Assembly (NCBI GenBank): GCA_003135435.1
Contig: PLBR01000151.1
Location: 1 to 39,588 of the forward strand
From: Nitrospira sp.
Lineage (GTDB): Bacteria; Nitrospirota; Nitrospiria; Nitrospirales; Nitrospiraceae
DNA length: 39,588 nucleotides
Direction of reading: 5' to 3'
This document shows positions 1 through 39,588 of this stretch, piece by piece. The notes below the pieces were generated by a model. It saw only the letters and a program-made list of their open reading frames with translations, ran no database searches and was not told the DNA's origin. How positions within the stretch are numbered: position 1 is the stretch's first letter; every line of letters begins with the position of its first letter. Made by a program: the position numbers and the translations under genes.

Positions 1-131
1 TCGCCTCTTCGCTCGCTGCGGCTTTGCTGGACGGCCTTTTTGAGCATCCTGAAGCTATTCTGGTATCAGCACCATATCTAAGATTCCAACAGTGTATTGT
101 GTGTAAACCGAGTTTTCCCGCAACCTGTTAG
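1..131. repeat. Two termini of a dispersed inverted-repeat family at the 3' end of tgt
   Basis: Positions 36-52 read CTTTTTGAGCATCCTG. Positions 112-131 read GTTTTCCCGCAACCTGTTAG, the reverse complement of the element terminus seen at 21499. Both belong to the family also found at 16548-16717, 21499-21724, 23772-23869 and 24271-24291. The TTA at 128-130 is the tgt stop codon, so the repeat terminus supplies the end of the gene. The 60 bases between the two termini hold no recognisable gene. The element may run off the left edge of the window. Confidence 0.65.
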
Positions 132-1297
132 TCCCACCCGGCATGCCGATGCAGATCAGCCTCAGCCACGTCTGCAGCTGAGACGTCCGATGCAGCCCGG
201 TCACGGGATCGGTAAAACTCGTCCCGGAACGACCGTAACGTCCCCTGTGCAATTGCTGACCGCACCTGGCCCATCAGATCGGCAAAATACCAGAGATTGT
301 GGATCGTATTCAGTCTCGACGACAGCATCTCTTTCACCTGAAAGAGGTGATGCAGATAGGCACGCGAGTAGCGCGCGCAGACCGGACAGCCGCAGGCCGG
401 ATCGATGGGCTGTTCATCGCGAACATACCGCGCTTGCTTGATCACCACTCGCCCAACACTCGTAAAGAGCGAGCCGGTTCGCCCATGGCGCGATGGTACC
501 ACGCAATCGAACAGGTCGATCCCGCGCGCCGCACCTTCGATCAAATCCTCCGGCATCCCCACACCCATCAAATACCGCGGCTTCGAAGCCGGCAGCTCCG
601 GCACGGTCACATCCAACATGGCATACATCTCTGCCTTCGATTCTCCCACCGAGAGCCCACCGACCGCGTAGCCCTCGAAGCCAAGCCCGACTAGGTCACG
701 CGCCGAGGTCATGCGAAGATCTGCATCCAAGCCGCCTTGCACGATTCCAAAGAGGGCTTGATCTGTGCGCCGTCGGCTGGCCTGACAGCGTTGTGCCCAG
801 AGAGTAGTCCGGCGCACCGCATCACGCACAACCTCTCTCTCAGCCGGCAAGGCCACACAGTGATCGAACGCCATCATGATATCGGCCCCCAACGCTTCTT
901 GGATCTCGATGGCGGTCTCCGGTGTAATGAAATGCGTAGACCCATCGAGATGAGACTGAAAACTCACGCCATCGTCCGTCACCTTGCATAATTTGGCGAG
1001 ACTGAAAATCTGAAACCCGCCGCTGTCCGTCAAGATGGCTCCGGGCCACCCGGTGAACCGATGCAATCCACCCATCTCAGCCACGATCTTATGCCCAGGC
1101 CGCAGATAGAGGTGGTAGGCGTTGTTCAGGATGAGACGAAAGCCGAGCTGCTCTAAGTCGGCTGGGTCAATCCCCTTCACCGGCCCCAACGTCCCAACTG
1201 GCATGAAGGCCGGCGTGTCGATCACGCCATGGGCGGTGCTGAGTCTCCCCAACCGGGCACCCGTCTCACGATCTGCTTGCTGTACTGAAAAGTTCAC
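128..1297 (-). CDS. tgt: Queuine tRNA-ribosyltransferase (tRNA-guanine transglycosylase)
   Basis: This enzyme exchanges guanine-34 of GUN-anticodon tRNAs for the queuosine precursor preQ1 in the cytoplasm. The 389-aa length is normal for bacterial Tgt. DSGGFQ carries the expected catalytic Asp91, and FDCVVPSR carries the nucleophile Asp264. The zinc site CGCPVC (C302, C304, C307) with H333 matches the E. coli numbering exactly. The start is GTG, preceded by a purine-rich GAGAGA. It lies 15 bp downstream of argS and is probably co-transcribed with it. The TAA stop lies inside the terminus of a dispersed repeat. Confidence 0.97.
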   Translation of the reverse strand: MNFSVQQADRETGARLGRLSTAHGVIDTPAFMPVGTLGPVKGIDPADLEQLGFRLILNNAYHLYLRPGHKIVAEMGGLHRFTGWPGAILTDSGGFQIFSLAKLCKVTDDGVSFQSHLDGSTHFITPETAIEIQEALGADIMMAFDHCVALPAEREVVRDAVRRTTLWAQRCQASRRRTDQALFGIVQGGLDADLRMTSARDLVGLGFEGYAVGGLSVGESKAEMYAMLDVTVPELPASKPRYLMGVGMPEDLIEGAARGIDLFDCVVPSRHGRTGSLFTSVGRVVIKQARYVRDEQPIDPACGCPVCARYSRAYLHHLFQVKEMLSSRLNTIHNLWYFADLMGQVRSAIAQGTLRSFRDEFYRSRDRAASDVSAADVAEADLHRHAGWD

Positions 1298-1312
1298 AGT
1301 CTCTCTCGCTTA

Positions 1313-3067
1313 CTACATCTGATCCGGTGCAGAAATCCCGAGTACGCCGAGTCCATTCTTCAAGACTTGCTGGATTCCTCGCATCAGCGCCAATCTCGCC
1401 GCAGTCCGTTCAGGGACCAGCACCTCTTTCTGCAGTCCATCGCTTGGGGCTAATCCCTCCGGCGTGACATCCAGCAGATCACGATCCGCAGCAGGAGGCA
1501 GAATCCGGTGTTTGTTATAAAACGTATGCAGCAGCCCGGCCAATTGCTGGAGGTAATAGGTCATCCGGTGAGGCTCGTAGGCCATCGCACTGCCCTGCAG
1601 GACCGAGGGATAGGCAGAGAGCTTTCGAATCAGCCCCAATTCATCCGGGTCCGTCAACCGCGTCAAATCTGTCTCGCTCGGCAGGGGACAAGCGATGCCC
1701 CGCGCGGCCGCGACGCGCCAGAGGCTGGCGATCCTGGCATGGGCGTACTGCACATAGTACACAGGATTATCGGATGACCGCTGCTTGGCCAGTTCCAAAT
1801 CAAAGTCGAGATGCGAATCGGAATCGCGCATCAAAAAAAAGAACTTGGCCGCATCGGCCCCGACTTCATCGATGACTTCCCGCATTGTGATGAACTCGCC
1901 GGCCCGCTTCGACATTTCTACTTTTTTCCCACCGCGCAACAGATTCACCATCTGGACCAGCACGACCTGGAGGCGATCTTTCGGATACCCATAGGCCTGC
2001 ACGACCGCTTGCATGCGAGGAATGTAGCCATGGTGATCTGCGCCCCAGACGTCGATAAGCAGATCATATCCGCGCCGCAGCTTATCCTGATGATAGGCGA
2101 TATCGGAAGCCAGGTAGGTGTACTCGCCGTCCTGTTTCCGCACGACACGATCCTTCTCGTCACCGAACGCCGAGGATCGGAACCACCAGGCACCTTCCTG
2201 CTCAAACAGGAACTGTTGCGATTTCAATTCATCTAAGACCCGTTGGACGGCCCCTGAGTTCACGAGAGAGGCTTCGCTGAACCAGGACTCGAACTCGATC
2301 CCGAAGGATTTCAGATCCTCGCGGATCAGGCTCAGCAGCTCCTGATAAGCAAACGTTCGACAGCGCTCCTCAACCTCTGTGGCCGCACGTCCGGCCAGCT
2401 CGGGCCCAAGCTGTTGCTTCACTCGCTCGGCTACGGCAGTGATGTAGGCCCCGTGATACCCCTCTGACGGAAATTCTACCGGCCGGTTCGACAACTCCTC
2501 ATACCGTGCGTAGACGGAGGTCCCCAACAATTTCATCTGCCGGCCGGCGTCGTTGATATAGTACTCACTTACGACGTTATACCCGACCGCCTTGAGCATA
2601 TTCGCGACAGCCTGCCCAACTGCGGCGCCACGCCCATGTCCCACATGCAACGGGCCTGTGGGATTCGCACTCACATATTCCACCAAGACGCGCCGACGCT
2701 GCCCAATCTCGGCTCGCCCATAGGCTGATCCTTGCATCTCGATTTCTCTGAGCACTTCTTGCCAGATGGCGGGCTTGACCGTGAGGTTGAGAAACCCCGG
2801 CCTGACGATTTCGACTCGGTCGAAGAGCTGCTCGCGCTGAGTAAGATTGTCGATAATAATTTTGGCAATGTCGTGGGGTGTTCGTTGCTCGGACTCTGCA
2901 AGCGACATAGCGACCGTCGAGGCTAAGTCTCCCCATTCAGGCCGTTTGGGAGCATCCAGACTCAGCTGAGGCCAGAATTCCGTCTTCAGTTGGCCTTTTT
3001 TTTTGGCCTCATTAAGCGCTCCAAGGAGCGCGCTAGTGACCTTTTCCTGGACGACCCCGCTGGACAA
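1313..3067 (-). CDS. argS: Arginyl-tRNA synthetase
   Basis: Class I aminoacyl-tRNA synthetase that charges tRNA-Arg in the cytoplasm. The 584-aa protein has the N-terminal Add1-like domain, the HIGH-type motif HVGH at residues 141-144 after SANPTGPL, INDAGRQ near 171-177, the KMSKS-like MSKR at 385-388 and the C-terminal DALR anticodon-binding domain. The start is TTG, supported by AGGAG eight bases upstream. Codons 22-24 (Lys-Lys-Lys) are a run of nine A on the coding strand, flanked by GGCC on both sides. It lies about 50 bp downstream of the GT9 gene and is part of the mobA-GT9-argS-tgt transcription unit. Confidence 0.97.
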   Translation of the reverse strand: MSSGVVQEKVTSALLGALNEAKKKGQLKTEFWPQLSLDAPKRPEWGDLASTVAMSLAESEQRTPHDIAKIIIDNLTQREQLFDRVEIVRPGFLNLTVKPAIWQEVLREIEMQGSAYGRAEIGQRRRVLVEYVSANPTGPLHVGHGRGAAVGQAVANMLKAVGYNVVSEYYINDAGRQMKLLGTSVYARYEELSNRPVEFPSEGYHGAYITAVAERVKQQLGPELAGRAATEVEERCRTFAYQELLSLIREDLKSFGIEFESWFSEASLVNSGAVQRVLDELKSQQFLFEQEGAWWFRSSAFGDEKDRVVRKQDGEYTYLASDIAYHQDKLRRGYDLLIDVWGADHHGYIPRMQAVVQAYGYPKDRLQVVLVQMVNLLRGGKKVEMSKRAGEFITMREVIDEVGADAAKFFFLMRDSDSHLDFDLELAKQRSSDNPVYYVQYAHARIASLWRVAAARGIACPLPSETDLTRLTDPDELGLIRKLSAYPSVLQGSAMAYEPHRMTYYLQQLAGLLHTFYNKHRILPPAADRDLLDVTPEGLAPSDGLQKEVLVPERTAARLALMRGIQQVLKNGLGVLGISAPDQM

Positions 3068-3117
3068 AAAATAGCTCCTAAGTCCTTACCAATGAAAGGG
3101 AAAACGAACTTGACACT

Positions 3118-4161
3118 TTAGCATACGGGATAGTCAGTGACAAGGCAGCCGGATGGGATTCTCTGTCGGATCGCTGCATGCTTGAGGTGTGCAAGACAGA
3201 GTGCCACGAAATGGTCCTGCGGCATCGCGAGACAAGGTTTTTTCTCGCACCGGCTGACGTCGCCCCATGATTGGCAGAGGCAAGGTGTGCCCTGCACCAC
3301 GGTAACATGGGCGCCACGGGGAGCCCAACGAGCGGGATCAGTCGGCCCAAATAGAGCAACCGTACGCACCCCCATTAGCCCTGCCATATGTGTGACTCCC
3401 GAGTCATGCCCGACAAAGAGCCGTGCCTGAGCAAGCACCCCGGCAACGGTAAGAACATCGAGGCCCTTAAGGACGATCGGTGGGCTCACACATAACTGGA
3501 GAAGACCTTCGACCGGCTCCCGGTCTGCCGGCCCTTCTAGAATCACCGGAGTCGCCCCGGAAATCTGAAGCGCGACAACGATAGACGCGAGTATCTCCGG
3601 TGCCACACACTTATGGGCACTCCCACTTCCAGGATGAATGACGACAAGAGGCTGTCCGATTGCGAGGCCTGCCGATTCAAGACTGGCTCGTCCGAGATGG
3701 AGGAGCGGTTCCGTCACCGCCAACAGGACATCCCCCTCATCGTCAGACGGTGCCTCATTGATCACTTCAAGAAACCGGTCACATTGATGTGTCGCCCGAA
3801 TCGCGGTCGAGAACGGAGACCTCACGATAACCTGTCCTACGCCGACTGTCTTGAGGGTCTCGCTCACCTTGCCATCTAGATCCCCCATCCAGCCAATGGC
3901 AAGATCACAGTCCTGCAACCATGCCTGTACCTGACCTGTGGCCGAGTCCGTGCCGCCGAACAAGTCCGCGCAGGCGCGCCCCTGCACAGAGGTCCACTCA
4001 TCAATAATGCGGCATGCGAAGAGCAGCCTCGCGACCTGATCCTCTGCACAGAGCACAAGCCGATGCTGGGGGAAGCGGGTGCGCAACCGAGCCATGGCCG
4101 GGACAGCCAAGAGCACATCGCCAAGGCCGCCGGGATGGATCATCATGATCGTCCTTGTCAC
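3118..4161 (-). CDS. Glycosyltransferase family 9 (ADP-heptose:LPS heptosyltransferase-like)
   Basis: GT9 enzymes transfer heptose or a related sugar to the lipopolysaccharide core at the inner face of the cytoplasmic membrane. The N-terminal HPGGLGDVLLAVPA is the family's first Rossmann motif. HPGSGSAHK near residues 176-184 and GHDSGVTHMAGLMG followed by LFGPTDPARWAP are the nucleotide-sugar binding signatures. At 347 aa the length is normal. The annotated GTG start follows AGGG overlapping the mobA stop; an ATG at 4146, with AAGGA just upstream, is an equally good alternative. The sugar and acceptor cannot be deduced, so no waaC/waaF symbol is given. Confidence 0.85.
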   Translation of the reverse strand: MTRTIMMIHPGGLGDVLLAVPAMARLRTRFPQHRLVLCAEDQVARLLFACRIIDEWTSVQGRACADLFGGTDSATGQVQAWLQDCDLAIGWMGDLDGKVSETLKTVGVGQVIVRSPFSTAIRATHQCDRFLEVINEAPSDDEGDVLLAVTEPLLHLGRASLESAGLAIGQPLVVIHPGSGSAHKCVAPEILASIVVALQISGATPVILEGPADREPVEGLLQLCVSPPIVLKGLDVLTVAGVLAQARLFVGHDSGVTHMAGLMGVRTVALFGPTDPARWAPRGAHVTVVQGTPCLCQSWGDVSRCEKKPCLAMPQDHFVALCLAHLKHAAIRQRIPSGCLVTDYPVC

Positions 4162-4169
4162 AGTGGGCC

Positions 4170-4793
4170 CTACAATTGTCCTGATGGAGGTAACCGAGAG
4201 AGCAGGGACCGCGCCACCTCAAGATCCGCCGGTGTATTCACGTTATGAAAGGAACGCCCGGAGGGATCGATGGTGAGCAGATCCGCCTCGGTGACATATT
4301 GCACCCGGAGGGACGAGTGCGACACCATCCCTTGAATCTTGAGCTGTCGTGCTTGGATCATCTGATCAACGACCGGCAGGCATCGTTTGCCATACAACGC
4401 ATGCATCGGATGTAACCGGGCCGCGAGTTTTGCCATCACAATATCTGCACTGGCTCTTCGACTCGTGAACTGGGTAATGACTGCCGGATCGAGAAACGGC
4501 ATGTCGCATGCGACCACGAAAATGTAAGGCGTTGTCGCCTGCGTGAGCCCTGTGTATAACCCTCCGAGACTGCCGCAATCAGGCACCAGGTCTCGCACAA
4601 CTCTGGCGTCGACGTTGAGCGGAAGGCTGTCCTGCGCAATGACGACCAGTACCTCTTGAAAGATTGAGCGAAGCACCGCCAACCCTCGTTCAAGGAGTGT
4701 TTGTTCCCCCACAACGAGATACCGTTTATCTTCGCCCATTCTCCGACTGTTGCCCCCGGCGAGAAGGACGCCGGTCACATCGATTTGCATCAT
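4170..4793 (-). CDS. mobA: Molybdenum cofactor guanylyltransferase
   Basis: MobA joins GMP from GTP to molybdopterin to make the MGD form used by enzymes such as nitrite oxidoreductase and formate dehydrogenase. The protein begins with the family signature LLAGGNSRRMGEDK, which binds GTP. VVACDMPFL is the metal-binding Asp motif, and PDCGSLGGLYTGL is also typical. An upstream in-frame TTG at 4814 lies inside the T-tract of a terminator, so I prefer the ATG at 4793 (or 4790) preceded by GAGGG, giving about 207 aa. It is the first gene of the mobA-GT9-argS-tgt unit, 8 bp from the next gene. Confidence 0.93.
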   Translation of the reverse strand: MMQIDVTGVLLAGGNSRRMGEDKRYLVVGEQTLLERGLAVLRSIFQEVLVVIAQDSLPLNVDARVVRDLVPDCGSLGGLYTGLTQATTPYIFVVACDMPFLDPAVITQFTSRRASADIVMAKLAARLHPMHALYGKRCLPVVDQMIQARQLKIQGMVSHSSLRVQYVTEADLLTIDPSGRSFHNVNTPADLEVARSLLSRLPPSGQL

Positions 4794-4811
4794 GCCCTCA
4801 ATGCAGACAGC

Positions 4812-4847
4812 CAAAAAGAAAGAGGGGGTGGGTCACCCCACCCCCTC
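4812..4847 (-). terminator. Rho-independent terminator after the NxrC-like cytochrome gene
   Basis: On the minus strand an 11-bp G/C-rich stem (arms 4822-4832 and 4837-4847, loop of four) is followed by TTTCTTTTT. It ends the respiratory operon and separates it from mobA. Confidence 0.9.
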
Positions 4848-4881
4848 ATGATGCTTCAGACTCTCTCCGTTCAAGCGGACC

Positions 4882-6657
4882 TTAGAGGGCCTTTCCCTTC
4901 CGCTTGTTCGATCGTCTGGTGAGGACCCAACCTTCCAGAAGGACCACACCAAACGCAATCACAACCGGATAGATATAGGCTTCGCGAGGTGTCGGCGGCT
5001 CCAGGAAAGTATAATAGAAGGCCGAGACAGCCATCTTCCGCCCTGCGTCGCCATTGTGGCCGTCCCAGGCAAAGAACACAGTGGGAATGTATTGTCCCCT
5101 TTCGAAGAAGGTATCTTCGTCGTACTCCTGCTCCTTCTTATCGCCCATCGGACGCTGAACGATCACCGTCCATCGGCCATTCTTCCACTCCGAATAAAGT
5201 ATCTTGATGTTCTCTTCGTAGTTGAGCCGCTCTTCAAAATCCTTATCCCATCCGGTGCCTTTGAAGGCGCGGAGCGAACCGTCCGCTTCCCATTTTACAA
5301 TGTCGACTGGGAACTGTTCGTTGCTGCCGAACAGATACCGCGGCTTAATCGGTGAGGGAAGCTCCTTCCACTTCACAGCAGTCTCCATGGCGATCGCATC
5401 GTTGTAGACTGTGTAGTTATTCTGATGCGAGGCAATGGAGCCCTCTTCGCCGGTCTTCGGTTCCTGCTCCTTGATATCGACGTTGACTGATGTCGGAGCC
5501 CAGGGCAACTTCCCTTCGGCCACGCTCTTCGTCCGGTCATCCCACTGAAACATGAATGCGATGTGCGTATCGTTATAGAGTGACTTCACCCAGATATCGT
5601 CGATCCGGTTCACGAAATTTCTGGGCTTGTGGGTAATCTGACCACCCATCGCAACATACCGCCTGGCTCGATTCTTCCACGATTCGTGCTCTGGATCTGC
5701 AGAAATCTCTCCTACGGCCAACCCTGAGGACACCACAAAGTTGATCTTCGGCTTGTCCGCCGATGGATCGATCGCGAGGGGCTTCCCATCTGCCTCACGC
5801 TCACACAAGAAGTTCACCCAGTTGGCAATGTGCCACCGCTCTTCAACGGTGCTGTTGTCAGCGAACGAAGGCATCGGAGTGCCGTTGACCCCGGTCGAAA
5901 ATGTCCTGAAGATGTTCTTGACGTTATAGGGGTCTTGCCGGCTGCCTCTGAAGTTCCAACACTTGTGCCAATTGGCCGGCTGTATCGAAAAACCCCAGTC
6001 GTCTTTCAGATTGAAGGCATTGCCGTCACCACGGCCGTCAGCGCCATGACACTCGACACACTTCTTCTCGATCACGAGCTCCGCTCCCTTTTTTAGACTC
6101 TCCTCCGTCGGGGCAATCGGCGTCAGGTCGCCCAACTGCAACACGGTCTGGCTTTCTGACTGCTTGTCGGTGAATTTTCGATCTTTCACAAGCTGGGTGG
6201 TGACGAATGACAACACTTGGAGCCGTTGCTCTTCCGTCAGAATACCTTCCCAGGACGGCATGGCGGAGCCTGGCAGGCCGTGCGTGACAGTCTCAAACAG
6301 ATCGTTCTGACCGGGAGTGGGTTTCTTGGCATCGAACAACGGCAACTCGCCGCTGGCCGTGTGCCGAATCTTGAATGTCCCCTGGTTGAAATTGCGGGGA
6401 CGCGGCCAGAGACGATCGGCACCGGGTCCATCGCCCGCGCCATCGACCCCGTGACACCAAACACACTTGGTGAAGTAGACCCGTTTTCCTGCTTCAATCA
6501 TGTCAGCAGAAGGCTCAGGTGCTAAAGCGCCCGTCTTAAAGCCCGCAGGAAGGGTACCTTGTGCAAAGGTCAAGCCTCCGGTGCTTCCGGAGACCAGGAT
6601 AATTCCGAAGGCCGTCGTGAGGAGCGCCCCCGCCTTCAGACTAAACGAATTCTTCAT
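4882..6657 (-). CDS. NxrC-like membrane-anchored diheme cytochrome c with ethylbenzene-dehydrogenase-type heme b domain
   Basis: Periplasmic electron-transfer protein of 591 aa. It has a signal peptide (residues 1-33), two cytochrome c domains with CVWCH at 65-69 and CVECH at 200-204, and a domain at about 315-555 resembling the heme b subunit of ethylbenzene dehydrogenase-type enzymes (FMFQWDDRTKSV). A transmembrane helix at about 562-580 precedes a basic tail. This architecture matches candidate NxrC subunits of Nitrospira nitrite oxidoreductase (established knowledge). No nxrA or nxrB is in the window and the neighbours are oxidase genes, so it may instead serve the bd-like oxidase complex. 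The ATG at 6657 has AGGGAG directly upstream; an ATG at 6669 lacks a ribosome binding site. It is the last gene of the operon. Confidence 0.85.
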   Translation of the reverse strand: MKNSFSLKAGALLTTAFGIILVSGSTGGLTFAQGTLPAGFKTGALAPEPSADMIEAGKRVYFTKCVWCHGVDGAGDGPGADRLWPRPRNFNQGTFKIRHTASGELPLFDAKKPTPGQNDLFETVTHGLPGSAMPSWEGILTEEQRLQVLSFVTTQLVKDRKFTDKQSESQTVLQLGDLTPIAPTEESLKKGAELVIEKKCVECHGADGRGDGNAFNLKDDWGFSIQPANWHKCWNFRGSRQDPYNVKNIFRTFSTGVNGTPMPSFADNSTVEERWHIANWVNFLCEREADGKPLAIDPSADKPKINFVVSSGLAVGEISADPEHESWKNRARRYVAMGGQITHKPRNFVNRIDDIWVKSLYNDTHIAFMFQWDDRTKSVAEGKLPWAPTSVNVDIKEQEPKTGEEGSIASHQNNYTVYNDAIAMETAVKWKELPSPIKPRYLFGSNEQFPVDIVKWEADGSLRAFKGTGWDKDFEERLNYEENIKILYSEWKNGRWTVIVQRPMGDKKEQEYDEDTFFERGQYIPTVFFAWDGHNGDAGRKMAVSAFYYTFLEPPTPREAYIYPVVIAFGVVLLEGWVLTRRSNKRKGKAL

Positions 6658-6707
6658 GGTCTCCCTCATGTCGTGAATCCAGGCCGGCTATACATTCCTG
6701 TGAATGA

Positions 6708-7745
6708 CTAGTCCCAGGTCCGGGGATAATACCCCGTGTGCCAATATTCGAACAAGACGACTTTCCAGATTTCGTCCACAGTCAGATGCTGTTCCCATGG
6801 CGGCATCACAGAGGCCCAGGGGCCTGCTTCGTTCGGCAAGCCGATTCCACCCTTGGCCACACGCCAGAAGATGAACGTCTCCTGTAATTGCGCAATCGTA
6901 CCCGGATCAGTAAAGTTCGCCGGAATCGGATTGAACGCGAAGGCATGGAGACCGCGTCCGTTCAGATTATCGCCATGGCAAAAGTGGCAATTTTGGTAGA
7001 AGATCTCTCCCCCCTCACGCACATATTTGAGGTACCCTTGAGCATCCTTATCCCAGGGATTGGCATTCGGCTTCATCAAGCGACCCATGCCCTGTTCCAC
7101 AGTCATCGCGTTGCTATAATCCTGATCGTACTTTCCTTCAAGATTGATCCGATAGGGGTTCTGCGACGTTTGAAGGGTATAGGTCTTTCCATGCACCTTG
7201 GTGCTGGCTGGCGGCGCAGGATGCACCGTCCGCAACTCGATTGGCTCCTCTGATTTCGGGACCATCGCGTTGTATGAGAACCCGCCGATCAAGAGTGGCA
7301 GAATGATCAGATACGCATAACGCAATATCCTGATTCCCCCGGTCTTGGCATCCAAGACGTTCATGATCGGCTGCTTGAACTTCTTCCAATCTTCTTCGTT
7401 CGCAGAAACCCACATGAACACGGCCACGAGGGAGACCGCCCCATACATAGCGCGAACGCTGAACGGAATCGGGGGATACACACGAAACTTCAAATAGAGG
7501 AGAACGAACGCCCACATAAGAATCCCCTGCCAGAACCGCGGGAACGCCATCCCCATGGCCGCCATCATATAGCTAATCCCTGTAAAACCCGCCACGAACA
7601 GTATGAGCTCCAAGACCAATTGGACCGGCATGTAACCTTCGAGCAGGCGCACCGTATTTGACGGAATGATACCCACGGTCATTGCGGCAAGCAGGAGTAT
7701 TCCAACGACCCCTATGAGTGCCGCGACTGACATTAATGCTTTCAT
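6708..7745 (-). CDS. Membrane-bound monoheme cytochrome c
   Basis: This 345-aa protein has about five hydrophobic helices in the first 165 residues, followed by a periplasmic cytochrome c domain with one CHFCH heme site (about residues 253-257). VMPPWEQHLT near the C-terminus is a likely methionine axial-ligand region. The ATG at 7745 follows CGGAG seven bases upstream, which favours it over a TTG at 7769. It lies between a diheme cytochrome and the NxrC-like cytochrome in the same operon, so it probably passes electrons between a donor and the bd-like oxidase. No close named family was recognised. Confidence 0.85.
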   Translation of the reverse strand: MKALMSVAALIGVVGILLLAAMTVGIIPSNTVRLLEGYMPVQLVLELILFVAGFTGISYMMAAMGMAFPRFWQGILMWAFVLLYLKFRVYPPIPFSVRAMYGAVSLVAVFMWVSANEEDWKKFKQPIMNVLDAKTGGIRILRYAYLIILPLLIGGFSYNAMVPKSEEPIELRTVHPAPPASTKVHGKTYTLQTSQNPYRINLEGKYDQDYSNAMTVEQGMGRLMKPNANPWDKDAQGYLKYVREGGEIFYQNCHFCHGDNLNGRGLHAFAFNPIPANFTDPGTIAQLQETFIFWRVAKGGIGLPNEAGPWASVMPPWEQHLTVDEIWKVVLFEYWHTGYYPRTWD

Positions 7746-7788
7746 CGTTGAACTCCGTTTGCTCGACAAAAGAGATAGATAGCCACGA

Positions 7789-9102
7789 TTATGAAATCTT
7801 CGGTGGCGGTGAACCCGCTTTCACCTGCGACAGATAATCGACGATCTTTTTCAGCGCGCCTGCGCTCAACTTCTGCCCGAAAACCTTCGGCATCAGATTG
7901 TCGGGAAATCCTTTTACAACGTACGTACTGGGTGATACCACGGACTCCATGATGTACTCTGGAGTGCTATGTGCGGTCCCCTTGTATGCTGGATCCTTGA
8001 TTCGGTTCGGTGCATTCGTCCCCTCTTCCAGCACGGGACCTTGCTTGCCAAGTGCGCCAGGAATGCCTGGAATCGTATGGCACATGATACATTGTGCTTT
8101 GGTGAAAATTTGATCGACCGTCTCGGTCCCATCCGCCAAGAGCGCGCTTGCCGCACCTGCCGGCTTATCTTCCTGCTGCTTAGGCCGGTCAGCCTCGGGA
8201 ATAAACTTCTCATACGATTTGATAATCTCTTCGTATGACGGAGCATCACGCCCTTCGCGGACCCACAGCCAGGTGTCCACGGCCGCCAACTCAGGAAGAC
8301 TCAACGAGATCGGTGGTTTGTGAATGGGAGGCATTGGGCTTGTTTTATCGTTCGTTCCCTTGACGCCGTAGCCGACCACGACATAACAGCTCGGGCACGA
8401 GTGAGACTCAGCGATATATTCCTGAGCAGTTTCTGCAGTCCCAGACCCTGGGAAGGATTCCTTTTGCTCATAGTCTCTAGCCTGCGGGTTGCCCTTACTA
8501 TACTTTGGATCTGCTAACCGATCCTTGCCCGCTCGCTCTGGAAGGCCCATCAAGTTGGGAGCGCGTTCACCGAGCATCCCTGCGTGGAACGCGTGACAGA
8601 GAGGACACTGGCCCTTGCCGACCGCTCCCTGTTCTTTGTTCTTTCCAATTCCACCGAAAATGATCTTCTCGCCTTCATCGGCGAGTTGCTGGGCAGTCAT
8701 CGAACTGAAATCAAGCTTCTCTTCCTTAGGAGGAAATCCACCTTCGACCTGCGGCAACCAATTCCCATACCCTGACAGGCCGGCGGCAACCAAGAACATG
8801 AAACCACCAATCTTGAGCATTGCGGCATGATTGGGGAAATAGATCCCCATCATGAAGCACAATGCAGTGACAAGGACTAAGGAGACCGGAAGCATCCGGT
8901 TCGCTTCATAGAAACTCCCCTTATAGTGCGCTATCGCCAGCAACAGCATGAAGGCGGCCATCATGCCGATAAAAAGCTTGAACGTCGCGCGCTTCTTTGC
9001 AACAGGATCGCTGATGGATATCAGGGAATACACGAATAGACCGGCGAGAAGCGCGAATAGCGGCCACCCTATCGATAGAGCTTCCCTTATCAGATCGCCC
9101 AC
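7789..9102 (-). CDS. Membrane diheme cytochrome c with duplicated heme domains
   Basis: This 437-aa protein has four N-terminal transmembrane helices (about 10-30, 40-60, 70-90, 95-112) and then two periplasmic cytochrome c domains with CPLCH at 166-170 and CIMCH at 338-342. The domains look duplicated: each contains an EYI-ES...PS-YVV-G segment. In the first, that segment reads CPSCY (236-240), adding a Cys pair without a heme-binding His. The second has the expected LMPK methionine. The start is GTG, with AGGAGG eight bases upstream. It lies directly downstream of the bd-like oxidase gene and probably acts as its electron donor subunit. Confidence 0.87.
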   Translation of the reverse strand: MGDLIREALSIGWPLFALLAGLFVYSLISISDPVAKKRATFKLFIGMMAAFMLLLAIAHYKGSFYEANRMLPVSLVLVTALCFMMGIYFPNHAAMLKIGGFMFLVAAGLSGYGNWLPQVEGGFPPKEEKLDFSSMTAQQLADEGEKIIFGGIGKNKEQGAVGKGQCPLCHAFHAGMLGERAPNLMGLPERAGKDRLADPKYSKGNPQARDYEQKESFPGSGTAETAQEYIAESHSCPSCYVVVGYGVKGTNDKTSPMPPIHKPPISLSLPELAAVDTWLWVREGRDAPSYEEIIKSYEKFIPEADRPKQQEDKPAGAASALLADGTETVDQIFTKAQCIMCHTIPGIPGALGKQGPVLEEGTNAPNRIKDPAYKGTAHSTPEYIMESVVSPSTYVVKGFPDNLMPKVFGQKLSAGALKKIVDYLSQVKAGSPPPKIS

Positions 9103-9185
9103 AGTTGAAACCTCCTGCGGTTTAGGTAGGAGGGAGGCACGTTCTTCATGCCCCCACTCCCCCCAACCAAAATCCTAAAGATGAT

Positions 9186-11099
9186 TTAGTGGCCCCCAGC
9201 CGGCTGCGGTGCGCCGCCTGGAACCCCTGCCTTTATCTCGACAGGCGCCTTCTTCATCCCGAGGCTTCCCAGCCAGAAGACGAATAGGATGCTGACCCAG
9301 AAGAACAGCACATTGAATGAAATCATGTTCGCTGCGAAACCCACCGTATGCGTATAGGCCCAAGGCGAGTTATCACGCATGATTTCATTCACATGCCAGA
9401 ATAATCGGACCGAAGAGCGTATGTACCCCATCAAGCCCATCATCCAGGTAAAGGCAGTTGCGAGCATGATCAACGCATATTGCGATCGAACAGAGATCTT
9501 GCCCCACTCAATTGCCCCCATCTGCTTGGCGCCCTTCATCATGGCCGCGTTCAACGGAAACATGAAAAAGAGGCAGGACAGCGTCGTGGCGACTTGAGGC
9601 ACTGACAGACCCACCCGGACGTTTGCCGGGATGTAATATCCGTAGATGGCCAGCCAGATGATGTTCACATAGGCGCATCCGAAGAAGACACCCATGAAAA
9701 TATTGCCGAACTTCGACCAGGATACCGTCGAGACCTTATTGCCTCGCATGTACCAGACGAAGCTCAGAATGGTGGTAGTAATGATCACGTTAATTCCACC
9801 GTTCTTGGCCGACATCACCCCGTAGTTTCCCAGCACCGGGTGCTGTTGACCACCCATGGCCTTGAGCTCCGCAGGAGTCATGACTATCGTGTGGGGGGTA
9901 ATGAAAACCAGGAAGCCGCAACAGAGAACGAATACGAGATACTTAATGTAGCGCTGATATTTCTCAGCACCGCGCATCCGACCAAGCGCCTGCCAGAGAT
10001 AATAGTTCGTGCTCAAGAAGAGAATGCCGATCATGGTGGCTTGAATAATGAAGAGCCAAGCCAGGAGACCACCCATGAGCGTAATCCCCATCTGCTGGCG
10101 ATAGGCATACACCTCGCGCATCAGCCAGTAACCCGCGAACGGCAAGGGAATCAAGAACGCCACGCCGAGCGCCATGGCGATGTAGCCCATCCAGTCATAG
10201 TGCGCACGATCCTCATCAGTCTTGGAGGCCAAGAACTTGTACGCCGCATAGGCTGCCACGACACCGCCGCCGAACGCCATATTACCCAAAATGCGATGCA
10301 CGTTGAGCGGATTCCAGAGGGCGGTATGAATAACGTGCCAGATGTTCCCCAGGTACCGGCCCTGCTCGTCGACGCCGGCCGGCGACATCATGAAGCCGAT
10401 CCAGGAGTTGGCCAGGAACATGAGCAACGTACCGATCACGTTCAAGACCACGGACATGCTCAAGTGAATCCACTTGAGGAACCCGTCCGTCATCTTGTCC
10501 CAACCGTAGTAGTAGATGTACAGGGTTCCGCTCTCCGCCACAAACATCAGTGCATAGATATGCATGACCGGGCGGAAGATACTGGATAAGTAGCCGAAGA
10601 ATGCAGGATAGAGCGTCAGGAAGGTGAAGATCAGGATACCGCCGAGAATCGCAGTCAACGAATAGGCTGTCAGACTGATCTTGATGAAGTCATGGGCGAG
10701 TTGGTCATACCGCTTAGACATCGCCTTATCCTTCGTCACGACCCCCATGAACTCAATAACCATGCAGAAAATTGGAACCGCGAGCACGAAACTTCCGTAA
10801 TAGAGGTGCTGCTGATTCGCAAACCAGAGCAACACGCGGCTCTCGAAGTTATACCGCGGATAATCCCGAGGACCATCGACAGTCTTGGGAGCAGGGGCAC
10901 CGACAACGATACCCTCCGTCTTATAATAGACATCGCGCCCCTTTTCGACCGTCGCCGCCCCCTCCTTCTTCACCGCATCAGGTGCATCTGCGCCAATAGC
11001 CAGTGACGGAAGCGATACGACGATGGGGAGCAGGAGAAGGCCAATCATCGCACAAAGCGCCATGATTGAGAACAGCTTCTTCCCGGCTACACGACCCAT
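9186..11099 (-). CDS. Cytochrome bd-like oxidase large subunit (Nitrospira type), copy 1
   Basis: This 637-aa polytopic protein (roughly 14 helices) is distantly related to CydA. It starts with a cleavable-looking hydrophobic segment, and a short periplasmic stretch precedes SRVLLWFANQQH. That block resembles the CydA region carrying the b595 heme ligand (H98 here). Other conserved His are in IWHVIHTALWNPLNVH (H255, H258, H268), TPHTIVM and QQHPVLGNYG. Similar Nitrospira proteins were proposed as unusual terminal oxidases, some with an extra metal site (established, hedged). No CydB was seen; the operon supplies cytochromes c instead. The ATG at 11099 has AAGGAGG just upstream, so the ATG at 11135 is unlikely. 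Confidence 0.88.
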   Translation of the reverse strand: MGRVAGKKLFSIMALCAMIGLLLLPIVVSLPSLAIGADAPDAVKKEGAATVEKGRDVYYKTEGIVVGAPAPKTVDGPRDYPRYNFESRVLLWFANQQHLYYGSFVLAVPIFCMVIEFMGVVTKDKAMSKRYDQLAHDFIKISLTAYSLTAILGGILIFTFLTLYPAFFGYLSSIFRPVMHIYALMFVAESGTLYIYYYGWDKMTDGFLKWIHLSMSVVLNVIGTLLMFLANSWIGFMMSPAGVDEQGRYLGNIWHVIHTALWNPLNVHRILGNMAFGGGVVAAYAAYKFLASKTDEDRAHYDWMGYIAMALGVAFLIPLPFAGYWLMREVYAYRQQMGITLMGGLLAWLFIIQATMIGILFLSTNYYLWQALGRMRGAEKYQRYIKYLVFVLCCGFLVFITPHTIVMTPAELKAMGGQQHPVLGNYGVMSAKNGGINVIITTTILSFVWYMRGNKVSTVSWSKFGNIFMGVFFGCAYVNIIWLAIYGYYIPANVRVGLSVPQVATTLSCLFFMFPLNAAMMKGAKQMGAIEWGKISVRSQYALIMLATAFTWMMGLMGYIRSSVRLFWHVNEIMRDNSPWAYTHTVGFAANMISFNVLFFWVSILFVFWLGSLGMKKAPVEIKAGVPGGAPQPAGGH

Positions 11100-11180
11100 G
11101 AAACACCTCCTTGATGCATTCTGAAAAAGACTCATCGCAATCCCTTATAAACTCGACTCAGCACAGAATGAACCCCGTGT

Positions 11181-11309
11181 CTACTTCCGGAATAAATACC
11201 AGAAGTCCAGTCCCTGTGAATCCATCAAAAAGTGATCAACCGCCGTAAAATAAGCGATGCAGATGACTAAAGACACCAACGCGTACACGATTGTCTTCCC
11301 CATGCGCAT
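11181..11309 (-). CDS. 42-aa single-span membrane micropeptide in the bd-like oxidase operon
   Basis: The translation begins MRMGKTIVYALVSL and ends GLDFWYLFRK, with one hydrophobic span over about residues 6-24. A G-rich GAGGGGGG lies upstream of the two possible ATGs (11309 and 11303). It lies 81 bp upstream of the bd-like oxidase start on the same strand. Small single-span subunits such as CydX and CcoQ are common in terminal oxidases, so an accessory subunit role is inferred. No homology to those families was recognised. Confidence 0.65.
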   Translation of the reverse strand: MRMGKTIVYALVSLVICIAYFTAVDHFLMDSQGLDFWYLFRK

Positions 11310-11364
11310 TCCCCCCTCAGACCTTGCGGACGTTCAAGAAATTCCAGCGCTGCAACGGCCCCGC

Positions 11365-11487
11365 TTAGCAGGGGCACTGAATTCCAGCGAACCAATAAAA
11401 AAACCCCAAGCCCGCCGCACAGGTGATGTAAAAAATCATCCGACCGATTTTGACCTTTAGCTCGCTGTCCGCTGTTGCCGTAGCCAT
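11365..11487 (-). CDS. 40-aa single-span membrane micropeptide, first gene of the oxidase operon
   Basis: The translation begins MATATADSELKVKIGRM, followed by one hydrophobic span and the C-terminal GIQCPC. AGGAGAAGGA lies upstream of the ATG. The hydrophilic N-terminus followed by one helix, and its position 55 bp before the 42-aa gene, suggest a small accessory subunit. The terminal Cys-Pro-Cys could bind a metal or form a disulfide (inference). Confidence 0.6.
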   Translation of the reverse strand: MATATADSELKVKIGRMIFYITCAAGLGFFYWFAGIQCPC

Positions 11488-11543
11488 CGCGTCATCCTTC
11501 TCCTGATAAAAATAATAAGTGCCGAATCAGAGCAGCGAATTTC

Positions 11544-11572
11544 TTGACACTCAGATATCCGTATGTTATTCA
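11544..11572 (+). promoter_or_regulatory. Candidate sigma-70 promoter for the 34-aa micropeptide
   Basis: A perfect TTGACA at 11544-11549 is followed after 17 bases by the weak -10 TATTCA at 11567-11572, about 39 bases before the ATG at 11611. It lies in the AT-rich region divergent from the oxidase operon. Confidence 0.4.
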
Positions 11573-11610
11573 AAATTCCTTGCCGCACGCGAAAAGTCAG
11601 GGGAAACTCG

Positions 11611-11715
11611 ATGCAAAGAAAATCGAAAGTGTTCGACATTATAGTTTTGGTCGGTATGGTTGTCAATATACTTTTGGCCGTGTTCCTCATTCTCTACTAC
11701 TTTGATTTCCTGTAG
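11611..11715 (+). CDS. 34-aa membrane micropeptide, divergent from the oxidase operon
   Basis: The translation begins MQRKSKVFDIIVLVGM and ends YYFDFL: a short basic N-terminus and one long hydrophobic helix. AGGGG lies about eight bases upstream of the ATG. It is one of the few plus-strand genes and starts 123 bp from the divergent oxidase operon. It ends convergently 20 bp from the SUMF1-like gene. Composition and context suggest a small membrane subunit or regulator. It matches no family I recognise. Confidence 0.55.
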   Translation: MQRKSKVFDIIVLVGMVVNILLAVFLILYYFDFL

Positions 11716-11735
11716 ATTTCTCATGGTTTTCCCCC

Positions 11736-12626
11736 TCAGCTCTTCTCTAACTTCGTACCAGAAACCGCACAGCGAAACCCGATCGTTTCATCGCGAAAGT
11801 CCGGAACCATCTTGCTCCGGCTGGTGATGCGAATATCGGCTCCCGTGGTCGCATATCCCCCCCCACGAAGCACCCGAAATACGCCGTGATCTGGGCTCGG
11901 CGGGTTCCGTTCTGGGGCCTCCGCGAAGTAGGCTTCTCCATACCAATCGGCCACCCACTCCATCACATTTCCTGCCCCATCCATGACACCGTACGGGCTC
12001 TTATCCGTCAAAACCGTACCGACATATGCGGAAACATCATGACCATCCTGCACCCTGGCCCAATTCGCTCCGTTGGGCTGTTCCACATTACCCCAGGGCC
12101 AGAGACGGCCATCCGTTCCTCGCATGGCCTTCTCCCACTCCGCCTCAGTTGGAAGCCGCTTCCCTTTCCAATGGCAATAGGCCTCCGCATCCTCCCATGA
12201 CACATAGACCACAGGCTGATTGATGCCTTGCATCTTGCTCATGTTCTTGGCGTAACGAGCAGGAGGACCCGACTTACGATGCCCCGTCGCATCGACAAAT
12301 TCCTGGTATTGGAAGTTGGTCACTTCGTACCGATCAATGGCAAACGCATCCAGCGCCAGCGTGCGCTGCGGCTGTTCATCGAATCCGCCATGATCGGTCC
12401 CACGGATGAAGGGTCCTGCCGGAATCGAGACCATTTCTTCCCGGACTGGCTCTTCACGAGAAACCTGAGAGGGATCGAGCGGACCTGATGGGGTTGAATC
12501 CGTGGAATCAGCAGGAGACTCTTCAAACGGAGTCAGCGTGGTGCCACGGAGGATTCCCATGATAGGAATTGCAGCAAACGCAAGGATGGCTAGAAGAAAC
12601 AGCACCTTGAATTTGGTTTCGAGCAT
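11736..12626 (-). CDS. Membrane-anchored SUMF1/FGE-fold protein, paralog 2
   Basis: This 296-aa protein has an N-terminal membrane anchor (about residues 7-25), a Ser/Pro-rich linker and a formylglycine-generating-enzyme (FGE-sulfatase) fold domain. Typical signatures are VSIPAGPFIRGT, EVTNFQYQEFV, VSWEDAEAYCHWKGKRLPTEAEWEKA, GNVMEWVADWYG and VLRGGGYA...IGFRC. After RGG the Cys pair of true FGE is absent, so sulfatase activation is unlikely. The ATG at 12626 lies two bases after the upstream paralog's stop, implying translational coupling; earlier in-frame codons lie inside that gene. The anchor faces the domain to the periplasm (inference). A structural or assembly role for the adjacent oxidase is possible. 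Confidence 0.85.
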   Translation of the reverse strand: MLETKFKVLFLLAILAFAAIPIMGILRGTTLTPFEESPADSTDSTPSGPLDPSQVSREEPVREEMVSIPAGPFIRGTDHGGFDEQPQRTLALDAFAIDRYEVTNFQYQEFVDATGHRKSGPPARYAKNMSKMQGINQPVVYVSWEDAEAYCHWKGKRLPTEAEWEKAMRGTDGRLWPWGNVEQPNGANWARVQDGHDVSAYVGTVLTDKSPYGVMDGAGNVMEWVADWYGEAYFAEAPERNPPSPDHGVFRVLRGGGYATTGADIRITSRSKMVPDFRDETIGFRCAVSGTKLEKS

Positions 12627-12628
12627 GT

Positions 12629-13555
12629 CTATTGTGACGCCGCGGGGCTGTCGCCAACCTCCATATCGCTCGCACAGCGAAACCCGATCGTAATATCCGT
12701 CCGCCAATGCTTCGCAGCAAATCGCTTGGATAGCCGAACGTTATGCTCGGTCTCTCGCCACGACCCTCCGCGAACGACTTTCAAATCGCCGGTGTCCGGC
12801 CCTTTCGGATCGCGATAGGGCGCTTTCTGATAGTAGTGTTCATCGTATGAATCCGCGACCCATTCCGCGACGTTCCCCGTCATGTCATAGATTCCGTAGG
12901 GACTTAGCCCGGTCTCGAACGATCCAGGAGGAGCGAGATACCGATACCCGTCTTCACTCCCATCCACATTGGCATTGGCACGGCCGTTCATGAAGGTGTC
13001 GCCCCACGCGTACTTCCGCTTTCCTTCACCACGGCCGGCTTTTTCCCATTCCGCTTCCGTGGGAAGGCGCTTTCCCGCCCATTTGCAATAGGCCCCCGCC
13101 TCCTCCCATGTCATGCTCATCGCCGCAAACTCGGGCCTCAGCAGCTTGGATTGATCGTCTTCAAACACTTCGATCTTGGGCAGCGGACGCTTCGTCATTT
13201 TGGCGAACCGGGCATATTCTTCTTGCGACACTTCTTTCTTGTCGAGATAGAACGCCTTGAGAAACACTTGACGCTCTGGCGTCTCATCCGGGTCGCCATC
13301 TTTGCTGCCCATGATGAACGGGCCATCGGGAACCTGCACCATTTCTCGGCCTTCATCACCTATTTTCGTTTTGTACATAGAGTAATCCAGCGAGGGTGCG
13401 CTGCTCGGAGCCGGGCGAGTCTCGGTCTTGATCGACAATGCCAGTGCTTTCATCTGCTTCGACTTGTAGGACTCATAGACCAGCAAGCTAATCATCAGGA
13501 TGAACGACCCAAAGACAAACACGATCGAGCCGATAAGTACTCCTCTATTTTCCAT
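12629..13555 (-). CDS. Membrane-anchored SUMF1/FGE-fold protein, paralog 1
   Basis: This 308-aa protein has one N-terminal transmembrane helix (about 6-27) and an FGE-sulfatase fold domain from about residue 70 to 300. Signatures are VQVPDGPFIMGS, EVSQEEYARFA, MTWEEAGAYCKWAGKRLPTEAEWEKA, YDMTGNVAEWVADSYD and VVRGGSWRET...IGFRC. The catalytic Cys pair of true FGE is missing, as in the paralog that follows two bases downstream. It belongs to the operon with the second bd-like oxidase, DUF3047 and a glycine-rich membrane protein. The substrate or partner is unknown. Confidence 0.85.
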   Translation of the reverse strand: MENRGVLIGSIVFVFGSFILMISLLVYESYKSKQMKALALSIKTETRPAPSSAPSLDYSMYKTKIGDEGREMVQVPDGPFIMGSKDGDPDETPERQVFLKAFYLDKKEVSQEEYARFAKMTKRPLPKIEVFEDDQSKLLRPEFAAMSMTWEEAGAYCKWAGKRLPTEAEWEKAGRGEGKRKYAWGDTFMNGRANANVDGSEDGYRYLAPPGSFETGLSPYGIYDMTGNVAEWVADSYDEHYYQKAPYRDPKGPDTGDLKVVRGGSWRETEHNVRLSKRFAAKHWRTDITIGFRCASDMEVGDSPAASQ

Positions 13556-13561
13556 CGCGTC

Positions 13562-13960
13562 TCATGCTCCTTCGATTGTGCGTGACATGGAGGGATCAGC
13601 CGGCTTAGTTGCAGCTTTCTTTGCCGCGCGCATATCCAGCAACATCGAGATCTGCACACCGAGAAACCCACCCATGGCGGCGCCGGCTCCCGCGCCCACG
13701 GATATTCTCTCCGGACCGGCAATAACCCAGGCAAGCGCCCCGCCCAACAGCGTTCCCATCAAAATACTCACCAGGAAACGTCGCCCACCCATAAACCCAA
13801 TGACTCCACCGAGCACCAGCCCTGTCACACTCGCAAGCGGCATGATGCCGCCGCCCATAATGATCCCGATGAGCGTCCCGACCGTTCCCATCACGGCCAC
13901 GCCGAACAGGATATCGAACACCTTTAGGGACACAGCTTGTTCCGTGCCAGACTCGATCAT
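13562..13960 (-). CDS. Glycine-zipper-like small integral membrane protein
   Basis: This 132-aa protein has three or four hydrophobic segments rich in GxxxG-type spacing ([41 protein letters not shown]) and a basic, hydrophilic C-terminal tail. It lies 27 bp after DUF3047 and 6 bp before the first SUMF1-like gene, so it is in the operon of the second bd-like oxidase. No clear ribosome binding site precedes the ATG. No function can be assigned; helix packing in a membrane complex is the simplest guess. Confidence 0.7.
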
Positions 13961-13987
13961 GCTAACAACAGTCCATAGTCCATTTTT

Positions 13988-14644
13988 CTAGCGTCCTGCG
14001 CGCGCGACCATCGAACCAAAATCGATTTCTACGCCCGGCCCTGCGATGATCGAAATGCCCCAGGCTTTGGCAGCTGGTTCATGCTGGTGAATTCGTTTGA
14101 AATCTTCATAGACGTTCACACGTTCTTCGAACCACTGACCGACATCCTTCGTGCCGCTTTGCACCACGATCTCCGAGCCGCTGAACATGCCCCCTTCGGT
14201 CAGCGTGCCCTCGGGCTTGGTGGCACTCCAGACATACTTCGTAAACACAGGAATGAACATCAGGTCGGTATCCAACGAGGCATAGATTGCCGCAATAGGC
14301 TCATTTTCGGTCGTGGCTTTTTGCAGGCGCCAACGCCAAGTGAGGACTGGAAAGGCCTTCGGGTCCCAATCAATCTTCTTTTTCTTGATCCTCTGTCCCG
14401 CATCCTTCGCTGCCAGAAAATTCACACCGTTCTCTGTCTGGACCTTATACGCATCCCGCCCCTTGGACTCACTTCGTTGACTTTCATTATCCCAATTCGA
14501 GGGAAATCCGTCCGCTTCTTTTGCCTGAAAATCCTCCAGGATCAAGGATTGGCTTTGGGCCGAGACCGCACCCTGCATCACGAAGCTCCCACACACCACC
14601 AGCCCGACCGCGAGACATCTCCGGATCATCACCCCTCGCCTCAT
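13988..14644 (-). CDS. Secreted DUF3047 protein
   Basis: A signal peptide ending near AVSAQS is followed by a compact domain typical of DUF3047: ILEDFQ, FPVLTWRWRLQKATTENE, AAIYASLDTD, KYVWSATKPEG, and NVYEDFKRIHQHEP near the end. Family function is unknown. The ATG at 14644 has AAAGGGG seven bases upstream and gives 218 aa. An ATG at 14668 overlaps the oxidase stop codon as ATGA and is the alternative. It is immediately downstream of the second bd-like oxidase gene and probably translationally linked to it, which points to a periplasmic accessory role. Confidence 0.85.
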   Translation of the reverse strand: MRRGVMIRRCLAVGLVVCGSFVMQGAVSAQSQSLILEDFQAKEADGFPSNWDNESQRSESKGRDAYKVQTENGVNFLAAKDAGQRIKKKKIDWDPKAFPVLTWRWRLQKATTENEPIAAIYASLDTDLMFIPVFTKYVWSATKPEGTLTEGGMFSGSEIVVQSGTKDVGQWFEERVNVYEDFKRIHQHEPAAKAWGISIIAGPGVEIDFGSMVARAGR

Positions 14645-14664
14645 ACTACTACCCCTTTCGGTTT

Positions 14665-16536
14665 TCATGCCTCTTGCGACGACGGTGGCGCCAGTGCCGT
14701 TGCGTTTCCCTTGGCCAACTCTTCCCCCATCACAGGCAACTGCTCACGCTGACACATCCAGAATAGGGTGAGCACCGCGCCCCAGAACACCATCATATTA
14801 AGCGTCACCATCTTCGCAGCGAACGCGAAGTCCGGTGTAAAGGCCCAGGGAGAGACATCGGCCATCAACTCACTCACATGCCACGCCAACCGTCCGGATG
14901 AACGGATGTATCCCATGAGACCCATAACCCACGTGAATGCCGCAGCCAATCCGAACAAACCAGCCATGCCCCTGAGGGAAATCTTTCCCCACTGGACCGG
15001 CCCATGAACGACCGCCCCTTTGAGCATGATGCGATTGATGACCACACCGACCACAAGGACCGTCAACGTGGTTGCCGCCTGCGGCGACGACAGCCCGACG
15101 CGGAGCTTCGCCGGCAGATAGTACCCGTACACTGAGAGCCAGATAATATTGAGCGCCCCTAGGAAGAACAGCGCGCCGATGAGGATGTTCCCTCTCTTGA
15201 TCCAGGACACGACCATCGTTCGATTGGCGCGACGGTAATACATGAAACTCATGGTGGTCACAAGAATCATGATGTTGACCGCGCCGTTTTTCGCCGACAT
15301 CACTCCGTAGTTGCCGACCACGGGATGCGATGCTCCGCCCATCGCCTTTACTTCACCGGCCGACATCCAGACGGTGTGTGGTGTCAACCAAACAAACAGG
15401 GCCACCACGAACACCGAAAGCAGCACTTGGTAATAGGGCTGATACCGTTCCCCTCCACGAAGGCGCGCCATACTCTGCCAGAGATAAAAGTTTACTCCGA
15501 GGAAGAGGACGCCGATCAAGATGGCCTGCACGACGAAAAGCCAGGTGAGTAATCCACCCATCATCGTCACACCCATACTCTGGCTGAATCCGTAGACCGA
15601 TCGCATCAACCAGTAGCCGGCAAAGGGCATCGGTAACAACGCGCAGACCGTGACAAATAAAAAGATATGCCCAACCCAGTCGAAATAAGCGCTCTCTTTT
15701 TCGGTCTTGCTGGTGAAAAATCGATAGCACGCATATGCCATCACCACCGCGCCACCGGACATAATGTTTGCCAGGAAGCGATGGACATTCAATGGATTCC
15801 ACAGAGCCGAATGGAGCAAATGCCATCCGTTCCCCAAAAACCGCCCTTGCGCATCGACACCGGCCGGAGCCATCATGAAGGCCGACCAGGCGTTTGCCAA
15901 GAGCAGTAGTGCCGTCCCAAACAGGTTAGACAACAGGCCGATCGATGCGTGAACCCACTTCGAAGTCTGCTCAGCCAGCCGGTTCCAACTATAGTAATAG
16001 ATGACGAGCAGCAGCGATTCTCCGAGAAACACGATCGCATAGACCGGCATAAAGGTCTTGAACGTCCCGCCCATGTACCTCATGAAGCTGGGATAGAAAT
16101 AGAGAAATATCCCCAGCATGAGGCTCCCGACCACCGCCGTCACCGACAGAGCTAGGAGGGCGACTTTTGCCAAATCACGCGCGAGGCCATCATAGCGAAG
16201 TGCGAGCGTGGGCTTTCTGCTGCTGAGCCCCAAAAACTCCAGCAACACACAAAAAATCGGCAACGCAAGAACAAGCCCTCCGAAATAGGTGTGTAGCTGC
16301 GTGACAAACCACACGAGCAATCGACTGTCTAACGACCCGATGTGCGGGTAGACGGTCTCCTGAGGAGAAGGAGCCGGCGGCCCCTGGGGAGTTCCTGGTG
16401 TCTTGAAATATAGATCGGTGGCGTCCTCGGCAAAGGATTGGCTCTGAAGACCCCAGCCAATCCCCAAGGCCGCGAAAACAACCAATAGCAGGACAGAATA
16501 CCCGACCACCCTGGACGCTTTTTTCGTCATCACCAT
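14665..16536 (-). CDS. Cytochrome bd-like oxidase large subunit (Nitrospira type), copy 2
   Basis: A 623-aa polytopic paralog of the oxidase encoded at 9186-11099. Shared blocks include SRLLVWFVTQLHTYFGG, APAGVDAQGRFLGNGWH, LHSALWNPLNVHR, PFAGYWLMR, LTPHTVWM, HPVVGNYGVMSAKNGAVN and YGYYLPAKLRVGLS. The putative heme and metal His of those blocks are kept. A His kept in copy 1 (VMHIYALMFVAES) is Pro-Val here (MPVYAIVFLGES), so the cofactor set may differ. Unlike copy 1 it is not followed by cytochrome c genes but by DUF3047 and SUMF1-like genes. The intergenic space before it is filled by a dispersed repeat. Confidence 0.87.
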   Translation of the reverse strand: MVMTKKASRVVGYSVLLLVVFAALGIGWGLQSQSFAEDATDLYFKTPGTPQGPPAPSPQETVYPHIGSLDSRLLVWFVTQLHTYFGGLVLALPIFCVLLEFLGLSSRKPTLALRYDGLARDLAKVALLALSVTAVVGSLMLGIFLYFYPSFMRYMGGTFKTFMPVYAIVFLGESLLLVIYYYSWNRLAEQTSKWVHASIGLLSNLFGTALLLLANAWSAFMMAPAGVDAQGRFLGNGWHLLHSALWNPLNVHRFLANIMSGGAVVMAYACYRFFTSKTEKESAYFDWVGHIFLFVTVCALLPMPFAGYWLMRSVYGFSQSMGVTMMGGLLTWLFVVQAILIGVLFLGVNFYLWQSMARLRGGERYQPYYQVLLSVFVVALFVWLTPHTVWMSAGEVKAMGGASHPVVGNYGVMSAKNGAVNIMILVTTMSFMYYRRANRTMVVSWIKRGNILIGALFFLGALNIIWLSVYGYYLPAKLRVGLSSPQAATTLTVLVVGVVINRIMLKGAVVHGPVQWGKISLRGMAGLFGLAAAFTWVMGLMGYIRSSGRLAWHVSELMADVSPWAFTPDFAFAAKMVTLNMMVFWGAVLTLFWMCQREQLPVMGEELAKGNATALAPPSSQEA

Positions 16537-16547
16537 ACTTCTTAGTG

Positions 16548-16717
16548 GGCTACAGAAAAACTATGTTGGCGCACAAGAACATCGATAATTTGCACGTCTG
16601 GGACAAACCCTGTCTGTCTGGTCCATCTGATTGGTCTCATACAAGCAAACAAACCAGACAGACCGAGCAGACCAGATGAACAAGACAGGCTGGCGGACTT
16701 TTTGAGCATCCTGTTAG
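16548..16717. repeat. Inverted-terminal dispersed repeat with internal TGTCTGG/CCAGACA palindrome
   Basis: The left end CTACAGAAAAACTA and right end CTTTTTGAGCATCCTGTTAG match the termini of the element at 21499-21724. The interior is a quasi-palindrome of TGTCTGTCTGGT-type arms against ACCAGACAGACC-type arms. It fills the whole gap between the membrane protein gene and the second oxidase gene, and its right end supplies the TAA stop of the former. Confidence 0.75.
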
Positions 16718-17769
16718 ACCTTCGAGCCAGAACCAGCCTGCATTGAAACGCCTGCACCCGTCGACTTACCGAGAATTCCCATGACGAAGGGACATCGGAG
16801 CAAGGCACTCGACATCGTGTGTCCCTGTTGTTCTTCTACATGCCGCCGAAACCCGAGATAGTAACAATACAGCGCCATCATGCCTGTCACGAATCCGCCA
16901 CCGGCCATGGCATAGGAAATGGGAATTCCAGGCTCTCTCAAGAGGAAAATCACACATCCCGCCGCCACCAGATAATACGTCGCGGCAATGGCGAATCCAG
17001 GCCACCACCAATATTTGAGCAATTCGCTCGCCTTCGTCTGCAGCAGCCCTTGGATCCATGACGCTTGTGGGCGAAGCCCACCTAAGTAGGCACAGAGAGC
17101 AACCCCGCCCCCCAGCACCGACACAGCGGACAGCTGAACCAGGGCCGCGCCCTGATTCGCCTCGACGAGATGCCCCAGCGACGCGCCCAGTGCACCGACG
17201 ACCACACCAACTGCGACCCAGGGGGCAAGTTCCATCGCATGATGGCCCACCATCGTGCGAAGGGCCGCCCCATCGGGAAACGTCGGAAATGGACGGCCCA
17301 TGAGGGACACTTTCCGCACGTGACCAATCTCGAAGGCATCGCGCGCGACAGACGTGCAGGAAATAATGATGGCCATCATGGCCGGCCCATCCGGATGTTT
17401 GAGATAGTCATACCCGACGAGCCAGAGCAGCGCCAAGGCCAGCAGAGACAACTGGACCCCATACACAAACCCGATCCAGCCGCCGAGCCATATCAGCAAA
17501 CGGCTTCCATCCTCTTGGAGGATCCTCCCCCACGCGGTGGCGCGACCGACACGATAGGCTAACAGCGCCGTCAGCAACGCGACAAGACCGCTGACCATCA
17601 GTAACACGATCGGTTCCGACAACGGCAACAGAAGCTTGGACACCCGATAGACAGCAAACGCCACCAACCCAGGCACAAACATGACTATCCGCTTCTGCTT
17701 GCGCATAGCGTCTTCTGTGACGGCCAGACTGAGGCTGGGCAACACTCGTAACGCCATTCGATGCAACAT
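16714..17769 (-). CDS. Multipass membrane protein of unknown function
   Basis: This 351-aa protein has about eight hydrophobic segments, arranged as pairs around the polar loop SCTSVARDAFEIGHVRKVSLMGRPF and the segment TMVGHHAMELAPWVAVG. His, Glu and Asp in or near these membrane segments (FEIGH, GHHAME) could bind a metal or heme. I do not recognise the family. It is downstream of the PCP_red gene and upstream of the second bd-like oxidase on the same strand. Its stop codon is contributed by a repeat terminus, so the C-terminal residues may have been altered by insertion. The start could also be the ATG at 17706. Confidence 0.7.
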   Translation of the reverse strand: MLHRMALRVLPSLSLAVTEDAMRKQKRIVMFVPGLVAFAVYRVSKLLLPLSEPIVLLMVSGLVALLTALLAYRVGRATAWGRILQEDGSRLLIWLGGWIGFVYGVQLSLLALALLWLVGYDYLKHPDGPAMMAIIISCTSVARDAFEIGHVRKVSLMGRPFPTFPDGAALRTMVGHHAMELAPWVAVGVVVGALGASLGHLVEANQGAALVQLSAVSVLGGGVALCAYLGGLRPQASWIQGLLQTKASELLKYWWWPGFAIAATYYLVAAGCVIFLLREPGIPISYAMAGGGFVTGMMALYCYYLGFRRHVEEQQGHTMSSALLRCPFVMGILGKSTGAGVSMQAGSGSKV

Positions 17770-17780
17770 GATCCGCTCGT

Positions 17781-17875
17781 TAAACGTGAAACGTGAGGAG
17801 TGAAACGTGAAATGTGAAATGTGAAACGAAACAGTCTCTTTTCGTTTTACGTTTCACGTTTCACCTTTTACGTCT
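17781..17875. repeat. GTGAAAC-type tandem/inverted intergenic repeat
   Basis: Several GTGAAACGT-like units read in one direction (about 17784-17826), followed by inverted ACGTTTCAC units (about 17846-17871). The cluster fills the gap between two genes and contains the TAA stop of the PCP_red gene. Related clusters lie at 18373-18402, 19206-19322 and 25215-25244. Confidence 0.7.
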
Positions 17876-18362
17876 TCTGAGCGCCCATCCCGAAATAGCG
17901 CGCCTTCACTTCTTCCATCAGCGCGACGGTGATGCGCGTCTCGCCGCGATCGGCCGCAGTCCGCTCCAATTCTATGCGTGCCATGGCACGCACCGGCGCC
18001 GGCACCTTGTCCAATCGACGCACCGCTTCAGGTTCCCACTCGATGCGTTCGCCGGTTCTTGGACGGAGCAACGTGTCGTAGGCGATGACCCGTTCTCCTC
18101 TCACCCGCACGTCTTGCTCCACCTCACCGCGCACGAGCGGGGCAAGGTACGGAGGCATGCGATCAAGCCGATGGATCGCATCATCGGTCCACATCACCCG
18201 ATCGACTAACCCACTGAGTTGATCGGCAGGGACATCGACCCCTACTTTTAGGCCACAGCCGCGACATTCCGTCCGAATGAACCACTGGGGCGTTCCATCG
18301 TCGTACGAACGTTCTTCTATCCCCTCGGTATGCATCCAGCGACCACAGCCACAGGTCAGCAT
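17868..18362 (-). CDS. Zinc-ribbon protein with two PCP_red-like modules
   Basis: This 164-aa protein starts with a probable zinc ribbon: CGC at residues 4-6 and CRGC near 34-37. Two similar helical modules follow, WTDDAIHRLDRMPPYLAPLVR and WEPEAVRRLDKVPAPVRAMAR. The second continues into ERTAADRGETRITVALMEEVKARYF. That pattern is the PCP_red domain (light-independent protochlorophyllide reductase B C-terminus), which also occurs in non-phototrophs. The ATG at 18362 is preferred because earlier in-frame codons lie inside GTGAAAC repeats. It sits between DUF420 and an unknown membrane protein. A role in cofactor or oxidase maturation is inferred. Confidence 0.75.
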   Translation of the reverse strand: MLTCGCGRWMHTEGIEERSYDDGTPQWFIRTECRGCGLKVGVDVPADQLSGLVDRVMWTDDAIHRLDRMPPYLAPLVRGEVEQDVRVRGERVIAYDTLLRPRTGERIEWEPEAVRRLDKVPAPVRAMARIELERTAADRGETRITVALMEEVKARYFGMGAQKT

Positions 18363-18372
18363 GCTGAAACAC

Positions 18373-18402
18373 CGTGAGGCGTGAAACGTGAAACGTGAAA
18401 CG
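18373..18402. repeat. GTGAAACGT tandem repeat
   Basis: CGTGAGGC is followed by three GTGAAACGT units, directly upstream of the PCP_red gene start. A different short repeat of ATCAC units follows at 18449-18472, at the 3' end of the DUF420 gene. Confidence 0.7.
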
Positions 18403-18471
18403 TCTCGGAGCGCGTGATTGTCCGCCATCTCCGCATAGCGTACCGATCACTCATCACAGATCACCCATCAC

Positions 18472-19188
18472 TTATCCGATCTTCCCTGGATACAAGAGAT
18501 ACAGCATCGTGTACGTGGTGGTTCCGGTCACAAACAGAATGCAGTAGATGGCCATCGTAAAGCGTCCCAGTGCTCGGTGACGGTGCCCGCCGTCCGGCCA
18601 AATACGCTGGATCGTCATTTCCACGGCGAACACAATTGCAATAAGGGCGAGAAATCCGGCCCACACAATGAGCCGCCCCATCCGAAAACGATCTGCCGCC
18701 ACCAGATACAGCAAGTACACCGCCACCGGCACGCAGAGGCCACCGAAGATCATACCGATCTTCCCCCAGGTCGTCTGAAGGACGCGCTCGCTCAGGATCC
18801 GTCGCCCTTGCTCGATCAATTGGGCACGGAACCCCAGCACAATCATGTAGACCGCCATGACCAACCCAATGACCACAAGAATGATATGAATAATGAGGAT
18901 AGGGATGAACACATTACGGTAGAGTGCTTCAGATCCACCGAACCCCTCTTTCCCTTCAAAAGCCAACACGCCCAATTGACGAAATAAATAGTAGCTCATG
19001 AAGAACGCCAACATGGCGATCATTCCGCTAAGCATCATCCAATGATGGGTATCCGCCCGACGTCTCCGCGCCTGAATCCAGCCGATCACGAAGAGCCCCG
19101 TAAAGACCGTCGCCATGAGCTGACTCATGTCCGCCCCGACCGTGGCGTGGGTTCCAAAAAAACCCGGCTCTTTCAGCCATTCAAGCAT
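18472..19188 (-). CDS. DUF420-like (CtaM-type) membrane protein
   Basis: This 238-aa protein has about six transmembrane helices. Conserved His-containing segments DTHHWMMLSGMIAM, LIIHIILVVIGL and HRALGRFTMAIYCILFVTG are typical of DUF420. In Bacillus and Staphylococcus, DUF420 protein CtaM is needed for maturation of heme-copper oxidases (established knowledge). Here it lies upstream of a bd-like oxidase operon, so a similar maturation role is plausible but unproven. The ATG has GAGG six bases upstream. The stop codon overlaps a short ATCAC repeat. Confidence 0.8.
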   Translation of the reverse strand: MLEWLKEPGFFGTHATVGADMSQLMATVFTGLFVIGWIQARRRRADTHHWMMLSGMIAMLAFFMSYYLFRQLGVLAFEGKEGFGGSEALYRNVFIPILIIHIILVVIGLVMAVYMIVLGFRAQLIEQGRRILSERVLQTTWGKIGMIFGGLCVPVAVYLLYLVAADRFRMGRLIVWAGFLALIAIVFAVEMTIQRIWPDGGHRHRALGRFTMAIYCILFVTGTTTYTMLYLLYPGKIG

Positions 19189-19205
19189 GAGTTTCCTCGC
19201 CGATC

Positions 19206-19322
19206 GTGAAGCGTGAGCGAGTCAGGCGAGACGCCGCAGATGAAACTTCCGACCAGTCCCACTTTTCTCGCAAGTCTCGCGATTCTCGCGCGAATAACAA
19301 GAGACGCTTCACACTTCACGAG
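19206..19322. repeat. Degenerate GTGAAGC and TCTCGCG repeats between methyltransferase and DUF420 genes
   Basis: CGTGAAGCGTGAGCG at 19206-19220 and CGCTTCACACTTCACG at about 19304-19319 are inverted relatives of the GTGAAAC family. Between them are three TCTCGC-type units. The TGA stop of the methyltransferase gene lies inside the right block. Confidence 0.55.
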
Positions 19323-20298
19323 CTTTCACGCCCTGCACGACCGCTGACGGTTCCAACTCTGTCACGGCTGGAAAGCTGGCTTCCCTCATCCATTGGATCG
19401 CATCTGCCGTCTTATAGCAGCCGCCTCGTTCCGTGTTCACCAGAATGTGGACCGCAAACGCGGTGGTCCAGGCCGGACCGGTTCCTGCCTCATTTAAGAA
19501 TCGATCCTTGATGACCAACCGGCCGCCGGGCGCCAAATGAGCCCAGACCCTCTTCACCAATGCCGCATTCGTCGAAAAATCTTGATAGTGCAGGATGTCA
19601 GACATCAGGGCGACATCGTAGGGTCCGCCGAGGCCATCCTTGTTAAAATTGCCAGGGAATAACGCAATCCTCGATTCCAAACCAGCCTCTTTCACCGTTC
19701 GCTCCGTCAGTCGGAGCGTCGCAGGCAAATCGAACACCGTGGCAGTCAGCTCTGGATAGGCCTGGCAGAACGCAATCGCGTTCGTCCCGGCTCCGCCTCC
19801 CAAATCCAGGAGCCGAACCGGCCCATTCAGCTGCAGCCGCTTGGCAAAGTCTGGCCCGCTCTGCTGTCCGATCCGATGGAGTACCGCCAACACGTTGCTG
19901 CCTAAATCAGGATCGGTCTCAAAGACGTGCCGGTCGACCGACCGCTGTCCCGTGCGAATCGTCTGCTCCAGTTTGCCCCAGTTGTCCCATTCTGCATCGT
20001 GAAGCAGAAGGAGATGCCCGACATATTGGACAGAGTTGCGAACCAGATGGGTGGCCGCGGCCGTCGAATTCCCATAGGAATCCCCATCCTTCTCCAATAG
20101 TCGCATCGCGACAAGGGCATTCAACAGTAGTCCCAGCGTCTGCTCATGGACGCCGAGACGACCGGCCACGTCGTGGAGGGTTTTTCGCCTCCCATCCAAG
20201 GCAGAAAACACATCCAGCCTGACGGCCGTGAGTAGGATCTTGGTCTCCCAGTAGTACCCCAGCTGGAAGACTTCTGCGAGCGAGAGTTCTCGTGACAC
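19309..20298 (-). CDS. SAM-dependent O-methyltransferase of the COMT/ASMT type
   Basis: This 329-aa protein has an N-terminal winged-helix dimerisation domain (about residues 8-90; LLTAVRLDVFSAL, LHDVAGRLGVHEQTLGLLLNALVAMRLL). It is followed by a Rossmann methyltransferase domain with SAM motif LLDLGGGAGTNAIAF, acidic ATVFDLP, and VALMSDILHYQD near the catalytic region. Related enzymes include hydroxyneurosporene and acetylserotonin O-methyltransferases; the substrate is unknown. The start is GTG after GAGGGG. It is the first gene of a likely unit leading to DUF420, PCP_red and the oxidase operon. The last codons lie inside a repeat. Confidence 0.88.
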   Translation of the reverse strand: MSRELSLAEVFQLGYYWETKILLTAVRLDVFSALDGRRKTLHDVAGRLGVHEQTLGLLLNALVAMRLLEKDGDSYGNSTAAATHLVRNSVQYVGHLLLLHDAEWDNWGKLEQTIRTGQRSVDRHVFETDPDLGSNVLAVLHRIGQQSGPDFAKRLQLNGPVRLLDLGGGAGTNAIAFCQAYPELTATVFDLPATLRLTERTVKEAGLESRIALFPGNFNKDGLGGPYDVALMSDILHYQDFSTNAALVKRVWAHLAPGGRLVIKDRFLNEAGTGPAWTTAFAVHILVNTERGGCYKTADAIQWMREASFPAVTELEPSAVVQGVKAREV

Positions 20299-20403
20299 AC
20301 CACGCCCCTCAAGAAAATAGCTTTGAAACTCACCATCTTACCTAGATCGGAAACTGAAAGGCAAGATAGCTGACTCGGCGCGGCAGGCGGCACCAAACAC
20401 AAA

Positions 20404-20427
20404 GGGCAGCGGATTGCTCCGCTGCCC
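20404..20427 (-). terminator. Rho-independent terminator after the 265-aa cupredoxin-like gene
   Basis: A perfect 10-bp stem GGGCAGCGGA/TCCGCTGCCC with a four-base loop is followed on the minus strand by TTTGTGTTTGG. Confidence 0.8.
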
Positions 20428-20465
20428 TTCGATTGCGAGTTACCTCGCCAATATGAACCGTTGGC

Positions 20466-21263
20466 TTACTTGATTTCGGCCTTGAGAGTGGCAGTCGCGC
20501 CGTCAGCCACTTCAACCTCAAACTCCACTTTCTTACCCTTGGCGGCAAACGGATGCCAGGCCACAACTTTGTGCTTGCCAGGAGGAACATCCTTGATCTC
20601 GAAGGAGCCATCTTCCTTCACGACCGCGAAGTGCGGACTCGACACCGGGAGAAAGAAGCCCTGCATGAACTCATGCTGGTCGCACTGCAAGCGATAAAAA
20701 CCATCCTTCTCTGCACCGCCACGGAACATCACCTGCTTATCGAGCTTGTCACCCTTCTTCGCCAAACCGATGTTGAAACCGGTGGCCGAGCTGGTGCCCT
20801 TCACAGTGAAGCTGTGGGGGTTGTGCAACACGCCTAGCACCGACTTTGGGTCATCGGCATCGGCATCATGATTTTCGACGTGGAAGTTCTTGGTGTTGAC
20901 CACGATACCGCTGAAGGGGAGGAACTCGCAGAATTCTGCAACCACCTCAGTGCCCTGATACCCATCAACGAACGCCTTATCTTCGACATCGATCACCGCG
21001 ACCACCGCGTTCTTGAGGCCGCCATCCTTGCCGACTTCAATCTGCTTCAGGAATCGTTTGTCCCCATCCATCAATTCCTTGTGTGGGTTCTTGGGACAGA
21101 ACTTAGGATTGGGGAACTTCGAGAATAAAAATTCCTTCTGCTCGGCCTTGCCCGCATAGGTCACCTTGCCGGCAATCGTTCCGCCTGCATACGAGGTGAG
21201 AGGCGCCGCGACAAACGCGACGGCTGCCACGCCCAATACCGCTGATAACACACCCTGTCTCAT
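20466..21263 (-). CDS. Secreted cupredoxin-like protein with carboxypeptidase-regulatory-like domain (A)
   Basis: This 265-aa protein has a signal peptide (about 1-26, ending TSYAGG). Candidate type 1 copper ligands are H150 in LHNPHSF, and C194, H197 and M200 in LQCDQHEFM. A Cys pair (C56, and C112 in FCEFLPF) may form a disulfide. The C-terminal 50 residues (GSFEIKDVPPGKHKVVAWHP) form a CarboxypepD_reg-type beta-sandwich. It is a paralog of the cupredoxin-like proteins at 24288, 25240 and 33262. It is monocistronic, with its own promoter and terminator and a strong AAGGAGG before the ATG. A periplasmic electron-carrier role is inferred. Confidence 0.82.
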   Translation of the reverse strand: MRQGVLSAVLGVAAVAFVAAPLTSYAGGTIAGKVTYAGKAEQKEFLFSKFPNPKFCPKNPHKELMDGDKRFLKQIEVGKDGGLKNAVVAVIDVEDKAFVDGYQGTEVVAEFCEFLPFSGIVVNTKNFHVENHDADADDPKSVLGVLHNPHSFTVKGTSSATGFNIGLAKKGDKLDKQVMFRGGAEKDGFYRLQCDQHEFMQGFFLPVSSPHFAVVKEDGSFEIKDVPPGKHKVVAWHPFAAKGKKVEFEVEVADGATATLKAEIK

Positions 21264-21440
21264 GTGACTACCTCCTTATGACTCCTTGTGGTGAACAAAT
21301 AACTAACCGCTCAGTGTATTGTATGCTCTCGTTCCCTTATCTCCTACCACCAGCCATGAGGGGAAACGGGAACGTATTCCTCCCTGGTGACTCGATCGCA
21401 ATTGAGATTCGCGTTGGCGAGGCTAGTCTCAGAAAGATTC

Positions 21441-21470
21441 TATATACAAAAGTCTACCCTACCCTGTCAA
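21441..21470 (-). promoter_or_regulatory. Sigma-70-type promoter for the 265-aa cupredoxin-like gene
   Basis: On the minus strand a perfect TTGACA (21470-21465) is followed after 18 bases by TATATA (21446-21441). The implied leader is about 165 bases long, ending in AAGGAGG before the ATG at 21263. Confidence 0.65.
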
Positions 21471-21498
21471 TCTGAAAAAAGGGGGTATCAATGCAGAG

Positions 21499-21724
21499 CT
21501 AACAGGCTGCGGGAAAACTATATCGGCACGCGAGAACTTTGCTTGGCCCGCATGTCCGGGACAATCCTGGGCTGTCTGGTTATCTGGTCTCTCTGGTTCA
21601 TCTCGTTGATCTGGTCTATCTGGTTGGTCTGGTTCAACCAAATAATCGAGACAGACCAGATAGACGAGACAGACCGAACAGACCACATGAGCAAGACAGG
21701 CTGCCGGACTTTTTCAGCATCCTG
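21499..21724. repeat. Full-length inverted-terminal dispersed repeat (about 226 bp)
   Basis: The left end CTAACAGGCTGCGGGAAAAC and right end CTTTTTCAGCATCCTG are imperfect inverted repeats. Inside, T/G-rich TGGTCTATCTGGT units face A/C-rich ACCAGATAGAC units, so the whole can fold into a long hairpin. It lies just past the 3' end of the HEAT-repeat gene and may end its transcript. It is the best-preserved copy of the family in this window. Confidence 0.8.
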
Positions 21725-21731
21725 CAGAGGC

Positions 21732-23117
21732 CTATTTCTTCTGTTGAAGAAGGTGCAGCAGCGCCCCTGCCGCAGTGGCCCTCACAGCATCATTCGTGTC
21801 GTGAAGGGCTTCCTTCATGAGGGGAGCAAGTTCACGATCCCCCACATGACCGAGGGATCGAAGCGCCACAATCTTCGGACCGGGAAGCGGGTCAGCCGTC
21901 AGGCTGGTCAAAAGAGAGATTGCTCCTGGTGCGTTGGCCTTGGTCGCCTTCCCAAGGGCATAGGCCGCAGAAGCACGTATAGCCGTATCGTTCTGTTGGG
22001 CCAGCGATTGCGCGGTGGCGGCCACCGTCGAGTAGGGCCGGCCAAGCTGGAGTAACGCGGCAATCGCTGAGGCACGAACGGTAAAGTTGCCGTCACTGAG
22101 CGCCTGCGTGAGTGCCGGCACCGACTCCGGTCCTCCCAGCTCTGCGAGCCCCCCTGCCGCGGATTCGCGAACGGCAGGCACAGGATCTTTCAGTAACTGC
22201 TCAATTTGTTCCCGCGCCTCATTTCGTCCGAGATGCCCCAGCCCCCTGGCCGCAGCCCCACGAACAGAGGGCTGCTTGAAGCTCAACGACTCCGTCATGA
22301 TGGGAGCGCCACGCTGGTCTTTCAATTCGGCTATCGTGCGAATTGCGTCGGCTCGATCCTCAGGATTCAGCGACTCTGCGGCCTGCTGCAATTGGGTCCA
22401 AACCTCCTTCTTACCGAGCCTGATCAAGGCGCCATACGCCGCGATACGAACCGTAGAGAGCTCGTCCTTCGTAGCCGATTCGACTAACGAAAGGACTCCG
22501 GGATCTCCCGTTCGGCCGAGCGCTTTTACCACGCGCGCCTTCACCAACCCTGCTTGATCCTCGATCGCCGCGCGCAATTTCGTTGATTTCCGCCCCGCCT
22601 CAGATCGACCGAGCCCCTCGACTGCGAGAACCCGGACCGGTCCGGACCCGTCGCTCAAACCATCTTCGAAATAAGGAACGACCTCGTCCGAATCCACCTC
22701 TTTGAGCGCCGTATAGGCCGCCCCGCGCATTTGTTCACGCATGTCCTTCACCATGACGAGGATGAACCCCAGCGCCACCTCTCGGAGGAGGGGCACCTCA
22801 TCTTGCGTGAGCGCGAGTTCCAGTTTGTCGTACTCGCCGAGTGCGTCCTTGGGGTTGCCAAGCTTGAGAAAGGAGCGGATTTTAAGCCTGCGAACGTCTG
22901 GAGCGGCACTCTGCTCCTGCTCCAGCTTGGCCAACTTCTCAAGCACCTGTGCGTACTGTTGCTTGTCGAACGCCTCTTGCGCATCTTTGGGGACAGATGA
23001 GGTCCCGGCAGCCAACAGCAACTGATCCGCTCCACTCAACAGATAGAACCAAGCCACCGCAACTGCGGCCAACAGATTCCAACGACACAAACGCCTGCGC
23101 ATCATCAGTTCACTCAT
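21732..23117 (-). CDS. Secreted/anchored HEAT-repeat protein
   Basis: This 461-aa protein has an N-terminal basic-hydrophobic segment (about 8-37) that is a signal peptide or anchor. A short TPR-like region (about 42-100; AFDKQQYAQVLEKLAKLEQ) follows. About nine HEAT/PBS-lyase-type repeats from about residue 125 to the end show the pattern V-A-A-LG-LG-A, for example VRGAAARGLGHLG and VRESAAGGLAELG. Such proteins are protein-binding scaffolds. The ATG overlaps the stop of the upstream gene by four bases, so the two are translationally coupled. The partner is unknown. Confidence 0.82.
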   Translation of the reverse strand: MSELMMRRRLCRWNLLAAVAVAWFYLLSGADQLLLAAGTSSVPKDAQEAFDKQQYAQVLEKLAKLEQEQSAAPDVRRLKIRSFLKLGNPKDALGEYDKLELALTQDEVPLLREVALGFILVMVKDMREQMRGAAYTALKEVDSDEVVPYFEDGLSDGSGPVRVLAVEGLGRSEAGRKSTKLRAAIEDQAGLVKARVVKALGRTGDPGVLSLVESATKDELSTVRIAAYGALIRLGKKEVWTQLQQAAESLNPEDRADAIRTIAELKDQRGAPIMTESLSFKQPSVRGAAARGLGHLGRNEAREQIEQLLKDPVPAVRESAAGGLAELGGPESVPALTQALSDGNFTVRASAIAALLQLGRPYSTVAATAQSLAQQNDTAIRASAAYALGKATKANAPGAISLLTSLTADPLPGPKIVALRSLGHVGDRELAPLMKEALHDTNDAVRATAAGALLHLLQQKK

Positions 23118-23764
23118 CGTCTCCCTACCCCCGTCCTTGGCACAGTCGACGTCATACGCTTTTTGTATCCTGGTGGCTCTTCAAAATAGTAGGTCGGCTG
23201 AGGCGACAGTCTGAACCATTCATACTCAAACGACCACTCCCGATCCCGGCTGACGAGCTTCAACACCACTCCTGTATCCAGATCCACCCATTCGTAGAAC
23301 CGCTCGACTCGACCATGATGGTCTGTCTGAACTTCGAAGAGTTGGGTTGGACGACCAGCCGCCGTCGCGTCGCCAACCAGGGCTCGGTCACGCTCCCCCG
23401 GTAATGCGGGGCGAATCGGGAGCAGATCATCGGGGTCCAGCCCCGTCACCAAGAGTTCCTTCTGTTGCGCCAGCAGATACCAGGTCTCCGATTTATCCAA
23501 CCGGATGATTTCGATCGCCGCATACCCGAGCTCGGTTCGAATGGCATACTTGTACTCCAGCCGTAAACGGTCTCCCTTCGCAAATACTTGGGCTTGATAA
23601 CGCCGCCCCTTGACGGTCTTGACCAGCGAACCGGAAAACTCCGCCGAGGGAATGGCAGCGTCATCAGCCGCCGCATAACAAGGCATCCCCTCCTGCCCCA
23701 GCCACAGGACAAGCCCGAGGCAAAGCCCCAACGTACAGGCCTTCTCACCAGTGATAAAGGACAT
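23114..23764 (-). CDS. Secreted protein resembling outer-membrane lipoprotein carrier/sorting folds
   Basis: This 216-aa protein has a signal peptide (about 1-31, ending CYAAAD). The beta-strand-rich body includes YQAQVFAKGDRLRLEYKY, ETWYLLAQQKELLVTGLDP and a charged C-terminal segment ending RTGVGRR. The pattern of short strands reporting on a residue-by-residue sheet resembles DUF4412/LolA-like folds, but this is a weak call. It is coupled to the HEAT-repeat gene by a 4-bp ATGA overlap. No ribosome binding site precedes the ATG; a dispersed repeat terminus begins eight bases upstream and may have displaced it. Confidence 0.65.
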   Translation of the reverse strand: MSFITGEKACTLGLCLGLVLWLGQEGMPCYAAADDAAIPSAEFSGSLVKTVKGRRYQAQVFAKGDRLRLEYKYAIRTELGYAAIEIIRLDKSETWYLLAQQKELLVTGLDPDDLLPIRPALPGERDRALVGDATAAGRPTQLFEVQTDHHGRVERFYEWVDLDTGVVLKLVSRDREWSFEYEWFRLSPQPTYYFEEPPGYKKRMTSTVPRTGVGRR

Positions 23765-23771
23765 GGAGGTT

Positions 23772-23869
23772 CAGCAGGCTGCAGAAAAACCATTTCGGCA
23801 TAGCAGAACTTCGATACCTGTATGTCTGGGGCAAGAGCAGAACACTTACCCAGGATGCGCAAAAAGGCC
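23772..23869. repeat. Partial dispersed repeat (left arm) plus CAGGATGCGCAAAAAGGCC block
   Basis: Positions 23772-23834 resemble the left arm of the 21499 element (CAGGCTGCAGAAAAACC..., then ATGTCTGGGGCAA). Positions 23851-23869 match the block at the left edge of the window in reverse complement (CAGGATGCTCAAAAAGGCC). The internal palindrome is missing, so this is a decayed copy. The rest of 23765-24287 holds only repeats and no gene that I can support. Confidence 0.6.
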
Positions 23870-23982
23870 AGACTTCTCACCCGCCCAACCCCGGCGGTTA
23901 TTTCACCCGCCCGCCCTGAGTCTGCCAAGACAGCCTCTTCGCCCAGGGACGCGCCTTGTCCCAAGCAAGACCGCAGCGAACT

Positions 23983-24153
23983 CAGTAGTGTCCGGTTGAG
24001 ACAGAAATGGTTGTTTATTAGTCACAACCCATTGATTCGTAAGGAGGTCGTTTTTTGTCTCGCGTTGAAATCGTGACCACCATTAAAACCGCGAAAAGGC
24101 GCTCTGCCAATGGCACTCAGCGAAGTACACCCGTTTTCAACCGGACACTACTG
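23983..24153. mobile_element. 171-bp MITE with 17-bp perfect terminal inverted repeats and 9-bp target duplication
   Basis: Left end CAGTAGTGTCCGGTTGA (23983-23999) and right end TCAACCGGACACTACTG (24137-24153) are perfect inverted repeats. The 9-bp direct repeat CAGCGAACT flanks both sides (23974-23982 and 24154-24162). The interior has no transposase coding capacity, so it must have been moved in trans. The parent IS family is not assigned; a 9-bp duplication fits several DDE families. Confidence 0.85.
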
Positions 24154-24174
24154 CAGCGAACTATAACTTTATAA

Positions 24175-24266
24175 GGGGTGGCTGGGATGATCCCAACTGC
24201 GCGCGTCCAACGAGGGCTTTCTCAAGCCGCGCGTTGCGCGAGCACGGGGATCGTCCCAGCTACCCC
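24175..24266. repeat. Palindromic dispersed repeat, copy 1
   Basis: The arms 24175-24194 and 24246-24266 are near-perfect inverted repeats (GCTGGGATGATCCC against GGGATCGTCCCAGC). They flank a core at 24199-24245 containing GTCCAACGAGGGC and GCGCGTTGCGCGAGCAC. The core recurs in reverse orientation at 32172-32219. Confidence 0.75.
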
Positions 24267-24270
24267 ACCT

Positions 24271-24291
24271 CCTTTTTCAGCATCCTGTTAG
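24271..24291. repeat. Dispersed repeat terminus supplying a stop codon
   Basis: CCTTTTTCAGCATCCTGTTAG is the right terminus of the 21499/16548 family. TTA at 24288-24290 is the stop codon of the cupredoxin-like gene encoded at 24288-25214. Confidence 0.7.
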
Positions 24292-25214
24292 TGCTGATGC
24301 TCTACGAGTGGCTGGATGTCGACTGCGTACCCCAGCGTGTCTGGGCCGAAGCGGGGATTGTCCATTACCTTGAAGGCGGATCGGTTCCCCTTCGGAGCGA
24401 GGAGGGAGAGATGTGCGACCAGCTTACCGTCCGGCTGGATCATGACCATCTTGGTAATGCCAGGGCCGGTCTGAGGATGCCACACCACCAACTGATAGGT
24501 GCCGGGCGGAATATTCTCGATGGTGAACGCCCCGTTCCCATCGGTCAGCGCGTAGTAGGGATTGTTGACGGCCATCGCCCAACTTTCCATGTAGGCGTGG
24601 AAGCCGCATTGCATATAGAACGTCCGCCGCCCTTTGTTCAAATAGAGCGGGCCGACCAACGACTTGCCCGGTGCATGGTTGTGCATCGCATGGATGTCGC
24701 CCCGGTGGTGCTGATGATTCATGACCAAGGGCGTATTGAACAACACGCGGTTGCCGGCTTCGATCGAGGTCTCGTAGCCTTGGATATCGTGCATGACCGG
24801 ATCCATGTTGATGACTTCCACCGCATGGCCGTTCCGAACGATGGTCATGAAGGGGGCAAACTGGCAATCCCGTGCTTCGATCAGAGGGACGGACAGCTCG
24901 AATGATTTGCCCGCGTCAACGCCTTCCAACAAGACGAGGGCATCCTTCAACCCACCATGTTGATTCACCACGAAATCACGAAGGAGTCGCCAACCTCGTC
25001 CATTGGAAATACGCCCACAATAGGCTGGATCGGGAAACGTGATGAGGTTGAAGCCTTTGGGCTCAGGCACCACGCCATCGAGACTGATCGTACCTTCAAC
25101 CGTCCCGCCATGCTGAACAACAATCACGTCGTAGGCGAACGACGGCCACGCACCAACCGTCACGGCCGCGAACATTCCTGCCGCCACCATGAAGTGTCCG
25201 ATCCACCTTCTCAT
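24288..25214 (-). CDS. Secreted cupredoxin-like protein with carboxypeptidase-regulatory-like domain (B)
   Basis: This 308-aa protein has a signal peptide (about 1-27, ending PSFAYD). Candidate type 1 copper ligands are H142 (PVMHDIQGYE), C203, H206 and M209 (QCGFHAYMESW). C66 and C117 (DCQFAPF) are a second conserved Cys pair. Residues 160-182 hold a His-rich loop (NHQHH, HAMHNH) that could bind more metal. A CarboxypepD_reg-like domain spans about 222-265. The ATG at 25214 has AAAGG eight bases upstream. It follows its close paralog by 25 bp, so the two probably form one operon. Confidence 0.85.
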   Translation of the reverse strand: MRRWIGHFMVAAGMFAAVTVGAWPSFAYDVIVVQHGGTVEGTISLDGVVPEPKGFNLITFPDPAYCGRISNGRGWRLLRDFVVNQHGGLKDALVLLEGVDAGKSFELSVPLIEARDCQFAPFMTIVRNGHAVEVINMDPVMHDIQGYETSIEAGNRVLFNTPLVMNHQHHRGDIHAMHNHAPGKSLVGPLYLNKGRRTFYMQCGFHAYMESWAMAVNNPYYALTDGNGAFTIENIPPGTYQLVVWHPQTGPGITKMVMIQPDGKLVAHLSLLAPKGNRSAFKVMDNPRFGPDTLGYAVDIQPLVEHQH

Positions 25215-25244
25215 CGTTTTACCTTTCACGTTCGACGCCTCACG
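25215..25244. repeat. GTGAAAC-type repeat between the paired cupredoxin genes
   Basis: On the minus strand this reads CGTGAGGCGTCGAACGTGAAAGG and continues to the ATG of the downstream gene. The order CGTGAGGCGT then GTGAAA units matches the cluster at 18373-18402. Its AAAGG is the ribosome binding site of the downstream gene. Confidence 0.55.
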
Positions 25245-26148
25245 GCTTCTGCAATTCCAGGGTCGGCTTGATATCGATGAGTTTACCCAGTGAGCCCATT
25301 CCATAGTGCGGGTTCTCCTCGATCTCATGGGCGGAACGCCGTCCCTTGGGGGACTCGAAGACAAAATCGGCTTTGACCATCTGCTTGGCTTGAACCGTCA
25401 CTTTCTGTTCCGTCATCGTACCCACGCCAGGATGCCACGCTACCAAGGTGTAGTCCCCGGGAGGCACGTCACGAAGCGAGAAGGTCCCATCGGCCTGCGT
25501 GATGGCAAAATATGGATTATCGACGGCCAACCCCCAGCTTTCCATATAGGCATGGAATCCGCATTGCATGACAAAAATCCGGCGGTCTTTCGTCATACGA
25601 ATGACTTCCTTCATCGGCTGACCCGCCAGATGTTCGTGGCTGTCGGCCCCGACATTGTGCTTATGATGCGGGTTCATGGGCAACGGTGTGTTAAACAACA
25701 CCCGGGGACCGAGATGAGAGGTTTCATAAGCCTGAATATCATGAAACACGGGATCCATGTTCACGACATTCACCTCCGATCGATCTCTGACCACGCTGAC
25801 AAACGGAAGAAACCGGCAGTCCTTCGCTTCAATCGTTGGCGGCTCGAACGTAAACGGCTTTCCTTTGGTCGCATCCGTCAGCAGCACCACGGCATCTTGT
25901 AACCCGCCATCCTGCGCGAGGGTAAACTCGTGCAGGATGCGCCAGCCCGTCCCCGTTGAAATCCTCCCGCAATAGACGGGATCGGGAAACGTGATCAGGT
26001 TGAACCCTTTGGGGATCGGCTTCCCTTCCGTGATCGTTACCTTGCCGGTGATCGTGCCGCCGTCCGTGACCTGAATTTCTTCATACGCCCAGGCGACAGA
26101 AAGGCCCAGCATCAGCCATCCGCACAATACGAGCAACAGCGCCCTCAT
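25240..26148 (-). CDS. Secreted cupredoxin-like protein with carboxypeptidase-regulatory-like domain (C)
   Basis: This 302-aa protein has a signal peptide (about 1-21, ending SVAWAYE). Candidate copper ligands are H136 (PVFHDIQAYE), C196, H199 and M202 (QCGFHAYMESW). C60 and C111 (DCRFLPF) match the second Cys pair of its paralogs. A His-rich loop (HHKH, HEH) lies at about 161-173, and a CarboxypepD_reg-like domain at about 214-258. GGAGG precedes the ATG at 26148. It lies downstream of the first giant MCO, separated by a terminator, so its product could exchange electrons with the type 1 copper of that enzyme (inference). Confidence 0.86.
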   Translation of the reverse strand: MRALLLVLCGWLMLGLSVAWAYEEIQVTDGGTITGKVTITEGKPIPKGFNLITFPDPVYCGRISTGTGWRILHEFTLAQDGGLQDAVVLLTDATKGKPFTFEPPTIEAKDCRFLPFVSVVRDRSEVNVVNMDPVFHDIQAYETSHLGPRVLFNTPLPMNPHHKHNVGADSHEHLAGQPMKEVIRMTKDRRIFVMQCGFHAYMESWGLAVDNPYFAITQADGTFSLRDVPPGDYTLVAWHPGVGTMTEQKVTVQAKQMVKADFVFESPKGRRSAHEIEENPHYGMGSLGKLIDIKPTLELQKP

Positions 26149-26215
26149 GAGTCCTCCACGATTCCTTAGTGTGATCGAACTGGGCACTCGACCATCGTAC
26201 CAAAAGGATGCACCA

Positions 26216-26247
26216 AAGAAAAAGGGGGAAGCCGTTGGCCTCCCCCT
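26216..26247 (-). terminator. Rho-independent terminator after the first giant MCO gene
   Basis: On the minus strand an AGGGGGA/TCCCCCT stem, extended by GCC/GGC across one mismatch (arms about 26223-26233 and 26237-26247), is followed by TTTTTTCTTT. Confidence 0.8.
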
Positions 26248-26291
26248 TCTCCTGATTCATCTACCTCCTACCAACAGCAGGAGTTGCGGTC

Positions 26292-29200
26292 TTACTTCGC
26301 TGCGACCGGAATGACCTGCACCGGTTGTTCAACCGACGCACTCTTCATCCCAGCACCCGCTCCGTGCAACGGCAGCAGGCGAGTATCGCCGGACGGCAAC
26401 ACACGCACATAGCCCCACTCCCCGGACTGGGAGTACGGCAACCGCTGGTTGCTATACACATAGTCGCCCGGCAGACGGTATGGACCGCCGGCCGATGGCA
26501 AGAACGCATCGAGGGTCTCCGACCCGGCGAACTCGACCACGCTGATCAGATCTGCGCCGCGCATGAAAGGCTCAATTGGCCACTCATGCTTCTCGACGCT
26601 GAACATCCCGTTCTGCTCGTTGCTCGCCCCGATCACATGGATACGGACCGGATCACCCGCATGCGCTTCAATGAGCGGAGTGGCTGGATCTTCAGGCTTA
26701 TCCGCTTTGCAAGGCTGGAACATCTTGCCCAGCGAGCAACCCTGCTCCTCACGATACTTGTATGGTTCCGACCGATAGTTGACACCGGTCAGACCCGCCA
26801 CATTCTGCACATACGGCATAAAACTCGTGCCGATGATGTTGTCTTCGTCCTGGAAGAACAACGCCACGTCACGATAGTTCGGTCGCAGTTCGTTCCCCGG
26901 CACCGACCGATCGATGATCACGTCGGCCGCCCAGGCGTTCTTGTTCGTTAAATCAGCCCCGGTCTTCGAATCCCGATATTTGGATCCCTTCGGACCCACC
27001 ACAACCGCTCCGAATAACCCGTTGCGCGGATTCGTCATCACGTTGCCCCAATCCCACACCAGCGACGTGGTTTCACCATTGAACGGATCCGCGTAGTAGG
27101 TATAGGTCCGCTCGGCACCAGGAGCGATCGTCTGATCGCCTGGGTTGTTACCGACGTTGGCGCCCATCGAATCCTTTGGATCGAAGGCCAAACCAATTGC
27201 GGAGAAGGAGGCCTTGCTCTCCTTCATCTTGTTCTTCAGGTTGACCTTGACGCAATCGCCGACATTCACACGAAGCGTGAGCGGCATGGGGTGCGCACCA
27301 CTTGCCACCTTCGCGGTATCTTCCTCCAAGGCGTAGATCTTGGCCTCGGGGTTGCTGATTTGGATCTTCCGCTCAAAGTCCACCTCGATGGACTCAGGCG
27401 CCTTCGCGTTGAACTTCATCGACGGATAATCCAAGGCCACGACATTGAAGCTCTTCACCGGAGCGTCAGCCGGACAGACCGGCAACGCCTTGGGAATCTC
27501 GCCCTTGACGGAGAACCCGGCCGGCAACTTCTTCAGATCGGCCTGCTCTTTGTCATAGACGCGGATGATGCCCCAAGCCCCTTCAGAGAACTTCGAGGAC
27601 CGTCCGTTGAAGTGGATGTAGTCACCCGCTTGCAACCGCGGTCCACCGGCCTGCGGCACCACGAGGTCGTAGCGCTCCGCAATCCCGATGTGCATCGAAT
27701 TCTTCCGATTCGCATCGCCGGCATACCGTTCACTCAGGAAGGTATGGCCGGAGAGGGTCCAGGTCATCGTCTCGTTCATGAGGGTGTGGAGGAGACGGAA
27801 CACCATCGTGTCTCCCACATAGGCCCTCAGGAGCGGCGTGTACGGATCGCCATGGATCTGGCTGTTGAACGCCTGCGACACATCAGGATTGGTGGCCAAC
27901 CGCTGGGCGATCGGACCGGCCCTGAAGTTCAGGCCGCTCCCCGTGGTATGGGTCCCACCGTTCAAGAACGGCATCGGCGTCATATAAAGCTTATCCGGCA
28001 TCATGAACGACACGGTCTTACCCGCTTCAAGTGCCACTTCAATCGGCTGCCCTGGCGGATTGCCCGCGGTCACAATGTTGACGGTGTGCGGCACGGTATC
28101 GTGCACTTGCACCATCAACTCACGGAAGCTGTTGTTCACCCCATAACCGACCGGCTCGACCGTGCGAATGTCCGCAATCGGACCGCTCCGTATTGCCTTC
28201 CCCGTCTTCGCATCATGATAGGTCGATCCAACCGGTTCAGCGATGAACGTCCCGAATCCGCCATGCGGCCACGTGGTCGCACCGAAGGCGTGGTCGTGCC
28301 AGAACACGGTTCCCACATCCGCATCGACCCAGAACCGCTGCCGAACGAACTCCACCGTCACGATGTCGTTCGCTGGGTGATCGCTCTTGAGACCCTTCGT
28401 CAAGACGATCGTACTGCCCTTGATATCCTTGATCCGAGCGATTTCATTGCCCTTGACGTTATCGGCGCCGACCAAGATCAGCGTACCGACATGGTATTGA
28501 CCTGCATTCTTCACCATGAGCGAGGCTGCACCCACTTTCGCCGGCGCGGTCAGCACCGTATTCATTGGAGCCGGCAGCCCCTTCTTGCTTTCCTTCTTCA
28601 ACATCGTGAACGGGCGGACCGACTGTTCGTAAGAGAAGCCGGTGATCACGCCGTCAGACGCCTGGTTATCGAACTGGAGAAAATGCCAGTGGGTATTGAT
28701 CTTCGACGACTGGAAGTTCGTGTAGTCGTCGTCGTCCCACTCGCTGGTCAGCGTCCAATCTAGGCAATCATAGATGTTGCCGCGCACGACCAACGGATAC
28801 TTCAGATCGTCGTTGGCCCGGATCGCCGCCTCTTCTTCATGGAGCACATAGATCAATCCGTTCGGATCGACCACCGCCGGCTCCTTGCCCTGCGCCTTGG
28901 CGATCTTGATCGGCAATTTAATGAAATGCACGTTGAAGCTCTTGCGCCCTGCATTCTCGGGACAGAGGCTCCAGACGCCATTCTCTCCCGGCTTGGAATT
29001 CTCCAGGCTTTCTTCACCATTGTCGTCCCGGCGGATCATCTCCAGCCAGGGTGCGCCCACGTGGTTCGGGGAGAACATGGCCCGCTTGCCAAAGTGCGGC
29101 GTCAGGTGAGGCCAGGCCACCTTGCCGGTCAACGGCTCAAACATGATCGGATGCCGCTGACCAGGATGGGTGGACTTGTACTTGGGATTGTCCGTCGTAC

Positions 29201-31157
29201 TTTCCTTCTCGCTCATCGCACGATTGCCCTCCCAAGCCCAGTCCAACACCGTCGCATCGTAGGACACAAGCTGACCCTTCTCATCATCTTTGTGGCCAGG
29301 CTTGCCCATCGTAGGCATCTGCATCGCCACCCAATCCTTGACCGTGATGGTGGCAGGGTTGGTGGTCCAATTGCTCTTGCCTTTGTCGGTAATCGTGAAT
29401 TGCTTGCCAAACCAGTCGACGGTCTGACCGATCAACTTGTCTGACGAAATCGGAGTCTTGATCCGGCCCTGGCGATCCGGCAACTCACGCAGATCCGGCA
29501 TCACGTCGTTCCGCAAGTCTCCCTGCTGAATCGTGTTGTATACGCGCCAGTAGCCCCACATACCCGCCACATAATGGTGCGCGACGTGGCAGTGGAAGAG
29601 GAAATCACCAGCCAACTGCTGACAGAGACCGGAGCCGCACTCCGTCTCCAGGTCGAGTGCTTCGGAAGGACCGATGACTTCGACGTCGACCCGGTCTGTC
29701 TTCGCACGAATCACGGGATACTTGACCGGGCCGTTCCCCGCGGTCGCCCAGAGGTTCATATCGTCGATCGCCCGCGGGCTGCGCGGCCACCGAATGGTCC
29801 CGCCATGCGGATGGTGCGAGTGGAAGACTTCCGATCCACCGTGCACCAAGCGGAACTTGGCCGGATCGCCCATATAGGAACGGGGAATCGTCGGGGAGGG
29901 ATCGCCGAATGTATAGGAGCTATAGCCCATCGACTCGTCTTCGAACCCGAAATACTCGTGCTGCACGTGCATGTTGTTGATGCCGAACGGCTCGCTGCGA
30001 TAGTTGATTGCACGGCCACCCGGACGATAGGCGTCGGTCAACGGATCGCGCTGCGGGAGAAAGTCTCCCTTCTTGTTCAACGGGCGGAACGCTTCGTCGC
30101 CGACTTCGTGATAGATCAGCACAAACTCGCGGAAGTCCGGACCGGTACCGTTCTTAATGATCGTCTGCCACCCGCTGGATGCCGGCGTGGGATCGCCGGT
30201 ACCGAGCGGCTCAAGGTAGCTCGATCCGCGGGGCTCGACGACGAACGCGCCGAACAATCCCATCACTGTCAGCTCACGGTCTTGGCTATAGGTATGGAAT
30301 TGGCGGACACCTTCCTGGGTGTTCGGATGGATGTACCACTCGAACTCGCCGGTTTTCTTTTCTTCGACGACAGAATCAGAGTTGGTCGTCGTCGCCGGGG
30401 CTCCGGTGGCGCTCACCACCATGCTTGATCCATGGATATGCAGACTGACCGGTCCGCCTCCCTCTTCCAGCTTGTTCGAGAGCTTGAGCTTGACGCAGTC
30501 ACCCTGGTTGGCACGGAAGACGAGGGGTTGGATCCACTGGGCCTGCACGCCAGGAATCACGGCGCCTGGATCGAACCCTTCCTTGTCGCGGGCTTCCTTG
30601 TTTTTGGTTTCTTCTGCGCGCACCTTATCCAGATTTTCATCCAGCACGTACATGTAGCCTGGATAGAAGTCGAGCCACTGGTTGAGTGTGATCTCGACAT
30701 TGATCGTGGACACGTTGTACTGCTTCACCGGGGCCGTGGCCGGACACTTCCCGCCGCCTGTCAGCGCCACCGGTTCCACGCGAGGATCGGACACAAGGAG
30801 CATGTCCTGCCCGCCTGCTCCATACTGGTGCATCATGGAGGAGGTGTTGTACATCCCGGTGTTGACACCCTGCACCTGAGGATCCTGGGCCATATGCTCC
30901 ATGATCCGCTGATGCTGCAGTTCAACCATCGCAGAACGCTCGGCCTTGCCGCCCATCGCATCTTCGACGATCGTCTGACCTTTGAGTTTCTCTGCCCAAC
31001 CAGGCAACTGATGGCTCATCGCGACGTGCGGCGACGACCTCTGCTCAGCCTGTGAGGGATTCTCAGCGGATGCGAGCGGGACCCCGAGCAGGGCCACAGC
31101 TGCTATCGCGCCAAGCATGCGGGTAGGCACACTGACCCGTAGTTTGTGGAAAAACAT
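26292..31157 (-). CDS. Giant secreted multicopper oxidase (MCO1)
   Basis: This 1621-aa MCO has a signal peptide (about 1-31). Three tandem two-cupredoxin units start at about 138, 732 and 1228. Each begins with a CP-x-x-A-type motif followed by FNV- or YNV-like strands, and each ends in WGY-RV or WGI-RV. Unit 1 carries HSHHPH (H446, H449, H451) and HCHVAHHYVAGM (H522, C523, H524, H528, M533), i.e. type 1 copper plus half of the trinuclear cluster. Unit 2 carries THWHF (H823, H825) and WHDH (H954, H956), the other half. Relics elsewhere include LHIHG (H240, H242) and FHTY. AAGGAGG precedes the ATG at 31157. The permuted motif order recalls MnxG-type Mn oxidases (from memory). The substrate is unknown. 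Confidence 0.9.
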   Translation of the reverse strand: MFFHKLRVSVPTRMLGAIAAVALLGVPLASAENPSQAEQRSSPHVAMSHQLPGWAEKLKGQTIVEDAMGGKAERSAMVELQHQRIMEHMAQDPQVQGVNTGMYNTSSMMHQYGAGGQDMLLVSDPRVEPVALTGGGKCPATAPVKQYNVSTINVEITLNQWLDFYPGYMYVLDENLDKVRAEETKNKEARDKEGFDPGAVIPGVQAQWIQPLVFRANQGDCVKLKLSNKLEEGGGPVSLHIHGSSMVVSATGAPATTTNSDSVVEEKKTGEFEWYIHPNTQEGVRQFHTYSQDRELTVMGLFGAFVVEPRGSSYLEPLGTGDPTPASSGWQTIIKNGTGPDFREFVLIYHEVGDEAFRPLNKKGDFLPQRDPLTDAYRPGGRAINYRSEPFGINNMHVQHEYFGFEDESMGYSSYTFGDPSPTIPRSYMGDPAKFRLVHGGSEVFHSHHPHGGTIRWPRSPRAIDDMNLWATAGNGPVKYPVIRAKTDRVDVEVIGPSEALDLETECGSGLCQQLAGDFLFHCHVAHHYVAGMWGYWRVYNTIQQGDLRNDVMPDLRELPDRQGRIKTPISSDKLIGQTVDWFGKQFTITDKGKSNWTTNPATITVKDWVAMQMPTMGKPGHKDDEKGQLVSYDATVLDWAWEGNRAMSEKESTTDNPKYKSTHPGQRHPIMFEPLTGKVAWPHLTPHFGKRAMFSPNHVGAPWLEMIRRDDNGEESLENSKPGENGVWSLCPENAGRKSFNVHFIKLPIKIAKAQGKEPAVVDPNGLIYVLHEEEAAIRANDDLKYPLVVRGNIYDCLDWTLTSEWDDDDYTNFQSSKINTHWHFLQFDNQASDGVITGFSYEQSVRPFTMLKKESKKGLPAPMNTVLTAPAKVGAASLMVKNAGQYHVGTLILVGADNVKGNEIARIKDIKGSTIVLTKGLKSDHPANDIVTVEFVRQRFWVDADVGTVFWHDHAFGATTWPHGGFGTFIAEPVGSTYHDAKTGKAIRSGPIADIRTVEPVGYGVNNSFRELMVQVHDTVPHTVNIVTAGNPPGQPIEVALEAGKTVSFMMPDKLYMTPMPFLNGGTHTTGSGLNFRAGPIAQRLATNPDVSQAFNSQIHGDPYTPLLRAYVGDTMVFRLLHTLMNETMTWTLSGHTFLSERYAGDANRKNSMHIGIAERYDLVVPQAGGPRLQAGDYIHFNGRSSKFSEGAWGIIRVYDKEQADLKKLPAGFSVKGEIPKALPVCPADAPVKSFNVVALDYPSMKFNAKAPESIEVDFERKIQISNPEAKIYALEEDTAKVASGAHPMPLTLRVNVGDCVKVNLKNKMKESKASFSAIGLAFDPKDSMGANVGNNPGDQTIAPGAERTYTYYADPFNGETTSLVWDWGNVMTNPRNGLFGAVVVGPKGSKYRDSKTGADLTNKNAWAADVIIDRSVPGNELRPNYRDVALFFQDEDNIIGTSFMPYVQNVAGLTGVNYRSEPYKYREEQGCSLGKMFQPCKADKPEDPATPLIEAHAGDPVRIHVIGASNEQNGMFSVEKHEWPIEPFMRGADLISVVEFAGSETLDAFLPSAGGPYRLPGDYVYSNQRLPYSQSGEWGYVRVLPSGDTRLLPLHGAGAGMKSASVEQPVQVIPVAAK

Positions 31158-31239
31158 GGATCGGCCTCCTTGAAATGGTAAGTGAAACATCCAACAACCC
31201 AAGCGAAACTTAATAGGTCAAAAAAAGATTTGCGCTCAC

Positions 31240-31269
31240 ACCCACCCCCCACGACACGAAGGGGTGGGT
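31240..31269 (-). promoter_or_regulatory. Leader hairpin with downstream T-run upstream of MCO1
   Basis: A 9-bp stem ACCCACCCC/GGGGTGGGT (arms 31261-31269 and 31240-31248) is followed on the minus strand, about ten bases later, by seven T residues. It lies about 80 bases before the MCO1 ATG. A TTGACA at 31322-31317 further upstream could be a -35 element. It could be an attenuator or simply a hairpin. Confidence 0.35.
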
Positions 31270-31331
31270 CATCTTCAATACGCAGTGGAAGTATGCTGAA
31301 CTTCTATACATAGGCTGTCAATCCCCCATGA

Positions 31332-31447
31332 CCCCTTGCGGCTGCTGATACGACTTGCATGTCCTCTCATGCAGAGATCCACGCTGCATAGACGAGTACG
31401 GCTTTCGCCCCCTGACGTCTAGCCCGCATGATTCATGACGGTTCGTC
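31332..31447. repeat. Direct repeat A (about 110 bp), partner of 39475-39588
   Basis: The sequence shared with 39475-39588 includes GACGTCTAGCCCGCAT and TTCATGACGGTTCGT, and overall identity by eye is roughly 80%. Each copy lies upstream of one giant MCO gene. The right part is the end of the inverted-repeat element at 31422-31611. Confidence 0.75.
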
Positions 31448-31611
31448 GAGAAATCGCTGAGCCCCGTGGCGAGACCTGCGCGCAGAGCCATGAGGCCCCA
31501 ATGCGTACTCGTGCAGTATGGTGGGGAGCCGAGGGGCGAACCCGCTGGCCGATGGTTCGTCGTAGCAGGGGATCGGCGAATGCAGCAGAAGCGCTCATGA
31601 ACAATGCTGGC
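31422..31611. mobile_element. MITE-like element with 17-bp imperfect terminal inverted repeats
   Basis: The left end GCCCGCATGATTCATGA (31422-31438) and right end TCATGAACAATGCTGGC (31595-31611) match at 14 of 17 positions as inverted repeats. There is no coding capacity inside. The left end also occurs at the right window edge next to a transposase remnant. It ends 12 bp before the cyclophilin pseudogene. Confidence 0.5.
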
Positions 31612-31622
31612 GAGTTTATGGG

Positions 31623-32143
31623 ATGACTATGCAATTTCAAAAAATCGATCCTCGCGTCACCATTACGACGCCGCTCGGCGAGATCAAGATTCGGTTCTAC
31701 CCGGACGACGCAACGCGTCACGTCGAGAACTTCCTCAAGCTCGCCAAGATGGGGTTCTATGATGGAACCACCTTCATCGCGTCGTTCCCGGATTCATCAT
31801 TCAGGGCGGCGATCCGCCGAGCAAGAATTCAGACCGTTCCCTGCACGGTTCGGGCAGTCCGGGCTACTGGCTCAATCCAGAAACCAGCGATCGGCCGCAT
31901 AAACGGGGCGCCATTGCGATGGCCAAGGTGCCACGGGAGAGCAACAGCACGCGGGACCCCAACGATAACGGCTCACAGTTCTATATCTGTGTCGCGGACT
32001 GCAGCGGGCTGGACCGAACCTATACCGTCTTTGGCGAGGTCTTTCGGGGCATGGAGGTGGTGGACAAGATCGTCGCCGCCGCGCGCGACGACTGCGACAA
32101 TCCTCTGAAGCCGATTGAAATGAAGATGACAGTAAAAGAATAG
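31623..32143 (+). pseudogene. Cyclophilin-type peptidyl-prolyl isomerase, frameshifted
   Basis: The N-terminal part (VTITTPLGEIKIRFYPDDA, VENFLKLAKMGFYDGTTF) is in one frame. After codon TTC at 31773-31775 the expected continuation HRVVPGFIIQGGDPPSKN appears only in the next frame, which runs through GAIAMAKVPRESNSTRDPNDNGSQFYICV and FGEVFRGMEVVDKI to the stop at 32143. Adding one C after 31775 would restore an uninterrupted protein of about 173 aa with the full cyclophilin core. This could be a genuine inactivating deletion or a base-calling error. It is one of very few plus-strand genes here and lies between mobile-element debris and a palindromic repeat. It would have been a cytoplasmic prolyl isomerase. 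Confidence 0.85.
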
Positions 32144-32145
32144 AG

Positions 32146-32243
32146 AGGGGATGGGAACTGTTTGATCTCCTGTGCTCGCGTAACGCGCGGCCTCAGAAGG
32201 CCCTCGTTGGACGCGCGCACTAGAGGATCAACCAGGCTACCCT
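32146..32243. repeat. Palindromic dispersed repeat, copy 2 (inverted)
   Basis: The core GTGCTCGCGTAACGCGCGGC...GCCCTCGTTGGACGCGCGC at 32172-32219 is the reverse complement of the core at 24199-24245. Imperfect outer arms contain TTTGATC and GATCAA. It sits between two convergent genes and may terminate both. Confidence 0.7.
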
Positions 32244-32290
32244 TGAAAAGGAGGTAAAGGATTGGGAAGAGGCGTGCAGTGACGGATGGT

Positions 32291-32710
32291 CTAGCTTTTC
32301 TTTGCCTTGGTCAACCCAAGCAATTTCATCGACTCCTGCGCAGCAGAGCGAGCTTTGGTAGCGGGATTGAGAAGCTGTCCCGGATCGGCGTGGATGCCGA
32401 TTTCCGACACACGGCTGCACTGCCGGATCACTTCATTGAGGGAAGCCATGGCATCGCCCCGATGGGGATCTGCCATTGAGAGCTGCTTGATGATGGTCTC
32501 GGCGTAACGCGTTGCCTCTCCGCAATGATGGACGATGGCCTTCGCATCCCCCATTCCACCATGCGCCACCATGTCTTCGACGTTCTTCATCAGACCGTCG
32601 CCCTGCTCTTGCAGACTAGTACTGGATGGCTCTGATGCGGGTGCCGTGCTCTCATCCGAGACAAAGGGAAGCCACAGGGTGCCTAGGCCTACCAGCATGG
32701 CTATCAGCAT
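32291..32710 (-). CDS. Small secreted helical protein, possibly metal-binding (SmbP-like)
   Basis: This 139-aa protein has a signal peptide (about 1-22) and then an all-helical body. The segment VEDMVAHGGMGDAKAIVHHCGEATRYAE, with regularly spaced His, resembles the small metal-binding protein SmbP of Nitrosomonas, but the His content is lower, so this is tentative. The ATG at 32710 has AGGGG seven bases upstream; a GTG at 32743 is too close to its Shine-Dalgarno. It is the last gene of the cupredoxin D unit, 42 bp after the preceding gene. A role in binding copper or another metal for the MCO system is inferred. Confidence 0.6.
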   Translation of the reverse strand: MLIAMLVGLGTLWLPFVSDESTAPASEPSSTSLQEQGDGLMKNVEDMVAHGGMGDAKAIVHHCGEATRYAETIIKQLSMADPHRGDAMASLNEVIRQCSRVSEIGIHADPGQLLNPATKARSAAQESMKLLGLTKAKKS

Positions 32711-32752
32711 ATTTCGGCCCCTGATCGTCAGAAGTAGCCTCACATCCCCCTT

Positions 32753-33259
32753 TTAATATCGGCCCTTCGGTTCTACCCGGGAAGATGTCAGTCCCTGGTA
32801 GAGACGGTGAAACTCCTCCGTCGTGAGATTTTCATTCTGGAGTCTGGCGAGAGCGGCCTGATCAATGGGATATTCGACCGTGTCGTCGTAGTTCGACGAT
32901 GCGATCGTCACAAATCGTGGAGGAAAGAGTCGCTCCGGCAGCAAGATACCTACGCCCAGATTGTATTTCAGCGCCAGCCGAATGACTTCTCGCGCCTTGT
33001 CAGCCGGAACTTCTCGGCCTAGACCGATATTTTGTGGAGGCTGCCCCTGTCTGAAAAATTGAAAGTGGACGTTGGGCATCCCCGCTTGGGAAAATTCTTC
33101 CGTCAATGTGGCAACCTGGTTCTTGTACTGGCTCGCCAGTACGACTTCGACACGGCTGACCGTGGGCGCCGATACGACTTCGGCAGCGACCGCGTGAGCT
33201 ACCATCACACTGGCACACACAGCGACAATCACCGTTTGAAGGTATCGAGAAAGCACCAT
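32753..33259 (-). CDS. Secreted protein of unknown function
   Basis: This 168-aa protein has a signal peptide (about 1-26, ending AVAAEV) and a small alpha/beta body (VEVVLASQYKNQVATLTEEF, VHFQFFRQGQPPQNIGLGREV, KAREVIRLALKYNLGVGILLPE). I do not recognise a family. The regular alternation of strands and helices suggests a compact domain that could be an electron-transfer or binding partner. Its ATG lies two bases after the stop of the cupredoxin-like gene, so the two are translationally coupled. It is followed by the SmbP-like gene. Confidence 0.75.
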   Translation of the reverse strand: MVLSRYLQTVIVAVCASVMVAHAVAAEVVSAPTVSRVEVVLASQYKNQVATLTEEFSQAGMPNVHFQFFRQGQPPQNIGLGREVPADKAREVIRLALKYNLGVGILLPERLFPPRFVTIASSNYDDTVEYPIDQAALARLQNENLTTEEFHRLYQGLTSSRVEPKGRY

Positions 33260-33261
33260 GG

Positions 33262-34014
33262 CTATTTTGCCTCAAAGCTGAATCCCAACGATGTGGTGCC
33301 GTTCGCAGACACAGTCACGTCTTGTACTTTCTCTCCCAGGGTCGCATGCCAGGCCTTGATCCGGTACGTGCCGACCGGCAGATCCTTGATCTCAAAAGTC
33401 CCCTCCAGACCGGTGATCCCGTAATACGGATTTGCGACGGCAAGTCCATGTCCCTGCATGAAGGGATGCATGCCGCATTGCATGCTGATGTCGCGGCGGC
33501 TCCCTGTAAATCGGACGACATCGCTTGTCCCGGACTTGGTAAGCGCCGGTCGGTGGAACATGAGGAACACATGATCGTCGTCCCGTTCATAGATCTGCAA
33601 ATCATGCGATACCGGGTCCAGATTTGTCACTGTCAATGGGTGATGTTCCCGCATGACCGATACGAACGGGACAAACTGACAAACATTCGCCTCCAGTTTC
33701 GTTTCCGTAAATCCAAACGGTTTGCCTTTCTCAATGCCTTCGACCGTCACGATCACATCTTTCAAACCTTGCTGACTTCCGACCGCGACTGTTCGAAGCA
33801 GCCGGTACCCGGACCCGTCGGACAACGCTCCGCAATAGATCGGGTCAGGAGATCGGCGAAGCTCGAAGGACGTGGGCAGCGGAAGTTCGCCGGAAAACTG
33901 CACGGTCCCAGTGACCGTGCCACCGTTCGATACCGTCGTTTCTTCATACGCCCAGGCTGCGATCGAGCCGCTCAGGAACAGGCTCAGAACGATCGAGCGA
34001 CAGATCGAAGACAT
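33262..34014 (-). CDS. Secreted cupredoxin-like protein with carboxypeptidase-regulatory-like domain (D)
   Basis: This 250-aa protein has a signal peptide (about 1-22, ending AAWAYE). Candidate copper ligands are H137 (PVSHDLQIYE), C180, H183 and M186 (QCGMHPFMQGH). The second Cys pair is C61 and C112 (VCQFVPF). A CarboxypepD_reg-like C-terminus spans about 203-245. It is shorter than the paralogs at 24288 and 25240 because their His-rich loop and C-terminal tail are missing. The start at 34014 is chosen because its signal peptide aligns with those paralogs; several ATGs between 34059 and 34014 are alternatives, none with a good ribosome binding site. It lies downstream of MCO2, as protein C lies downstream of MCO1. 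Confidence 0.82.
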   Translation of the reverse strand: MSSICRSIVLSLFLSGSIAAWAYEETTVSNGGTVTGTVQFSGELPLPTSFELRRSPDPIYCGALSDGSGYRLLRTVAVGSQQGLKDVIVTVEGIEKGKPFGFTETKLEANVCQFVPFVSVMREHHPLTVTNLDPVSHDLQIYERDDDHVFLMFHRPALTKSGTSDVVRFTGSRRDISMQCGMHPFMQGHGLAVANPYYGITGLEGTFEIKDLPVGTYRIKAWHATLGEKVQDVTVSANGTTSLGFSFEAK

Positions 34015-34064
34015 AACGCGACAGGCATACACCATCATGTTCACCATCATAATATTCATAATAT

Positions 34065-34103
34065 TAAAGAAAAATGGACGGGGGAGCATGAATGCTCCCC
34101 CGT
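34065..34103 (-). terminator. Rho-independent terminator after the second giant MCO gene
   Basis: A perfect 12-bp stem ACGGGGGAGCAT/ATGCTCCCCCGT (34078-34103) with a two-base centre is followed on the minus strand by TTTTTCTTT. Confidence 0.9.
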
Positions 34104-34184
34104 GGTCACCGGATAATTGTAACGGCCCCGTACTCGTCACGGCGGCGCCTTCGTTCCTTCAACGAGACGCCATCATCGTCGTGC

Positions 34185-37100
34185 TTACCGTCCAACCGTC
34201 GACGTCAGCGAAGCAGCCCCGCCATCATTCTCCTGCTCCGCCAGCTTGCGCGATGGAACTTGTGGCATCAACGGGAGAATCCGCTGATCGTCAATCGGCA
34301 GCACCTTGAAAAGGCCCCACTGCCCTGCGTTGGCATACGCCGGACGTTGGTTTTTCCATATATAGTCGCCGACGATCTTATTCGGACCTCCAGCGCCGCC
34401 TGTAAGATAGGCGTTGATCACTTCGGAACCGCCAAACTCCATGGTGCTGACCTGGTCGGCACCCTGCGAATACGGCTCATGCGGCCACTCGTGGCCGTCG
34501 ACGGTGAACAGCTGAACCTGCTCGCTGAACGCGCCCAGTACGTGGATGGCCACCGGATCTCCGACATGTGCTTGCAGCAGCGGCGTCGAGGGTGTATCCC
34601 CGGCTTTTGCGCAGCTGAAGATCTCCGAGACATCACAGCCCTTTTCTATCCGCCAGGCGGTCGGTTCCGACTGATAATTCACGGCCGTGATGCCGGCTAC
34701 CTGTTGGAGGTAGGGCATGAAGCTTACGCCTATGTTGTTATCCTCGTCCTGGAACATCAACGAGAAGGACCGGTAGTTCTTCCTGTTTTCGTTCCCTGGG
34801 ATCGTCCGATCCACCAGCACATCGGCACGCCAGCTGCTCTTCATCGTGACATCGGTGCCTGTTATCGGATCGCGGTAGTGCGATCCCTTTGGACCGATAA
34901 TGACCGAGCCGAACAGACCGTTGCGTGGATTCTCGACCACGTTCCCCCAATCTTGAATGAGGGCTGCCAGTTCTCCATACTCCTGGTGAGCATAATAGGT
35001 GTATGTTTTGCTCTGCCCCGGAGCGATCGTTTGATCGCCAGGGTTGTTGCCGACATTGGCGCCGAACGAATCTTTCGGATCGAACGCCATCATATCGACG
35101 TGGAATCCCGCCCGCTCCTTGGCCATCTCATTCTTCAGATTGATCTTCATGCAATCGCCGACGTTCACGTGTAGGGTCAGCGGGCTCGGCCTGAGTTCGC
35201 CTGCCTTGACCTTGCCACGATCACCATCAAGCACGTACATCTTGCCCTGCTCGTTCCCAAATACCATTTTCCGTTCCAAATCGACTTCCATTGTTCCCGG
35301 CGCACCTTCGTGGTACCGGATGTTCTGGTCGATCGCCGACACGTTGAAGCTCTTCACGGGAGCATCTGCCGGACAGATCGACGGAGCGGACTTTTGAATC
35401 TGCTCACGGCTCGGCAAGGGCTTCAGATCCCCTTGCAGTTCGTCGAAGACTCGGAAAAGTCCCCAACTGCCCTCCGCGAAGTGGGAGGCGCGGCCACTAT
35501 AATAGAGATAGTCGCCGGCTTGTTTTTGCGGTCCCCCCGCGGCCGGAATCGCCGGATCGTACCGCTCTCCGATCGCCAGGTGAATCGTGCTCCGCGGCAT
35601 GGCGGTCGTCGAGTACCGTTCCATTGGGAACCAATGGCCCGTCACGTGCCAGGTATGCACTTCGTTTGCAGACCCTACCAGGGCACGCACCAGAATCGGA
35701 TCGCCGAGATAAGCCCGCAACAACGGAGTGCCTGGATCGCCGTGAATACCGGACACAAAGAGTTTCGACGGGTCCGGATTATGGGCGAGACGCACACTCA
35801 ACGGCTCCACGCGCATGCTGTAGCCGCTTCCGGTGGTGGCTTCGCCGCCGTTCAGAAACCACATCGGCGACTTATTGATACGTTCCGGGAACTGATGAGA
35901 CGGCGGCCCTTCAACGGTGGTCGCCCCGATTTTCGCCTGTGGATTATCGGCGGTGATCAGTTCCGCCGTCCGCGCATTGCTGTCCATGATATGCATCATG
36001 ACTTCGCGGAAACTGCCACGGATATGGGCAGATACCGGCTCTAAAGTATGGATATCCGCAATGGGACCGCTCCGGATTTCTTTCCCTGTGACCGGATCGT
36101 GATAGGTCGAGCGCGGCGGCTCGGTAATAAACGCGGAGAACAGCCCGTGTCCCCAGGTATCGGTTCCGAAGACATGGTCGTGCCAATACACTGTGCCGAA
36201 ATCGGCATCGACATACCAGCGCTCACGAATGAATTCGACGCTGGCGATATCGTTCTTCTTATGCGCGTATTTCAACGGCGCATCGAACGTGATGGTCTTT
36301 CCGGCAATGGTCTTGATCCGTACCACTTCGAAGTATTTTGGATCGTCCATCCCTACGCCCAGTTCTATGTTCGGATGGAACTTCGACGCATCGGCCACCG
36401 TAATGCTACGCGCGCCGGCTTTCGAATCCCCTGTCTGCACCGTGTTTCCCGGCAGGGGCATCCCTTTAGTGGGCTCAGGATCCTTCAGCATGGTGAATGC
36501 CCGCAACGACATGTCGTACGAAAATCCGATCGTCGGGCCATCGGACGCGCTGGTATCGAATTGGAAGAAGTGCGGATGGAGATTGACCTTATTCGCCCAT
36601 CCCGTCCGCGCATCGTCCGGTATTTCGTTCTTGTAAATGATGTCGACGCAATCATATACGTTTCCGCGAATGACCAACGGAAGCTGCCTTTTGGGATTCT
36701 TGCGAACTTCGGCCTCTTCCTCGTGCAACACAAAAATCATCCCGATCGGGTCGACAATCGCCGCGGAGTTAGCCGTCGCCGGCTTGAGCGTAATCGGCAG
36801 CGTAATGGCATGAGTCGTGTAGAACTTCCGCGGGGAATTTTCCGGACACAAACTCCAAGGTCCTTGTTCACCCGGCCTGGCCTGCTCCGTACTCTTCGTT
36901 CCATCTTCACGCACATGGAACGGTTCTAACCATGGCGCTCCACCATGATTCGGTGCGAAGGGCGGCCGCTTCCCAAGATGTGGACGCAGCCAGGGGAACG
37001 CCAGTTTCCCGGTTTGTGGATCGAACGTAATGGCCGGACGCTTCAGAGGGGTCGGAGATTCATAGTCCGCCCACTTGTGCGGCGTCTCCGGCTCGTTGAG

Positions 37101-38927
37101 CGCCAGCGCGCCCTCCCACTTCCAATTTACTACCGTTGCGTCATTCGCCTGGGCCTGCTTCACTTGATCTTCTGTCTTGCCTGACAAACCTTGCGGCGGC
37201 AGCATGTATTCGACCCAATCCTTGATCGAGACCTTCACCGGATTGGCTTTCCAATCCGTCTTATCCTTGGTGACCTCGTACTTCTTCCCACCGTACCAAT
37301 CCACCGTGGTACCGACCAGCTTGTCCGAGCTGACCGCGAGCTTGATCTTCCCCTTGCGATCGGGCAGCTCGACCAGAGGCTTCATGACGTCGGTTTGGAA
37401 CCCGGTCGACTGCAACGTGTTGTATACACGCCAGAATCCCCACATTCCCGTCACATAGTGCTGCGGAATGTGGCAGTGAAATACGAACTCACCTGCCAAG
37501 GCCTGCAATCCACCGGACCCACCTTCAGTCACCTCATCGTAAATCTCCGACGGACCGATAGACTGTACGTCCAACCGATCGGAAGGATCGCTGATGGGCG
37601 GAAACTTTACGGGCCCGTTCTTGGACAAGGTCGGATCGATCCTGCTGGTGCCCGGCTGTCTGGCCCAGCGGATCGAACCGCCATGCAGATGGTGCGAGTG
37701 CACGATCTCAGACCCACCGATCATCCGGAACGTAGCCGGATCCCCCAAGTATGAGCGGGGAACCGTGGTTGCGGGATCGCCAAACGTGTAGGATCCATAG
37801 CCCTGCGACTCGTCGGAAAACCCGACAAGGTGCTCCTGCTGCTCAAGTCTCGTGCCATGTGGTTCGCTGCGATAGTTGAGCAAGCGAGCCGCCGGACGAT
37901 AGGTGTCCGTATGCGGATCGCGCTGCGGCAACATGTCGCCCTTGCGGTTCAACAGCCGAAACGTCTCGTCTCCCGCTTCATGATAGAAAATGACAAATTC
38001 TCGGAAGTCTGAGCCGTTCGCGAGATCGATCATGGCTTCCCAACCGCTCTTCATTTCCTCGGCCGTAAACGGGCTGAGAAAGCGGGAACCACGTAGCTCA
38101 ACGACGATGGACCCCAACATGCCCCTGGAATACTGATCCCTGGTCGCATGGCTGTGGAACGCGCGCCCGCCGACCTGAAGATCGACGGGGATGTACCATT
38201 CGTATTCGCCGGTCTTTCCTGATGGTACCAATGCATCGGGATTATTGGCGGTCGACGGCTTACCCGTGCTGGCGACGAGCATCTGCGATCCGTTCACGAT
38301 CATGTTGGTCGGTTCGTCAGCAATCTCATTTCGTAATGTGATCCGGAGACAATCCCCTTGGTTCGCCCGAATGACCAACGGCTGGATCAGATCGCCCTGC
38401 AAACCGTTTGACACTGCGCCGCCGGCAAACGTCGGGTCGTCACTGTCGCGCGCGGCCAAGTTTTTCGCTTCTTCCTCCCGCACACCTGCCACATTCTCCG
38501 TCAACACGTACATGTAGCCGGGGTAGAAATCCCCAAACCGGTTGACCGTGATTTCAACATTGATTGTTGTGATGTCATAGGCGCGGACGGGAGCTTGCGC
38601 CGGACAGCGAGCACCTTGCGTGACCTTCACCTTATCCGGGTCTTCGGCCACGAGCAGCACACCCTGCTGCATCGCATGGGCTCCGGCACCCTGGAACGGC
38701 CCTTTGCTCTGCACCTGTCGCTCGATTTGCTCGATAGCCTTCGACATCTTGTCCATCAGCATCGGACCCGCCTGCGCATTCACCGGTGTCGCCACATCGA
38801 TAGCGGGATCCACTTCAACATGCGCGTCATGCGACATTGCCGCGAATGCCGGCATCGTCCCGGCCAATGCCAGGCAGGATGCAAGCCCTACCATTCCTGA
38901 TCGTACCCATTTCGTTGATGCACCCAT
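34185..38927 (-). CDS. Giant secreted multicopper oxidase (MCO2)
   Basis: This 1580-aa paralog of MCO1 has a signal peptide (about 1-30, ending PAFAAM). The three two-cupredoxin units start at about 108, 694 and 1185. Unit 1 has HSHHLH (H410, H413, H415) and HCHIPQHYVTGM (H484, C485, H486, H490, M495). Unit 2 has LHPHF (H784, H786) and WHDH (H916, H918). Together these give one type 1 site and eight His for one trinuclear cluster. In unit 1 domain 1 the HxHG motif of MCO1 is replaced by VNG, but HSH (H258, H260) is kept, the reverse of MCO1. The ATG at 38927 follows AGGAGG. The product is extracytoplasmic; the substrate is unknown. Confidence 0.9.
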   Translation of the reverse strand: MGASTKWVRSGMVGLASCLALAGTMPAFAAMSHDAHVEVDPAIDVATPVNAQAGPMLMDKMSKAIEQIERQVQSKGPFQGAGAHAMQQGVLLVAEDPDKVKVTQGARCPAQAPVRAYDITTINVEITVNRFGDFYPGYMYVLTENVAGVREEEAKNLAARDSDDPTFAGGAVSNGLQGDLIQPLVIRANQGDCLRITLRNEIADEPTNMIVNGSQMLVASTGKPSTANNPDALVPSGKTGEYEWYIPVDLQVGGRAFHSHATRDQYSRGMLGSIVVELRGSRFLSPFTAEEMKSGWEAMIDLANGSDFREFVIFYHEAGDETFRLLNRKGDMLPQRDPHTDTYRPAARLLNYRSEPHGTRLEQQEHLVGFSDESQGYGSYTFGDPATTVPRSYLGDPATFRMIGGSEIVHSHHLHGGSIRWARQPGTSRIDPTLSKNGPVKFPPISDPSDRLDVQSIGPSEIYDEVTEGGSGGLQALAGEFVFHCHIPQHYVTGMWGFWRVYNTLQSTGFQTDVMKPLVELPDRKGKIKLAVSSDKLVGTTVDWYGGKKYEVTKDKTDWKANPVKVSIKDWVEYMLPPQGLSGKTEDQVKQAQANDATVVNWKWEGALALNEPETPHKWADYESPTPLKRPAITFDPQTGKLAFPWLRPHLGKRPPFAPNHGGAPWLEPFHVREDGTKSTEQARPGEQGPWSLCPENSPRKFYTTHAITLPITLKPATANSAAIVDPIGMIFVLHEEEAEVRKNPKRQLPLVIRGNVYDCVDIIYKNEIPDDARTGWANKVNLHPHFFQFDTSASDGPTIGFSYDMSLRAFTMLKDPEPTKGMPLPGNTVQTGDSKAGARSITVADASKFHPNIELGVGMDDPKYFEVVRIKTIAGKTITFDAPLKYAHKKNDIASVEFIRERWYVDADFGTVYWHDHVFGTDTWGHGLFSAFITEPPRSTYHDPVTGKEIRSGPIADIHTLEPVSAHIRGSFREVMMHIMDSNARTAELITADNPQAKIGATTVEGPPSHQFPERINKSPMWFLNGGEATTGSGYSMRVEPLSVRLAHNPDPSKLFVSGIHGDPGTPLLRAYLGDPILVRALVGSANEVHTWHVTGHWFPMERYSTTAMPRSTIHLAIGERYDPAIPAAGGPQKQAGDYLYYSGRASHFAEGSWGLFRVFDELQGDLKPLPSREQIQKSAPSICPADAPVKSFNVSAIDQNIRYHEGAPGTMEVDLERKMVFGNEQGKMYVLDGDRGKVKAGELRPSPLTLHVNVGDCMKINLKNEMAKERAGFHVDMMAFDPKDSFGANVGNNPGDQTIAPGQSKTYTYYAHQEYGELAALIQDWGNVVENPRNGLFGSVIIGPKGSHYRDPITGTDVTMKSSWRADVLVDRTIPGNENRKNYRSFSLMFQDEDNNIGVSFMPYLQQVAGITAVNYQSEPTAWRIEKGCDVSEIFSCAKAGDTPSTPLLQAHVGDPVAIHVLGAFSEQVQLFTVDGHEWPHEPYSQGADQVSTMEFGGSEVINAYLTGGAGGPNKIVGDYIWKNQRPAYANAGQWGLFKVLPIDDQRILPLMPQVPSRKLAEQENDGGAASLTSTVGR

Positions 38928-38996
38928 ACCCTTCAGCCTCCTCTCTATATTAATCAGTAAACACGCTTGTACCCAAGACTGACTCAATGTCCGATA

Positions 38997-39182
38997 CTAA
39001 AAACTCTGGCATAGGCCAATTCTCATAGGAAGGATGTCTGGAGGCCAGTCCATCTTTTCCTGATCCTCCACCGAAAGTTCATAGGCCCACCACAGTACAT
39101 GCATACCCAAGCAGTACTGTTCAGCTCGAGCAAATCCGGTTCTGATTTTTAGCTTAACCAGCAAGCTTCTATCTATTTTCAT
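38997..39182 (-). CDS. Hypothetical 61-aa protein upstream of MCO2
   Basis: The open frame from 39182 encodes MKIDRSLLVKLKIRTGFAR, followed by a segment with two Trp and two Cys (EQYCLGMHVLWWAYELS). It is co-directional with MCO2 and ends 69 bp before its ATG. No ribosome binding site is clear and no family is recognised. It may be a real small gene, a degraded gene or chance. Confidence 0.3.
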   Translation of the reverse strand: MKIDRSLLVKLKIRTGFARAEQYCLGMHVLWWAYELSVEDQEKMDWPPDILPMRIGLCQSF

Positions 39183-39234
39183 GAGTTCTTGTCAATAGGT
39201 GTGTACATGGGATTAGGCGACGATCTTCAGCTGG

Positions 39235-39470
39235 GTGACGCGGTACTTCCAACTCCATAAAATATATTGCAAGCCGGCATACATGGACGGCAGCAAGGAG
39301 GTGTATCTCGTCAATGCAGTGGATGAGATGACGCAGTTCCAGCGCAGCTGTGCCGTGGAGAAGATCAGCGAACGGTTTCTTGTGCCAGTGCTGAAGGCGA
39401 TGCTGGCGGCATTTCCGTTCACCATTCGAAAATTCCACAATGATAACGGTTCAGAGTACCGCAACCGTCA
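39235..39470 (+). pseudogene. Truncated integrase-core (rve/DDE) transposase remnant
   Basis: The frame has KEVYLVNAVDEMTQFQ, then ERFLVPVLKAMLAAFPF and FHNDNGSEYRN. This is the middle of an IS-type integrase-core transposase, where HSDNGSEY normally carries the second catalytic Asp. The N-terminal helix-turn-helix and first Asp region are missing, and the C-terminal part is replaced at about 39470 by direct repeat B. The IS family is not assigned; IS481-like is a guess. Confidence 0.75.
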
Positions 39471-39474
39471 CAAA

Positions 39475-39588
39475 TCCCTTACGACTACTGACACGACTCC
39501 ATTTCCTCTCATGTGGAGTCCTACGCCGTATAGATGAGTGCGGCTTTCGGCCTCTGACGTCTAGCCCGCATTATTCATGACGGTTCGT
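39475..39588. repeat. Direct repeat B, partner of 31332-31447
   Basis: Homologous over its length to 31332-31447 in the same orientation (shared GACGTCTAGCCCGCAT, TTCATGACGGTTCGT). It abuts the transposase remnant and runs off the right edge, so the full element is not visible. Confidence 0.75.

Follow-up and report, generated by a model that had tools for sequence, protein, structure and literature searches.

A bd-like oxidase gene cluster with cytochromes c and an NxrC-like protein in Nitrospira: a candidate cytochrome-c-fed O2 reductase

How Nitrospira respire is a standing question, because a heme-copper oxidase is missing from most Nitrospira. Among the gene sets they transcribe most strongly is one for a bd-like oxidase beside c-type cytochromes and an NxrC-like protein, which in N. 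moscoviensis ranks within the top 40 genes by transcription while nitrite is oxidized (PMC6606698). Here, we ask what complex such a cluster could encode and where its electrons would go, starting from the copy in a 39,588-nt stretch of a Nitrospira genome (contig PLBR01000151.1; the whole stretch is referred to below as the window).

Gene content and operon signals

The four genes named in the original prediction, for a CydA-like subunit, a diheme cytochrome c, a monoheme cytochrome c and an NxrC-like protein, all lie on the minus strand at the positions it gave (Table 1), and the terminator it assigned to the NxrC-like gene is likewise in place. Conservation across genomes rules out chance or mis-annotation as the origin of the cluster. 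Absent from that prediction were the two small open reading frames (ORFs) at the operon head, smA and smB, the conserved promoter and the second CydA-like gene, bd4.

Table 1. Features of the cluster and its surroundings (positions in the window)
Feature	Position	Strand	Description
bd4 (bd-like_4)	14665-16536	minus	second CydA-like protein; possible CydA' partner
Promoter	11638-11666	minus	sigma-70 consensus TTGACA-17-TATAAT; 150 nt upstream of smA, the first small ORF
smA	11365-11487	minus	40-aa single-TM protein ending GIQCPC; candidate small subunit
smB	11181-11309	minus	42-aa single-TM protein ending QGLDFWYLFRK; candidate small subunit
bd3	9186-11135	minus	CydA-like multi-TM subunit, bd-like_3 type; Pfam Cyt_bd_oxida_I
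c2	7789-9102	minus	membrane diheme cytochrome c; CxxCH 166 and 338; 4 TM-like stretches; Pfam Cytochrom_C
c1	6708-7769	minus	membrane monoheme cytochrome c; CxxCH 261; 4 TM-like stretches; Pfam Cytochrome_CBB3
altC (alt_NxrC_2 type)	4882-6669	minus	N-terminal signal/TM stretch, two heme-c motifs, NxrC/EBDH-gamma-like domain, C-terminal TM
Terminator of operon	4822-4847	minus	intrinsic; GC-rich hairpin, 11-pair stem, then T-run; directly after altC, the last gene

The promoter matches the consensus at 12 of 12 positions, both here and in all 34 Nitrospirales loci examined. Plain non-coding conservation, our first view of this match, was dropped because a conserved 34-aa ORF overlaps the promoter on the other strand. 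Promoter and ORF both appear real, since the internal wobble bases of both hexamers are invariant (39 sequences) despite the overlap.

Both small ORFs are present in 29 of 29 loci, and an smA-like ORF occurs in two class-level relatives (L093 and L094). Single-change codon pairs number 3479 synonymous against 1147 non-synonymous for smA and 4910 against 1112 for smB. By this codon measure both are under purifying selection, and we put them forward as candidate small subunits of the complex.

The second CydA-like gene lies 3.5 kb upstream of bd3, is 51% identical to it, and is found upstream of bd3 in 36 of 37 Nitrospirales genomes; bd4 proteins form a separate clade, sister to bd3. No CydB is encoded in the window, as had been predicted for the cluster, and the genome's only CydB (PF02322) sits on another contig, C201, adjoining a canonical CydA. 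The neighbor of bd4 at 16714-17769 was considered as a hidden CydB and proved unsupported, its family profile finding no PDB relative.

Conserved order and natural fusions

Among the sampled Nitrospirales genomes, 36 of 37 keep the order bd-c2-c1-altC and the linkage of bd3 to altC, the two genes lying on different contigs in the 37th. Linkage and gene order are likewise kept in 14 further genomes of the phylum outside Nitrospirales, and the co-occurrence exceeds chance. The four-gene order is found in 65 of 80 named loci, from Nitrospinota, Nitrospirota, Deltaproteobacteria/Myxococcota and Pseudomonadota, and 11 of the remainder are truncated where a contig or locus stops. The contig scan for relatives returned phyla other than anammox bacteria, for which occurrence rests on published reports.

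In at least 14 loci of other lineages, c1 and altC form a single polypeptide with three heme-c motifs, which is good evidence for one complex (the predicted fold of one such fusion, L155, had a pLDDT of 67 and was left out of the analysis). Because the order is invariant over phyla and c1 and altC are naturally fused, smA-smB-bd3-c2-c1-altC would be expected to specify one complex. The earlier idea of one membrane complex fed by a periplasmic donor is thus well supported. That idea was to be doubted if the NxrC-like gene lay beside nxrA or nxrB with no link to the oxidase; altC stays with bd3, unlinked to nxrA, and a separate, genuine NxrC gene lies near nxrA on contig C156.

Heme ligands of bd3 and altC

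Only residues 99-346 of bd3 match Pfam Cyt_bd_oxida_I (E 3e-20), and its AlphaFold model (pLDDT 80.6) aligns to CydA at full length (Z 33.8, rmsd 3.5, 350 residues). Among the matches listed by the aligner, the strong ones are CydA and membrane subunits of ACIII (6f0k_F, Z 22.6). bd3 retains the equivalents of Escherichia coli H19, E107, H126, H186 and M393, the heme d ligand H19 as H110 and the b558 ligands H186 and M393 as H280 and M441. The E. coli heme d pocket residue E99 is replaced by Tyr194 and the heme b595 ligand E445 by Leu568, so bd3 lacks an intact canonical di-heme O2 site, with the mapping in the C-terminal half of bd3 taken from a low-identity alignment. The Q-loop residues K252 and E257, which bind quinol, are gaps in all bd-like sequences aligned and present in the canonical control; bd3 has lost every canonical quinol-site residue tested and shows no evident new site for quinone.

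In altC, heme-c motifs at residues 69 and 204 precede an EB_dh domain (Pfam E 6e-10) at the C-terminal end, where a TM stretch also lies. The family profile matches the structures of Kuenenia NXR subunit C (7b04_C, E 2.9e-21) and ethylbenzene dehydrogenase gamma (2ivf_C, E 5e-17). Of the NxrC-type axial pair that binds heme b, Met155 and Lys305 in Kuenenia NXR-C, the lysine is kept as Lys545 and the methionine is Phe447; every intact Nitrospirales altC sequence read has Phe or Trp at this position. Because one of two axial ligands is replaced, heme b in altC appears doubtful and the label "heme b protein" is not secure. Of the c-c-b heme order originally predicted, the two heme-c motifs and the NxrC-like domain therefore stand, while the b heme is in question.

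Proposed function and relation to known systems

We propose, with a confidence a little better than even, that the cluster encodes a bd-superfamily enzyme that reduces O2 with electrons from cytochrome c. We infer a single complex, its electron route and O2 as its acceptor in the following way. The operon smA-smB-bd3-c2-c1-altC would yield one membrane-bound respiratory complex, and electrons from periplasmic donors would enter at the c hemes of altC; in Nitrospira, the ultimate donor would be nitrite, via nitrite oxidoreductase and a soluble cytochrome c. From altC, electrons could pass to the membrane-anchored c1 and c2 and on to the b-type heme of bd3 held by H280 and M441, and O2 would be reduced at the heme held by H110. 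Quinol would play no part, since the Q-loop residues are gone, and the structural place of CydB may be filled by bd4 or a second bd3.

O2 reduction is favored by the kept heme ligands, the missing Q-loop, the CydA fold, the scarcity of heme-copper oxidases in Nitrospirales (missing at E 1e-20 in 33 of 37 genomes) and the oxidase inventory of one class-level genome, G131. In G131 (96% complete, 4% incomplete), bd3 is the sole CydA-family protein, and CydB, heme-copper oxidase and NxrA matches are absent, in an oxidase search covering the bd and heme-copper families and not alternative oxidase (AOX); an O2-dependent fatty-acid desaturase is the one gene from which aerobic life is deduced. Against O2 reduction stand the lost E99 and E445, other oxidase candidates in this Nitrospira genome (two OR-N-like genes on contig C68 and CydAB on C201), and the report of the cluster in Kuenenia, a strict anaerobe (PMC3578206). 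Two of these points would suit an alternative hypothesis, that the same complex runs in reverse and pushes electrons from NXR or cytochrome c to quinone at the cost of proton motive force, in an ACIII-like role. Reverse transport has been proposed for the cluster (PMC6606698, PMC3578206), and it agrees with the altered O2 site, the likeness of the bd3 model to an ACIII subunit, the reported carriage by anammox bacteria, which do not respire O2 (PMC3578206), and the retrieval of relatives mostly from lineages known for lithotrophy (lifestyles being general knowledge). However, a quinone would find none of the canonical site residues tested and no evident new site, the bd3 model fits the CydA fold far better than that of ACIII, and in G131 bd3 is the only bd or heme-copper oxidase candidate, which favors O2 reduction. 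We regard reverse transport as less likely than O2 reduction, yet as a serious rival to it.

A role restricted to nitrite oxidation, with altC mainly anchoring nitrite oxidoreductase in the membrane and accepting its electrons, and bd3 a scaffold, has been suggested for alt_NxrC (PMC6606698, PMC3578206) and draws on the homology of the altC domain to NXR subunit C. It is already weakened and seems improbable to us, as genuine NxrC is encoded near nxrA and the cluster is intact where no NxrA match is found at 1e-30 (G119, G131, G139, the single-contig Nitrospiraceae genome G110 and further members of the phylum) and is present in Proteobacteria of lineages not known for nitrite oxidation. Altered O2-site residues would also be expected if bd3 were a protective enzyme reducing, for example, NO or a peroxide, neither O2 nor quinone; NO is an intermediate in anammox bacteria, where the cluster is reported. 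Very high expression during normal growth of N. moscoviensis (PMC6606698) and three attached cytochrome c subunits instead suggest main-chain respiration, making protection very improbable.

There are signs that the cluster forms a single ancient respiratory module, separate from nitrite oxidation: its wide distribution, the fusions and G131 all detach it from that process. More tentatively than for the O2 reductase itself, we speculate that it is a widespread cytochrome-c-fed O2 reductase of lithotrophs, with a CydA-like core lacking the b595 glutamate, three c-type parts and two microproteins, which can be a cell's only terminal oxidase and would in that case amount to a third type of cytochrome c oxidase with no dependence on nitrite oxidation. 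New here are the four-gene order over several phyla, often where nxrA was not found, the c1-altC fusions, the doubtful heme-b site, the two overlooked small proteins and G131, whose genome lets the oxidase role be assessed with little else in play. Anyone purifying or modeling the complex should allow for the two small proteins and for the doubtful heme b.

Canonical CydAB shares with bd3 the CydA fold and the five conserved residues but has CydB, the Q-loop, E99 and E445, where this cluster has c-type cytochrome partners. NXR subunit C and EBDH gamma share with altC the C-terminal domain and the heme-b lysine; altC differs in its two extra heme-c motifs, membrane anchor, Phe at the heme-b methionine and lack of nxrAB linkage. 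The OR-N families and CydAA' (Murali et al. 2021, as described in PMC10839748 and PMC12342949) likewise comprise CydA without CydB or a quinol site, with cytochrome c the proposed donor; OR-N enzymes have been proposed as cytochrome-c O2 reductases (PMC10839748), and bd3 has the OR-N-type features of CydA likeness, no quinol site and a cluster without CydB. The terminal oxidase proposed for Nitrospira in those descriptions, an OR-N1/OR-N2 pair, probably corresponds here to the genes on C68. Judged by its description, Manganitrophaceae TO_1 (PMC9040806) may be comparable: a bd-like oxidase complex that includes a periplasmic cytochrome b, in hosts without nitrification genes. In Nitrospina and Kuenenia (PMC3578206), a bd-like protein predicted to have 14 TM helices and lacking the quinol residues accompanies mono- and diheme cytochromes c and an alternative NxrC, grouped with nxr genes, of which the window has none. 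An NxrC-like gene in an oxidase cluster, originally flagged as notable, is not newly so, because the arrangement is in print for Nitrospira, Nitrospina and anammox bacteria (PMC6606698, PMC3578206). The window holds the ortholog of the known bd-like_3/alt_NxrC_2 cluster of N. moscoviensis, with nothing essential different: as described there (PMC6606698), a bd-like oxidase stands with a pair of membrane c-type cytochromes and a diheme alt_NxrC that has a single TM helix, and in all Nitrospira a second bd-like gene, here bd4, occurs a few genes off. The small ORFs, the embedded promoter, the Met-to-Phe change and the c1-altC fusions extend that description of the cluster.

Operon layout and conservation

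The operon is on contig C194 of G000, a 4.34-Mb Nitrospira-like genome, and every part of the originally predicted set (a CydA-like protein, diheme and monoheme cytochromes c, an NxrC-like protein and an own terminator) was seen on the minus strand.

Features of the operon and its neighborhood
Feature	Position	Strand	Description
intrinsic terminator	4847-4822	-	3' of altC
altC	last gene, after c1	-	595 aa; two heme-c motifs, NxrC/ethylbenzene-dehydrogenase-gamma-like domain, C-terminal membrane helix
c1	after c2	-	membrane cytochrome c, monoheme, 353 aa
c2	after bd3	-	membrane cytochrome c, diheme, 437 aa
bd3	downstream of smB	-	CydA-like, 649 aa
smB	11309-11181	-	tiny membrane-protein gene, after smA
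smA	11487-11365	-	tiny membrane-protein gene, first in operon
promoter	upper end 11666	-	perfect TTGACA-17-TATAAT
microprotein MQRKSKVFDIIVLVGMVVNILLAVFLILYYFDFL	11611-11715	+	34 aa, single helix, opposite operon promoter
FGE-sulfatase-domain proteins	12629-13555, 11736-12707	-	N-terminal membrane stretches
bd4	14665-16536		upstream of operon; second CydA-like gene, 51% identical to bd3
PCP_red protein	17868-18428	-	dark protochlorophyllide reductase domain; adjoins bd4
HEAT-repeat and CarboxypepD_reg/fn3-like proteins	20466-23117	-	adjoin bd-like cluster
giant multicopper-oxidase proteins	26292-31202, 34185-38987	-	~1600 aa; genes adjoin CarboxypepD_reg-like proteins

The proposed co-occurrence held in a survey of 148 genomes of the phylum, 37 of them Nitrospirales: in 36/37 Nitrospirales genomes, a distance of 2.5-2.6 kb on one contig and strand separated bd3 from altC (matches in the 37th, G143, fell on separate contigs), and the two were also linked in 14 genomes beyond Nitrospirales. 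Among 80 loci from a scan of named genomes, 65 have the order bd-c2-c1-altC and a further 11 are truncated at a contig or locus boundary. These loci span Nitrospinota, Nitrospirota, Deltaproteobacteria/Myxococcota and MAGs of alpha-, beta-, gamma- and zetaproteobacteria, including Sedimenticola, Thiodiazotropha, Mariprofundus and Gallionellales, lineages known as sulfur or iron oxidizers, and the set is doubled in tandem in many proteobacterial loci. In at least 14 loci (Nitrospirota, one deltaproteobacterium, Gammaproteobacteria), c1 and altC form a single polypeptide with three heme-c motifs, the best sequence evidence that the operon parts work jointly.

Both smA and smB were present in 29/29 Nitrospirales loci, with similar ORFs at the equivalent position in two class-level relatives. 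Synonymous far exceeded non-synonymous single-change codon pairs (3479 versus 1147 for smA, 4910 versus 1112 for smB; pairs not independent). Because bd oxidases usually have small single-helix subunits (CydX), we infer that both are candidate subunits of the complex. The promoter (12/12 match in 34/34 Nitrospirales loci) overlaps the conserved membrane ORF on the plus strand; hexamer wobble bases (codons ATT, ATA, GTT, GTC) are identical in 39 sequences, with neighboring codons mostly variable. Microprotein and hexamers are each conserved in these 39 Nitrospirales sequences.

Between bd3 and bd4 lie the two FGE-sulfatase-domain genes, which hold this position in the Nitrospirales loci examined, one small membrane protein and one DUF3047 gene. 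The giant multicopper-oxidase proteins show distant similarity to MnxG (manganese oxidase; E ~2e-42, far below the model's cut-off). Near the same cluster in Sedimenticola, PCP_red occurs in radical-SAM and universal-stress proteins (L204:2-1387 and L204:1371-3599), which may point to cofactor or heme maturation; HEAT-repeat and CarboxypepD_reg/fn3-like proteins adjoin the cluster there too (L204:3878-7035).

Predicted heme sites of bd3, bd4 and altC

In the AlphaFold model of bd3 (pLDDT 80.6, pTM 0.81), residues 88-635 can be superposed on CydA from E. coli bd-I, E. coli bd-II and mycobacteria (Z 31-34); alternative complex III membrane subunits (Z 20-23) and PsrC (Z 14) are weaker matches. 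Mapped on E. coli CydA, for which solved structures give the roles of these residues, bd3 retains H19 (H110), E107 (E201), H126 (H224), H186 (H280) and M393 (M441), lacks Q-loop K252 and E257, and replaces E99 with Tyr194 and E445 with Leu568. As an alignment control, a canonical CydA encoded elsewhere in this genome retains every one of these residues; the E99 and E445 changes recur in other bd-like paralogues. By this pattern, bd3 plausibly holds a b558-like heme and supplies one ligand to the heme that binds O2; the usual site is not plausible for quinol oxidation, and the second active-site heme is uncertain. A separate clade within Nitrospiria, sister to bd3, bd4 has the same ligands (E107 is gone in some genomes; L108, L111) and might serve as a CydA' partner.

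The altC family profile matches the solved NXR subunit C (E 2.9e-21) and EBDH gamma (E 5e-17). In Kuenenia NXR-C, Met155 and Lys305 hold heme b (PMC8387239). These align with Phe447 and Lys545 of altC, and all intact Nitrospirales sequences examined have Phe or Trp in place of the Met; many relatives outside Nitrospirales have Met or His. Of the predicted c-c-b heme order, the two c hemes are secure by motif, and heme b in Nitrospirales is unproven because of the lost Met. On contig C156 of this genome, the genuine NxrC has as neighbors nxrA, a fragment matching Kuenenia NXR-A (E 4e-194), a TorD-like gene and a regulator of the sigma-54 type; altC keeps its conserved link to bd3, as the original prediction of a shared complex required.

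Oxygen reduction, reverse transport or nitrite oxidation

Heme-copper oxidase was absent from 33/37 Nitrospirales genomes (E 1e-20), and the window's genome gave no match even at E 0.01. Three genomes outside Nitrospirales (G119, G131, G139) retain the bd3-altC cluster with no NxrA match at 1e-30 and no heme-copper oxidase. In G131 (96% complete), CydB was not found and the sole CydA-family protein is bd3 of the cluster, and this genome encodes a membrane fatty-acid desaturase, of an O2-requiring family that among control genomes matched O2-using organisms only. We therefore favor O2 reduction as the probable role of the complex, against which weigh the loss of the E99/E445 glutamates and published reports of the cluster in anammox bacteria. 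Reverse transport by the same complex, a reading from PMC6606698, is less likely but a serious rival. A role limited to nitrite oxidation is unlikely, because the cluster occurs in genomes without an NxrA match, including the single-contig Nitrospiraceae genome G110 (E 1e-30), which may be a family member without nitrite oxidation.

Comparison with described clusters

In the passages covered from the published descriptions, there is no mention of the fusion of c1 with altC, of smA and smB, of Phe at the Met position, of the promoter embedded in an opposite-strand ORF or of a genome with a single oxidase. The operon itself corresponds to bd-like_3/alt_NxrC_2, a cluster already published for Nitrospira: it is described as highly transcribed there (PMC6606698) and as shared with Nitrospina and anammox bacteria, where it is conserved (PMC6606698, PMC3578206), and related bd-like complexes are described in Mn-oxidizing Nitrospirota (PMC9040806).
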